Shown one piece after another: positions 1-53,275 of a stretch of 53,275 bases of DNA. Made by a program: the position numbers and the translations under genes. Source of the stretch: a virus; IMG/VR virus record IMGVR_UViG_3300030333_004803, positions 1-53,275 of that record; one strand, written 5' to 3'. The notes beneath the pieces were generated by a model. It did no database searches, had not been told where the DNA came from, and saw only the letters and a program-made list of their open reading frames with translations. How positions within the stretch are numbered: position 1 is the first letter of the stretch; every line of letters begins with the position of its first letter.

Positions 1-1
1 T

Positions 2-412
2 AGCGGAAAAACGTACACATCTTTTAAAATGGATCAAATTGGTGGAAGATTATCTTCTACAATGGAAGATTCATTTGGAGATCAAAAAATTTACAAATTA
101 GTAGGAGTAGTAGACCAAACATCGGCTACAGCTGTAAATGACAATGATGCTGCATTTGATCCAGTGGCAACTGCAACTGGTGCTGTACCAACTACAGTAA
201 ATACTTTCTATGTAAAGTATGATTCTACGCTAGGTACTGTTGCTACAGTAACTGTTACAGTAGGCTCACAAGCTCACGCAGTATTGTCCGTGGGAGAATC
301 TGTTGTAGTACCAATAGCTGATGTTGCTGTGGCTAATTGCAAAATACATGCTAGTGCTCACACTACTGATACCCACGAAGCAACTGTAACAGTAGTTTTA
401 ATAGGAGACTAA
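2..412 (+). CDS. Head-associated structural protein, 5' partial
   Basis: This is the C-terminal part of a small protein whose N-terminus is cut by the window start. Reading is open from base 2. The first in-frame ATG (base 29) is not the true start, because the matching gene at 53031 begins 30 residues earlier. The visible part is rich in Val, Thr and Ala and looks like a beta-structured, virion-exposed protein. It lies between the major capsid protein (across the contig junction) and adaptor-like genes, so a head decoration or fibre role is plausible. I do not recognise a family. It overlaps in homology with the gene at the window end but differs from it beyond the first 78 bases. Confidence 0.75.
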   Translation, partial: SGKTYTSFKMDQIGGRLSSTMEDSFGDQKIYKLVGVVDQTSATAVNDNDAAFDPVATATGAVPTTVNTFYVKYDSTLGTVATVTVTVGSQAHAVLSVGESVVVPIADVAVANCKIHASAHTTDTHEATVTVVLIGD

Positions 413-413
413 A

Positions 414-1463
414 ATGGCAACTATATCGTTCCAGTCTCGAATTGAAGACGTTATCGGTACGAGTATTTCCGATACTTCTGGTTTAAATGCAATGCTTGAA
501 GGGACTGTTGCAGAAATTACAAGCATTTTACCAGATGACGTTAAATTACAACACGCAATACTTTCCACTTCTAGTGATGTTGAAGGTAAAGAAATTTTTA
601 GTATTTCTAGAGGAGGCTATTATGCGACTGAGATTCCTAAAGGTTTATCGACTCAAGCGAGCGATACAAACAGCATACATAGGGCTACTGCTGAAGCTCC
701 TGTTTATTATTTTGAGAACAGTCAAGTCAACATCATCCCATCAGGGGGAGAAACGCAAATCTTAGCGTATGAACAACCTTCTATCACTTTTGACGCTTCA
801 TCAATTCCAAATTTTCCTAAAAATGCAGAATATGCTGTTGTTTTAGGATCTGCGTGTAAAGAATTAAATAGAATGATCTCTACTGCAAGAGATGCATTGC
901 CTACAGTAGTTCCAGAACCAGTAATAAATTATACAGACGCTTCTGTTGGAGATGGTATATCTACAGCACAAGATGCTGCAGTTTACGCTGGACCAGGTAC
1001 GGATCTTACTACCTTATCTAGTGGAGCTGCTGGAACGACTGGAGATATGGTTAATTTTAATACTTGGTTTGATATAGTAGCTGAATATATAGAAACTGAT
1101 GAAGATACTGAATTGGCTAGAGCTAGTTTAGAAAAGATACAATCTTATATTGCTGCTTTTAGAGCTGATCTTGAAGACTCATCTAATGCTTCACAGGTTG
1201 ATATAGCAAAAATGACTCAATCTACTGGAGCGGCTATTGCAAAAATGGGAAAATCTTCAGATATTAATGTTCAAAATGCGGCTCAAGCTTTACAAGCTGC
1301 TATTGCTGAGTATTCTCAAGTAATTTCAAAGTATCAACAAGATATGTCAAGATCTACTATGGAAATTGGAACTTTACAAAGACAGCATGATACAATATAT
1401 GCTAGTTACCAACAACAATTAGGTTTACTATCAAAAGGTGCCTTGAAAGGAGGCGGTAACTAA
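414..1463 (+). CDS. Virion structural protein, adaptor/head-completion candidate
   Basis: A 349-residue protein with a GGAG site just before its ATG. It starts one base after the previous stop, and its own stop overlaps the next ATG. The N-terminal half is mixed, with a helix around residues 140-160 containing a CKELNRMI segment. The centre is Gly/Ser/Thr-rich (about 170-215). The C-terminal third is strongly helical and Gln/Ala-rich, probably coiled coil. The position directly after the capsid genes suggests a head-to-tail connector or internal head protein. Family assignment is by context only. Confidence 0.7.
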   Translation: MATISFQSRIEDVIGTSISDTSGLNAMLEGTVAEITSILPDDVKLQHAILSTSSDVEGKEIFSISRGGYYATEIPKGLSTQASDTNSIHRATAEAPVYYFENSQVNIIPSGGETQILAYEQPSITFDASSIPNFPKNAEYAVVLGSACKELNRMISTARDALPTVVPEPVINYTDASVGDGISTAQDAAVYAGPGTDLTTLSSGAAGTTGDMVNFNTWFDIVAEYIETDEDTELARASLEKIQSYIAAFRADLEDSSNASQVDIAKMTQSTGAAIAKMGKSSDINVQNAAQALQAAIAEYSQVISKYQQDMSRSTMEIGTLQRQHDTIYASYQQQLGLLSKGALKGGGN

Positions 1464-1936
1464 TGACAATTAAGCAAATAGTAGAAACAATTAGACAATT
1501 TCATCCTCAAGTAAGCTCTACGCAAATTAAAATATTACTTAATATGGGAATTGAGGAATTTTGCAGAGAAACAGGTATATTACATGGATACCAACAATTT
1601 ACTACAGATGCTAGTGCTCCAATAAGATATAATAGTGTTTTAGGCATTGTAACTTCTGGTCAAGGAACACATACTGTTTCTAATAAACTAAGAGATGATA
1701 ATGGAGTATTTGATTCTAGCCTAGTTGGGCATATTGTTTACAATATAAAAGATGAAACTAATGCTAAGATTACTGCTGTGGATAGCTCAACTGTTTTATC
1801 TATAGATGATGATATTATGGCTGCTAATGAAGATTATATAATACAAAGCGATATGATTGAAATTGATAGAGTAGATTTTGACGGTTACAGTATTCCAAGG
1901 TTAAGCAATATTCCAGAAAAGAGAGATTTGACATGA
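1463..1936 (+). CDS. Head-tail adaptor-like protein, N-terminal half
   Basis: A 157-residue protein preceded by a strong AGGAGG-like site. It begins with helices (residues 1-40, including an EEFCRETGIL segment) and ends with an IDRVDFDGYSIPRL segment. That pattern resembles phage connector proteins that dock under the portal. The stop codon overlaps the start of the next gene (ATGA). The next protein continues with the kind of sequence that follows this segment in longer connector proteins, so the two may be one ancestral gene split in two. Role inferred from pattern and position. Confidence 0.65.
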   Translation: MTIKQIVETIRQFHPQVSSTQIKILLNMGIEEFCRETGILHGYQQFTTDASAPIRYNSVLGIVTSGQGTHTVSNKLRDDNGVFDSSLVGHIVYNIKDETNAKITAVDSSTVLSIDDDIMAANEDYIIQSDMIEIDRVDFDGYSIPRLSNIPEKRDLT

Positions 1937-2328
1937 GTGCTGCAGTAGAAGCTAAAACAGAAGCCTTAAAACATAGATGGTATATATATGACGGTAAACT
2001 TGCTATTGTTAAACGTATTACAGATGACGATACTACAGATTGGGGAGATCCTGATAAAAGTAAAGTAGTTACTTATTTTGGAACAAAAATAGATAGCACA
2101 GCTATGAGAGCTGGAACAACTGATATAAGTGTTCCTGATATACCTAATGAATTTCATAATGACTTATCTACTTATGTAGTAATGAAATTATATGAAATGA
2201 ATCCTGACACAATTCCAGCTGCTCAATATCATAGAAAACAATGGGAACGAGCTAAAGCTAAGGCTAAGCAAAGAGCTAATAGAGCTGGTGATGGTAGTCA
2301 ATATACAATTCAACAACATGAGTATTAA
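1933..2328 (+). CDS. Adaptor-like protein, C-terminal half
   Basis: A 131-residue protein whose ATG lies inside the end of the preceding gene, with no separate ribosome site, so translational coupling is likely. It starts with a beta-type segment (RWYIYDGKLAIVKRI, residues 15-29) and ends in a basic Ala/Lys/Arg-rich helix (about 103-121). Its stop overlaps the start of the fibre gene (TAATG). The reading frame is open upstream of the ATG, so a fused product by frameshifting cannot be excluded. Probably a connector component acting with the 1463-1936 product. Confidence 0.6.
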   Translation: MSAAVEAKTEALKHRWYIYDGKLAIVKRITDDDTTDWGDPDKSKVVTYFGTKIDSTAMRAGTTDISVPDIPNEFHNDLSTYVVMKLYEMNPDTIPAAQYHRKQWERAKAKAKQRANRAGDGSQYTIQQHEY

Positions 2329-5300
2329 TGCCTAAAAATGCACCAAAAGTAAGAGACGCTGAGGTTACAAGAGCCTTTGAGCATACCTATAAGGACATTA
2401 ATGAATTAATTATGTCTGTTAATGGATTGTCTTCTAAATCTAATAGAGAAGGTTATAAAGGCAAAAATGGGGATATGCGCCTTTATAGGGATCTTAGAAC
2501 TAAACAATATTTCTTTGAAGGTAGGTTTGATGATGGTTGGGCTCAAGTAGAACTAGATTTAGCTAAGAAAACGAATACAACTACTGTTGCTACTAGCGGG
2601 GATACTAATGTTCAATCTGATTGGAATGTTTCTGATAATACTAGTGACGCATTTATAAAAAATAAACCAACTGTACAGTACACATCTGCAATACCTAGTA
2701 TGGGATCAGGTAATAGTTATGCAGCTGGTTTAACACCCGCAGGTAGCGGAACCCATAGTGATACATACTTGCGTAAAGATGGCACTTGGGCTACTCCTCT
2801 TAATACAACTTATTCTGTTATGGCAAGTGGTAATAGTTATGCAGCGGGATTAGTTCCTGCAGGTTCAGGTACACACAATAATACATTTTTAAGAAAAGAT
2901 GGTACCTGGGTTGCTCCTTCTTCTGGAATAGCATTAACGGATTTAAGCGCATCTACACCTATAACATATGATAATAGTAGTGGTGCTTTTAGTATTGGAG
3001 ACCACGCAGTTGCGTTAGCAAAGTTACCAGAAATAGCATCAGCAAGATTTTTAGGTAGAAATACAAGTGGTACTGGCGATGTAGAAGTAATGACAGTAGG
3101 TCAAGTAGGTGCTTTGTTAAGCCTAGATACTTATTTAACTGCAGTAAGCCAAAGTGATGTTACTCAACATCAAGGAGCTATAGATCACGACCAATTATTA
3201 AATTTTGCAGCAAATGAACATATTGATTGGACCGCTGATCAAGGTTCAACCAATATCCATAGTGGTAATTATACAAATACTGTAGATATGGGAGATGGAT
3301 TTAGATTTGTATATGTAGATGGTAATGTACAAGTAACTGAAAATAAATATTTAAAATTAAAAACAGTAGATGGTTCACGAGGCTTTGGTAGTTTGGAAGC
3401 TGGTGGTGATGGTTCTAGTAGTTCGCCTTGGATAATTACACTACCAACACCTGATACGAACACTACTTATTCTGCTATGGGAAGTGGTAATGGTTACGCT
3501 GCTGGCCTTGTGTTAGCAGGAAGCGCAACTCATAATAATAATTTTTTACGCAAAGATGGTTCTTGGGAACTTCCTAATATAAATTTACAAGATGACGATT
3601 CAGATTCAGTTAGTGTAACTATTAACAGTCATGTTAAAATTACAGGTACTGGAGGTATAAGCACTGACTGGACAACTGATGATGCTGGTGGAGCTGGTAA
3701 TGCGCCTAACGTACTGACAATAGGTTTGGGTAGTATAACGCAAGTAGGAGCATTGTCGCAAGGTTCTATTGCTTCTGGGTTTACTACAATAGATGAAGGG
3801 TTTATTGACTCTGCAATTGTTCGTAAAAATGCAAATACAACTATTACTGGTAATTATACATTTTCTGGTAAGGGTATTATAATAAATGCTGGTAGTGGTG
3901 ATAGTGTAACTGGATATGATGCTTCTTTATATATAACAGCTACTTCAAGTAATGATTGGGGTATGTGGATAAATAAAGCAAGTTATAATTATGGACTAAA
4001 AGTAGAAACAGCTAGTGATGCAACTCGTGCTATTGTTGTAAGAAGCTCAAGTGCAAATCGATTTATTGTAGACGGAGCGGGAGTTGTTACTTGGAAAGAC
4101 GGTGGCTCAGCAAATGCTAACACAGCTTATAGTTGGGGAGATCATGGTACTGAAGGATATTTAAAAAATATTACAGGTCAATCTATTAGCAATCTTAATG
4201 ATGTAAATTCTATATCAGGTATATCAAATGGTCAAGTTCTTGTATGGAACTCTACAGCAAACGCTTTTCAACCTGGCTCTAGTTCCTACTCATGGTATCT
4301 TGTAGATGGTGATACTACTACTGTAGAGGTAACAAGTGGTAAATATGTTAAACTTGTAGAAGGTACAGGTATTGATATTAATTTTACAGATACAAGTTCT
4401 GGTGTAGTTGATGATGAGTATGATGTAACAATTACCAATACCCTTATGTCTTCTGGCGGTACAATAAGTGGTGATTTAGCTATATCGGACTATGAGTCAA
4501 AGCTTACTTTAACCAAAACAAGAAACACTACACAATCGTTTCACATCGCACATGAAAACGATGATGGTGTATTAGATTTTTTAAGAGAATCAACCAGAAC
4601 TGCAAGAATTACAAATAATGGCAGGTGGGTAATCGGTGGTCATGCTGAAGTAGAAAGTTCACAGCTTTCTGTACAAGGTAATTTGGGAGTTACAGGTTTA
4701 GCTTATTTTAAATATGGTAGTAGTTCAAATGATAATGTAAGATTTTATAACCAAGATGGAAGTTATTCTTATATAAGAGTAACAGCAAATGGTAACAATG
4801 CTAATACTTGGTTTGATACAAGACTGGGATCAACTACTTGGTTTGGATGGACAAATACAGGTGGAAGTGGTGTTTCTTCGTGGCATTTTGGAACAGGTGG
4901 CAGTACAGGAGCTAACTCTGTGCTTATTTCCTCTGGTGCAATACTACAATACAATTCAAGCGGTAATCATACAACCACTTTAAATGCAGATGGTTCAGCA
5001 ACTTTTGCTGGTACAGTTTTAATTAGTGGAGTATCTAACTATACAGGATTAGAGGTAAAAGGTTCAGGTGGTTCACGACCTCAAGTTAAATTTACAAATG
5101 TTAATAATGGTACTTTAGGTGGTATATATGGAACAGAAAGTAATGCTTTGATAATTGGTACAGGTTCAAGCAATACAACTGCTCTTACCTTAGACTCATC
5201 ACAAAACGCTACTTTTGCAGGCAATATAGTAGGCAAAACAAATACGCACATTTCATATTCGTCAGGCAACGCAACAACTACAGCTACTGGTGGAGCTTTT

Positions 5301-6206
5301 AACGCTTCAGGCTCTGACATAGTTACAGGAAGATTATTTTTACAAGGATACCAAAATAGTGGAAATGATTTAATAGGTTTTAATAACGAAACAAACCAAT
5401 TAGTAATGTATAATTACACAGATGGTGCATATCTTGTTAAGTTTGAACATGATGGTGATGTTGTATTAAAAAAACAGCTATCAATAAGTACAGGATCGTC
5501 AAGCGTTTACCCTTCAATAGTTGGGTCAACTTCAGATTATGAATTATTTAGATTAGAGCAATGGTACGGCAACGAAGGTGCTTTAATTATAAAAAACAAT
5601 GGTAATACTAAAATAAGATTAACTGGAGGCCAATCAAACGTAGTATCGTATATAAACAATGGTGCTAATTTTGCTATTGGTGGAACTGGTGGATACCAAA
5701 AGCTATCTGTTGAGGGTGGTAATATTTATATGTCTACTGGGTACCAGATTACATGGTCTAATGGAAATGCAACTTTATATGAAAGTGGTTATTCATTAAG
5801 GTTTTCCACATATAATGGCAGTTCTGCTGTTGTCGAGCGCATGAGAATCGAGAGTGATGGCGATGTTCATTGCGATGCAGATGTTATAGCATATTCTAAT
5901 ACGATAGGATCAGATAGAAGGTTAAAGAAAAATATAGAAGATATTTCTTATGGACTTGATGATGTTTTAAAACTTCGTGGTGTAGAATTTGATTGGAACA
6001 GAAAAGATTATGCTAAAAAACACGATGTTGGTTTTATTGCACAAGAAGTACGAGAAGTAATCCCTGAGTTAGTTAAAAGAACAAGCGGTTTAAATGATAA
6101 AGGTTCTTTCTTGACAGTAGATTATGCTAAATTAGTACCTGTATTAGTAGAATCAATAAAAGAATTAAAGCAAGAAATTGAGGATTTAAGAAATGAAAAA
6201 TTATAA
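2328..6206 (+). CDS. Tail fibre with C-terminal S74 chaperone
   Basis: A 1292-residue fibre protein. Residues 1-90 form a mixed N-terminal domain that could anchor to the tail. Residues about 120-410 carry three copies of a 36-residue repeat around SYAAGL...RKDGTW. A long Gly/Ser/Thr/Asn-rich beta-structured shaft follows. The C-terminus carries a peptidase S74 intramolecular chaperone: S1195-D-R-R-L-K1200 gives the Ser/Lys dyad, followed by a GFIAQEV segment and a terminal coiled coil. In this family the domain drives trimerisation and is then cut off by self-cleavage. Role: host recognition. Confidence 0.92.
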   Translation: MPKNAPKVRDAEVTRAFEHTYKDINELIMSVNGLSSKSNREGYKGKNGDMRLYRDLRTKQYFFEGRFDDGWAQVELDLAKKTNTTTVATSGDTNVQSDWNVSDNTSDAFIKNKPTVQYTSAIPSMGSGNSYAAGLTPAGSGTHSDTYLRKDGTWATPLNTTYSVMASGNSYAAGLVPAGSGTHNNTFLRKDGTWVAPSSGIALTDLSASTPITYDNSSGAFSIGDHAVALAKLPEIASARFLGRNTSGTGDVEVMTVGQVGALLSLDTYLTAVSQSDVTQHQGAIDHDQLLNFAANEHIDWTADQGSTNIHSGNYTNTVDMGDGFRFVYVDGNVQVTENKYLKLKTVDGSRGFGSLEAGGDGSSSSPWIITLPTPDTNTTYSAMGSGNGYAAGLVLAGSATHNNNFLRKDGSWELPNINLQDDDSDSVSVTINSHVKITGTGGISTDWTTDDAGGAGNAPNVLTIGLGSITQVGALSQGSIASGFTTIDEGFIDSAIVRKNANTTITGNYTFSGKGIIINAGSGDSVTGYDASLYITATSSNDWGMWINKASYNYGLKVETASDATRAIVVRSSSANRFIVDGAGVVTWKDGGSANANTAYSWGDHGTEGYLKNITGQSISNLNDVNSISGISNGQVLVWNSTANAFQPGSSSYSWYLVDGDTTTVEVTSGKYVKLVEGTGIDINFTDTSSGVVDDEYDVTITNTLMSSGGTISGDLAISDYESKLTLTKTRNTTQSFHIAHENDDGVLDFLRESTRTARITNNGRWVIGGHAEVESSQLSVQGNLGVTGLAYFKYGSSSNDNVRFYNQDGSYSYIRVTANGNNANTWFDTRLGSTTWFGWTNTGGSGVSSWHFGTGGSTGANSVLISSGAILQYNSSGNHTTTLNADGSATFAGTVLISGVSNYTGLEVKGSGGSRPQVKFTNVNNGTLGGIYGTESNALIIGTGSSNTTALTLDSSQNATFAGNIVGKTNTHISYSSGNATTTATGGAFNASGSDIVTGRLFLQGYQNSGNDLIGFNNETNQLVMYNYTDGAYLVKFEHDGDVVLKKQLSISTGSSSVYPSIVGSTSDYELFRLEQWYGNEGALIIKNNGNTKIRLTGGQSNVVSYINNGANFAIGGTGGYQKLSVEGGNIYMSTGYQITWSNGNATLYESGYSLRFSTYNGSSAVVERMRIESDGDVHCDADVIAYSNTIGSDRRLKKNIEDISYGLDDVLKLRGVEFDWNRKDYAKKHDVGFIAQEVREVIPELVKRTSGLNDKGSFLTVDYAKLVPVLVESIKELKQEIEDLRNEKL
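2690..3574 (+). repeat. Three 36-residue fibre repeats
   Basis: Three coding repeats lie at about 2690-2796, 2812-2919 and 3467-3574. Each encodes GNxYAAGLxxAGSxTH, then a short spacer, then LRKDGxW. The first two are adjacent and the third is about 550 bases downstream. DNA identity is visibly lower than protein identity, so the duplications are old. They probably form repeated beta modules in the fibre shaft. Confidence 0.85.
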
Positions 6207-6447
6207 AGATTCTAAAGATGCTGGTAAAAGCACTTTAGAAGTAAAAGATGACGTTGTTTATGTTGTGCAAAAATCATATAACACTATAACAGGTGCAGAG
6301 TTAGATGATATAGAGACACCTTGTCCTTCAGTAGATAATTTAGATTTTGAAATAAACAAAATCCAAGAAACAATTAACTATCTTGAAAAAGAAAAAGAAT
6401 CTTTAAATCTTCTTAAAGCAGATTATATAGAGTTAAAAGGCGACTAA
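6193..6447 (+). CDS. Small coiled-coil protein following the fibre
   Basis: An 84-residue protein whose start lies inside the last 14 bases of the fibre gene. The N-terminus is a short beta-type stretch and residues about 47-80 form a Leu/Ile/Glu/Lys coiled coil. It is probably co-translated with the fibre. It could be a fibre chaperone or fibre-associated protein. No family recognised. Confidence 0.65.
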   Translation: MKNYKDSKDAGKSTLEVKDDVVYVVQKSYNTITGAELDDIETPCPSVDNLDFEINKIQETINYLEKEKESLNLLKADYIELKGD

Positions 6448-6448
6448 A

Positions 6449-6748
6449 ATGGGTTTACCAGTTTCTGGACAAATATCTATGGGTAACATTATGCGAGAGG
6501 TTAAGTCTGGCGATGGTGAATTAGGCGTTTACGAACCTACTAATACAGAAAAAAATCTTGGCATGAACTCATTAAGTAACTTATGTCAGTTGCCAGCAGG
6601 TGAAGGAAGTTTGGCTGGTGGTTCATTTAAAGATTCAATAAGCTCAATAAATGGTTGGATTGTACCAAATTTTACTGAGGCTGATGAAGATGGTGAATCA
6701 CCTCACAATATAAGTATATTTCATGCAGCTAGTAGAGATGGCGTATAA
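6449..6748 (+). CDS. Small tail/fibre-associated structural protein
   Basis: A 99-residue protein beginning with GLPVSGQISMGNIMREV. This N-terminal pattern (a short GxIS segment leading into an amphipathic helix) recurs in small structural proteins of many marine tailed phages. The rest is Gly/Ser/Asp-rich. It lies between the two fibre genes, one base after the preceding stop. Virion location is an inference from pattern and context. Confidence 0.6.
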   Translation: MGLPVSGQISMGNIMREVKSGDGELGVYEPTNTEKNLGMNSLSNLCQLPAGEGSLAGGSFKDSISSINGWIVPNFTEADEDGESPHNISIFHAASRDGV

Positions 6749-6775
6749 AGATTTAATTAATAACAGGAGTAAATA

Positions 6776-7132
6776 GTGAAAATAAAAACAAAACTAGCAA
6801 ACTTAGTAAATAGCGTTGAACCTTTAAATAAATTAATGCAAAAACCAATGCCTTCAGCTACAGCATTTCGATGCGCAAAGTTATTAAAAGCTGTTGAAGC
6901 TGAATTGCAAATTTATGATGAGCAGCGTAAAAAGCTTATTGAAAAATACGGTGAAGATGATAAAATAGATCCTGAATCTAAAAATTGGGATAAATTTGTT
7001 GAAGAAATGAATGGACTTTTAGCTGAAGATGTATCTTTAAGCGCTACTAAGGTAAAAGAAGAAAATTTATCTAAAATAGAAATATCACCTGCTGATATAA
7101 TGAATTTAAGCTGGTTGATAAAGGAGAAATAA
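6776..7132 (+). CDS. Helical protein of the fibre region
   Basis: A 118-residue protein starting at GTG behind a good AGGAGT site. It is almost wholly helical and charged, with Lys and Glu dominating and no membrane segment. Its C-terminus ends in a Leu-Ser-Trp helix. It sits between structural genes, so a role in tail assembly or fibre folding is possible. Function unknown. Confidence 0.65.
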   Translation: MKIKTKLANLVNSVEPLNKLMQKPMPSATAFRCAKLLKAVEAELQIYDEQRKKLIEKYGEDDKIDPESKNWDKFVEEMNGLLAEDVSLSATKVKEENLSKIEISPADIMNLSWLIKEK

Positions 7133-7133
7133 T

Positions 7134-7202
7134 ATGCCAACAGGTAAAGGGTCTTATAGAAAACGTGGTAGACCTAAAAAGAAAAAAAAAGGTAAGAAGT
7201 AA
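7134..7202 (+). CDS. 22-residue basic peptide with AT-hook-like core
   Basis: A very short ORF behind a perfect AAGGAG site five bases before its ATG. Its stop overlaps the next start (TAATG). The product is Gly/Lys/Arg-rich with a KRGRPKK core, which matches the AT-hook minor-groove binding consensus. Many tailed phages carry similar tiny basic proteins in the structural region. It may bind DNA or RNA. Existence is supported by the ribosome site and the tight packing on both sides. Confidence 0.6.
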   Translation: MPTGKGSYRKRGRPKKKKKGKK

Positions 7203-7537
7203 TGGCTGATTTAAACAAGTATAATGAAAAACAATCTTTAAATATAGATACTGCAGCTGATTGGTCCGTTCAGACAAGATTGACCATATCAAGTGCAGCT
7301 GCTGTTGAGTCTAACGTTAGCACTGCAAGTCAAATTGCGATTTACAGTGATTCAGATGTATATATTAGATTTGATACATCTTCTGGAGATAATATTGTTG
7401 CAAATAATGATATTATTTTACCAGCGTTAACTTTTATGACATTTAAAGTACCTAAACAATTAGGGAGTACTATTTATGTTCATTTTAAACAAGTAACGTC
7501 TGTTGGATCAAAATATTTAAGATTAGTACATATGTAA
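7202..7537 (+). CDS. Small beta-rich structural protein
   Basis: A 111-residue protein, Ser/Thr/Val/Ile-rich, with alternating hydrophobic pattern typical of a beta sandwich. It starts on the stop of the basic peptide and lies directly before the second fibre. A virion or fibre-base component is likely from context. No family recognised. Confidence 0.6.
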   Translation: MADLNKYNEKQSLNIDTAADWSVQTRLTISSAAAVESNVSTASQIAIYSDSDVYIRFDTSSGDNIVANNDIILPALTFMTFKVPKQLGSTIYVHFKQVTSVGSKYLRLVHM

Positions 7538-7556
7538 ATAAGAAAGGTTTCATATA

Positions 7557-9917
7557 ATGAATTTTGCAAAATCTGTATCGCTAAATTTATCTGCTGGGGG
7601 TAAAGTTGGTGGTAATCTTGAAATAGACGGTGATTTAACTGTTAATGGAGACTCCAGTGGGGCTTATGATGAGATTATTAATGGTCATCTTGATTTAGCC
7701 GATAATAATATTTTAAATGTTGGAGATATATCTTTAGATACAATCTCTTCTGATGCTGGAACATCCATTAATGTAGTGTTAGGATCTGATGCTGGTGATG
7801 ACTTTTTAGTAGATACAGATAAACTTGTAGTTGAAGGTGATACTGGCAAAGTTGGTATAGGAACCGCAAGCCCTGCATATCCTTTAGACATTGTATCTAC
7901 AATAAACAATGGAGCTGCATTAGCTATTAGAGGCGATGTAGATTCTGATGGTAGATTTTCTGGTATACAATTTGGCGATAATGGAACAACATCTTATAGC
8001 AAAGGTGGTATTTTTTATGAAGGTAAAGATGCGTATGCAAGAGGTAATTTACATTTCGCATTAGAAGGTGGAACTGGTACAGATAATGCTGATTTATCAG
8101 ATGCCAGAATGACTATAACTTATGATGGCAACGTAGGTATTGGCACAGATGACCCAGATAGTATTTTACACATAAAAGGTGGTGCAAATTGGCGACCAAT
8201 ATTTAAAATTGAAAATACATCAACTGGTAATGAATCTGGTATTATTCAATTTCATAAGGTTGCAAGTGATAGCAGTGAAGCTGATAATGATTATTTAGGT
8301 GGTATAGATTTTTATGGTATAAACGATAATAACGATTCGCACAGGTTTGCTTATATGTATGGTATATCTACCGATGTTAGTGATGGTTCAGAAGATGGTA
8401 GAATAGATTTTATGACAGCAAAAAATGGTACTGATACTGTTACTATGACATTAAAATCTGGTAACGTAGGTATTGGAACTAATGATCCAGCAGTAACCAC
8501 TCATATTCATTCAGATGCCGAAACATTTGCTTATGTTACAACTGATTCAGGTTCCCATGATACAGGAATATGGTTTGGACATGATATTGATGGAACAGCA
8601 GCTTATACTGGAATTGTGTATGACCGTAGTGTTTATACTTTAAAATTATTTAATGGCAATTCAATAGCGAATCATCTTGTTATAAATAATGATGGTGATG
8701 TAGGTGTTGGCGTAGAAAGTCCAAACACTAACTGTAAAATGCACATTAGAGGAGGAGATAGTGGTCAAACATCTTCAAGTAACAATACACAGCTTACGAT
8801 AGAAAATAGTGCTACAGCAGGTATTCAGCTATTAACAGGCACAACAAATGTCGGTGGTATATGGGTTGGAGATTCTAATGGTTCAGAGACTGGTGGAAAA
8901 CTCTATTATAGCAACTCAAGTGATGGGTGGACTTTTTTCAATCAAGGAAGTGTACAATCCTGCGACATAGGTTTGTCTATGGTTAATTTGTATAACAATG
9001 ATACTGGTTCAGCAGGTTCTACTTTAAAACAACTTTCGCTTGGTACATCAGACAACACAGCACTTGACTTTACAAACGTAGGTACAATAGGTGGTGTAAT
9101 TGTATCTAATTCAAGCAATACAGATGATTCAGCTTGTGGTGTTGTATTTAGTCATAGAAGCAGTAGTTCTGGTATAAGCTATGTAGCAAGTAGAAATGAA
9201 GGTGCTGATAGGTCAGCATTGTATTTTGGCACAAGAGGTTCTGATGGTGTGGCATTGCGTATGGAAATCAGAAATGATGGCATAATGGTTTCTAAAAAGG
9301 GATTGATATTTGATGGAAGTGCTCTTGGCTCTGGGCAAACAGGCATTAGCTCAAGTGGTAGTGGTGGTGATTTATTACTATTCTCAAATGGTACTGCACA
9401 CGCAAGATTACAGTCAACAGGCAGATTTGTTATTGGAACCACGTCAGCAAATGCAAAGCTACATATCCACGAAACAGTTAATGGGCAAGAAACAATCTTC
9501 CTTAATCATTCTGTAACTGGTTCCAATCAAACTTATCTTCAGTTTAGACACGATGGTACGCTAAGAGGGCATATACAAATTAATGATTCTACCGATCAAA
9601 TAATGTATAACACTACTAGTTCTGACAAGAGATTGAAAAAAGATTTTGAAGACTGGGATGAAGATGTATTACCATATTTTAAATCTTTAAAACCACAGTT
9701 ATTTAATTTTATACATTCTGAAAATAATGGTGGAAAAAGAAAAGGGTATATAGCCCAAGACAATGTTGATAATTTCCCAGAAGCTTATCCAAAATCAAAA
9801 TCAGTCGATGGTGATGATACAGAATACTACTCATTTAATCCTACGGGTATGGTTTCATATTTAATGAAAGCGGTAAAAGAGCTTACTGAAAAAGTAGAAG
9901 CATTAGAAAATGCGTAA
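7557..9917 (+). CDS. Second tail fibre with S74 chaperone
   Basis: A 786-residue fibre protein behind an AAAGG site. The body contains repeated short G-K/N-V-G-I-G-T beta turns (about residues 100, 196 and 300) followed by ligand-like beta strands, typical of phage fibre shafts. The C-terminus carries a peptidase S74 domain with S689-D-K-R-L-K694 as the Ser/Lys pair and a GYIAQDN segment. The S74 region is diverged from that of the first fibre. Its last bases overlap the next start. Role: receptor binding. Confidence 0.92.
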   Translation: MNFAKSVSLNLSAGGKVGGNLEIDGDLTVNGDSSGAYDEIINGHLDLADNNILNVGDISLDTISSDAGTSINVVLGSDAGDDFLVDTDKLVVEGDTGKVGIGTASPAYPLDIVSTINNGAALAIRGDVDSDGRFSGIQFGDNGTTSYSKGGIFYEGKDAYARGNLHFALEGGTGTDNADLSDARMTITYDGNVGIGTDDPDSILHIKGGANWRPIFKIENTSTGNESGIIQFHKVASDSSEADNDYLGGIDFYGINDNNDSHRFAYMYGISTDVSDGSEDGRIDFMTAKNGTDTVTMTLKSGNVGIGTNDPAVTTHIHSDAETFAYVTTDSGSHDTGIWFGHDIDGTAAYTGIVYDRSVYTLKLFNGNSIANHLVINNDGDVGVGVESPNTNCKMHIRGGDSGQTSSSNNTQLTIENSATAGIQLLTGTTNVGGIWVGDSNGSETGGKLYYSNSSDGWTFFNQGSVQSCDIGLSMVNLYNNDTGSAGSTLKQLSLGTSDNTALDFTNVGTIGGVIVSNSSNTDDSACGVVFSHRSSSSGISYVASRNEGADRSALYFGTRGSDGVALRMEIRNDGIMVSKKGLIFDGSALGSGQTGISSSGSGGDLLLFSNGTAHARLQSTGRFVIGTTSANAKLHIHETVNGQETIFLNHSVTGSNQTYLQFRHDGTLRGHIQINDSTDQIMYNTTSSDKRLKKDFEDWDEDVLPYFKSLKPQLFNFIHSENNGGKRKGYIAQDNVDNFPEAYPKSKSVDGDDTEYYSFNPTGMVSYLMKAVKELTEKVEALENA

Positions 9918-10152
9918 TTTTATTAAATTTATAATTGGATCTTATGCTTTTTTAAGTATTTTTTTACTATCAATTATTGCTTGCGAAGATGTTTATATTG
10001 GAAAAACAAAAGAAGAAATAGCAACTGAGCTATCTCAAGCAATGTTTGAAGTAGATAGTATATTAATGAGTATACAATATCAATTAGATACTGCTAGTGT
10101 AGATGGTACATATTATTTAAATATGCAAAGGATTAATAATGGTCATCCTTAG
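9910..10152 (+). CDS. Small lipoprotein, spanin-like candidate
   Basis: An 80-residue protein with a hydrophobic signal (residues 4-24) ending in a lipobox SIIAC at Cys25. The mature part is a soluble helix. It overlaps both neighbours and begins the cluster of small membrane proteins before the lysozyme. Outer-membrane lipoproteins in this position are often o-spanins, which fuse the inner and outer membranes at lysis. A spanin role is inference. Confidence 0.65.
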   Translation: MRNFIKFIIGSYAFLSIFLLSIIACEDVYIGKTKEEIATELSQAMFEVDSILMSIQYQLDTASVDGTYYLNMQRINNGHP

Positions 10153-10366
10153 AGTGTTATTTATAGTTACAATATGGATATTAATATTGTCTAGTTGTAC
10201 AATGCAGGCTTCTATAGATCCAATTCCTAATAAGATTAAAGATACTAATGGAAATTTACATTATTACACTATGTATAGACTTACTAATTTTAACGAACCT
10301 GTAAGATATTGTAGACTACATGAGCGGTGGGAAAAAATAGAATCTTTAAATGGTGTAATACAGTGA
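10139..10366 (+). CDS. Second small lipoprotein
   Basis: A 75-residue protein with a hydrophobic signal (residues 3-18) and lipobox ILSSC. Its ATG lies inside the previous lipoprotein gene, behind an AAAGGA site. The mature part is Asn/Tyr/Arg-rich. Two overlapping lipoproteins recall Rz/Rz1-type arrangements, although neither has the Pro-rich Rz1 tail. Probable envelope protein; precise role unknown. Confidence 0.65.
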   Translation: MVILRVLFIVTIWILILSSCTMQASIDPIPNKIKDTNGNLHYYTMYRLTNFNEPVRYCRLHERWEKIESLNGVIQ

Positions 10367-10452
10367 GTGAAATTGTTATAAGTGGAATTGCTATCATTGT
10401 TATGGTAGGAGGAATTGCTTATATGTTGAAAGGATCAAAATGGGATGAATAA
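10363..10452 (+). CDS. 29-residue single-span membrane peptide
   Basis: A GTG-started ORF that overlaps the previous stop by four bases (GTGA) and the following ATG by eight. The product is one hydrophobic helix (Ile/Gly/Val/Met-rich) with a charged C-terminal tail of Lys-Trp-Asp-Glu. The tight overlaps argue that it is translated. It could be a small holin or antiholin-like peptide. Evidence is limited to position and hydrophobicity. Confidence 0.45.
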   Translation: MSEIVISGIAIIVMVGGIAYMLKGSKWDE

Positions 10453-10726
10453 ACCTATAGGACAAGACTCAAGTTTAAACATATCATTGCCTATGCTTTT
10501 TCAGGCAGTAGCAGTAATTGGTGCTATGGTCTGGGGTTATGGTGAGTTAAATGGTCGTATATCATTTCTTGAATATCAAGTAAGAATAAACGAAGAACAT
10601 ATAGAGGCTATTGAAGAAGATGCTAAAGAAAGTCAGAATGCTGAGATACCAGCAGATATAAGACAAAATGAAAAAATTAGAGTACTTGAAGAAGAAGTAA
10701 ATAAATTAAGAGAACAAAGGAAATGA
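10445..10726 (+). CDS. Membrane-anchored coiled-coil protein, i-spanin/holin-like
   Basis: A 93-residue protein. Residues 15-33 form a transmembrane helix and residues 40-92 a long charged coiled coil, giving a cytoplasm-to-periplasm rod. This is the architecture of Rz-type inner-membrane spanins and of some holin accessory proteins. It lies in the run of small membrane proteins upstream of the lysozyme. Paralogous in layout to the product at 10871-11134. Confidence 0.6.
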   Translation: MNKPIGQDSSLNISLPMLFQAVAVIGAMVWGYGELNGRISFLEYQVRINEEHIEAIEEDAKESQNAEIPADIRQNEKIRVLEEEVNKLREQRK

Positions 10727-10887
10727 CATGGTTTTATACATTATGTGTGATTGCGATTGCGCTTGTTGTTGCGGATGAAAAAGGAACTTTAGAACCCGCA
10801 GTAAATAAATTTGAAGAAAAGCTTGGGATAAGAACTGAATTACCACCAGATACAACAGAGTTTGAAATAGATGTCGAAAGCTATTAG
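10723..10887 (+). CDS. 54-residue secreted or membrane protein
   Basis: Starts with ATGA overlap on the previous stop and runs into the next gene by 17 bases. Residues 3-17 are hydrophobic (signal or membrane helix), and the rest is an acidic soluble tail with Pro-Pro and many Glu. Not recognised. The gene is supported by the overlap pattern and the matching composition of its neighbours. Confidence 0.5.
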   Translation: MTWFYTLCVIAIALVVADEKGTLEPAVNKFEEKLGIRTELPPDTTEFEIDVESY

Positions 10888-11134
10888 TGAAGATGCACAG
10901 ATTCACATTAGTGTTGCTTTTCTTATCAAAGCTATGGTGGCAGTTGCGGTTGTTACTGGAAGTTGGTATCAAGCACAAATGAAATTTGCAGAACAAGATA
11001 GGCGATTAAAAGATCTTGAAGAAAAAGTTACAGTTTTAAATGCATCTGTTGAAGGAATGGAAACTCAACATATTCAAAAACTGGAAGAAGAAAATAGAAC
11101 TTTAATGCAAAGATTGGGATTAAAACGAAAATGA
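10871..11134 (+). CDS. Membrane-anchored coiled-coil protein
   Basis: An 87-residue protein with a hydrophobic helix at about residues 14-31 and a coiled coil from 40 to 84. It shares its plan, and the N-terminal sequence pattern (short charged lead, then an IS-containing start to the membrane helix), with the 10445-10726 product, so the two may be diverged duplicates. Candidate spanin or lysis accessory protein. Confidence 0.6.
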   Translation: MSKAISEDAQIHISVAFLIKAMVAVAVVTGSWYQAQMKFAEQDRRLKDLEEKVTVLNASVEGMETQHIQKLEEENRTLMQRLGLKRK

Positions 11135-11559
11135 TTATAAGAAGAAGCAGTGAGGGGTATAATGTTATTTTATATAGAAATACTACCCCAGGAGCGACAA
11201 GAACTAGAACTTATAGTAATAGTACAGTAGAAGAAATAACTTATCCTACTAGTTATAAATATTTTATTGCAATTGATAACGAAGTAAAGAAAAGAACAAA
11301 CAACTGGGAAACTGCAGAAAATTTTTATATTGACGAATGTGAAAAGAAAGGGTATACTTCTCATGGTAGAGCTATTATAGGCGCACATATTATGTTAGGA
11401 TCTATTATTACTCTAGAGTCTGAATTTCCAACTTCAAGCAATACTAAGACTCAAATACAAGAATTTATGAATTTAAGAAATATTAAATACAATTCTAGCG
11501 ACACTAAAGCAGAGTTACTTGCTATTGTTGATATTGTAAACCCATGGAAGGCTACTTAA
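11131..11559 (+). CDS. HeH/LEM-like domain protein
   Basis: A 142-residue protein. Its C-terminus (about residues 104-137) matches the helix-extension-helix pattern: TQIQEFMNLRNI, a short link, then DTKAELLAIV. Phage proteins use such SAP/HeH-type modules for nucleic-acid or protein contacts. The N-terminal 100 residues are beta-rich and unrecognised. It overlaps the previous gene by four bases. Its presence inside a lysis-like cluster is unexplained. Confidence 0.6.
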   Translation: MIIRRSSEGYNVILYRNTTPGATRTRTYSNSTVEEITYPTSYKYFIAIDNEVKKRTNNWETAENFYIDECEKKGYTSHGRAIIGAHIMLGSIITLESEFPTSSNTKTQIQEFMNLRNIKYNSSDTKAELLAIVDIVNPWKAT

Positions 11560-11560
11560 T

Positions 11561-11866
11561 ATGATGGAAACATATGCAGAATACGGAGCTATTGGAGTTA
11601 TAGTAGCTTTATTTATAATGATGATAGTAAATTTAATGAAGAGTCAAAAAACTCAAAATGAAGATTTAGACGATATAAGAGTACATATGGGAAAAATGGA
11701 GTCTACAGTAGACAATGTTGAAAGTATAGTTTTAAAAATGCTTGATAGGTGGAATAAATCTGATGATATTAGTCAAAGACACAGAGAAGATATAGTTAGA
11801 GAATTAAATGATGTTACAGATGATCTTGCTTATCTTAAAGGAAGAATAAACGGTAAATCAAGATGA
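11561..11866 (+). CDS. Holin-like membrane protein with coiled coil
   Basis: A 101-residue protein with one transmembrane helix near the N-terminus (about residues 9-26), followed by a charged helical domain that likely forms a coiled coil. Size, layout and position 400 bases before the lysozyme fit a holin or holin partner. It overlaps the next gene by four bases (ATGA). No conserved holin motif is visible. Confidence 0.55.
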   Translation: MMETYAEYGAIGVIVALFIMMIVNLMKSQKTQNEDLDDIRVHMGKMESTVDNVESIVLKMLDRWNKSDDISQRHREDIVRELNDVTDDLAYLKGRINGKSR

Positions 11867-12087
11867 ATGTTAACGACTACAGAACAGAAACAACTGCAAA
11901 ACTAGTTAAATTAGATGAAAGACAAGTCAGTATTTTTAAATCATTGCAAAGAATTGAAAAGCATTTAGAAAAACTAAATGGGCAGACTGAAAAAAATAGT
12001 CATGCTATCATCATGTTTAAAACATGGGGATCTGCAGCTATTTTTGTTGTGCCTGTAATAATAACAATAATCATGAGGTTAATATGA
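11863..12087 (+). CDS. XhlA-like holin-associated protein
   Basis: A 74-residue protein with an N-terminal amphipathic coiled coil (residues 8-50) and a C-terminal transmembrane helix (about 54-73). This is the layout of XhlA/haemolysin-type proteins, which act with holins at the inner membrane. The topology is opposite to that of the previous product, so the two may form a pair. Assignment is by architecture only. Confidence 0.55.
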   Translation: MNVNDYRTETTAKLVKLDERQVSIFKSLQRIEKHLEKLNGQTEKNSHAIIMFKTWGSAAIFVVPVIITIIMRLI

Positions 12088-12266
12088 ACGTAGCAAAGTT
12101 AATTGCCGATCAAATGTTTAATGACGGCACTAAAGAGAAAATTGTTGACGGATTAAACAAAAGCATTAATATTCCTATTATTAATGAAGAAACTGAAGAA
12201 AAAATCCTAACTGCTATTTATGAAGTAGTGGAGGACGTAATGAAAGAAGTTTTAGGAGCAAAGTAA
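12084..12266 (+). CDS. 60-residue helical protein before the lysozyme
   Basis: I place the start at the ATG at 12084, which has a GAGG site. The longer upstream reading frame is an Asn-repeat artefact of the previous gene's frame. The protein is helical, acidic and without a membrane segment. Its stop overlaps the lysozyme start. It may regulate lysozyme or holin; function unknown. Confidence 0.6.
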   Translation: MNVAKLIADQMFNDGTKEKIVDGLNKSINIPIINEETEEKILTAIYEVVEDVMKEVLGAK

Positions 12267-12751
12267 TGCGAACTACTTTTGGAGAAATCATACAAGAAGT
12301 TTTACGCCATGAAGGTGGTTATGTAAATGATTCTGTTGATAAAGGCGGAGAAACAAAGTATGGTATATCAAAAAGAGCGCATAGCGATGTAGATATTAAA
12401 AACCTAACAGTTGAAGAAGCGTGTGCTATTTATAGAGAGCATTACTGGACTCCTTCAAAAGCTGAAAAACTACCAGAAGAATTAAGAGAAGCTTATTTTT
12501 TGTTTGTAGTTAATGCTGGTCAAGGAACTGCGGTAAAGGTCTTACAAAGAGCATGTAATGGTAAAAATGGTAAGAACGAAGAAATTGCAGTAGATGGTAG
12601 GATAGGAAGAATGACCATTAGAGCTTCACAAAAACTAGAAAAAGATCGTTTTATATCATATATAATATTGCATTATGCAAAAATAGTATACAGAAATTCT
12701 TCTCAAGAGCGTTTCTGGTACGGTTGGTATAGAAGGGCCTTGGGACTATAA
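12266..12751 (+). CDS. GH108 lysozyme (endolysin)
   Basis: A 161-residue protein of the glycosyl hydrolase 108 family. The catalytic motif HEGGY (E16) is followed by DKGGETKYGIS (residues 25-35), the hallmark of the family, and by a C-terminal peptidoglycan-binding type half with WYGWYRRA. It hydrolyses peptidoglycan to release progeny. No signal peptide is visible, so export through a holin is expected. It overlaps the preceding gene by one base. Confidence 0.93.
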   Translation: MRTTFGEIIQEVLRHEGGYVNDSVDKGGETKYGISKRAHSDVDIKNLTVEEACAIYREHYWTPSKAEKLPEELREAYFLFVVNAGQGTAVKVLQRACNGKNGKNEEIAVDGRIGRMTIRASQKLEKDRFISYIILHYAKIVYRNSSQERFWYGWYRRALGL

Positions 12752-12752
12752 T

Positions 12753-13532
12753 ATGAGAAAAAAAGATAAGGGTGTAGTAAAACGATTTATTGTAACTCCA
12801 GATAAGCACTTTCCCTTACACAGTCAACCTGCTATTGATTGCTTAATTAAAGCTATTCACATAGTAAAGCCTTCAGGTTATATAGATCTTGGAGATGTTG
12901 GCGAATGGGAATCTGCCTCTCACTGGCAATGGAGAAAAAAGAAACGTCCTCCATTGGAGTATCAATTACCTTATGTTGAAAAAGAAATTGAAGCCGTTAA
13001 TGCTGGTATGGATATGATAGATGAAGCATTAGACAAAGTCAATTGCAAAGAAAAACATATGACAGAAGGTAATCACGATGATTGGTTGAATAGATTTGTT
13101 GATGAGCATCCTTATCTTAAGGGTATGAGGTTTGCTAATGCAGTTAATCTTAAAGAACGTGGCTATAAATTTCATCCTATTGGCAAATTATTAAAAATAG
13201 GAAAATTAAATTTTTATCACGGACATCATTATGCTGGCATACAGCACACAAGAAATCATTTGTTAAGAATGGGTGCAAATATTATGTATGGACATCATCA
13301 TGATATACAGCAATCTTCTGTAACTCATGTAGATGGACCCAAAAGTGCTTGGTCTATAGGTTGTTTAAAAGATATGGAAGCAGGAGCTAACCCCTGGTTA
13401 AACCATAGAGGTCATAATTGGGCTCATGCTTTTGCTGTAGTAGATTTCTTTACCAATGGCAGATTTACTGTTCATGTAGTACAAATTGTAGACGGTGAAA
13501 CAGCTTTATGGGGAGAGGTTATAAAAGCATAA
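12753..13532 (+). CDS. Calcineurin-like metallophosphoesterase
   Basis: A 259-residue enzyme with all five metal-binding blocks: D17-x-H19, a LGDVGE block, EGNHDD, HGHH and GHHHD. This fold hydrolyses phosphodiesters or phosphomonoesters with two metal ions. Substrate cannot be predicted; phage relatives are linked to nucleic-acid or nucleotide processing. It sits oddly between the lysozyme and tail genes and starts one base after the lysozyme stop, suggesting late expression. Confidence 0.9.
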   Translation: MRKKDKGVVKRFIVTPDKHFPLHSQPAIDCLIKAIHIVKPSGYIDLGDVGEWESASHWQWRKKKRPPLEYQLPYVEKEIEAVNAGMDMIDEALDKVNCKEKHMTEGNHDDWLNRFVDEHPYLKGMRFANAVNLKERGYKFHPIGKLLKIGKLNFYHGHHYAGIQHTRNHLLRMGANIMYGHHHDIQQSSVTHVDGPKSAWSIGCLKDMEAGANPWLNHRGHNWAHAFAVVDFFTNGRFTVHVVQIVDGETALWGEVIKA

Positions 13533-13639
13533 TGGTTACTAGTAATAAAATAGGCAAACCTTGGGAAAAAAGAAGTCCCGATACTCGTAGAAAAATGGAT
13601 ACAGATAAAAAATCAAAAAAATCAAAAGGTAAAAAATGA
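13532..13639 (+). CDS. 35-residue highly basic protein
   Basis: Starts on the stop of the phosphoesterase (TAATG) and ends overlapping the next start (ATGA). It is Lys/Arg-rich with a Lys/Ser-rich C-terminus, so it is expected to be disordered and nucleic-acid binding. Supported by perfect packing between neighbours. No family recognised. Confidence 0.5.
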   Translation: MVTSNKIGKPWEKRSPDTRRKMDTDKKSKKSKGKK

Positions 13640-13818
13640 CTGTTGAGAAACATTGCCCTCATTGCAGGGAAAAAACTGAACATGACAAAGATGGCCTTTG
13701 TATCCAATGTATTAAAAGAAATCAGTGGGTAAGTGGCGCTATGTCTTGGTTTGGAGACTGGTTAGATCCACACACCACAGGAAGTAAAGATGGCAAAAGA
13801 GATATACGAAATAACTAA
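13636..13818 (+). CDS. Zinc-ribbon small protein
   Basis: A 60-residue protein with CPHC (residues 7-10) and CIQC (22-25), a four-cysteine zinc knuckle. A helical Trp-rich tail follows. It overlaps the following large gene by 29 bases. It may bind nucleic acid or stabilise a protein contact. Function unknown. Confidence 0.6.
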   Translation: MTVEKHCPHCREKTEHDKDGLCIQCIKRNQWVSGAMSWFGDWLDPHTTGSKDGKRDIRNN

Positions 13819-16800
13819 GTTTGTCACTGGTACTGTATCCAATATTGCAGATAGAGATATACCAGATGATGCAGCTTCTTATTCTAAAAACCTAGATCCA
13901 ACTTCAGTATCGGGACAATTACAAGCTATTAAAGCAGACGTTATTGTTCAAGATGGTAGTAGTGGGGCATTAGGGAAAGGAACTAATCATGCGTTCATCA
14001 ATAACGGAGGCAATCGAGATCTTGTGTGGTATGATCCTGATAACAACCATATTAAGTATGTCACTGATTTATATGGCAGCAAAGGCGATGTTACTATTGC
14101 TACAGGGGGCAGTAGTATTACTTCAGGAGATGACGTCACGTTTGAACAAAATAATAGAGAAATACATATAGGAACTGGAAATGGATCTTCTCATAAACCT
14201 AAATGGGCTGGATATATACCTCATGGACAATTTACTGGCTCAGCCCCCTCAGGGATACAAGTAGAAGACGCTAATTTACTTAGCCCAGGAAGATTCCCTG
14301 CGATGTTTTCTGTATGTGAAGATGAAAATTATATTTACGGAGTAGAGTATCAAGGTCAATATATTTATAAATTTCAAAAATCAGACTATAGTTTACTTGA
14401 GATCAGTAAAACAAGATTTGTAAAATTACAAGTTGTTGCATTAGCGGGGGATGTAGCAAATTATGGAAAAACGTATTCTGGAAATCATTTATGGGTATAT
14501 GATTCTGGACATAGTACTTATGGTACTATATATAAAGTAGATAGGGCTACTCTATCAATTGTTCAAGAAAATCAACTTACTGCTGCAATATGTGGCGGAG
14601 TCAATTATGTGACTAGTATGGTTGAATCAACTAATATGTTATGGGCAGCTTCACATCCTACTGATGGTGGTTATATAACAGCAAATTCAGTATTTAGAGT
14701 AGCAACTCCTACATCTACTACAAGTATTACCTTTACTAATGCAAGTCCTTGGGCAGCAAGTGCTGGTACTGGAGAGAGTAGTCTTGATGGTGATTATTTT
14801 AGTAGTGATCTTAACTCAGATGCTACAGCCCCCACAACCGCTAGATTTTACACTGTTAGAAATTCATTATGCTTATCTGCTGCGAATACTGCAGAAGTAT
14901 GCTGGTTTACTAGAATAACAAATGCTACTGGAGCAGCTGTTTATATGGCTTATTATCAAACTGGTGGAGTTAATCATGCATATCCATTAGGGCAATGTGC
15001 TTGGATAATAAAAGAAAGCTATACTCAAGTAAGTCAACCAGCAGATAATAATACTGTTACTAAAGCTTATCCAGTAACATTTGAAGTAGGAGTATCAAAT
15101 TCATTAGTATCAACTGATGTTATAATGGATACTTTGCAACAAAAAGCTGCAAATGGATTTATTGCAAAATTATTTATATCGCATCATCCTACTGGTAATA
15201 CTGATAATATGAAAATTAGCCAATATCCTTTAATTACTCAACATAGTAGTTACAATGGCATATTTAGCAGTACAAGCGCAGGTCAAACAAATCGAATTGA
15301 TGCAGATCATGTGCAATACGTTCCAACTGAAGGAGCTGTAGTTCAAAGTTTACTTACTGGACAAAATACCAATGGGTCTTCTCAAGCTGTAGCTGGGTAT
15401 AAATTAAATATTTTTGGTGGATCTAGTTATGGAGCTTGGGCTATTGTTGATGGTGATTTAAGTAGTAATTCTGGATACAAATTAAGAAGTACTTTAGAAA
15501 TGTCAATCGCTACAAGTGGAACTAACACTGAATGGAATAATTCTTATACATATTTTTATGCTTGTAGTTTTGTTTACGATGGATATCAAGAAAGTCCATT
15601 GTCTTCTGCTGTTATAGATAGTTCTAATCAAACAAAAAACAGATCTATTACTTTAAAAATATTTAATCTTGCAGATTCTAGTAGTTCATTGGCTATAAGC
15701 AAAAGAATTACTCACATTAATCTTTACAGATCAGAAGCGGTAACTGCTAATGCTACTTTTCCTACTGGATTTTATAGATTGGTAAAGAGTCAAAAATTAG
15801 ATTCAAGCTTTGCTGCTAAATCAAGTGCTCAGTGGGGAAATTATAAAGAAGTTGTAATTACAGATGATAAAGTAGAAGGTGCTTCTTATGAAGCATATGC
15901 TGGTTTACCAGAAACAATTGATAGAACATTGCCTCATTATGCGTTATCAACACAGTTAAATAATGAAATGATTATCGGTAAATGTTATCATCCAGATATT
16001 GAGAATAGTGAAAACTATTTATTTAAATCCCTGCCTTACAAATATGATACTTTTGACTGGACATCAGATTTGCTTAGATTGCCTATTGTGCCTACAGCCT
16101 TAGCTTCTTTTCAAGGCAAAGTATATGCATTTAGCGAAAACGATATTTATATAATTAATACACAAGGTATGTATATAGAAGATATATTGGAAGGTATGGG
16201 GTGCTTAAATAAGCATTGTGTAAAAGTTACTGATTATGGAATGTGTTTTGCTGATATAAATAATATTTATTTGCATGATGGTAGACAAGCATCACCTATA
16301 GGTCAAACTATTTTAAACGAAAAAGCTGAACAAACAGGTTGGTTGTTTAAGAATACTTCTACGGACCCATTAGTGTTTTTTGAAGGATCTACTAAATCTT
16401 TTGTAATTTATTTTCAAAAACAAGCAGGTAATGGCTCTGCTGATCATTTAGCGTGGGCTTATAATGTTTTAAGAAGAAGATGGGATCTATGGTATGGCCC
16501 TACTGCAGGAGCAGTGGGTGGTATAGTTGGAAAAAATGGAGAAATGTTAATAAATGACGGAACTAATTTAAGACATATGAAAGGTGATAGTAATTACGCC
16601 AATTGGGAGTTTAGAACTAAAAATATAACATTAGGTGCAAGCACTCAAGAAAAAATGTTTTATAAAATAAGAACCGTAGGCGATACTGGATGTGAAATAG
16701 CTTATAGTGTAGATGGTGGAGCATATACAAGTGATGTAACTAGTACTAATTCTGTAGATATAAGCGCAGCTAATAAAAAGAAAAAAGCTTTAAAAATAAG

Positions 16801-16870
16801 ATTAAAAGGGACTGGCTCAGAAATTATTGATTCTGTTGGCGTGGTCTATAGAAGATTAAAAGTAAAATAA
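13790..16870 (+). CDS. Tail nozzle/hub-like beta-propeller protein
   Basis: A 1026-residue protein starting behind an AGGAAG site. The N-terminus has a VTNxxxxRDIP...ASYSKNLDP-type pattern (residues about 10-40) seen in podovirus tail hub or nozzle proteins. Two stretches of short beta segments with internal similarity (about 150-300 and 700-900, e.g. GKVYAFSENDIYII and GMCFADINNIYL) fit a beta-propeller, as in T7 gp12/P22 gp10-type proteins. It probably forms the distal tail tube through which DNA and ejection proteins pass. Large size and the absence of a tape measure support a short-tailed virion. Confidence 0.7.
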   Translation: MAKEIYEITKFVTGTVSNIADRDIPDDAASYSKNLDPTSVSGQLQAIKADVIVQDGSSGALGKGTNHAFINNGGNRDLVWYDPDNNHIKYVTDLYGSKGDVTIATGGSSITSGDDVTFEQNNREIHIGTGNGSSHKPKWAGYIPHGQFTGSAPSGIQVEDANLLSPGRFPAMFSVCEDENYIYGVEYQGQYIYKFQKSDYSLLEISKTRFVKLQVVALAGDVANYGKTYSGNHLWVYDSGHSTYGTIYKVDRATLSIVQENQLTAAICGGVNYVTSMVESTNMLWAASHPTDGGYITANSVFRVATPTSTTSITFTNASPWAASAGTGESSLDGDYFSSDLNSDATAPTTARFYTVRNSLCLSAANTAEVCWFTRITNATGAAVYMAYYQTGGVNHAYPLGQCAWIIKESYTQVSQPADNNTVTKAYPVTFEVGVSNSLVSTDVIMDTLQQKAANGFIAKLFISHHPTGNTDNMKISQYPLITQHSSYNGIFSSTSAGQTNRIDADHVQYVPTEGAVVQSLLTGQNTNGSSQAVAGYKLNIFGGSSYGAWAIVDGDLSSNSGYKLRSTLEMSIATSGTNTEWNNSYTYFYACSFVYDGYQESPLSSAVIDSSNQTKNRSITLKIFNLADSSSSLAISKRITHINLYRSEAVTANATFPTGFYRLVKSQKLDSSFAAKSSAQWGNYKEVVITDDKVEGASYEAYAGLPETIDRTLPHYALSTQLNNEMIIGKCYHPDIENSENYLFKSLPYKYDTFDWTSDLLRLPIVPTALASFQGKVYAFSENDIYIINTQGMYIEDILEGMGCLNKHCVKVTDYGMCFADINNIYLHDGRQASPIGQTILNEKAEQTGWLFKNTSTDPLVFFEGSTKSFVIYFQKQAGNGSADHLAWAYNVLRRRWDLWYGPTAGAVGGIVGKNGEMLINDGTNLRHMKGDSNYANWEFRTKNITLGASTQEKMFYKIRTVGDTGCEIAYSVDGGAYTSDVTSTNSVDISAANKKKKALKIRLKGTGSEIIDSVGVVYRRLKVK

Positions 16871-16880
16871 GGACAATATT

Positions 16881-17795
16881 ATGAGTTGGTTAAGCGAATT
16901 TTTAGGTACTAACCCTATTAGACATGATTTTAATTACGATGTCTCAACTGCTGATTACAATACAAATACTGGTCTGCTTAGTTCAATAAACAATATTAAT
17001 CAAACTGGTGGTCGATTATCTAATATGGGTAATCAATTATTTACTAGAGGGCAAGGATTGCTTTCTGGTCAAGATCCTATGTTATTACAACAAAGAAATT
17101 GGCTATCTAGAGGTTTGCAAGATGTTGGAGCTCAGCAAGGTTTAGCATTAAATCGTAATTTAGCTATGAGGGGAATTGGATCTGGCGGTATTAGAAGTAT
17201 TATAGGAGCATCTAGAGATAGGGGCTTAGGTGAAGAATATCAAAAAGGACTGTTATCAATTGGAAGAATGGGGCTTGATTTTGGTACAAGATTATCTGGA
17301 TTAGGTACACAAGCAGTTGGTCAAGCAGGTGGTTTATATGGCACAGCAGGACAGTTAGGAGCTGGAATAGATTCTAGAACATTACAAGCTAATATGTTTA
17401 ACGCTGGTCAAACAAACCAAAGAAATCAATTTGCAAGCAATATGGCTTATCAACAAGCAGTTGGCAATAGAGCTCAAAAAGCTTCATTTGCTAATTCTTT
17501 AATTGGATTGGTTGGCGGATTAGCAGGTAACTATCTTGGTGGTCAGATGATGGGTAATATACTAGGTAGAACAGGCGCAGGAGCAGGTACAGGAAATGTT
17601 CCAGGTACAACGGCTTCGGCTGGTTTTAATATGCCAGGATTACCAAGCTTATTTAGCGGTTCAGGTGGTTTTACTGGAGCATATAACAGGGCTAATCAAG
17701 GAGTTCCAGGTATAGCGTATAATAATCCACCACCTATAAATATGCCTTTCTTTATGCAACAATATCCATACCCAGGGCAAGGAGGTACAGACTAA
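16881..17795 (+). CDS. Internal virion/ejection protein candidate
   Basis: A 304-residue protein rich in Gly, Gln, Asn, Leu and Ala. Residues 30-200 are repetitive amphipathic helices, residues about 205-235 form a glycine-zipper hydrophobic stretch (LIGLVGGLAGNYLGG), and the C-terminus is Pro/Gly-rich and disordered. Ejected internal proteins of podoviruses have this composition and insert into the host envelope. It is coupled to the next gene by a TAATG overlap. Assignment is by composition and position. Confidence 0.6.
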   Translation: MSWLSEFLGTNPIRHDFNYDVSTADYNTNTGLLSSINNINQTGGRLSNMGNQLFTRGQGLLSGQDPMLLQQRNWLSRGLQDVGAQQGLALNRNLAMRGIGSGGIRSIIGASRDRGLGEEYQKGLLSIGRMGLDFGTRLSGLGTQAVGQAGGLYGTAGQLGAGIDSRTLQANMFNAGQTNQRNQFASNMAYQQAVGNRAQKASFANSLIGLVGGLAGNYLGGQMMGNILGRTGAGAGTGNVPGTTASAGFNMPGLPSLFSGSGGFTGAYNRANQGVPGIAYNNPPPINMPFFMQQYPYPGQGGTD

Positions 17796-18568
17796 TGGCT
17801 TATAATTTTGGAGAAGTAATACTAGACAGTATTGACAAAGGTAAAAAAACAGCTATGGCTGCCTCAGAGTTACAAATGAGGAAAGAGCAAGCTATAAAAG
17901 ATGATCAACATAAGGCTAAAGTATTAGCTGAAGCTATTGAGAGTAGAAAACAAACTAATGAGATACAAAAAGCTGTTAATCAAATGAAAGAAGATCAATT
18001 AGTAGCTAATCTTACTGGTATGTATCAAGGTCAACCTACATGGGCTAGGCAAATTCATGAAGAAGGTAAAACGATAGATATGTCTATATTTAAACCTTGG
18101 CTTACTTCTGCACAGCAAGATAGTTTAAAAGAAGCTGGAGTAGATTTAACAAAAGTAGATTCAAGATATTCTGGTCTTTTAGGACCTATTATAGGATCTC
18201 AACTGCAAACTAAAAAAGAAGCTAGACAAGTAGAAAGCGCTTTATTGCCACCTGCACCTTGGAAAAACCCAGAAGGCACCGATAAAGATTGGGGATTAGG
18301 AATTGATCAAGGAGAAATTCGCGATGAAGCTAGAACGTACTTAGATAGAGCAAAAGCAGATGCTGCTATATGGAAATCTGTAAGAAAAAATAATCCTAAA
18401 AGCAGTGGTTATCAGGCATATATAAGAGAATTAAGAAGTTTAAAAGCAGATCTTGATAGCAAAGATTATTTTAAACATAGTGGTAGTTTTAAAAACTGGC
18501 CTGCTAATGTAGACGCTAGAAACATGAGTAAAGAAATTACTGATTTAATTTTATTCCTTGAAGGATAA
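17795..18568 (+). CDS. Helical internal virion protein candidate
   Basis: A 257-residue, mostly helical, charged protein with a likely coiled coil in residues 15-70 and no membrane segment. It is co-transcribed between the glycine-rich ejection-type protein and the giant protein. It may be the third component of the ejection complex. No family recognised. Confidence 0.55.
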   Translation: MAYNFGEVILDSIDKGKKTAMAASELQMRKEQAIKDDQHKAKVLAEAIESRKQTNEIQKAVNQMKEDQLVANLTGMYQGQPTWARQIHEEGKTIDMSIFKPWLTSAQQDSLKEAGVDLTKVDSRYSGLLGPIIGSQLQTKKEARQVESALLPPAPWKNPEGTDKDWGLGIDQGEIRDEARTYLDRAKADAAIWKSVRKNNPKSSGYQAYIRELRSLKADLDSKDYFKHSGSFKNWPANVDARNMSKEITDLILFLEG

Positions 18569-18574
18569 CCCTAC

Positions 18575-21500
18575 ATGCCATTAGACCCTCGTTTGTATCA
18601 AAATCGTGGAACTTTTACATCTGATCCATACGCACGACATATTCAAACATATCAAAGACAACCTTGGCTATTTTCTGAAGATCAAGTAGATGAATTAGAA
18701 GAGTATGCTAAAGCTAATGATATTGAATTTCAACGTCAAATTGACCCATCTGGTTCAGGCTTAATTGGAGTTGCTAATCAGCTAACTTCTGGAATCGTAG
18801 AAGGTTTTACTACTTTAGGCTGGGCAGATGAGCCTGAAACTACTGCTGAATCTATTGCTTATAGAGTTGGACACTTAATTGGTTTTGCTCCTGATATTAT
18901 AGCAGGTGTAGTGTCTGGTGGTGCTACAGCAGGTGCTAGTTTAGCTAAAATGGCGGGCAAAAAAGGGGTAAAAAAGGCAGCTCAGGATAGATTTAGTACT
19001 AAGTTAGCCCAAGGTATGCAAAAGGCCGTAAAAGGCGAATTTGGGATCCAAGCTGCTGCTACTCAAAGAGCAAGTGACTTTTTTGGAAGAGAATTTACAA
19101 GAGGTCCATTAGCTTTAAGATCTGTTCCTATGCGTGTAGCTGATTGGGCCACTGGAGCTGGTGGAAGAATGATGGCTGATGCTGGATGGGATGCAGCTAA
19201 ATTCTTACAAGAAGGTCATTGGGGGCGTTCTATTATAAAACAAGCAGGGCATTTAGGTATAGCTTCTGGAGTATCTGCTTGGCAAGAAGGTCCTGAAGGT
19301 GCATTAAAAGCTTCTATGCATGGTGCTGTAGCAGGTGCTGCATTTGGTGGTATAGGTAATTTCATGCAAGTGGATAAGATGTTAAAAAGTGGAATACCTT
19401 CAATGGAAGCAGAAGCTCGTGCAATAATACAAACAGTAGCTAAGGGTATGGCTGGATCTGCATTTACAGGTATACCTTCTACTATGCGTGGAGAAGATCC
19501 TGCTGCTCAAATTTATGAATATTTATTAGGATTTTTCTTTGGTGCTTCAACTCAACCAGCTTGGAAAGAAGCTGGGATGAAAGTATTTAATGAAGCTTCT
19601 CAAAGGGCAGAAACTGCATTTCAACCTCAAAAATTAGATAGTTTTGCTAAATTAAATAAATCAGCTAAAGATTTTGTATTAGAACAAACTAAAAATGCTT
19701 ATGGTAGATATTCTAAAGACGCTAATTTATCGCAAGCTGCAATAGAAATCTTAAAAAATATTACAGGTAAAGACAACCCTACTTTAAAAGACTATCAAGA
19801 GAACTTCAAAGAAGTTAATAGAGATATTGTAAAACATATAGATCAGCAATACCAAGAGGTTAAAGAACCTGCAACTGAAATTAAAAATCCCTCAGAAACA
19901 ACAATAGTTCCAGGTGAACAACTATCTATAGAGTTTGAAAAGAAACGTTATTTTCAAGTAGGGGCTGAATATAATGACAAAACTCCTTTAGCTACTAAAA
20001 ACGAAATTGTTCAGCATGTATCCGATATTATGGGACCTCATGCTACCAGAACAAGAGATATGTTTCTTAAAGAAATTAAAGAGAACCCAGAAGCTGTTGG
20101 AATGTATGTTGATGGTATGGTTCAATTTGTCGAAGGTAAGGTAACACATCATGCTGCTGTACATGAACCCATACACTGGTTTATGGGAAAAGTTTTAACT
20201 CAGCAAGAATATTCTTTTTTACAAAGACAATTTAAACAAAAAAACGAATTAGCTACAGAAGAAGCTATTGTTAATGCTGCTAGTGAGTATTATTTAGGCA
20301 AAAAAACCTTTACAGGTAAAGTTAAAGCTTTGTTCCAAAAATTTTGGAGGCAGATTAAAACATTATTAGGTAAAGATTTAACAGACGGTCAAAGCGTACA
20401 AGAATTATTTGATAGAATTGGGACAGATTACACTATAAGAAGTAAAGATAATTTAAAAGATTATATTAGTAAAGACAGAGGCAACTTAGAAAGATTAGTT
20501 GATGCAGAAGTATCAGTAAAAACAGAGCAAAATGATTATATATTGTACAATGATTATTTAGATTTCACTGGTTCAAAAAAAGCAGGGAAGCCTGAAGGTA
20601 GGCCGACTATACATTATGTGATAGATGAACTTATTCAAGTTCCTCAAAGTAGATATAACCCAAGGCAAACAACTCTTGCTAGTTTAGCTGAGTTTCATTT
20701 TCCAGAATTAAAAAATGTATCAAGTTTAGATTATTATAATCCTAAACAAATTGCTCAAATGCCCGCTCAATTAAAAGAAGCAAGGCTAACTTTAGATTTA
20801 GAATATAAATTTGTTAATAATGTCAATGATGTAAAATCTGAAAAGATTGGTTTTTCTGGTATGTACAAAAGTCTTTCTAAAAATCTAAAAAAAGCTGAAA
20901 AAATTGCAGCTAGAGATTTTGTTGATAGATTAAAAGAAAAATATAAAGATCAAAAATCAATAACAAAAGAAGAATTAGTTAAAGAATATAATGAATTTAT
21001 TGAGAAAGAATATCCTTTTAATGCTTATATTGCTTTAGGTTATGAAAATACTACTCAAAAAGGCATTTCAATTCCTTATGGAGCTGAAAATATAATTACA
21101 AATATTAGAACTGTAGAAAACCCTAAATTAATTGAAAATAAAAAAGTTATGTTTACTGGCGGAGAGCTTTATGATAAGCTTGGCCATCAATTTGAAATAT
21201 TAGATCCAAGATTTGATAGTAAAATTCCTGATATTTCTTCTAATGGATATGGTTGGTATAATTTTTTAGATATAAAACATATAGACCCTAAACTGTCTAT
21301 TTCTTTTGAATATCAATCAGATTTATTTGATAATCTAGCTAAACCTACATCTAAAGAAACAAAACCAGAATTACAACTACATCACGGGACAAGAACTTTA
21401 CAAGAATCTGCTGAAAAAGAATTTAGAATAGTAGCATCTAATAAAGCTAAACAAAACATAGAATTTGAAATGAATAGACGTGGGTTAGGTTTTGTTTTAA

Positions 21501-24500
21501 ATGAATTAGTTGAGTGGAGTGGTACTGAATTACTTTTTAAAAAAGCTTCTTTTAAACAAGATAGTTATCAAAACACCGTTGATAACTATTTAAGAAACTC
21601 AATATCAGAATTAGAAGGTATGAAATTTAGTAGATATGTAAATGAAACTGTAAGGAGTGTTTTTAGAGATTTTAATAAAAAAATAAAAAAAATAGAAGAT
21701 AAGTATCCACGTTTAAAAAATGGAGAGCTTGACCCTAGAGCTATATCTGAAAGAAATGAAGCTGTTTTTGAAATGCAAAATATTGCAGATGCAATAAATG
21801 AAATTTTTCCTCAAGCATTTAATATGAGCAAGCCTTCTGAAGCTGCAAAAAAAGCAATGAGTTATTTTGATTCATTTTCTGTTAATGGAGGTGGTCGTAG
21901 TCCGTTATCTAAAAGTGCTAGTCTTTGGCAAACAAGCCCCCTTCCCAATGAAACTACTTTTGTTAATACAGGTTTATTTAATATAAGACGAGAAAATAAT
22001 TGGAGCGACTCAGAGTACATTAGCAGACGACAGAATAGAAAAACTGGTGAAATGCCTACCCCTAAAGAAGTCTATGATAATTTAATTAACAAAGAATTAC
22101 CTAAATTATATAAAATTCTTGATTCTATTAACAATAAAGATTTTACATCTGCAAAAATTAAAAGATTAATTGATTTAATAACTAAAAATCATTTTGATTA
22201 TAAGTTTGCATTAGAAGACATGGGTTCAACTTATTTTGAATCAGCTCGTTTTTTAGATAGAAAAAGATTATTAGGTTCAGCAAAATCAGATAAATTATTT
22301 GATGGTCCTAGCCCAGGTACTAAATTTGCAGAATTATCTCCTGAACTTAGAATAGAATTTATTAATCAACAGAATATTTATTTAAATATAGTTAAAGATA
22401 TTTATCAATATTTAACAAATACATCCTATGCTCTTTTAAAACAAAAAGATAATTTTGTTGGTTTAACAGATATTCCAGAAGCTCCTTTTAATAGCGCTGG
22501 AAGAGTTGTAGGTGAGTTAAACAATAAACTTAAAAACACTGATTCTTTAATTAGAAGACAAGCGTCTATAGTTAATCAATTTAATTTTACACTTGATGCT
22601 TTAAATGTAAAAACGACAAGAGACAAGTTAGCAAACTACGTTATTGATAAATATGATCGTTATATGGATGGTTTTAGATTTCAATTACAAGATTATATTC
22701 ACGAATATATCAAAATAGGAAATGACCTACTTAATTCTCAGATAAAAGATAATCCTAAACTACATAATTATATAAAAGTTTTTCAAGAAAAAGAAGCTTT
22801 TAGGCAAAAACAAATTTACCATGCTTTAATTACTGCAAGTCAAAATGGAGATACTCGTCATATATTAACAGGTGGGCAAGGCTCATATAAAATTCAACAA
22901 AATAGTCAAGCATCTAAACTATATTTAAACCAAGGAGAAATAGACGCTTTACCTAAAATATCTTATAAAGACTGGAGAAAAAACTCATTTAAAAAAGATA
23001 TGTTACGTTCAGATAAATGGTCTCATGAAGTTCATTTTAGAATGTTTGGTAGAGGTCAAGGTTTGCACACTATGTCTGATAAAGAATTTGATGCATGGTT
23101 TACTAGTCAACGCAATATGGGTCAAAAATTAACAAATAGATGGATGGGTATTACTGGAAATATTTTAATTAGAAGAGCAAGAGATGGAAATGGTGAAATA
23201 ATTAAAGATAAATGGGATTTTACAACTACTAGAGCTAATCCTGACAAATTGGGCACTATGACATTTGACCAATTGAAAAGAATGTTAAAAGATAGCCCTA
23301 GACCAGGTCCTTTTGCAACAGATGCGCAAAAAGTATTAAAAAAATTAAAAATTCCATATACATATAAAGAAATTAAAGGAGTTGAAGGCGTTAATATCGT
23401 TGCTGAGATTCCAACTGATTTAGATGCTAGAATCCCTAGATTTTTTGTACCAGCAAAAAAAGATAAAAATTTACCTAGTTTAAGTAAAAAGAATAAAAGA
23501 AATGTATTTGCTTATATAGAAAAAGTATATAGAGAAGAAGGCCCTAAAAAGTCTACAGAAAGACTTATGGATGAATACGGAGTAGAGATTTTATCTTATA
23601 TTAGTGAATACGATTCTAGGCAAATGGGAGATGTAATTCCAAGAACAGCAGATCCTGAAATTCAATTAGCTTTATTCCCTGTCGATAAACAAAAAAATAT
23701 TGAAACAAGACTAAGCTCTCAAGATGATAGGAGTATGGAAATTATTCCTAAATTTAATGTTTTAGATCAGCTAGTTGATTATATAAAACCATTTTCTAGC
23801 AGAACTAGCGGTGAAATTAGAAGAGATTTAGATATCATTGCTGTAGCTAATGCTGGAAATAGAGAAGAATTTTTTAAACATTTATATGAATACATACCTA
23901 AAGAAGCCACAGATAGGCCAGAAAACTTTGAAAAAAGAGTTATTAAGCACTTAGACGCTTTATCCCAACATGAGCCTAGAAGAATGCTTTATTGGAGTGA
24001 AGAAAATGGCTTATTGTATCAAACTGAAATGCACCCATCTACAGAAGCATCTAAAAAATATGGTCAAAACGTTGATCAAACATTAAGACGAGTTACGAGA
24101 GAAGTGTCTGGGGTAGATCAAAATGGTCAACCTTATGAATTTTCTATTCAATTAAAGCCATTAGGTCAAAATCCAGGTTATTTTAGTGTGGCCCAGCAAA
24201 CATATATAGAACCTACAAATGCTTTAAATCCTAAATCTTGGAGAAGCTTAACTTTAGCGTTGGACCAAAATAATTCTTATGTTTTTGGCGGAAATGGAAC
24301 TACAGGTGTATTAAACACTAGAGTTTATCATAGAAAAACGAATCAAACAACTTTACAAGATTTGAAAAAAGAAATGTTTAGGGAAAAAGATTTTGCCCTT
24401 AGCTTTCAAAAAACTTATGAGTATGCAAAAGATTTATTCTTAGGGCAACAAATGCACGGTATTGATGCTAAGAAGAATCCTAAGACTGTTGCTAAATATG

Positions 24501-27500
24501 AGCAATTATTTGATAAGCAATTAATTTCTAACTTACTTTATTCTTTTGAAGAAAATGGTTCTTGGAGAACTGCCTTTATGGAATATCCCAATGTAGTTGC
24601 TTTTAACAAAAGACAACCACTTGAGCAAGGTGTTGAATATATGCTTTCTAGAGCAGATGTAAGTGACTTATTAAACTCTAGAGGAAAGTTAGAGTATGCT
24701 ATTGTAAAAGATGTTCCAGGAGAAGTAGGAGCTGACACTGATGGTGGTATTTATTTACATCCTGAATTATTTAATAGAGTTGCGGAAAGATTTAACCAGG
24801 ACCCAGAAACAGGATTTATTAAAGCTGTTGGAGTTGTAGGTAATCAAAAAATTGAAAGAAACGGCAAAGAAGTAAATTTAGGTAAAAATAGAGATAAAGC
24901 AGGATTTTTTAGAGCAACTAAAGAGATGGCTGATTTTATGGATGCACATGGTTTGCGTATTATAAAACGTGAATCAGGCACTAAAACACTTGGTGATAGG
25001 AAAACTTATAACATTGATTTTAAAAATGGAAAATACAAATTTGTAGGTAAAGGCTCTAGGAATCCTGAGTTTTATGAAATGTTGCCAGAAGAATTTAAAG
25101 TCAACGTTGGCATATATGATGACGCAAGAAAAGTATACGGTAATATGAATATGCCAAAACCAGTACTTTCCTTAATTAATTCAGAGCAATTTTCTCCTGA
25201 AGCAATGAACGCAGCAATGGATAAAATTACTGGACCAGCTATATATGGTACAGCAGAATCTAACGCTATAATGAAAAACTATATTGCAGATCCGAAAAAA
25301 TACGCAGAAGGATTAGTTACAAAATTTGGTGATACAAAAGTTGGTAAAATTAATTTAGATGATGTTAGCCATCATTTGATTATGGAAGCGTTAAGAATGC
25401 ATCCAGATAAACAAATTGCAAAAGATATATTAAGATTTATATTTAGAAAGCATAAAGAATATTCTATAGAAAATCCAGCAGATGATAAAACAATGCAGTT
25501 TAATAAAGATATTGAGACTATATCTCCAACATTAGATTTGTTAGAAAATGCTAATTTTGAACTTGCAGTATGGATGCAGCCAGATGTATTTAAATATGTA
25601 AATAAAGCTATAATGAATTACTTTATCCGAAGAGCATTTAAACCAAAATGGAAAAATAGTGGATATGCTCGTTTTATTGACAATACAGAACAATTAAAAC
25701 AAACTTATAATGTTCAAGAAGGTGAGTTTTATTTTGGGCATGCTAGACAATCTGAAAAAATAGAATTTCCATTTAATGGTCATAAAAGACCTATTACTAG
25801 AGGACAAGCTTATAAAGAATACTTAAAAGCTCAAAAGCAAGGAGCTCCAAAAGAAACATTAGAAAGTATGCTAGATCATCTGTCAGCTTTATTTACCAGA
25901 GTACCCGCCCCCGTACCTTCTGGTGTTAGATTTCTAACATTTAGAGGATTTTTAAAAGAAAAGGACGGCGCAGGATACGGAATGCTCATAAACGAAAGAG
26001 ATAAATATTTCTTTGGTGGAGCAGACAATGATGGAGATCTAGCATATTTCTTTCATAATATGCCTAAAGAAATTGTTGAAGGCTATAAATCAGCTAAAAA
26101 TGAATTAGTGAAAAAAGATGGTTCTTTAAAAGATATTAAAGATCCTAAATATTACCCATTATTTGGGATAAACGAGTCAGATCCGCTGTTTAAGGCCATG
26201 AATACCCCTGCATCGACCTTTATGCCGTCTTTAAGGATTTCTGCCGCTAGAGGGGCCTTTATGGGCCAAAATAACACAGGTCCTATGGTAAACAGTAATC
26301 AAATGTTGCAAGCTTTGTACAGTACCATTAATAATCAAGGCGGTGAAATGGTATTTAATGCCAATAAATTTAAATTAAGAATAAAATTAAAGAAACAAGC
26401 GAATGAAGCTGTTGCAGGCGATATGTTAAGAGAGTTGAATCTAAATGCTATAAGTAATGCTGTGGATGCTGCAAACTATCCTAATATGTCTAGCGCAAGG
26501 CAGATGAAAGAAAAAATATTTAATAAGATATTTGAAGTAACAAAGGTTGGAGAAAAAGGTCAGGTATTAAAATTTGGATTTAGTGATTTATATAAAACTG
26601 AATTTATGCAATATTGGAGATTAAATAATTTATTATTTGGTTGGAATTTTCAACAAAATAGACCGCATACAGTACAAGAGATTCTTTCTGGCTTAAAAGA
26701 TTATAGAAATTCTGGAATTAAATTTGACAGTCATATGTCAAAGGCAGCTTTGGAGTTTGGAGATCTTAATATGGATATTGATCCATGGTCTTTCTTGAAC
26801 AAAAAAGCATTAGCTACTGAGTTAAGAGTTGCTAACAAGTTGTTTAAAGAGGAGAACGGCAAAAGATTTATGCGACTTATTGGTCGTGAAAAATTAGATA
26901 TTTACGGTCAAACAACATTTAAAAGCAATATTCATACAGTAAATGACTTTTCAGACTTTATTGCTGCTAGATCAGTTATATATCCTTTAGGCGAAAGAAT
27001 TGAAAAAGCAATGAACGACTTAGGGTATGAACAACAAAGAGTTTATGAAATAATTGATTATATAGCAGATAAAGCTACTGCATTAAAAAATACAGGCTGG
27101 AAAGTTAGAATGGACGCTAGAGATCAAGATGTACCTCTTGCCGATGTACAAGCTAGAATAGACTCTGAAATAATTAGAGAACATGGTAAGTTGAGCGATA
27201 TGGCAAGACAATTAGGTATTGAGCCTAAGCTATTAACAACTTATTATGATGCTTATATATTGTCACCATTAAAGTTTCAAAATCCAGATAGCAAGCTTTC
27301 AGCTAAATTAAAAGAATTAGTTAAGTTAAGAGATGAATATAACAACTCTGAGCTTCCAGTTGATGAAAAATCAGTAGCTTTATTACAAAAAGAAATTACG
27401 GATCTAAATAAACAATATAATCAAACCACTAGAATGAGTATTGGGTGGTTGTCTACTAGAATACCAAGAGAAGTAAAAGCTGCTTATTTACAAGAATATT

Positions 27501-30500
27501 CAAAAGAATTTAATAAATACATAGTAGTACCATCTAATGATCCTGTTGTTAGGGTACCAGAGCCTAATGTTAAGCAATCTGCTCCAGAACCAACTATGCC
27601 TGAAGTTGCATCTAAAATACCAAAAGATGTATTAGAAAAAACTTTAGATGTAGATTTAGGAAAAATTACTCCTGAACAACAACAATCTATTGATACTTTT
27701 GTAAGAAACTTAGATCAGTTTCCACAATTTAAAGAAGCTATTAACTTAGCAGTTCCTGGGGTTACAGCTCAATTAAATCTTATTGGTGTTCCTATTGAAA
27801 ATATATCTTTCCAAGATATTAGAGTTTTAAACAGAATGTTTGACCAGTGGAAAAGAGGTATATTAGGTAAAAAGATTAAAAAAGGTGATTTTGGTAAATT
27901 CCCAATGAAAGCTATTTATAATTATTTATTCTATAGCAGAATTGACGAATTGCTAACACCGCATGATATGAAAATGTTAGATGTCCACAACACGCCAGTA
28001 TATCGTATTTCAAAACACGGCAGTGCTGGAGAGCTTTCTTTTGAAAAAACAAAAGTGCCTATGAGTACTATGGGTGCTATACAAAAAATGGCAGGCCATG
28101 CTTATAATTATGAAAATAAATTTGTTGAGTTTTGGGAAGATGAATTAGATAGAAGATTTAGTTTTATGAGTGAGTTAAAAGAAGCTCCTGAAATGATAGA
28201 AATAGCAGTAAGGCATATTACTAGAAATGGTGATGGTAGGGATTACAATGGCAGTGATAGAGGTAACGCAAAAGCTGTTTATGAAAAAATGTGGAAAGAA
28301 ATAGAACCTGAATATGAAGCATTACTAAAAAAAGGTAATGTAATGAGTCTGAAAGATGAAAAAGGTAATGTTTACAAAGCTAATGCTCAAGAAGTATTGC
28401 ATAAAATTAAAGACACTATTAGAGATTTTTATAAAGAATGGTATGAAACGTTCTTAAACAAAGGATATGATGAGTCTAAAGTGTTAAATCCTAAAACAGG
28501 TTTATTAAATGATAATTGGGTAAGAGACGAAATATTATCTCCTATGGTAAGAGATCTTCCTTTTGGTCGAATTGATTTAAAAGGAATGCCTGCTATCGCA
28601 AGAATTGAGTATGAAATGAGTTTAATAGATTTATTAGATGCTCAAGGCGTAAAAGGTGAAGCTGCTAGAAAAGCTAAAGCTGCTAAATATAGGTTAGATC
28701 ATCCTCCTCCTAGTGCCGAAGCCCCTCCTATTGGTAAAGTTCCTTTTGAGTTTTACTGGTCACAAATGGGTCATATAGATACAAAATTTGCAAAACAAGC
28801 AAATATTAAAGCTATGCAAGAAAACCTTATTGCTTATGAAAAAGCAATGAGAGAAGGAACTGCTAAACTAGCTACAGAAATGCTTGAATTTAATTATCGA
28901 AATGGTACTATAACTTTAGAGCAAGGTATTAAAGAGTCTATTAATATTACAAAACAACGTTATGAAAAGGCTTTACAAACTTCTGTAAAAGGTGATAATA
29001 GCTATAGTGAAAGTGGAGTAGAGTGGTTGCATTTTAAACCTGAAGGTGTTCAAGAAATGTCAGCTATACGAATGTTTCAAAAGCCTGGATCTGCTATGCA
29101 CAGAGGGTATTTGCCTCTTCCTGAGTTTAGAAGAGATATTGGCGTATTAAAGGATTACATGAGACAGTGGATGAAAGCTTACTTTAATAATATTATTGCT
29201 ATACGAGCTAGATATGCTATTAAAGACTTTGAACGTAGAGGACCAGTTGGTGAAGATACAGCAGTATGGAGAGACTTTTTCTTAGATGCATCAAAAAATA
29301 TTATGGGTTATCCATCTTTCTTCTCAGAAAAGATTTTTGGAATTACGCATCCTCAGGCTAGAGCTGTGCGAAAGTTTTTAGATAAGGGCAAGAGTGCTTT
29401 GTCTAAAAAACAACTTAATATGATCAAAGATTTGGTTCAAAAAATAGACGAAGAGTATATAGCTAAGTCTGGTGGACCATATATGGCTTCTTTAGCTCCT
29501 TTAAAACCTGAAGATTATAGATTCAAACTACAAGAAATGCTAAAATCTACTAACAGATTAAAAGCTTACAGGACTGGGTATTATGCATTTAGTGATCAAA
29601 AAGCTGTACAGTTCTTAGATAAGGTTTCTAAAAAATTATTTAATGGAGAAATACCTTTTTATAAAGACTTCCCAAAAGATCCTGAAGTTAGAAAAGCAGT
29701 AATGACTAGAATGGTTCATAAGTTTGGTATTATGGATGGTAAATGGAACCTTATGACACTTCTTGCTGCTCCTAAATCATTTATTGGTAACGTAATGGGT
29801 GGATCAGAAAATATTATAGGATCAGCAGGCTTAAGACATTTTAGAGGAGCAATCAATAAGCAATATTTAATTAATGAAGTATTTAAGAATGCTACGTTTG
29901 AAATGCCTGGACCAGAAGGTAAAAAAGTAAAGGTTAAGATAGATAGTATTCAAAACTTAAATCTTTGGTTAGAGACAATAGGTGTTATTGATAGTTATAT
30001 TAAATCTGAAATAGGTCTTGATTCTACGTTTAAACCAGATCGTAATAAAAGATTTGCAGTTGCTGCAGGTAGAAAAGTTGCTGCTTTATTCCATAAAAAC
30101 AAGTTAGATGACAAAACTCTTAGATTAACATTAAGAGAAACTGCTAGAGAATACGGTGTTAGTGATGCAATAGTAAATAAAGCTGCTGGATTTATGAGAA
30201 AATCAGAGCTTATTAATAGAAGGAATGCATTCTTGGCTCATTATTTAAACGCTAGGGAAGTATTTTCACCAGTAACTGATATGTTACCATGGGACAGTGA
30301 AGCACTAGTTAGGTTTGGTAAAAAAGGCTTAGAAGCTACTCAGTTTTTATATCACTCAGCTTTTAGAACTAATTATTCTAATACTGCTTTAGGAAAAGTT
30401 ATGACAAGGTTTCAACCATTTGCTTGGAACTCTGTAAAATACAGGAGACATGTTTATCAAAATGCAAAACTTTATGGCTTTAAGCCAGGAACAAGAGCCT

Positions 30501-30961
30501 TTGATAGGTACCAAAGACAAGTTACTACTGATATGTTTGCTATGGCTTTGGCTGCTATATTTGCAGGTTCTATATTTGAATATACCCTCGCACCACCAAT
30601 GGCATGGATGCAAGACACAGCACAATGGTTGTTTGGAGATGAAAAAGAAAGAGAAAGAGCATTTTTTACTTCCTGGCCCACAACAGCGCTCGCCCCGTTA
30701 CAACCAATCACTCCTCCTATAGCTAGATACCCATTAAACGTTTTATCTACTATAATTAATGGAGATATGGAAAAATTTGGAAGATATTATGCATGGACAT
30801 GGTTTCCATTTGGCAGGGTTGCACGAGATCTTTCTAGAAGTATTCCAAACCCTGCGATGAGCGTAGACTTTATGACTGGATTTCCTTTACATGGAGTTCA
30901 TAGAAAAGTAAGAAAATATATTGAAAATAGACAAGAACAAGAATTAGCACTGGAGATATAA
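18575..30961 (+). CDS. Giant polyvalent virion protein with metallopeptidase and two-barrel RNA polymerase
   Basis: A 4128-residue single ORF. Residues about 85-130 and 215-265 are Gly/Ala-rich hydrophobic stretches. H530-E-P-I-H534 with E562/E563 is a zincin metallopeptidase site, followed by a basic FQKFWRQIKTLLG helix. RNA-polymerase signatures follow: D2056-G-G-I-Y with K2083 and K2137 (first barrel), R2442-V-P...SGVRFL and D2484-N-D-G-D2488 (second barrel, metal-binding loop), then NNTGPMVNSN (2566-2575). The order and spacing match QDE-1/RDR and crAss-like polymerases. The C-terminal third is helical, with a hydrophobic segment near residue 3995, as in large polyvalent proteins. Seen: motifs. 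Inferred: packaged, ejected, and transcribing early genes. The start follows AAGGA by about 10 bases. Confidence 0.85.
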   Translation: MPLDPRLYQNRGTFTSDPYARHIQTYQRQPWLFSEDQVDELEEYAKANDIEFQRQIDPSGSGLIGVANQLTSGIVEGFTTLGWADEPETTAESIAYRVGHLIGFAPDIIAGVVSGGATAGASLAKMAGKKGVKKAAQDRFSTKLAQGMQKAVKGEFGIQAAATQRASDFFGREFTRGPLALRSVPMRVADWATGAGGRMMADAGWDAAKFLQEGHWGRSIIKQAGHLGIASGVSAWQEGPEGALKASMHGAVAGAAFGGIGNFMQVDKMLKSGIPSMEAEARAIIQTVAKGMAGSAFTGIPSTMRGEDPAAQIYEYLLGFFFGASTQPAWKEAGMKVFNEASQRAETAFQPQKLDSFAKLNKSAKDFVLEQTKNAYGRYSKDANLSQAAIEILKNITGKDNPTLKDYQENFKEVNRDIVKHIDQQYQEVKEPATEIKNPSETTIVPGEQLSIEFEKKRYFQVGAEYNDKTPLATKNEIVQHVSDIMGPHATRTRDMFLKEIKENPEAVGMYVDGMVQFVEGKVTHHAAVHEPIHWFMGKVLTQQEYSFLQRQFKQKNELATEEAIVNAASEYYLGKKTFTGKVKALFQKFWRQIKTLLGKDLTDGQSVQELFDRIGTDYTIRSKDNLKDYISKDRGNLERLVDAEVSVKTEQNDYILYNDYLDFTGSKKAGKPEGRPTIHYVIDELIQVPQSRYNPRQTTLASLAEFHFPELKNVSSLDYYNPKQIAQMPAQLKEARLTLDLEYKFVNNVNDVKSEKIGFSGMYKSLSKNLKKAEKIAARDFVDRLKEKYKDQKSITKEELVKEYNEFIEKEYPFNAYIALGYENTTQKGISIPYGAENIITNIRTVENPKLIENKKVMFTGGELYDKLGHQFEILDPRFDSKIPDISSNGYGWYNFLDIKHIDPKLSISFEYQSDLFDNLAKPTSKETKPELQLHHGTRTLQESAEKEFRIVASNKAKQNIEFEMNRRGLGFVLNELVEWSGTELLFKKASFKQDSYQNTVDNYLRNSISELEGMKFSRYVNETVRSVFRDFNKKIKKIEDKYPRLKNGELDPRAISERNEAVFEMQNIADAINEIFPQAFNMSKPSEAAKKAMSYFDSFSVNGGGRSPLSKSASLWQTSPLPNETTFVNTGLFNIRRENNWSDSEYISRRQNRKTGEMPTPKEVYDNLINKELPKLYKILDSINNKDFTSAKIKRLIDLITKNHFDYKFALEDMGSTYFESARFLDRKRLLGSAKSDKLFDGPSPGTKFAELSPELRIEFINQQNIYLNIVKDIYQYLTNTSYALLKQKDNFVGLTDIPEAPFNSAGRVVGELNNKLKNTDSLIRRQASIVNQFNFTLDALNVKTTRDKLANYVIDKYDRYMDGFRFQLQDYIHEYIKIGNDLLNSQIKDNPKLHNYIKVFQEKEAFRQKQIYHALITASQNGDTRHILTGGQGSYKIQQNSQASKLYLNQGEIDALPKISYKDWRKNSFKKDMLRSDKWSHEVHFRMFGRGQGLHTMSDKEFDAWFTSQRNMGQKLTNRWMGITGNILIRRARDGNGEIIKDKWDFTTTRANPDKLGTMTFDQLKRMLKDSPRPGPFATDAQKVLKKLKIPYTYKEIKGVEGVNIVAEIPTDLDARIPRFFVPAKKDKNLPSLSKKNKRNVFAYIEKVYREEGPKKSTERLMDEYGVEILSYISEYDSRQMGDVIPRTADPEIQLALFPVDKQKNIETRLSSQDDRSMEIIPKFNVLDQLVDYIKPFSSRTSGEIRRDLDIIAVANAGNREEFFKHLYEYIPKEATDRPENFEKRVIKHLDALSQHEPRRMLYWSEENGLLYQTEMHPSTEASKKYGQNVDQTLRRVTREVSGVDQNGQPYEFSIQLKPLGQNPGYFSVAQQTYIEPTNALNPKSWRSLTLALDQNNSYVFGGNGTTGVLNTRVYHRKTNQTTLQDLKKEMFREKDFALSFQKTYEYAKDLFLGQQMHGIDAKKNPKTVAKYEQLFDKQLISNLLYSFEENGSWRTAFMEYPNVVAFNKRQPLEQGVEYMLSRADVSDLLNSRGKLEYAIVKDVPGEVGADTDGGIYLHPELFNRVAERFNQDPETGFIKAVGVVGNQKIERNGKEVNLGKNRDKAGFFRATKEMADFMDAHGLRIIKRESGTKTLGDRKTYNIDFKNGKYKFVGKGSRNPEFYEMLPEEFKVNVGIYDDARKVYGNMNMPKPVLSLINSEQFSPEAMNAAMDKITGPAIYGTAESNAIMKNYIADPKKYAEGLVTKFGDTKVGKINLDDVSHHLIMEALRMHPDKQIAKDILRFIFRKHKEYSIENPADDKTMQFNKDIETISPTLDLLENANFELAVWMQPDVFKYVNKAIMNYFIRRAFKPKWKNSGYARFIDNTEQLKQTYNVQEGEFYFGHARQSEKIEFPFNGHKRPITRGQAYKEYLKAQKQGAPKETLESMLDHLSALFTRVPAPVPSGVRFLTFRGFLKEKDGAGYGMLINERDKYFFGGADNDGDLAYFFHNMPKEIVEGYKSAKNELVKKDGSLKDIKDPKYYPLFGINESDPLFKAMNTPASTFMPSLRISAARGAFMGQNNTGPMVNSNQMLQALYSTINNQGGEMVFNANKFKLRIKLKKQANEAVAGDMLRELNLNAISNAVDAANYPNMSSARQMKEKIFNKIFEVTKVGEKGQVLKFGFSDLYKTEFMQYWRLNNLLFGWNFQQNRPHTVQEILSGLKDYRNSGIKFDSHMSKAALEFGDLNMDIDPWSFLNKKALATELRVANKLFKEENGKRFMRLIGREKLDIYGQTTFKSNIHTVNDFSDFIAARSVIYPLGERIEKAMNDLGYEQQRVYEIIDYIADKATALKNTGWKVRMDARDQDVPLADVQARIDSEIIREHGKLSDMARQLGIEPKLLTTYYDAYILSPLKFQNPDSKLSAKLKELVKLRDEYNNSELPVDEKSVALLQKEITDLNKQYNQTTRMSIGWLSTRIPREVKAAYLQEYSKEFNKYIVVPSNDPVVRVPEPNVKQSAPEPTMPEVASKIPKDVLEKTLDVDLGKITPEQQQSIDTFVRNLDQFPQFKEAINLAVPGVTAQLNLIGVPIENISFQDIRVLNRMFDQWKRGILGKKIKKGDFGKFPMKAIYNYLFYSRIDELLTPHDMKMLDVHNTPVYRISKHGSAGELSFEKTKVPMSTMGAIQKMAGHAYNYENKFVEFWEDELDRRFSFMSELKEAPEMIEIAVRHITRNGDGRDYNGSDRGNAKAVYEKMWKEIEPEYEALLKKGNVMSLKDEKGNVYKANAQEVLHKIKDTIRDFYKEWYETFLNKGYDESKVLNPKTGLLNDNWVRDEILSPMVRDLPFGRIDLKGMPAIARIEYEMSLIDLLDAQGVKGEAARKAKAAKYRLDHPPPSAEAPPIGKVPFEFYWSQMGHIDTKFAKQANIKAMQENLIAYEKAMREGTAKLATEMLEFNYRNGTITLEQGIKESINITKQRYEKALQTSVKGDNSYSESGVEWLHFKPEGVQEMSAIRMFQKPGSAMHRGYLPLPEFRRDIGVLKDYMRQWMKAYFNNIIAIRARYAIKDFERRGPVGEDTAVWRDFFLDASKNIMGYPSFFSEKIFGITHPQARAVRKFLDKGKSALSKKQLNMIKDLVQKIDEEYIAKSGGPYMASLAPLKPEDYRFKLQEMLKSTNRLKAYRTGYYAFSDQKAVQFLDKVSKKLFNGEIPFYKDFPKDPEVRKAVMTRMVHKFGIMDGKWNLMTLLAAPKSFIGNVMGGSENIIGSAGLRHFRGAINKQYLINEVFKNATFEMPGPEGKKVKVKIDSIQNLNLWLETIGVIDSYIKSEIGLDSTFKPDRNKRFAVAAGRKVAALFHKNKLDDKTLRLTLRETAREYGVSDAIVNKAAGFMRKSELINRRNAFLAHYLNAREVFSPVTDMLPWDSEALVRFGKKGLEATQFLYHSAFRTNYSNTALGKVMTRFQPFAWNSVKYRRHVYQNAKLYGFKPGTRAFDRYQRQVTTDMFAMALAAIFAGSIFEYTLAPPMAWMQDTAQWLFGDEKERERAFFTSWPTTALAPLQPITPPIARYPLNVLSTIINGDMEKFGRYYAWTWFPFGRVARDLSRSIPNPAMSVDFMTGFPLHGVHRKVRKYIENRQEQELALEI

Positions 30962-31950
30962 TGAATCCTCAACAAATGCTTCAAATGATGTTAGATAGAT
31001 TTGCACCAACAGATAATACTGATGCTATGCCTCTCGAAGGGGATAAAAAGCTTCTAATGGACTTAGCTAAAAAAAATAAACTAAAATATAGAATATGGAA
31101 TGCTATTACCCCTAATACTGAAAAATCTTACACAGATCTTGTAAAAAGTATAGAAACTGGTCAATTGCAAATCAATAGAGTTCCAGATGCTATGTGGGAA
31201 CAATATAAACAAACGGCTTTAAACCCCGAAGCTTATCAAGGGACAGATGTAAAAAATGTTGCTGGTTGGATGTCTGGAGATAAAAGATGGATTAATATTC
31301 CTGAAAGCGCTTCACCTGAAACCATTGACCATGAATTATTACATTATTTTGGAAGTCATAGACCTGGCGAAGAAGGCGCTCCTGATAGAATAAATCCTTA
31401 TATACAAGCAGATATGGATCTTGGAGGATGGCTACCTTCTTTACATCCCAATGCTGCAAGACCAATGTTACCTGGAGATAATCTTTTATCAAGATGGTGG
31501 AATAATAATATAGCATCTAATGCAATGGAAACCGATAGAGAAATGGGATATCATCCATGGGTTGGTCAAAGCGCATATAATAGGTTTACTGGACAATCAG
31601 GTGGCGGACATGTACACGACCATGGTTTTACACCTCCTCCAACGCCTGAAGCTCCAACTCCAGAACCAGATCCCAAACCAGTTCCAGAAGCCCCTAAAGC
31701 AAAAAGTTTTGGATCTTCGTTTAAAGAAGCAAGAAAGGCTGGTTTAAAAGAGTTTGAATGGAAAGGTAAAATGTATCATACTAAAACAAAGGAAGAAGTT
31801 GAACTTGCTAGAAAGATTCAAAAAGCTCAAACTGCTACTGTGCCACAACCATCTCGAGCTACACTTCCTGCTTTTGATTATGAATCTGCAATAGATTATG
31901 TTACTAAAATACAAGATAAACCTACATATAATTACAAAGTATGGTTCTAA
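30961..31950 (+). CDS. HELLH metallopeptidase-like virion protein
   Basis: A 329-residue protein overlapping the giant gene by one base (TAATG), so it is coupled to it. H124-E-L-L-H128 inside DHELLHYFGSH is a zinc metallopeptidase site. A Pro-rich linker (about residues 224-245) leads to a module FKEARKAGLKEFEWKGKMY (about 254-272), a short C-terminal module that recurs in phage virion proteins. Possible roles are maturation of the giant protein or action on the host envelope during entry; neither is shown. It is the last gene of the late unit. Confidence 0.75.
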   Translation: MNPQQMLQMMLDRFAPTDNTDAMPLEGDKKLLMDLAKKNKLKYRIWNAITPNTEKSYTDLVKSIETGQLQINRVPDAMWEQYKQTALNPEAYQGTDVKNVAGWMSGDKRWINIPESASPETIDHELLHYFGSHRPGEEGAPDRINPYIQADMDLGGWLPSLHPNAARPMLPGDNLLSRWWNNNIASNAMETDREMGYHPWVGQSAYNRFTGQSGGGHVHDHGFTPPPTPEAPTPEPDPKPVPEAPKAKSFGSSFKEARKAGLKEFEWKGKMYHTKTKEEVELARKIQKAQTATVPQPSRATLPAFDYESAIDYVTKIQDKPTYNYKVWF

Positions 31951-32032
31951 ACGCATACATGCCTTCTATTTGTAGTTTAATTAAAAAATAGCTTATTATG
32001 TTTTTGTTATTGTGGATTAGATTAAGGAAGTA

Positions 32033-32056
32033 GGGCTCTTACGAGCCCCATTTTTA
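32033..32056 (+). terminator. Rho-independent terminator of late unit
   Basis: A perfect 6-bp stem GGGCTC/GAGCCC with a four-base TTAC loop, followed by CA and a run of five T. It lies 82 bases after the last plus-strand gene, where plus and minus transcription converge. On the minus strand the stem has no U-run, so it should act mainly on late transcripts. Confidence 0.8.
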
Positions 32057-32134
32057 TTCCTTGCTCCTTAGCCCTAGATATAGCATAAACCCTATAGCTA
32101 AAGATACTAAAAGTTTTTCCCAAAATAATTCCAT
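32054..32134 (-). CDS. 26-residue membrane peptide
   Basis: A minus-strand ORF behind a GGAAG site, with its ATG overlapping the stop of the upstream gene (TAATG). The product has one hydrophobic helix (residues 8-22) and a charged tail. It is the last gene of the minus unit and ends at the convergent terminator. Supported by coupling and ribosome site; function unknown. Confidence 0.5.
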   Translation of the reverse strand: MELFWEKLLVSLAIGFMLYLGLRSKE

Positions 32135-32316
32135 TATACTTCCTTTTCATTATCTAATCTAGTTCCCTGGATATACCACCAGCCATTTCCATTCATTTTA
32201 AATATTTTACTTCTATCTTTTATATATTTAGGGTCATCTAATCCTTTGTATGGCCAATTTTCTTTACCTTTTAAATTTTGCCAATCGTGCTCGTTACCAC
32301 TAGATTTTTTCTTCAT
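32134..32316 (-). CDS. Small basic hypothetical protein
   Basis: A 60-residue Lys/Asp/Trp-rich soluble protein with a strong AAAGGAG site at good spacing. It has a tryptophan-rich centre (NGNGWWYIQG). It follows the structured noncoding element at 32365-32580, which would form its leader. No family recognised. Confidence 0.6.
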   Translation of the reverse strand: MKKKSSGNEHDWQNLKGKENWPYKGLDDPKYIKDRSKIFKMNGNGWWYIQGTRLDNEKEV

Positions 32317-32364
32317 AGCTGCTCCTTTAGTTAATTAGTTCCAATGCCTACATTACCTGAAAGA

Positions 32365-32580
32365 TTTGAGGGCCAAGAAAAACGATTAAAACTTGACCCT
32401 CTATTAAGCGACTTTTAGCAAGTCACTTGGGCAAAATGCAGCGTAGGTTTCTAAAACCCTGTTAGCGCAATGCTTTCCTGTACTTTTAACGCTGCTAATA
32501 TTTTGCTAAGAATGGCAGCTTAATTCCCTGGTTTGTTAGAGAAGCCCCGTGCTTACAATAACAGCCAACCCAGTGAATTA
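32365..32580 (-). ncRNA. Candidate structured RNA or leader
   Basis: A gene-free stretch packed with stems. (a) 32521-32580 folds into one extended hairpin of about 21 bp with small bulges. (b) GCAAAATGCAGCGT at 32431-32444 pairs with 32489-32506 except for a four-base bulge, enclosing a five-to-six-bp hairpin at 32445-32460. (c) A 9-bp stem pairs 32406-32414 with 32420-32428. (d) A 10-bp stem pairs 32368-32377 with 32392-32401. Stems c and d each contain one pair that is G-U on the minus strand but A-C on the plus strand, so the minus strand is the RNA. Not a tRNA and not tmRNA-like. Could be a free RNA or the leader of the gene at 32316. Confidence 0.6.
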
Positions 32581-32602
32581 TAGTTATTCCTTCTTAGCAA
32601 AT

Positions 32603-32818
32603 TTAATTTTTTAGTCCATTTTTAACGCAGTCTGGACATTTGATACGATTGCATCCGTATTTAGGGAATCCTGTGATTTTTGTGTACCACTTTTTGTTTG
32701 TTCCTTCTTGGGGGTGGAAGTCCCATACTTCTCTGCAGTCTTCGCATAAGTATGGTGATTTTGGTAGCTTTTTCCCTTTGTTGTGAGTTCTGTAGTATTC
32801 TCTGACTTGTGAATCCAT
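32603..32818 (-). CDS. Zinc-ribbon protein
   Basis: A 71-residue protein with CEDC (residues 25-28) and a distal CNRIKCPDC cluster (56-64), a two-knuckle zinc ribbon. It has an AAAGGAAA site before its ATG. It overlaps the C-terminal part of the ORF from 33069 in another frame. The cysteine pattern makes this frame the better-supported one in the overlap. It may bind DNA, RNA or protein. Confidence 0.7.
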   Translation of the reverse strand: MDSQVREYYRTHNKGKKLPKSPYLCEDCREVWDFHPQEGTNKKWYTKITGFPKYGCNRIKCPDCVKNGLKN

Positions 32819-33069
32819 CCGTTTCCTTTCGCATGTTCTTCTTCAGCGATATACATTAGATTTATGTAATCACTTATTGTCATTGTGTTTCCTGAATCAA
32901 ACCAACACATAGTTAATTCTGTTAAAATAGCGCAGTATGTTAATTCCATATAGTTCTCCAAAGGGGGTCTCCATTGATCACGGGTCAAGTATTGAGCTTG
33001 TCCAGCTGTTGGGCCCCATCCTTTTAAATAGTTTTTTAAATACTCTTCATTTGTTAAGACTTTAGGCAT
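32611..33069 (-). CDS. Hypothetical early protein with long overlap
   Basis: I place the start at the ATG at 33069; a TTG two codons earlier is also possible. Residues 1-85 look like a real protein (helical, Trp/Tyr-containing, TISDYINLMYIAEEEH). The last 70 residues are Thr/Lys/Ser-rich and read through the zinc-ribbon gene in another frame. Either the overlap is real, or a frameshift once joined the first half to the zinc ribbon. Function unknown. Confidence 0.5.
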   Translation of the reverse strand: MPKVLTNEEYLKNYLKGWGPTAGQAQYLTRDQWRPPLENYMELTYCAILTELTMCWFDSGNTMTISDYINLMYIAEEEHAKGNGWIHKSENTTELTTKGKSYQNHHTYAKTAEKYGTSTPKKEQTKSGTQKSQDSLNTDAIVSNVQTALKMD

Positions 33070-33220
33070 GCGCAAATTCCATTAATAACTTGTCTTTTAT
33101 GCGTTTTAAGTCTTGTATTTCTAATTTATGATTGTCATCAAAAACATCTTGATCTACTTCTAACACACCTACTTGTTTATCAATGACATATATTAGCAAT
33201 TTTAAGTCTTTTTTGTCCAT
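33062..33220 (-). CDS. 52-residue acidic helical protein
   Basis: An ORF nested tightly in the unit: it overlaps the nuclease gene upstream and the start of the next gene downstream. The product is helical and charged, with no membrane segment. The ribosome site is weak. Supported by packing and by codon use like its neighbours. Confidence 0.5.
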   Translation of the reverse strand: MDKKDLKLLIYVIDKQVGVLEVDQDVFDDNHKLEIQDLKRIKDKLLMEFAHA

Positions 33221-33543
33221 AATTTGTTTCTAACCCTTTTTGGTATGTGTTTATATAATTCTAAAAATTCATCATATTTCATTACTATCAAGGGATCTTC
33301 ACGATCTGCTTTAATTAGTTGTGCATTGACGTTATTATTCGGGATCATCCATTGACCCATAGCTTTTCTGCATTTAGCTTGTATTTTAAAGTCTTTATCA
33401 ATTACAACATCAACTTCTTCGTGCATTCCTAAAGCAGCACCATTGGAGCCCCATGCACGTTTGCACGGGACCCCTACATCTTGAGTCATTAAAACTATTA
33501 GACGTTCAAATCTACTGCCTTTTTGTTTACTTTTATTGGGCAT
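33202..33543 (-). CDS. PDDEXK nuclease, Holliday-junction-resolvase-like
   Basis: A 113-residue protein with FER near the N-terminus (catalytic Glu), EEVDVVI (Asp) and IQAKCRK (QxK), the order of the PDDEXK core of Hjc/resolvase-type enzymes. The basic N-terminus KSKQKGSRFER is typical. It probably resolves branched replication or recombination intermediates before packaging. It overlaps genes on both sides within the replication unit. Confidence 0.75.
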   Translation of the reverse strand: MPNKSKQKGSRFERLIVLMTQDVGVPCKRAWGSNGAALGMHEEVDVVIDKDFKIQAKCRKAMGQWMIPNNNVNAQLIKADREDPLIVMKYDEFLELYKHIPKRVRNKLWTKKT

Positions 33544-33751
33544 CTTCTTTGTCCCTTAACTCAATGATTTTAGCTGCAAGATATAATGATAAATCTAAAC
33601 ATTCTTCTAAAGACTCTATCATTCCGTAAGTTCCATCAATAGGCATATCTTTTTTAAACTTTTTATTGCCTAGTTCTATTCTATTCTTTAAAAGCCTTAT
33701 TATTCGATCATTAGAGCTTTGACCAAGCTTTATATGTTTATACTCATCCAT
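33533..33751 (-). CDS. Small helical phage protein, MazG-like candidate
   Basis: A 72-residue protein with a GxKKFxxDMPI segment and a C-terminal ESLEECLDLSLYLAAKI helix. Similar short proteins with a conserved L-E-E-x-x-D-x-x-x-Y-L helix are common in phages and sometimes resemble half of an all-alpha NTP pyrophosphatase (MazG). Too short to be a full enzyme. It overlaps its neighbours by 8 and 11 bases. Confidence 0.6.
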   Translation of the reverse strand: MDEYKHIKLGQSSNDRIIRLLKNRIELGNKKFKKDMPIDGTYGMIESLEECLDLSLYLAAKIIELRDKEDAQ

Positions 33752-33911
33752 TTTTCTTTTTACCGCTATAGATTTTATCTAGTAATTGATTGATCTTTTG
33801 CACTTCTGTGTGATTATTTAGCTTTTTATATGACAATTTTACTATTTCTAGTGCTCTGACAATCAATTTAACTTCTGATTTATTAGCTACATACTTTACA
33901 GTTTTAGCCAT
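33744..33911 (-). CDS. 55-residue basic protein
   Basis: A short helical Lys-rich ORF with the best ribosome site of the region (AAGGAGG, seven bases before ATG). Its stop overlaps the next gene and its start lies inside the end of the previous gene. The strong site suggests high translation. Function unknown. Confidence 0.6.
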   Translation of the reverse strand: MAKTVKYVANKSEVKLIVRALEIVKLSYKKLNNHTEVQKINQLLDKIYSGKKKNG

Positions 33912-34116
33912 CTAAGAACCTCCTTTTGAATAATTTCCATTCCCAAGTGCTAAATGTAACACTTATTTCACAATTCATTAGAGAAACACCAATAGATAAA
34001 TGGCCACCCTTATGGTTGTTATGCATAAGGGTAAAGCCAAATAATCTAATAAGGTTTATTTTGAATCCTATAGTAGAATCTAAACTAATACTTTCCACTG
34101 AAAAGAGCATATTCAT
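33904..34116 (-). CDS. 70-residue hypothetical protein
   Basis: A beta-rich protein (IGFKINLIRLFGFTL, then SVTFSTWEWKLF) whose ATG overlaps the stop of the Gp157-like gene (TAATG). A plus-strand frame is also open here, but the minus frame fits the coupled operon and ends where the next gene's ribosome site lies. Not recognised. Confidence 0.55.
   Translation of the reverse strand: MNMLFSVESISLDSTIGFKINLIRLFGFTLMHNNHKGGHLSIGVSLMNCEISVTFSTWEWKLFKRRFLDG
33919..33925 (-). promoter_or_regulatory. Perfect Shine-Dalgarno inside a coding region
   Basis: AAGGAGG on the minus strand, seven bases upstream of the ATG at 33911. It is also read as codons near the end of the upstream gene (33904-34116), so the two genes are translationally layered. 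It decides the start of the 55-residue protein. Confidence 0.7.
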
Positions 34117-34688
34117 TACGATATTCTCAGTCTAGTTTTCTTTTCAACTTTTGCGTATTCTGTTTTACCACCCTTTTCTATAACGTGTTTACGCAGCTTT
34201 CGCTTATCAATGGATTGTACTAACTTAAGAAACTCATCTGGCACTGATTCTTCATCGGTAATTTCCAATGAACCATCACCTTCATAAATAGTATAGCTAT
34301 CAGTTGTTGTTTTAATTTGATGATTTCCACTTTTATTGGGTGTTCCTAGTAAATCTACCATATTAATAATCATTGATTTTAAACGTTCTCTGCCATTATG
34401 CAAAGAATCTTTTTTATTCATTAATGATTTAATATAGTTACGATGTACCTGCAACATTCCGTCTAATGCTTTTTCATTTTCATCAAGCTTAGATAGAACC
34501 CAATGGATATTTTCTGTTTTCTTTAATGCGACTTTTGCAAGCTCTGCAAGACCTTTCTCAATTTCTTCTTCAGTTGTGTCTTCAGGTCGTAATTCAGGAT
34601 AGTCTAGCATTTCTTGCAGCTCAATAAACGTATCAATAATTTGATAAGTTGTCAATTGTGCATTGTCTGGTTTTTTGGGTAAGCTCAT
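34116..34688 (-). CDS. Gp157-like phage protein
   Basis: A 190-residue protein with the pattern of the siphophage Gp157 family: a long N-terminal coiled coil (residues 40-115) with a LKSMIINM helix, then a beta segment around TYTIYEGDG, the SLEITDEESVPDEF block, a basic helix with IDKRKLRKHV, and a final RLRIS. The family is linked to phage DNA metabolism and resistance; biochemical role unclear. Ribosome site AAGGTGG. Lies next to the primase-helicase. Confidence 0.75.
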   Translation of the reverse strand: MSLPKKPDNAQLTTYQIIDTFIELQEMLDYPELRPEDTTEEEIEKGLAELAKVALKKTENIHWVLSKLDENEKALDGMLQVHRNYIKSLMNKKDSLHNGRERLKSMIINMVDLLGTPNKSGNHQIKTTTDSYTIYEGDGSLEITDEESVPDEFLKLVQSIDKRKLRKHVIEKGGKTEYAKVEKKTRLRIS

Positions 34689-34697
34689 TCTACCACC

Positions 34698-36476
34698 TTA
34701 TTGTTGTTTGAACCTAAAATTAATAGGCTCATATGCGCAATTAATAACAAATTTACCTTCATCTCTAGCTTTTAAACTAGAAATAATGCGGGTAACACTG
34801 TCTCTTAAACCTGTGATAGATATTACTTTATCAGCTTTTTGAGCGATTGATGAAGAATGTTTGCCTGAATGCACATCTAATGATCCGCCTCTTGCGTCAC
34901 CTTTAGTGATATGAGACACACCAATTAAGATGATGTCTTGCTGCGTTGCGATAGTTCTTAATTCATCAATGATCATATCCATTTTCAATGTTTGATCTTT
35001 GACATAACTGTTTACTTTTAAACAATCAATAGTATCTACCACTAAAACAGCAGGGTTTACTTCAGCTACTAACTCTTTTACTTTATCTAGCGCAGGTGGG
35101 ACCCAACCTATTCTAATATGTTTTAAAGAAGAAGACCAGGAGTTATTTTCTGTTTTATAGTGTTCATCTACTTCAGTTTTTGATTTACCTGTAGATATTT
35201 GTACAAAACGTCTATACATAAGCTTCGGATCTACTTCTAAAGACAAGAATAACGTATTTAAGTTGATACTAGTGCATAAGTTTTGGACCCATGCTGTTTT
35301 ACCCATACCTGTATCGCCGTATATTATGATCATTTCACCTGGATACATCCAGTAATCTTTATCTAGCTTATATATATTAGCTAAATTGATAGATTGTTTA
35401 GTCTGATCTTTTCTTACAGCGTCTACATACATACGTTCTAACTGTTCTGAATTAGCAATAGGCGTAATAATGTCGCCGCCTTGCATTTTTTGTTTATAAT
35501 ATATACACTTATCATCACAATATTTGTCAAAAAGTGAATCATGACAGCCAAAACGATAACCTTTATTAAAAGTATCTATAGTATGTCTTTCTACTTCATA
35601 AGCGTTCATATTACTAAACAATTGTGTATTTGCAGATATAATATACTGCAATGGTACACCTTTACGCATAAACGCAGATGTTATGCGCATAATTTTATTA
35701 TGTCTAGATCCTTCAACAGGACCTTCATCAATCATTTTCTGAACACAAGTTACTACTCCACTATAATCTTTGTCTGTATCTTCTGATATTGTTAGCTTTG
35801 AAAGCTTTGGTCTTGGAGCTTCAATAATTTTTAACAATTGATTTATAGCTTGACCTTTTACAGTGGGATATTTAAAGTTTTCTCTTGGTTTTGTTGAGAG
35901 ATCTAGTATTTCTCCGTGAGATAGTTTAAATATTTCTTGTATTGAAAATGGTGTTTTAAAATATTTAAGAGATGTTTTTTCATTTGGTGTATAACCTAAT
36001 CTTATTAACCTGGATCCGTCATATATGTTATCTGATTCAGGGAAATAATGTTTAATGGTCATTTTAACCAGTTCTGGTAGTTTATTATTAGGCTCAAAAC
36101 CAAAAATATCAGGTATCGCTATATGATAGCCTGTTCCTGAGAACCATGGTTTAATAGCATCTGGATGTATTTCATATTCATTGATCATTCTGTCAATAAC
36201 ATCTTTTGTTTTCTCATGAGTATGCTCATCAGTGTTTTGACCTTTATCAATGTCTAAAATAATTTGATCTAAATAATATTTACCACGATAGTTTTTTATA
36301 GTTTTTCTTATTTCAAAATGGCGTACTATTTCTTCATCAAAAGAGTACAGTGTTCTGAATATAGGGCCTGAGTGTCGTTTTATTGTTTCAGATATCTCAG
36401 CCACAGGGATGATAACACCCCTATGGCCTGGATGATCTATGGCAATTTCGACAAATCTACTTTCTTTATTAGCCAT
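34698..36476 (-). CDS. Primase-helicase (AEP primase fused to DnaB-type helicase)
   Basis: A 592-residue bifunctional replication protein. The N-terminal domain has archaeo-eukaryotic primase motifs: D75-I-D77, the SGTGYH block (S113-H118), and a D153-GSRLIR block. The C-terminal RecA-type ATPase has Walker A GDTGMGKT at 387-394, Walker B VLVVDTID, and a later SHITKGDARGG loop as in DnaB/gp4 helicases. A small cysteine cluster (KYCDDKCIYY) lies between them. It would unwind the fork and lay primers; host DNA polymerase is presumably recruited, as none is encoded here. Strong GGAGAAAGG site. Confidence 0.88.
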   Translation of the reverse strand: MANKESRFVEIAIDHPGHRGVIIPVAEISETIKRHSGPIFRTLYSFDEEIVRHFEIRKTIKNYRGKYYLDQIILDIDKGQNTDEHTHEKTKDVIDRMINEYEIHPDAIKPWFSGTGYHIAIPDIFGFEPNNKLPELVKMTIKHYFPESDNIYDGSRLIRLGYTPNEKTSLKYFKTPFSIQEIFKLSHGEILDLSTKPRENFKYPTVKGQAINQLLKIIEAPRPKLSKLTISEDTDKDYSGVVTCVQKMIDEGPVEGSRHNKIMRITSAFMRKGVPLQYIISANTQLFSNMNAYEVERHTIDTFNKGYRFGCHDSLFDKYCDDKCIYYKQKMQGGDIITPIANSEQLERMYVDAVRKDQTKQSINLANIYKLDKDYWMYPGEMIIIYGDTGMGKTAWVQNLCTSINLNTLFLSLEVDPKLMYRRFVQISTGKSKTEVDEHYKTENNSWSSSLKHIRIGWVPPALDKVKELVAEVNPAVLVVDTIDCLKVNSYVKDQTLKMDMIIDELRTIATQQDIILIGVSHITKGDARGGSLDVHSGKHSSSIAQKADKVISITGLRDSVTRIISSLKARDEGKFVINCAYEPINFRFKQQ

Positions 36477-36697
36477 CTGTTTTGCCTTTCTCCTGGAATT
36501 TTAGCATTAGCAACTTCTAGAGCGGGACTAGCTTTCAGCATTCTAAAAGTTCTTTCTATAGTACTAACTAAATGCAATTTTCCATAATTTGCTCTAATAT
36601 AATCACGAGCTTCTTCAAACTCACTTGATTTGATATATGGATTAGTATTATGTCTGTGCTGTAGCCAATTTCCAACAGAATGTTTTAATTTAATCAA
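36437..36697 (-). CDS. Small basic protein between SSB-like and primase-helicase genes
   Basis: An 86-residue helical basic protein starting at TTG, with a four-base overlap (TTGA) with the end of the SSB-like gene and a 40-base overlap into the primase-helicase gene. The overlaps support it despite the rare start codon. It might be a helicase loader or DNA-binding accessory; this is inference from location. Confidence 0.6.
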   Translation of the reverse strand: MIKLKHSVGNWLQHRHNTNPYIKSSEFEEARDYIRANYGKLHLVSTIERTFRMLKASPALEVANAKIPGERQNRWLIKKVDLSKLP

Positions 36698-37389
36698 AAT
36701 TCAGTCAATTCGTTATCAGAGCTGTCAGCAAAATCAAGGTTTAATGCACTTGCACCGTTCTTTTTAGGACCAGAGGATTGTGCATCTGGTGAATAGTCTT
36801 TTACATATTCTTTATCAACTTGGGATAGAAAATAATCTTTCCACTTTTGGTTATCTCTTTTTGGATGAGCTACTTGATTCCAAGTTTTAGTTTTGCCATC
36901 TGTTTTCTTATAAGACAAAACTTTTACAATTTTATTTTTAGCTCCTTCAAGTAAGACAGGACTTATATTGCCTTGAGTAAATTGATTCAATGTTTCTTGA
37001 ATTTCAGCTTCTGTTTTAAGAAAATCACTGCTTAACAAGTTACATGCTTCAAAGAAATTCTTTACTTTAAAAGCACTTCCCCAGTTAAAATCATCTTCAT
37101 AAATAGGATTGCCATCTTCATCTTCTATTGGTAGACCCAATTCATTTGTAGCAGGAACTTTTTCTACTTTAAAGTTACCACCTATGTTAAGAGTCTTATC
37201 CCAATCATTTTTTAGCATAACACATTTTACTTCAATCTGGCAATCGTTGGTCCATGTTTGACCAGTTGCTTTTTTAGAACCAGATCTATCAATTACTTCT
37301 ACTATTTTTACTTCATCAATGAATATTCCATCTCCCATAGCACCTTCTGGCGCTGGGAAATTTCCTTGTTTTCCAAAAGTTAAAGGCAT
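36694..37389 (-). CDS. SSB-like single-strand DNA-binding protein candidate
   Basis: A 231-residue protein with an N-terminal beta-rich domain (residues about 1-150) and a disordered tail that ends in acidic DSSDNELTEF. This recalls the acidic C-terminal tip by which SSB proteins recruit partners. It is immediately downstream of a Sak4-type recombinase and upstream of the primase-helicase, where phages commonly encode their SSB. OB-fold assignment is inferred, not seen directly. Confidence 0.65.
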   Translation of the reverse strand: MPLTFGKQGNFPAPEGAMGDGIFIDEVKIVEVIDRSGSKKATGQTWTNDCQIEVKCVMLKNDWDKTLNIGGNFKVEKVPATNELGLPIEDEDGNPIYEDDFNWGSAFKVKNFFEACNLLSSDFLKTEAEIQETLNQFTQGNISPVLLEGAKNKIVKVLSYKKTDGKTKTWNQVAHPKRDNQKWKDYFLSQVDKEYVKDYSPDAQSSGPKKNGASALNLDFADSSDNELTEF

Positions 37390-38265
37390 TTAGTCTTTCT
37401 CCTTATAGCTTAATATTTCTTGTTTAACTGTTTCATAATCAAATAACATTTCTTTTTGAGCTAATGGTCTTAATCTAGATCCAATAGTTCTTTCATCATA
37501 TCCTTGAAAACTGATATGACTTTTACCTGATTCTTTATTGACTTGTGCATAACCAATTACATCTGCTTTAGCAGTTAATGCATACCCTAATCCGCTAGGT
37601 ACTGCAGGCATTAATTGTGCTTTACCATCTGTAATAGCTGTTTGCTTAGCATGTGAAAGGAGTATTAAAGCAGATCCTGTTCTTTTCATAAGACGCTGTA
37701 ATCTTAATATAATATCAAGATTTTTAGATCTAGCTAATCTCCAGTCTTTGCCAAAGTTTTGACCATCGCCCATTTCTTTTATATTTAATTCCTGAATGAC
37801 TACTTCTTCTATCCATTTATTAATTTCATCTACAGTGTCAATTACAAGAGTATCATAAGGCAATTTTTCCCACTCATTCCTTAACCAAGCATATACCTCA
37901 GCTAATGAATAAACTGGCATTGGTTCTCCTTTACTAGGCCCTGATCTGTATACATAACCACGCTCAGTTGGCGGTATAAGTTCCATGACTTCTTTGCCAT
38001 TTTTAACAATCTTTTTATTATCTGACATTTTATTTCTAGTAGGAGGATTTAGACATGTGACTGTAACACTATTAGCATTAGGTACAAAGTCTGCACCTAA
38101 ATCAGCATCTATGATAAGCACACCATCTGTCCCTTTGTCACTCCATTTGGAAGCAGCGCTAGTTTTCCAAGTCTTAGGTTGACCTATGAAAAACCAGGTG
38201 ATCCCGTCTGGAAGATTTTGAGACATCTCTTCCATCGATTGATTTTTAATTACTTCTATTTTCAT
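37390..38265 (-). CDS. Sak4-like RecA-fold recombinase ATPase
   Basis: A 291-residue AAA_24/Sak4-type protein. The P-loop region is GQPKTWKTS (residues 28-36), Walker B is TLVIDTVDE (139-147), and an LILLSHAKQ sensor strand and a C-terminal RecA-like region follow. These phage proteins promote strand annealing or exchange together with SSB, which is encoded next. Oddity: the glycine normally before the P-loop lysine is Trp33. It has its own promoter candidate and an AAGGAAA site. Confidence 0.8.
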   Translation of the reverse strand: MKIEVIKNQSMEEMSQNLPDGITWFFIGQPKTWKTSAASKWSDKGTDGVLIIDADLGADFVPNANSVTVTCLNPPTRNKMSDNKKIVKNGKEVMELIPPTERGYVYRSGPSKGEPMPVYSLAEVYAWLRNEWEKLPYDTLVIDTVDEINKWIEEVVIQELNIKEMGDGQNFGKDWRLARSKNLDIILRLQRLMKRTGSALILLSHAKQTAITDGKAQLMPAVPSGLGYALTAKADVIGYAQVNKESGKSHISFQGYDERTIGSRLRPLAQKEMLFDYETVKQEILSYKEKD

Positions 38266-38291
38266 AATGTATTTCCTTAATTCCTCGATTA

Positions 38292-38320
38292 AATATACAA
38301 TATATTGATTAATTTAACAA
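38292..38320 (-). promoter_or_regulatory. Sigma70-like promoter upstream of recombinase gene
   Basis: Minus strand: TTGTTA (38320-38315), a 17-base AT-rich spacer, then TATATT (38297-38292). It lies directly after the large inverted repeat and 27 bases before the ATG. It would start the recombination/replication unit. Consensus match is moderate (4/6 and 5/6). Confidence 0.5.
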
Positions 38321-38403
38321 TAGAATAGTGGCAGAAAGTGTCTTATTATTCTTTCAATTGTTTAAGGAGAGAGAAAGAAAAGTCTTTCTGCCACATTATT
38401 CTA
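38321..38403 (-). terminator. Large inverted repeat at gene end, terminator-like
   Basis: GTGGCAGAAAG and CTTTCTGCCAC (11 bp) are extended outward by TAGAATA/TATTCTA with a two-base bulge, giving about 18 bp. Inside is a second stem, GAAAGAA/TTCTTTC. It begins at the stop codon of the VWA gene and is followed on the minus strand by TATTCTATTG rather than a clean U-run. Probably ends or attenuates the upstream unit before the new promoter. Confidence 0.6.
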
Positions 38404-40854
38404 GATTTGCAGCATGTTTTTGATTGTTTTTGGCAAGGTATTGCTAATCTCGCTAAAGTTTTCGATCATTATGTATGAGTCGTACATCTCTTGAAGATGT
38501 TCTTCTCGAATATAATGTCCCATACCTATAGCCATAACTGGCATACCTTCGCTTTGAACACGCATAATGTCTCGTCTGGTTTGATGTCTTCCATCTGCGT
38601 AACCGTGAGCAGCGGGTTGTCCATCACATAGAACAATCATAGCTTTTTTCATATTTAAACTACTATTAATACGTTGTTCTAGCATTCTAGCTGATTCAAA
38701 TATAGCTACGCCATCACGATTATTACAGTGAGACTTAACATTAGTAAGGGTAACGCCATCTTCATATTCAAAGATATGAGTAGCATGTTTTTCTCCACGC
38801 ATATCTGCAGTATGACCATATAAAAATACATTACACCTTGCATTATCTTTCATAGCTTCATAGATAGTAATAGCTGTATCTCTAACAAGCTCTATATCGC
38901 CGCACATTGAACCAGATTGATCCATTAAAATACCTATATTGTAATTAGGTTCTACTTGAATGTAATCTTTCTTAAATAGATTAACTCGTTTTGTAGGTAT
39001 TTTAAATAATGATTTTCTATCCAATTCGCCACGATTAAGATTTCTTATTGAAATATGCTTATCTAATCCATAAAGATTGATACGATTTTTCAATGCATTA
39101 ATTGAAGGTTTAAGTCGTTGAAGTAGTTCATTGTATTCATCTTTGTTACCAGTCTTATAGTGATCAACAATAACATCACGATTATGACCATAATGTTTAG
39201 ATTCCATAATGCCAGGAGATTTTGTTTCATACATCTCTGTATTATTGTCACTATGCGACATCAAAGCTTTTTCCATTTGCTTTGTTATTCCTACTTGTTC
39301 ATCCCAATCAGTTATACTTAATGATTCATTTTCAATAGCTGTATCTTTCATTGCAATACTTAATGTATGACCTGTATGTAAGTTTCCATTTGCAAACTTA
39401 ACTTTTTCAGTATCTTTAAATAAAGCAATCAATCTATTATTAAAATAATCATATATCTTTTCAGATATATCTACTACTGCTTGATCATTTTCTAATAGAT
39501 TAGAAGGATGATCAGTGATTATTTTAGAGCAATCTTGAAGAATCTCTTGAGCCGAAGAAACATTAAATAGATTTATATCTTTTATTGCTTCTTTGCAAAG
39601 TTGAGATGAATCATATGCAAAAGCAAATTCGTCACCGACATGGCTATAGTATCTTCTCATACGATCTTTAATATCGTTTTGAGCTTCAGATGCTGCCACA
39701 TCCAATGCTTCATTAACACCATCTGGGATATATATTATATATCTTAACATGTTAACACACATAGTTAATGTATACATTTCCTTTATTGGCATAAATATAG
39801 AGTTTGCTTCACTTATTGAGTCAATACGCATACTCTTTGCTTCTAACATATCATTTATGTTCTTAGCATATTGATAAGTAATATCTGAAATAATGCTTTT
39901 TACATGCATTACTCTTTGTCTTATCACTGCTTCATCAGCCGTTAAATGCTTTTTGTGTTTAATTAAGTATTTAACATAGCCAGGAGCTGCTTTTGTTAAT
40001 TGTTCTTCAATGTATACATCTTCTAAGTAATGAATAATATCATCTTGAAACAATTGAGCTAATTGTCTAAATGGATGAAGTCTATCTTCACCTTCTGCTC
40101 CATTTTTAGCAAACATATCAGGTACCCAGGATCCATTTTTGTTATTACCCTTAGCATGAGCATCCCAGTGTTCTGCTAACCATTCAATGAATATCTTATC
40201 ATTTACACCGTTTAGTCTATATGCATTAGATGTTATCATTTGCTTTTTAAAGAAATTAAACAATGACAATGGCATAACTAAGTTACCGCCAGCATCGCAA
40301 CCATATTCTATTACACGTTTGTGTTCATTTTCATCTTTAAGCATGTTATCTATGTGATACATTATTCTAGTTCTAAGAGTTCTATTTTCAATTATTGTTG
40401 AAATTAGAGCTTCGTATTTAAGTGGTACTAGAACTAATCTATTACTATGCATTTGATGTAATTTCTGATGCAAAGAAGAACCTAGGTCAACATCTTGTGT
40501 CTTTGCTTTATTTGCCCAGACATGGTTAGATAAGACATGCATTTTACCATTAAACATAGAATGTAATGCTCTATCCATATGGTTTTTCCGCAATATCTTA
40601 TATGGTTGATCAAGATTGCTTTTAAAATGCAATTCTGCTTGATCTTTAGAACTAACAATCTGCATTCTATTATGTGCGTTCTTTTTATGTAAATGCAACT
40701 TTAAGCTTTTCTTCATCCGAGATCCAGTGGAGTTTATGTGGGACCAAAACCCACGATAACCTTTTAAAGTGGATAAGCCACGGCGAGACCACCATGACTT
40801 ATGACCACTACCACTTATTTCATCAGATTTTCTTCCGAAAATATCAGTTTGCAT
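38401..40854 (-). CDS. VWA-domain protein, CobT-like partner of AAA+ ATPase
   Basis: An 817-residue protein. The basic N-terminus (first 60 residues) and the long helical middle are unrecognised. The C-terminal 200 residues form a von Willebrand A domain with the metal site D645-Q-S647-G-S649 and a later IVLCDGQP strand. It lies three bases after the AAA+ gene. MoxR/CobS ATPases with VWA/CobT proteins form chelatase-like or remodelling complexes. Phages carry such pairs without cobalamin genes; their job in infection is not established. Confidence 0.82.
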   Translation of the reverse strand: MQTDIFGRKSDEISGSGHKSWWSRRGLSTLKGYRGFWSHINSTGSRMKKSLKLHLHKKNAHNRMQIVSSKDQAELHFKSNLDQPYKILRKNHMDRALHSMFNGKMHVLSNHVWANKAKTQDVDLGSSLHQKLHQMHSNRLVLVPLKYEALISTIIENRTLRTRIMYHIDNMLKDENEHKRVIEYGCDAGGNLVMPLSLFNFFKKQMITSNAYRLNGVNDKIFIEWLAEHWDAHAKGNNKNGSWVPDMFAKNGAEGEDRLHPFRQLAQLFQDDIIHYLEDVYIEEQLTKAAPGYVKYLIKHKKHLTADEAVIRQRVMHVKSIISDITYQYAKNINDMLEAKSMRIDSISEANSIFMPIKEMYTLTMCVNMLRYIIYIPDGVNEALDVAASEAQNDIKDRMRRYYSHVGDEFAFAYDSSQLCKEAIKDINLFNVSSAQEILQDCSKIITDHPSNLLENDQAVVDISEKIYDYFNNRLIALFKDTEKVKFANGNLHTGHTLSIAMKDTAIENESLSITDWDEQVGITKQMEKALMSHSDNNTEMYETKSPGIMESKHYGHNRDVIVDHYKTGNKDEYNELLQRLKPSINALKNRINLYGLDKHISIRNLNRGELDRKSLFKIPTKRVNLFKKDYIQVEPNYNIGILMDQSGSMCGDIELVRDTAITIYEAMKDNARCNVFLYGHTADMRGEKHATHIFEYEDGVTLTNVKSHCNNRDGVAIFESARMLEQRINSSLNMKKAMIVLCDGQPAAHGYADGRHQTRRDIMRVQSEGMPVMAIGMGHYIREEHLQEMYDSYIMIENFSEISNTLPKTIKNMLQI

Positions 40855-40856
40855 TG

Positions 40857-41888
40857 TTACATAGCCTCAATAATATTCATAACCTTATCTTTTTCTGTCG
40901 GATCATTATAATAAGGTAATGTAATGTTCATCAAAGCATCTAAAAGATCTACACCATCACTAACAGCATCAGCTGTAGACAATGTCATTCTTGTTGATAC
41001 GCTTGTTGTTAATTCATCAGAATTAGCCAAGGCCCTGACTTTTGAAGCAAATAAAGTGATCTTTGCTGCTGTATCTTTGTCTATTTCTGTTCTTTCACAT
41101 AAAAGAGCAGCTTCAGATTCTTCATCTAGATATGCTAATGGGTAGAAACCACCAGTAAATCTATCTAACCAGGCTCTATCTATGGTGTTACTAGCACCAA
41201 TGTATTGCCTACCGACATTAGCAGTAGCATAAAAGCGTACTTTATCACTGATCTTGATCTCAACAGGGGGCTTTTCTTCGTCTAAGATCAATACTCTTTG
41301 CTCATCTAAGACTGGAATCAAGATATTTTGTAACTCTTGAGACCTATCTCTGGTTATTTCATCAAGCATTATTAATGTAGGTTCTTCTGATTGAATCATT
41401 TCAACAAACTTAGACCTAACAAACTTAGTCCCAGAATCTGGATCATAACTAATATGACCAAGAAGTTTACTAGCTGGATTAGATGTGTCACCTAAGTTAA
41501 TGGAATAGAAATTCATTCCAGTTACTTCAGCCAGTATCTTTCCAAGGTGTGATTTACCACAACCTGTTGGACCTGTGACTAATATGTGTTGATTTTTAAT
41601 AATGTTACGGACCATATTAAAGAAAATGTTCTGATCTTTAAACTTAAACCATTCATTAGGTACATTAAAGTTTTCTTTAACATAGTCAAATACTTTACCA
41701 GTTACACCGTCTACCCATGTATTGTCATTTTTATTTGGGGTGTTCATTACTTTATCTGATTCTTCTGCAACCATTTCAGGCTCATTTACAACATCGCTAG
41801 TGTTTTCTTCTTCTGCAGGTACTAAAGGTGAACTTTCTTCTTTTACTTCGTTGTCTTTATACTTACTTAAGATTTCTGATATATCCAT
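40857..41888 (-). CDS. CobS/MoxR-like AAA+ ATPase
   Basis: A 343-residue ATPase. Residues 1-60 are an acidic disordered lead. Walker A GPTGCGKS lies at 106-113 and Walker B LIMLDEI at 172-178. An ATANVGRQYIGAS sensor-type strand and an arginine-rich WLDRF block follow, as in CobS and MoxR. It is preceded by a GGAGAGG site and immediately followed by its VWA partner. Expected to form a hexameric ring that remodels a protein or inserts a metal in cooperation with that partner. Confidence 0.87.
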   Translation of the reverse strand: MDISEILSKYKDNEVKEESSPLVPAEEENTSDVVNEPEMVAEESDKVMNTPNKNDNTWVDGVTGKVFDYVKENFNVPNEWFKFKDQNIFFNMVRNIIKNQHILVTGPTGCGKSHLGKILAEVTGMNFYSINLGDTSNPASKLLGHISYDPDSGTKFVRSKFVEMIQSEEPTLIMLDEITRDRSQELQNILIPVLDEQRVLILDEEKPPVEIKISDKVRFYATANVGRQYIGASNTIDRAWLDRFTGGFYPLAYLDEESEAALLCERTEIDKDTAAKITLFASKVRALANSDELTTSVSTRMTLSTADAVSDGVDLLDALMNITLPYYNDPTEKDKVMNIIEAM

Positions 41889-42170
41889 TTATTTGTTTTC
41901 CTCTCCGATACTAGGTACAACATAATTGTCCCAGTATTCACATGATTTATTATTGATTAATTTACAAGGTTTATTACACATAGATTTAACTATTGTTTGA
42001 TTTACTTTGCTAATGCCTATGACGCTATATTCTATTTTGAACACAGCGCCAAGGCAATTTCCTGAGTCCCAATTAGCACAATTATGCAGTACTTCAGATT
42101 TGGAATGTGAATCTGCCACTGTCTTCTTTCGGTATATTCTTTTCCTCCATCGTTGATATGTTCTTTTCAT
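41889..42170 (-). CDS. Cysteine-rich small protein
   Basis: A 93-residue protein with a basic N-terminus and cysteines in the pattern CANWDSGNCLG, then CNKPC and KSCEYW. This suggests a small zinc or iron-sulphur site. Its start lies 77 bases inside the end of the preceding gene. It directly precedes the AAA+/VWA pair and may be a cofactor or substrate of it; that link is speculative. Confidence 0.6.
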   Translation of the reverse strand: MKRTYQRWRKRIYRKKTVADSHSKSEVLHNCANWDSGNCLGAVFKIEYSVIGISKVNQTIVKSMCNKPCKLINNKSCEYWDNYVVPSIGEENK

Positions 42171-42855
42171 CTATCAATATACCTTCTTCTTCACGAGTAT
42201 ATGGGACCACTTCAACTCGATATTTGTTTTCAACATTTAAAATGTCTGCATAATGCGAAGTAACTACTACACATTCTTGAGCATCAGGATCAGATCCTAG
42301 TGATTCTGGTTCATTTAAAGCATTATTTATTTGACTTCTTACTCTATCTACTTTGTATTTATCAAATAAAACATCCCATTTACCTCTAACGGTTGATGCG
42401 AAATGATTATTTTTGATATTGCTTAATGTGCTTTGAAGCCATGTTGTAAATACTTTGTCTGCAGCTTTAGTCTGTTCAACGCTTATTTCATTTGGATCTT
42501 TTTCTGAACTACAGGCATCAGCTATAACAACTAATGCATCGACTTTTAAATTACTTATAATGTCTTGCATAATATTCTTAGCTAGATCTTTAGCCATATT
42601 AACTTTACGCTGATCATTCATGTGTTTTGCATTAGGATCTTTGTCTAGTTGCATACATATGTCATTTAAAAGAGATGAAACGTAAAACAAACGAGTTTCT
42701 TTTTCTCTAGCGTCAAATGCTGCTATTATGAATGGTAATTCTCCAACTTTTAAGAATGTTTGCATAATATTGCCTTTAAATTGCTCTAAAGCTGAAAATA
42801 TACTGTCATTTTTCCATTGGTGTGATACTTGTTCTATTTCTAATTTACCTAACAT
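42094..42855 (-). CDS. Hypothetical early protein, 253 residues
   Basis: Mixed alpha/beta protein with a long helical centre (residues 65-150) and an acidic C-terminus. It has an excellent GGAGG site embedded in the end of the previous gene. No motif recognised. It belongs to the block of genes feeding into the AAA+/VWA pair and may be functionally linked to it. Confidence 0.65.
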   Translation of the reverse strand: MLGKLEIEQVSHQWKNDSIFSALEQFKGNIMQTFLKVGELPFIIAAFDAREKETRLFYVSSLLNDICMQLDKDPNAKHMNDQRKVNMAKDLAKNIMQDIISNLKVDALVVIADACSSEKDPNEISVEQTKAADKVFTTWLQSTLSNIKNNHFASTVRGKWDVLFDKYKVDRVRSQINNALNEPESLGSDPDAQECVVVTSHYADILNVENKYRVEVVPYTREEEGILIDEKNISTMEEKNIPKEDSGRFTFQI

Positions 42856-43031
42856 TTATTCTTGCCTCCATTTTGTGGATTTTTTATGTCTTGATGTTGA
42901 TCCATCCAATCTAAGTGAGCGATTGAACTATCAACTATTAAATTAATTGTTTCTTTCCAGCTCAATCCTGCATGCTTGGCTTTTGACCTAACACGCAGGA
43001 AAGTAACTGTTAACGTAATTAAACTTCTCAC
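42849..43031 (-). CDS. 60-residue hypothetical protein, GTG start
   Basis: Starts at GTG with a four-base overlap on the preceding stop (GTGA). A basic N-terminus is followed by an amphipathic helix and an Asn/Lys-rich tail in which the next gene's ribosome site is encoded. Function unknown. Confidence 0.55.
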   Translation of the reverse strand: MRSLITLTVTFLRVRSKAKHAGLSWKETINLIVDSSIAHLDWMDQHQDIKNPQNGGKNKC

Positions 43032-43288
43032 AACAGTGTTTCTATTTTATTCAACAATGCTAGTGATTTATCACGTTTCATTTGAAGCTCTGCTTGAAGT
43101 CTAGTCATCATTCTCATACCATTCTTTTCGTACATTTCACATGTAACTTGCTTTAACATAGCGTCATAACGATTAAAATCGTCATTTACTATGCCTTTTA
43201 GCACTTTAACAAGGAACATTGTAGTGGATGGGAACTGTAATGATTTAAACTTCTTAAGCTTTTCCTGATTCTGTTGACTTAAAGACAT
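43028..43288 (-). CDS. 86-residue helical hypothetical protein
   Basis: An all-helical, Lys/Met/Leu-rich protein behind an AAAGGAG site. It overlaps the preceding gene by 35 bases. The C-terminal half could form a coiled coil. No family recognised. Confidence 0.6.
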   Translation of the reverse strand: MSLSQQNQEKLKKFKSLQFPSTTMFLVKVLKGIVNDDFNRYDAMLKQVTCEMYEKNGMRMMTRLQAELQMKRDKSLALLNKIETLL

Positions 43289-43724
43289 CTAAAGCTCCTT
43301 TCGCAAGCTTATCTGTTAACTCTTCAACTTCACGATCCTGATCTTTATCTTTATGAGCTTTATTAACAATATTGTCAACTTGCTCATCTTCCACACCCAG
43401 CACTTCTGCTGACTTTCTCAGAACATCGTTCATTTGGAGTTTGTCTTCAAGTTTTTGTATCTTCCTCATTGCCTCAATACAAGCTAATGCTCTTCTAACA
43501 GCAAAAGTATCTGTATTTATTTCGCTCATAAGCTTGTCTGGGTCAATGTGTTCAACAATCAGTGATTTTAAAGCTACGCAAGATGTAAATAGTACTTGAA
43601 GATGGTCTTCATCTCCTACACTAAATATCTCTCCTAAAGCATCTTTCATGATCTTACTTAGCTTGTTGGTTTGATTTTTATTTGCTTTGGACAACTTATC
43701 ATCCAAGTCATTTGCATCAATCAT
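43254..43724 (-). CDS. Hypothetical helical protein below pseudoknot leader
   Basis: A 156-residue, highly charged, all-helical protein with heptad-like patterns and no membrane segment. It has a GGGAG site 7-11 bases before ATG. Its leader contains the H-type pseudoknot at 43766-43809, so its expression may be controlled by RNA structure. Function unknown. Confidence 0.65.
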   Translation of the reverse strand: MIDANDLDDKLSKANKNQTNKLSKIMKDALGEIFSVGDEDHLQVLFTSCVALKSLIVEHIDPDKLMSEINTDTFAVRRALACIEAMRKIQKLEDKLQMNDVLRKSAEVLGVEDEQVDNIVNKAHKDKDQDREVEELTDKLAKGALDVFKSTESGKA

Positions 43725-43765
43725 AAGCGGTACTCCCTTCTCGTATGTGTTTCAAATAATTCTTT

Positions 43766-43809
43766 GCAGGTTCTTTTATTTAAGTCGGAAACCTGCTAGA
43801 AGACCGACT
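43766..43809 (-). promoter_or_regulatory. H-type RNA pseudoknot in leader
   Basis: Two perfect helices interlock: AGTCGG (43783-43788) with CCGACT (43804-43809), and GCAGGTT (43766-43772) with AACCTGC (43790-43796). Read on the minus strand, the last loop is the A-rich UAAAUAAAAG crossing the 6-bp helix, the usual geometry of natural H-type pseudoknots. It ends about 40 bases before the ATG at 43724. Candidate riboswitch-like or autoregulatory site. Confidence 0.6.
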
Positions 43810-44063
43810 CGTTGTGAGTATACATTCTATTTAGAAGGTATGACAAAATATAGTTAGAAAGGACGACTGCAAAGTATAAGTGCAGTAAACTATATTAACT
43901 TCTAGGTTGAATGCGGACCTTAAGCTTTATTGGTACCGCCCCCAAATGCACAAGAGATGGAGGCGGCGTAGGTGTTAATTCACGATCCAATTTATTAGGG
44001 CTAAACGTTTATTATGTGTTTATAACCAATACTACCTAATGTTATTAGTTATGTCTAGCCCTA
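43766..44063 (-). ncRNA. Candidate large structured RNA beside the tRNA
   Basis: The gap between the tRNA and the gene at 43724 has no ORF but many stems. They are the pseudoknot above; a two-part hairpin pairing 43847-43855 with 43888-43896 (9 bp) around 43866-43871 with 43881-43886 (6 bp); a GCGGACC/GGTACCGC stem near 43913-43939 with one bulge; and an outer 8-bp stem pairing 43996-44003 with 44056-44063. It may be co-transcribed with and cut from the tRNA, or be a long leader. Strand is inferred from flanking genes and the pseudoknot geometry. Family unknown. Confidence 0.55.
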
Positions 44064-44066
44064 TAG

Positions 44067-44138
44067 TTGCGCAGGCTGGAATCGAACCAGCTATCTCTTG
44101 GTTATGAGCCAAGTGGCTTACCATTTGCCCTCTGCGCT
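44067..44138 (-). tRNA. tRNA with CAT anticodon (Met or Ile2)
   Basis: A 72-base cloverleaf: acceptor AGCGCAG/CTGCGCA, D stem GGC/GCC, anticodon stem CTTGG/CCAAG with loop CTCATAA, variable loop AGATA, T stem GCTGG/CCAGC with loop TTCGATT, discriminator A. CCA is not encoded. Positions 1 and 72 are A and A and do not pair. The anticodon stem lacks the three G-C pairs of initiators, so it is an elongator Met tRNA or, if lysidine-modified, Ile for ATA codons, which are frequent in these genes. Confidence 0.88.
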
Positions 44139-44143
44139 ATTCA

Positions 44144-44365
44144 TTAAGATAATCCAAGTGAACTTAATATAAAAGGTTTACAAGTAGAATCTACATCATT
44201 TTCCATAGAATGTCTACAGTCAACACAGTCTTGGTGATAATATTTACCTTTTATTTCGATTATCTGGTTATTGAACAACGATGTACCTTCATTTACTTCA
44301 TCCCAATCAGGACGAGCATCTAATGAAGCATCATCACTGTTCATATTGTCTGGATCATATGTCAT
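44144..44365 (-). CDS. 73-residue acidic early protein
   Basis: An Asp/Asn/Ser-rich protein with a C-terminal half containing YYHQDCVDCRH and a further Cys, possibly a small metal site. AAGGAA ribosome site. Ends six bases before the tRNA. It overlaps the preceding gene by four bases (ATGA). Not recognised. Confidence 0.55.
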   Translation of the reverse strand: MTYDPDNMNSDDASLDARPDWDEVNEGTSLFNNQIIEIKGKYYHQDCVDCRHSMENDVDSTCKPFILSSLGLS

Positions 44366-44694
44366 GGTACAGGTTCCTTATCATTATGTAAAGCTTCTTC
44401 TCTTTCTTCCATCTTACCGTCTTGTATCTTTTTAAACATCATATTAGATTCAATTTGCTTTATAATTCGTTGAATATTGCTACTTCCTGTTGAATGTGCT
44501 CCACCTTTAGAGTAATGATCTGGAAATACAGTTGAAATCTTATGATCTTCTAATATCCAGGCAAGCAGGCCTATTTGGATAAGAAAATACTCTTCGTGAT
44601 CATCACCTTCTTCTATAAGTCCAGTTAATAAACAGGATGCAAGGTTAGACTTAAGGGATAACATTAATGTTTCTACTTCTTCTCTAGTCTTCAT
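44362..44694 (-). CDS. 110-residue helical early protein
   Basis: A helical protein with a hydrophobic segment around IQIGLLAWILEDH (residues about 39-51), followed by a charged tail. The ribosome site is weak, but the start is coupled to the previous stop (ATGA). Early location suggests host takeover or regulation; nothing in the sequence identifies it. Confidence 0.55.
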   Translation of the reverse strand: MKTREEVETLMLSLKSNLASCLLTGLIEEGDDHEEYFLIQIGLLAWILEDHKISTVFPDHYSKGGAHSTGSSNIQRIIKQIESNMMFKKIQDGKMEEREEALHNDKEPVP

Positions 44695-44822
44695 TTTGGT
44701 ACCTGTGCTTTACGAGCTTTCTTTGCTTCTTTTCGTTTAATTTGAGCTTTAGTTCTACCCTTAGCAGAAAGTTCAGCATTCTTTCTTCTACGGGCTATTT
44801 TAACTAACTTAGAACTTCTCAT
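44691..44822 (-). CDS. 43-residue highly basic early protein
   Basis: I choose the ATG at 44822 because it has a GGAGAG site; an in-frame ATG four codons upstream has none. Almost half the residues are Lys or Arg, with Ala, forming one basic helix. Probably binds RNA or DNA. It overlaps the next gene by four bases. It lies right after the folded stretch at 44842-45016. Confidence 0.55.
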   Translation of the reverse strand: MRSSKLVKIARRRKNAELSAKGRTKAQIKRKEAKKARKAQVPK

Positions 44823-44841
44823 TAATCTCTCCATAGTTAAG

Positions 44842-45016
44842 AACACTGGGCTAAGCAGCCACACTAAAGGAGGAAGAGGTAAGTATCGCTAATCATATTA
44901 CAGCAAACGTAGCTATAATTACGTCTATGACTAGCAATAGCACTACTTAGCCTGTGTTCATTTATAATATACTGGTTCTATTTGACGTAATGTGTAGTAA
45001 GCATTGCACTTACTAC
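44842..45016 (-). ncRNA. Candidate structured noncoding segment
   Basis: A 200-base gap without a gene contains an 8-bp hairpin pairing 44994-45001 with 45009-45016 (7-base loop) and a long-range stem pairing AACAC and GGCTAAG (44842-44846, 44849-44855) with CTTAGCC and GTGTT (44946-44952, 44954-44958), with a hairpin ACGTA/TACGT between. It could be an RNA, an attenuator, or a set of hairpins recognised by the phage polymerase. Evidence is pairing only. Confidence 0.45.
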
Positions 45017-45029
45017 TAAAGGGAAGGAA

Positions 45030-45353
45030 CTAGGCAGACAAGGCTGAATCAAAGTCATCATATGTGACCTGGGTAAGTAACGTAAACCTGTCACGTTGAC
45101 GAGCCTTCTGAACACCATTGGCATCAATATACATCTCACCAGCCTTCTGATGTCTGATGTTCCAGAACTCACCCTTATGCTCAAGCATAGTATCCTTATG
45201 AGCAACAGCTAATGCAGTGAGGTCATCAAGTTGTCCATCAGTAAAGACTATGCCAACAGCCTTACCCTTATCAGATATGTTAGCTGGCTGAAATTTAACA
45301 CCGATTTGTTTAAATGCATCAACCAAGTCAGCAAGAAATTTAAATGGATCCAT
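45030..45353 (-). CDS. 107-residue first protein of the early unit
   Basis: The promoter-proximal minus-strand gene, with an AAAGGAG site. A short helix is followed by beta-rich sequence (GIVFTDGQLDDLTALAVAHK) and a C-terminal acidic helix. Codon use is noticeably less AT-rich than downstream genes. First-expressed phage proteins often alter the host, but no family is recognised here. Confidence 0.6.
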   Translation of the reverse strand: MDPFKFLADLVDAFKQIGVKFQPANISDKGKAVGIVFTDGQLDDLTALAVAHKDTMLEHKGEFWNIRHQKAGEMYIDANGVQKARQRDRFTLLTQVTYDDFDSALSA

Positions 45354-45547
45354 AGTATGAATCTCCTTTCATTCGTTTTTTTCAACGGGAATGCGATGTG
45401 CACCCCAAAAGGACAGGGGGGTGGGTGATGTGTTTATCAACCAAACACACTGCTAGATAATTTTTTGAAATTTTTTTAGAAAACACTTGATATTTTACTT
45501 TAACTTATGGAACTTTAGTAAGTCAAATAACGTAAGATCCATATAAA
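45354..45547 (+). other. Divergent intergenic region between early and late units
   Basis: This 194-base gap separates the minus (early) and plus (late) units. It contains CACCCC (45401-45406) able to pair with GGGGTG (45418-45423) beside a G-run, then a very AT-rich stretch with T-runs around 45460-45480. Promoters in both directions are expected; only one reasonable sigma70-like match (minus) was found, and the plus direction has weak matches only. Confidence 0.6.
45497..45526 (-). promoter_or_regulatory. Candidate early promoter
   Basis: Minus strand: TTGACT (45526-45521), an 18-base spacer, then TAAAGT (45502-45497). It faces the early unit, about 145 bases before its first ATG. The -35 match is good (5/6) and the -10 moderate (4/6). 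If the virion polymerase transcribes early genes, this may not be the true promoter. Confidence 0.35.
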
Positions 45548-45796
45548 ATGAAGAATCCTACACCTAAACCATCACTTGAACTTAAAACAAGACCTGTGCC
45601 TATTAAGTATATATATAATAATATATATAATAAGCTTAATAGTAATAAGCTAAGAGCTTCTACTAGGGTAGAAGCTAAGACTAAGGTAGTTAAAGGCTCT
45701 CCTTATAAGGATCAAGACTTTGTAGATGACTTAGATTATATCCTTTCAAGGGGCGTAGAGATTCCAGACGATTACGAAGTCATTGAAATTACATAA
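45548..45796 (+). CDS. 82-residue hypothetical protein at start of late unit
   Basis: A Lys/Pro/Asn-rich N-terminus is followed by an acidic C-terminal region (DFVDDLDYIL...). No clear ribosome site precedes the ATG. It stands directly before the terminase genes and may be a terminase accessory or regulator. Not recognised. Confidence 0.55.
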   Translation: MKNPTPKPSLELKTRPVPIKYIYNNIYNKLNSNKLRASTRVEAKTKVVKGSPYKDQDFVDDLDYILSRGVEIPDDYEVIEIT

Positions 45797-45799
45797 CAA

Positions 45800-46591
45800 G
45801 TGGAAAAGCTTGTAAGAAGGCACCTTAAGCAAGCATTGACTAAGGGTGCGAAACGAGAATACTATGAAAAAGAATACCTCATCTACACAGAGGAAGAAGC
45901 AAAGGGTAGGCGGATTCTCGTTAAACCTTGGAAAGATTGCGTTCCTGGAGACTGGGGTCTATCAGATGACGGGTATGTCTCGCAATGTCTCAAGAAAAGG
46001 GTTTATAAAGGCAGTACGAACCTTGTTTTCCCGTTTGGGCAAGTATTCGTTAATAATAACGCTAGGTTACTCTATGAGAAACATAAAAAGTCTGGCGATT
46101 ATACATCTGTCTCTCACAGAACTAAGTGGGAGCAAGATCAAACTAAGACCAGAACTAAACGATTCGTTGAAACCTACGTTAAAATGTACCTCGGAGGAGA
46201 TGTACAGTGGAATATACTTGGAAGAATGTACGACCCAGGGGATAAGAATCCCGAAGCCAGAGCTAAATATGTCATTAAACGCCAACACATAAAAGAGCTT
46301 GTGGATAAAGAAATAGACAAACATTTAAAATTACACAATATCACGCCTGGTACTGTGTTCGATTTATTAAAAAAAGCTGCAGAGATAGCAGAATCAAAGA
46401 ATGATCCAGGAAATATCACCAGAGTTGCAGAGCAGCTAATAGATATTCTTGGTATGAAGGCAAAAGACCAGAAAAAGCCTGAAGTTGAAATGAATCAACT
46501 GTTAGGCAGTGAAATTGAAGATATAGGCAATTTATTGTCAGAAGCAACCAATGATCAAGAAGAACCAGCAAAAGAAATCGCAAGCTCCTAA
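45800..46591 (+). CDS. Terminase small subunit candidate
   Basis: A 263-residue protein starting at GTG, three bases after the previous stop, without a good ribosome site, so re-initiation is likely. The N-terminal half is basic with beta strands. Residues about 160-230 form a helical block (HIKELVDKEIDKHLKLHNI...). The C-terminus is acidic. Its position immediately upstream of, and 41-base overlap with, the large terminase supports the small-subunit role of DNA recognition for packaging. Confidence 0.6.
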   Translation: MEKLVRRHLKQALTKGAKREYYEKEYLIYTEEEAKGRRILVKPWKDCVPGDWGLSDDGYVSQCLKKRVYKGSTNLVFPFGQVFVNNNARLLYEKHKKSGDYTSVSHRTKWEQDQTKTRTKRFVETYVKMYLGGDVQWNILGRMYDPGDKNPEARAKYVIKRQHIKELVDKEIDKHLKLHNITPGTVFDLLKKAAEIAESKNDPGNITRVAEQLIDILGMKAKDQKKPEVEMNQLLGSEIEDIGNLLSEATNDQEEPAKEIASS

Positions 46592-48077
46592 GTCTAAAGA
46601 ATTAGACACAAAGAAGCTTATGGACTCCATGAAAAACAATATGGAGCTTTTTGGGAAAGTCTGTATGCCTAATATGTTTACAGCACCTGTTGCTGGTTTT
46701 CACAGAGATCTGTATAAAATTTTTGAAGATAGGTCAAAACGTAAAGTTTGTATTGTGGCCCCTCGTCATCATGCCAAGTCCTCCATCGGCGCATGTGTGT
46801 TTCCTCTTCATCACCTCCTATTTGATGAGGGGCCCAAGTTAATCGTACTATCATCTAAGACCCTAGGACACTCAATTCGTCTTTTAGACACAATAAAGAA
46901 CGTTTTAGAGTATTCACAACGGTTTAAAGCCTTATTTGGTTACTGGGGAAGCCATTCTGCTAAACAATGGTCCAAAACAGAGGTTATCTTAAAAGATAAT
47001 ACGTTAATTACCACCAGAGGTACTGGTCAGCAGGTTATTGGTCTAAAGCACGGAGACCAGCGTCCTACATTGATACTAGTGGACGATCCTGAGGATATCA
47101 ACAACACTAAGACCAATGAAGCAATGGAAATGAACTTAAAATGGTTAATGACCCAGTTATTGCCATCTATGGACGCTCGTTATGGTAGATTGGTCGTAAT
47201 TGGCACTCCACAGCATCAGCGCTGCTTAGTAGAGACCTTGCCACAGATGAAAGGTTGGGAAACAAGACGCTATCAAGCAATGAGCGATGATGGTAAAGAA
47301 GTGTTGTGGCCTGAAATGTGGAGCAAAAAGAAGTTATTAGAAGAAAAAGCTGACTTGGAAGCAATTGGTCGTGTATCTATGTTCTATCGTGAGTATATGT
47401 GCCAGATCATCGGCGATGAAGACCAGATGTTTAGAGAAGAAGATATCCAAGAATATGAAGGAGAGGTTGAGGTTAAGCCTGAAGGATCTTTATTACATTT
47501 AACCTATCCAGACAAAAAGACAGTGCCAGTAAATATTTTTATGGGAGTGGACCCAGCTTCATCTACAAAGCAGACAGCTGACTACTCTACTATCGTACCA
47601 GTGGCAATAGATCATCAAAACAATCGTTATGTATTGCCCTATTTTAGAAAAAGAATTAGACCAGTGGACCTTGCAGAATCAATATTGATGTATTTTGCAC
47701 GATATCGCCCTGAAAAGACAAAAATAGAGACTGTTGGCTATCAAGAAATGCTAAGAGACTATTTGAGACGTAAGTGCGAAGAGTTAAATATCTTTATACC
47801 TGGTCTAGAAGTAAAAAATCAACCACGTTCATCTAAATCAGTAAGACTTGAAGGTATGCAGCCGTTTTTCTTTCAAAAGAAGATGTTTATTAGAAAAGAT
47901 CAAGAAGCATTGAAAAATGAGCTACTTATGTATCCAAGAGGGAAGCATGACGATTTACTGGATGGATTGTATTACGGAATGAAAGGTGCATATAAACCAG
48001 ATCATTCGGGAACTGAATCCAGTCCTATGCGTAACACAAAAAGCAGAGAAGGGTTTTATGACTGGGCAATACTCTAA
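46551..48077 (+). CDS. terL: Terminase large subunit
   Basis: A 508-residue packaging motor. The ATPase domain has the Walker A-type loop APRHHAKSS (residues 70-78) and Walker B LILVDDPED (174-182). The nuclease domain has GVDPASSTKQTADYS and ends with the KHDDLLDGLYYG metal-binding block. It cuts concatemers and drives DNA into the prohead through the portal. The start overlaps the small-subunit gene. Length is typical. Confidence 0.93.
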   Translation: MIKKNQQKKSQAPKSKELDTKKLMDSMKNNMELFGKVCMPNMFTAPVAGFHRDLYKIFEDRSKRKVCIVAPRHHAKSSIGACVFPLHHLLFDEGPKLIVLSSKTLGHSIRLLDTIKNVLEYSQRFKALFGYWGSHSAKQWSKTEVILKDNTLITTRGTGQQVIGLKHGDQRPTLILVDDPEDINNTKTNEAMEMNLKWLMTQLLPSMDARYGRLVVIGTPQHQRCLVETLPQMKGWETRRYQAMSDDGKEVLWPEMWSKKKLLEEKADLEAIGRVSMFYREYMCQIIGDEDQMFREEDIQEYEGEVEVKPEGSLLHLTYPDKKTVPVNIFMGVDPASSTKQTADYSTIVPVAIDHQNNRYVLPYFRKRIRPVDLAESILMYFARYRPEKTKIETVGYQEMLRDYLRRKCEELNIFIPGLEVKNQPRSSKSVRLEGMQPFFFQKKMFIRKDQEALKNELLMYPRGKHDDLLDGLYYGMKGAYKPDHSGTESSPMRNTKSREGFYDWAIL

Positions 48078-48228
48078 TAAAAGCTCTGAAAAGACTTTGC
48101 TTGATAGGATTCTATGGTTAATGAACGAAATAAAAAACGAAGAGCTAAGCGGTGAAGTTACTTTACGTTTTATCAATGGAAAAATGAGTAAAGTTGTTAC
48201 TGTGACTCGAAAGGAAGTTTTAAGCTAA
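48058..48228 (+). CDS. 56-residue protein between terminase and portal
   Basis: I place the start at the ATG at 48058, behind an AGAAGGG site; an upstream in-frame ATG lies deep in terL and is unlikely. One amphipathic helix (EKTLLDRILWLMNEIK) is followed by two beta strands. Conserved small proteins occur here in other phages, but I do not recognise this one. Confidence 0.6.
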   Translation: MTGQYSNKSSEKTLLDRILWLMNEIKNEELSGEVTLRFINGKMSKVVTVTRKEVLS

Positions 48229-48229
48229 A

Positions 48230-50512
48230 ATGCCAAAAATGTATAATAAGACTATTGCAGAAAGAATGGCGCAAGAACCAAGTGATGTTCTAAAAGAAAA
48301 AAGCGGCACTAATGGCGTAACTATGCACAAAGAGGTGCAAAAGAGTCTTGAGCTCTTAAAAGAGTATCAAGATAAAAGAGAAGACTGGGCACAGAAATAC
48401 ATGGAGGACGAGCAGTTTCGAGCTGGAGTCCAGTGGACCAAAGAACAAGTAGACGTATTACAAAAACGTGGTCAGAGTCCAATTGTAGTAAACAGGCTAC
48501 ATCCTATTATTGAAACAGCAAAAGCATTACTAACATTTAATAAACCACAATTCAGAAGTACTGGTCGAGAAGATTCCGATAGAAAGACGGCCAAGGTATT
48601 CTCTGAACTCTGTCAATGGGTGTGGGAGATCTCGAAGGGAAATGAGGAGCTAAAAAGAACGATTGATGATTATTATGTGGGAGGACTGGGGTACATGCTA
48701 GTTTACCAGGATCCTCATGCAGATATGGGCAAAGGTGAAGTTTTTATGCGGAATGTTTTCCCGCTTGATGTATATGTAGATCCTAATTCAAGAGACATAT
48801 TCTTCGATGATGCTGCTAATATACTTATCTCCCGCCTCATGACAGATGAACAAGCTAGAAAATTTTATTCTGACTATATGGGTGTGATCAAATCTGCTGA
48901 AAGCACTGAATTAGACAGATATCCATCAACAGACTTAAAAGCTACGGAAGGGCAGCTATTTGTACAAGAAACAGAAACTACTCCAGGAGACGAACATCAT
49001 CAAAAACGTGAATACATTGAAAGATATACTAAAGTTAAAGTTATACAGAATCATGTATTTGAACCCGACTCAGGTTATGAGGCTACATATGATGATGAGG
49101 AATATGAAACATATCTTAGCTCTCCTGCTTTCTTAGTTACAAAAGGCGAAACACCTCCAATAGCGGTTACAGATGAAGAAGGTCTCGCAGAACTTAACGC
49201 TCTAGTTGAGTCTGTTGGTCCTGTTTTTCATTTACAGGTAATAAATCCAGAAACTGGTGAAACTCAACCAGTCCCAGGCCAAGAAGCAGAGTCTGGAGAT
49301 ATGGCAGTTCCTGGATCTACTACTTACTTAGATGCGACTACAATAGGCGTATTAAAAGAAATGGACAAAGTCTTGGTCAACCAGGTGAAAGAGGATAGAA
49401 TCAAGATGATCGTTTCTGTAGGTAACAAACTAATGTACACTAGGATTATGCCTTGTGAGAATTATCCTATTGTTCCTCTTAATAACATACACCTAAGAAA
49501 TCCATATCCATTATCAGATGTTCGTATATTTAAACCTTTGCAAAGATATATTAATAAGATTCGTTCTTTAATTATCGCTCATGCATCTACTTCTACTAAC
49601 GTAAAGCTACTAGTTCCAAGAGGATCTGTAAATAAACGTGAGATTGAAGAAGAATGGGGTAGAGCAGGCACTGCTGTTGTAGAATTTGACGCAGAACTTG
49701 GTACTCCAGTTGTTGCTGGTCCAGTTCCATTGCCAAATGAGTTGTATAAGAATGAAGCTGATGCAAAATATGATTTAGAGTATGGATTTGGAGTTCACGA
49801 TCTCATGATGGGCTCATCTGCTAACGCACCTTCTACTTTTAGAGGTACTGTAGCTATTGATGAGTATGGAATGAGAAGAAGTAAATCTCGTCAAGCTGAT
49901 GTAGAAGCATTTTTAAAACAATTATTTAAAGTTGCTGTACCTTTAATGCAGCAGATCTATACAGATCAAAAAGTTATTAGGCTAGTACAGCCAGATGGTA
50001 GCACTACTGAGACTCAGTTTAACATGCCGTTGTATGATGAATACACAAATCAAGAAATTGGCAAAATTCATGATATGACAGTAGGTAAATATGATGTAGT
50101 TCCTGTAGCGGGATCTACTATGCCATCTAATCGTTGGGCTCAATTAGATACATATATGCAAATGTATGAAAAAGGACTAATTGATCAAGTTGAAGTACTT
50201 AAGAAGACAGAAATTGTAGATACAGAAGGAGTTCTTGAAAGAACAGCAATGATACAGCAATTACAAAGTCAGTTACAACAAGCTCAAGAAGAAATTAAAA
50301 ACCTTAAAGGCGACTTACAAACTGCGGATAGAGAATCGCAGCACGCTAAGAAACGCTTAGAGGTTGAGAAGTTTAAATCATCCTTAGCGGACCCTAAAGC
50401 GGAAATAAAGAAATCTTCTGCTCTTTATAAAGAAAGGCTTCAGGATCAATTTAATAACGTTAAGGAATCTATGAACCAGGTTAAACCTGAGCAGTCAGAA
50501 GCTAATGCTTAG
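48230..50512 (+). CDS. Portal protein, P22-like
   Basis: A 760-residue portal. Residues about 40-150 show the P22-type pattern: a helical region with GVQWTKEQ, then QSPIVVNRLHPIIE and the GGLGYMLVY strand. The core ends near residue 680 and is followed by a C-terminal coiled coil (about 660-740, Gln/Lys/Glu), comparable to a portal barrel. It forms the dodecameric ring at the capsid vertex, docking terminase and tail. Neighbours terL and scaffold confirm the role. Confidence 0.88.
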   Translation: MPKMYNKTIAERMAQEPSDVLKEKSGTNGVTMHKEVQKSLELLKEYQDKREDWAQKYMEDEQFRAGVQWTKEQVDVLQKRGQSPIVVNRLHPIIETAKALLTFNKPQFRSTGREDSDRKTAKVFSELCQWVWEISKGNEELKRTIDDYYVGGLGYMLVYQDPHADMGKGEVFMRNVFPLDVYVDPNSRDIFFDDAANILISRLMTDEQARKFYSDYMGVIKSAESTELDRYPSTDLKATEGQLFVQETETTPGDEHHQKREYIERYTKVKVIQNHVFEPDSGYEATYDDEEYETYLSSPAFLVTKGETPPIAVTDEEGLAELNALVESVGPVFHLQVINPETGETQPVPGQEAESGDMAVPGSTTYLDATTIGVLKEMDKVLVNQVKEDRIKMIVSVGNKLMYTRIMPCENYPIVPLNNIHLRNPYPLSDVRIFKPLQRYINKIRSLIIAHASTSTNVKLLVPRGSVNKREIEEEWGRAGTAVVEFDAELGTPVVAGPVPLPNELYKNEADAKYDLEYGFGVHDLMMGSSANAPSTFRGTVAIDEYGMRRSKSRQADVEAFLKQLFKVAVPLMQQIYTDQKVIRLVQPDGSTTETQFNMPLYDEYTNQEIGKIHDMTVGKYDVVPVAGSTMPSNRWAQLDTYMQMYEKGLIDQVEVLKKTEIVDTEGVLERTAMIQQLQSQLQQAQEEIKNLKGDLQTADRESQHAKKRLEVEKFKSSLADPKAEIKKSSALYKERLQDQFNNVKESMNQVKPEQSEANA

Positions 50513-50531
50513 GAGATCAAAGGAGGCATAA

Positions 50532-51509
50532 ATGCCAACATTTACAGAAATGGAAGAAACAGGAGCAAATCCAGAAACTAATCAACCCGTCACTGAGCCA
50601 GCAGCGCCCCAAGCGGATGCTGCGCCAGCGCAAGAGACCGTTGGTGACCCTTTTGAGCAATTGCTTGCTGCATCGGAACAAGCAGACCCATTCGCTACCC
50701 CTGCTAGTTCCACACAAGATGAAACGGTAGCAGAACCCACTGAAGCTGCTAATCCTGCTCAGCCTGCAGAGGCAAAGCAAGATGAAAGTCAGTTTCAGTA
50801 TTGGCAAAGTCAATATGATAAGGCGCAGAGGGAACTAACAGAGTTAAAAGAGCAGCATTCGTCATTAAAGGATATTGAGCCTTTAGCAAAATATATCCAA
50901 GACAATCCAGCTGTATTAGACTCAGTTGAGTCATCGCTCTCCAGTGGTAAAACTCCAGGTCAACCCGTAGGGAATCAGGAAGCATCACTGAAGAAGCCAG
51001 AAAGACCGACTAAGCCAGCGAACTATGATGCAATTGATGCATATTCTGATCCACAATCGGATAGTTACAAATATCGAGAAGCTGTTGACAGTTATCGAGA
51101 TGACATGATAAGTTTTCAAGAAAAGAAAAACGAACAAGTTGTCGCTAGAATGGAACAAGAATATCAACAACGTGCTCAAGCCCAACAAGTTGAATCATTA
51201 AGATCTCAACTTGCTAATAGTCACGGGTTTGACTCAACTCAAGTTGATGATTTTATGAAAGTAATGAGCGATCCAAGTAGTTTATCTTTAGATAACTTAG
51301 TCAATCTCTATAAAATGCAACAAGCTCCTTCGGCAGAAGTATCTAAAAACTTGCAAAAAGCTCAGCAAATGCGTGCTCAGCAGGAGAAATTAAAAATTGC
51401 TCCTTCTGTAGGCAGCGTACCAGCTGAAACTCAGCAAGAAGCTCCAATGGAAGATCAGATAATGGATGCAATGTTAGCATCTGAAAAGAAAACTAATCCT
51501 TGGACATAA
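50532..51509 (+). CDS. Capsid scaffold/assembly protein
   Basis: A 325-residue protein with a strong AAAGGAGG site. The N-terminus is Pro/Ala/Glu-rich and disordered (residues 1-85), the middle a charged coiled coil, and the C-terminus helical and Gln-rich. This composition and the position between portal and major capsid genes define phage scaffolds. It would guide prohead assembly and then leave. Confidence 0.82.
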   Translation: MPTFTEMEETGANPETNQPVTEPAAPQADAAPAQETVGDPFEQLLAASEQADPFATPASSTQDETVAEPTEAANPAQPAEAKQDESQFQYWQSQYDKAQRELTELKEQHSSLKDIEPLAKYIQDNPAVLDSVESSLSSGKTPGQPVGNQEASLKKPERPTKPANYDAIDAYSDPQSDSYKYREAVDSYRDDMISFQEKKNEQVVARMEQEYQQRAQAQQVESLRSQLANSHGFDSTQVDDFMKVMSDPSSLSLDNLVNLYKMQQAPSAEVSKNLQKAQQMRAQQEKLKIAPSVGSVPAETQQEAPMEDQIMDAMLASEKKTNPWT

Positions 51510-51531
51510 ATCTCTTGAAAGGGGGATATAA

Positions 51532-52950
51532 ATGAGTGTAAATACCACTGATGTCTATAGTGTAGGTTCAGGTGGCGCAAGTCAATCTGGAACCTCTATA
51601 GATCAAACTAGACGGGTGTTCAATTTTGGTGATCGTGTCGCTGAGCTTGCTCCTCAGCAGTCACCATTCTTTGTCTATCTGTCAAAAGTTGGTAAAAAAC
51701 CAACTAACGACCCTGTATTTAAATTCCTAGAACAACGTCATTCATGGCAACGTAGACACTTCCAAGTCAACGGTGCGAAAACATCATCTGCTCACGGTGG
51801 AGATGACACTAACTTTAATATTGCTAATTTAGTATTAGATTGCAATATTGATGATTATGGCAGAACTACAGCTGGATCAGCTCCTGATTTTATTCAAGCT
51901 GGTAACATGGTTGTTATTGAAGGTCTGTATGATGCTGACGATGGTAACTTTGACGGGGACGAAGTTCCTGTAGAAGTTTACTTTAAAGTAGGTACAAAAG
52001 ACTCTTCAACTCAGTATGATATGACTTTTGTAAAAGCTGTCTATAAAAATACCAAAGGTGCGAACGCAACTACTGTTGCTGCAACTACTTCTGGTGTAGT
52101 TGCCGAAGCTACAAACAGTAAAATTAGATTAGCGGACGATGCTGATGGTATGGTTATTGGATCAAGCTGGGCTGAAGGTACTTTGGCTCCTACTGGTTGG
52201 AAAGACGAATTGTACGACAGAGAAGGATATTGTCAGATCTTTAAGACTGCAATTGAAACATTCTCTGGTACAAGTCTAGCAACTGAATACAGAGGTATTC
52301 CAAATGAGTTCAGACGTGTTTGGACTGAGAAATTAATGGAGCACAAAATGGATTTAGAAAGAGCTATGCTATTTGGCGTAGGTAAAGCTTCTGAATCTGG
52401 TACTCCAGAACGTCATACTTGGGGCATTATGCCTTATACTCAAGCTTATGGCAAGAACTATGTTCTTGACTATTCAGCTAATGGGTATGACCAGTTCATT
52501 GATATTGCAGAAGACCTATTCCATCCAGAATCAGGTAACACTGGATCTAAGCTTATGCTTGCTTCTAGAAAAGTTATTTCTTGGATGAATAAACTTGCTT
52601 CTAGCAATTTCTTAGGAAATACTGTTCCAACAACTCAATATCGCTTGGATGTTAATAACATTCCTGGAGCGTTTGGACATGCGGTTACTAAGGTTAACAC
52701 CATTTTTGGTGATTTCCATTTGGTACAAGAGCCACTTCTTAAAGGTGTATACGAAGACTATGCAGTAGTCGTAGACATGAAGAATGTTGCTTACCGTCCT
52801 TTGGCAGGTAATGGACAAAGTCGTGACACTCAGATTAAGACTAATATACAAAGTCCTGATCTTGATGGAAGAAAAGATATGATCTTGACCGAAGCTGGTC
52901 TTGAGATTTCACTTCCTGAAACTCACGCTGTAATTACTATGCAGGCATAA
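51532..52950 (+). CDS. Major capsid protein
   Basis: A 472-residue protein with an AAGGGGG site, directly after the scaffold. The N-terminal region has RVFNFGDRVAEL and a PQQSPFFVYL block followed by RHSWQRR (to about residue 81). Beta-rich insertions with Thr/Val/Asp follow, and the C-terminal part contains a LEISLPETHAV strand. The overall pattern fits an HK97-fold major capsid protein of P22-like podoviruses. A strong hairpin follows the gene, as usual for highly expressed capsid genes. Confidence 0.85.
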   Translation: MSVNTTDVYSVGSGGASQSGTSIDQTRRVFNFGDRVAELAPQQSPFFVYLSKVGKKPTNDPVFKFLEQRHSWQRRHFQVNGAKTSSAHGGDDTNFNIANLVLDCNIDDYGRTTAGSAPDFIQAGNMVVIEGLYDADDGNFDGDEVPVEVYFKVGTKDSSTQYDMTFVKAVYKNTKGANATTVAATTSGVVAEATNSKIRLADDADGMVIGSSWAEGTLAPTGWKDELYDREGYCQIFKTAIETFSGTSLATEYRGIPNEFRRVWTEKLMEHKMDLERAMLFGVGKASESGTPERHTWGIMPYTQAYGKNYVLDYSANGYDQFIDIAEDLFHPESGNTGSKLMLASRKVISWMNKLASSNFLGNTVPTTQYRLDVNNIPGAFGHAVTKVNTIFGDFHLVQEPLLKGVYEDYAVVVDMKNVAYRPLAGNGQSRDTQIKTNIQSPDLDGRKDMILTEAGLEISLPETHAVITMQA

Positions 52951-52983
52951 GCTTGTTAGTATAATTACTAATTAGTTAACTCT

Positions 52984-53009
52984 AGCCCCCTAGTTTCGGC
53001 TGGGGGGCT
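52984..53009 (+). terminator. Hairpin after major capsid gene
   Basis: AGCCCCCTAG pairs with CTGGGGGGCT over 10 bp, with a six-base loop TTTCGG. The one wobble is G-U only on the plus strand, which fixes the transcribed strand. The downstream sequence TAACTAAAAG is not a U-run, so it is probably a partial terminator or an mRNA-stabilising hairpin that sets capsid expression above the next gene. Confidence 0.75.
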
Positions 53010-53030
53010 TAACTAAAAGAGAAAGTAAAA

Positions 53031-53275
53031 ATGGCAAATAAATTAATCGTTAGGAGTTCAGTAGAGCCTCAGTATGAAGTTTCTGAAACTCATAGCGGAA
53101 AAACGTACACATCTTTTAAAATGGATCAAATTGGTGGAAGATTATCTTCTACAATGGAAGATTCATTTGGGGATGAAAAAATTTACAAATTAGTAGGAGT
53201 AGTAGATCAAACATCTGCAGCAGCTGTAAATAATGCAACTACTGCTTTTGAAGGAACAGCAACTGCTACTGGCTC
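53031..53275 (+). CDS. Head-associated structural protein, 3' partial
   Basis: Starts at ATG 53031, 81 bases after the major capsid gene, and runs off the window end. The first 30 residues precede the part shared with the fragment at 2-412. Bases 53093-53170 match bases 1-78 exactly. The later part encodes similar but different residues. It is either the other half of the same gene in a variant strain, or a tandem paralogue. A head decoration role is inferred from position. Confidence 0.75.
   Translation, partial: MANKLIVRSSVEPQYEVSETHSGKTYTSFKMDQIGGRLSSTMEDSFGDEKIYKLVGVVDQTSAAAVNNATTAFEGTATATG
53093..53275 (+). repeat. Terminal near-repeat of window start
   Basis: These 183 bases align with bases 1-183: identical for 78 bases, then diverging with synonymous and nonsynonymous changes, and a variable stretch in the second half. 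This is not an exact circular-assembly overlap. It marks where the contig closes into a circular or circularly permuted genome. Confidence 0.85.

Follow-up and report, generated by a model that had tools for sequence, protein, structure and literature searches.

The giant open reading frame of the IMG/VR virus record IMGVR_UViG_3300030333_004803 probably codes for a DNA-dependent RNA polymerase with two barrels in a single chain, of the crAss-like/QDE-1 type, that is made late, packaged, ejected and used to transcribe early genes. The stretch of DNA analyzed, referred to here as the window, is the whole record of 53,275 bases. The open reading frame (18575-30961, + strand) begins with ATG, has no internal stop and is intact, and encodes the chain of 4128 amino acids that the original prediction had described, a polymerase-bearing, presumed ejection protein. 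The prediction's central claim, that this protein of the virion region contains a two-barrel RNA polymerase, was supported by residue invariance, a fold match and a profile match. Catalysis, packaging in the virion, ejection and transcription of early genes by the giant protein are all inferred.

The ends of the window overlap (bases 1-139 and 53093-53231, 95.7% identity over 139 nt) and an open reading frame continues in frame across the join; therefore, the genome is probably complete (~53.1 kb) and either terminally redundant or circular. The near-identical ends span positions 1-180 and 53093-53272, and the database lists the genome as linear. Shine-Dalgarno signals were detected for 30 of the 44 window genes (68%) compared to 9% of random internal sites, in agreement with an earlier description of the genome as rich in such signals. 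The giant gene is on the late strand, after the lysis gene and before a convergent early block on the minus strand (~32.6-44.7 kb), and the genome encodes its own primase/helicase. Upstream of the giant gene, on the + strand, are genes for a 1026-aa protein (13790-16870), relatives of which precede the giant gene in 22 loci, a 304-aa protein of the same cassette (16881-17795) and, directly upstream, a 257-aa protein (17795-18568). A gene for a 329-aa protein (30961-31950, +) follows directly downstream. The early block includes a single tRNA-Met (CAT) gene (44066-44138, -) and a MoxR/CobS-like AAA ATPase beside a VWA (CobT-like) protein (38401-41888, -).

No sequence-only search linked the giant protein to any known polymerase. 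Searches of Pfam, PHROGs and the PDB (phmmer/hmmsearch) gave no informative match, tblastn against 50,697 phage records gave no useful match, and a direct scan of IMG/VR viral contigs with the window segment found nothing. Two PDB profile matches at E 0.14-0.42, one to a Mediator subunit and the other to ATP synthase subunit b, were regarded as noise. Because plain searches with the giant protein failed, the terminase large subunit (46551-48077, +; PHROG match to phrog_38) was used as a handle for finding relatives and led to 58 related loci in IMG/VR. The polymerase segment was searched in 23 of the terminase-related records, six of which contained open-frame homologs with aligned stretches that were 26-41% identical. 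A scan seeded with the alignment of these homologs reported 215 IMG/VR stretches encoding relatives, 80 of which were fetched; homologs of the giant protein were present in the 80 fetched loci. Complete homologs among them were 2876-3539 amino acids in length, the window protein being the longest, and the fetched relatives were up to 55 kb.

All 47 complete homologs retained the same plan by HMM analysis: an N-terminal domain, a variable stretch, the polymerase and a C-terminal domain. The conserved N-terminal domain comprises residues 14-398 (18614-19768, +). The variable stretch (residues 401-2030; 19775-24664, +) is far longer in the window protein than in its relatives by homolog comparison, and the polymerase starts at residue 2050 compared to residues 782-1292 in relatives. 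Within the variable stretch is HEPIH, an HExxH zincin-like motif (residues 530-534; 20162-20176, +) recognized by motif only, which relatives do not share in the alignment; two of them (L068 and L159) have unaligned HExxH motifs elsewhere. The conserved C-terminal domain (residues 3640-4128; 29492-30958, +) is helical with a hydrophobic segment near residues 3983-4006, as judged in part from a low-confidence model, and is the best conserved part of the giant protein (mean column identity of 43%). Its model was poor (pLDDT 65) and could not be used for structure searches. Neither terminal domain had identified relatives outside of the giant-protein family. One member of a seven-sequence alignment (L075, 12493-15021, - strand, record G017) matched cpYpsA (SLOG, E 1e-11), and a long insertion between its two barrel motifs is the likely place of this match.

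The original prediction expected a structural model to contain two double-psi barrels, and the model's best PDB matches were phi14:2 gp66, QDE-1 and RDR2. Residues 1980-3100 were modeled by AlphaFold2 with a 57-row alignment as input (pLDDT 80.1, pTM 0.75). Foldseek against the PDB returned 6VR4, the phi14:2 virion RNA polymerase, as the sole match below 0.001 (E 9.9e-6), and the rows after it were large subunits of cellular RNA polymerases. VIA-align placed QDE-1 first (Z 14.5 over 551 residues) and RDR2 second (Z 13.9), with plant Pol IV at Z 10.8 and P74-26 gp62 and P23-45 gp64 at Z 10.3-10.6, the value for P74-26 gp62 being 10.6. Among the viral models in BFVD, unnamed proteins were on top, and crAss-like proteins and the structural protein of phi14:2 came next. 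The two-barrel fold recognized by the model and structure search (model positions 70-998, residues 2049-2977; 24719-27505, +) aligned to QDE-1 703-1338; extending over residues 2049-2977, the alignment thus reaches beyond the two barrels. The matches to 6VR4, QDE-1 and RDR2 span both barrel motifs, as expected of a protein with two double-psi barrels, and both barrels are in one chain with the Lys barrel first. Model coordinates were not inspected, and the spatial convergence of the Asp and Lys residues is implied only by the fold match of a predicted structure. The polymerase of N4 is T7-like; the structure matches of the giant protein model were two-barrel enzymes, and the T7-like fold was absent among the matches listed.

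By analogy with phi14:2 gp66 and N4 gp50, from which packaging, ejection and early transcription are inferred, the giant protein would be produced at the time of late gene expression and enter the capsid, to be ejected either before the DNA or together with it. The N- and C-terminal domains would probably help to package the protein and to cross the envelope or anchor in it, and the polymerase may then transcribe the minus-strand early block before any phage protein exists. This mode of action would be much like those of phi14:2 gp66 and of N4 gp50, the latter being folded differently. Phi14:2 gp66 is a virion component that is translocated with the DNA and transcribes early genes (summarised in PMC7886860). 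The intergenic DNA of the window yielded no recurring motif of an early promoter. The same fold class also includes phage enzymes that are not in virions, P74-26 gp62 and P23-45 gp64 being among the structures matched above, and the giant protein could be a two-barrel polymerase that is made late and used within the cell for middle or late genes, like P23-45 gp64 or YonO. We consider this unlikely, though it cannot be set aside: in every complete homolog the polymerase is flanked, within the same chain, by the conserved N- and C-terminal domains, the gene is in the late structural cassette, the PDB entry that Foldseek matched best is a virion protein, and a late-made enzyme could hardly serve early genes unless it were packaged.

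Each motif residue named in the original prediction was found at its predicted position. The catalytic DxDxD motif, DNDGD, occupies residues 2484-2488 (26024-26038, +) in the context GGADNDGDLAYFF. RVP...SGVRFL begins at R2442, 42 residues upstream of DNDGD, and its RVP (R2442, P2444; 25898-25906, +) opens the Asp barrel motif R.P...SG.R; both RVP and DNDGD were assigned by alignment and hhalign. The NNTGPMVNSN block is around residues 2566-2575 (26270-26299, +). Farther upstream, DTDGGIYLHPEL holds D2056-G2057 of the DGG block (24740-24745, +), 428 residues from DNDGD, and K2083 of the Lys barrel (24821-24823, +) and K2137 within SGTK (24983-24985, +) are present. Conservation was evaluated with an alignment of 57 proteins that were 19-24% identical to the window protein (~1058 match columns, mean column identity of 16%). 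Only 19 of the ~1058 match columns were invariant and 98% of the columns varied. The invariant columns include, in window numbering, D2056, G2057, K2083, K2108, K2137, G2140, R2442, P2444, G2450, G2458, G2481, G2482, D2484, D2486, D2488, G2569 and D2631. The residues between the Asp residues of DxDxD vary (DNDGD, DLDGD, DLDSD, DLDID, and DNDID) while the three Asp residues are constant, as is typical of a catalytic triad. Thus, features of the superfamily, namely a DxDxD metal-binding triad and a conserved Lys in the first upstream barrel (K2083, K2108, and K2137), were invariant among the 57 homologs, and the argument that five motif blocks in the right order exceed chance held, all key residues being invariant. 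This invariance also bears on the possibility that the giant protein is a former polymerase that no longer catalyzes and whose fold persists only as a scaffold in the ejection machinery. Bulk is a requirement of giant ejection proteins, and the homologs are extremely diverged in sequence, as such a scaffold might be, but the constancy of the catalytic Asp and Lys residues in a protein where nearly every other column varies makes the loss of catalysis improbable.

A direct comparison with known phage enzymes used a profile of 11 polymerases from phi14:2, crAss-like phages, Dulem virus 41 and Flavobacterium phage Fpv1. By hhalign, the 57-sequence profile matched the crAss-like polymerases with a probability of 91.8% (E 7e-7); the DxDxD motifs of the two profiles were paired, and K2137 was aligned with a Lys that is invariant among the crAss-like polymerases. 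Three control comparisons between unrelated profiles gave 0.1-0.4%. The DNA-dependent reading has one further competitor, since the highest VIA Z-scores belonged to QDE-1 and RDR2 and the giant protein might, like these enzymes, copy RNA templates or serve as a primase. There is little room for this proposal, given that QDE-1 copies DNA too (PMC2950127), the phage relatives are DNA-dependent, and the window is a DNA genome with its own primase/helicase. That the motifs match merely by chance and the giant protein is an unrelated structural protein, with which the lack of a Pfam, PHROG or PDB sequence match would be consistent, can effectively be discounted, as it is contradicted by the motif invariance, the fold match and the profile-profile match with its controls.

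The window meets neither the head-gene nor the genome-size criterion (~90-100 kb) for Crassvirales. Its terminase, portal and capsid correspond to phrog_38, phrog_156 and phrog_1328 compared to phrog_6681, phrog_6547 and phrog_11589 in phi14:2, blastp detected no similarity between the window and phi14:2 terminases, portals and capsids, and its genome is ~53.1 kb. Two of the records related by terminase (G016 and G014) encode homologs of the window terminase, portal, capsid and 1026-aa protein; the largest open reading frames in these records encode 1361-aa and 1404-aa proteins, and no match to the N-terminal, polymerase or C-terminal profiles was found in either. The records may be fragments, and the absence of the polymerase is suggestive rather than proven. 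Because there are relatives that have homologous head genes but apparently lack the polymerase, the polymerase module seems to have been gained or lost.

The polymerase type, proteins of such size and fusion in virion proteins are already known. What is new, according to the databases and literature searched, is a lineage with hundreds of diverged members, genomes of ~45-55 kb and head genes that are not of the crAss-like type. We lean somewhat toward the interpretation that this lineage is widespread, with the crAss-like/QDE-1-type polymerase at the core of its main ejection protein, that the entire polymerase-ejection module was acquired or lost in one piece between phage lineages with shared head genes, and that host-independent early transcription is hence a mobile virion trait. 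A similar protein is encoded in over 200 related sequences from uncultured phages and, therefore, such a start of infection seems to be common beyond the phage groups known for it. Two-barrel virion polymerases tie phage biology to the origins of cellular transcription and to eukaryotic RNA-silencing polymerases, and the present work adds a large, very diverged family that was missed by standard annotation, with half the crAss-like genome size and a different head-gene lineage. Whether these phages begin infection without host RNA polymerase becomes testable, with lineages that have and lack the polymerase module now at hand for comparison.

The host could not be assigned from Shine-Dalgarno use, as the fraction of genes with these signals ranged from 0 to 0.83 across family members. 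A relative of 50.6 kb had essentially the same sequence as one end of a 142-kb contig; this contig is assigned to a Bacteroidetes MAG, and its other part encodes TonB/CarbopepD_reg and aconitase genes. A tRNA-Ser gene ~270 bp from the phage-Bacteroidetes junction (L172, 11715-12073; JAHISV010000010.1, about 91.7-92.1 kb) is a possible integration site. A tyrosine-integrase regex found none in this relative and no att repeat was shown, so the host-joined relative may be a prophage or a chimera. In addition, a 264-aa polymerase fragment with GGADLDIDS is present in a Rhodothermales chromosome (L168, 9935-10726; OX638295.1), with no other matching phage genes nearby. The joined relative and the Rhodothermales fragment therefore leave unproven the contrast with Bacteroidota hosts that the original prediction had drawn.

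Comparison with known systems places the giant protein among several partial counterparts. QDE-1 and RDR2, the best structural matches by Z-score over 485-551 residues, are cellular, RNA- or DNA-templated enzymes without fusion to ejection domains and are only ~10-12% identical to the window protein. The N4/Schitoviridae gp50 protein, a three-part ejection protein of ~3500 residues from a short-tailed phage, with the polymerase in the middle (PMC12633501), is an analogue in the way it works, and no structural relation is claimed. CRP-810-type phages (PMC11288001) share major capsid and endolysin homologs with the window, and both the Roseobacter phage CRP-810 and the window genomes contain a CobS/CobT-like pair. 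The CRP-810 internal protein is 2016 aa in length, lacks DxDxD and does not match the N-terminal, polymerase or C-terminal profiles. A hidden polymerase homolog was looked for in CRP-810 and HTVC027P and none was found.

The P23-45 tape measure protein (gp96; 5,002 residues) carries a two-barrel virion polymerase (PMC10770324), so known phage members of this class are not all crAss-like as had been supposed. Metallopeptidase domains are reported in the same protein, and relatives with and without the polymerase are known around P23-45 (PMC10770324). Both gp96 and the window protein, whose virion location is inferred, contain the polymerase within a giant protein with accessory domains. The polymerase is at the N-terminus of the tape measure protein but is central in the window protein, and the P23-45 polymerase has no clamp, whereas the window alignment reaches through the C-terminal part of QDE-1. 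A fused chain of 4128 residues, once thought to be unusual, is not unprecedented, as crAss-like phages cr50_1, cr1_1 and Carjivirus and Flavobacterium phage Fpv1 have coding sequences of about 4070-4774 aa.

The phi14:2 gp66 (6VR4) and other crAss-like polymerases are, like the window protein, single-chain two-barrel enzymes in which a Lys barrel is followed by an R.P...G.DxDxD barrel, and the phi14:2 polymerase is annotated as a virion structural protein by mass spectrometry. The window protein has no BLAST-level similarity to crAss-like polymerases, and its genome is ~53 kb compared to ~100 kb. The lysis gene adjoins the phrog_221 metallophosphoesterase gene in both phi14:2 (L194, 8230-10359) and the window (12266-13532). 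The polymerase gene is in the late structural block of both phages. They share the order of lysis gene, phrog_221 metallophosphoesterase, virion proteins and polymerase, and the lysis-metallophosphoesterase order is shared despite head genes without detectable similarity.
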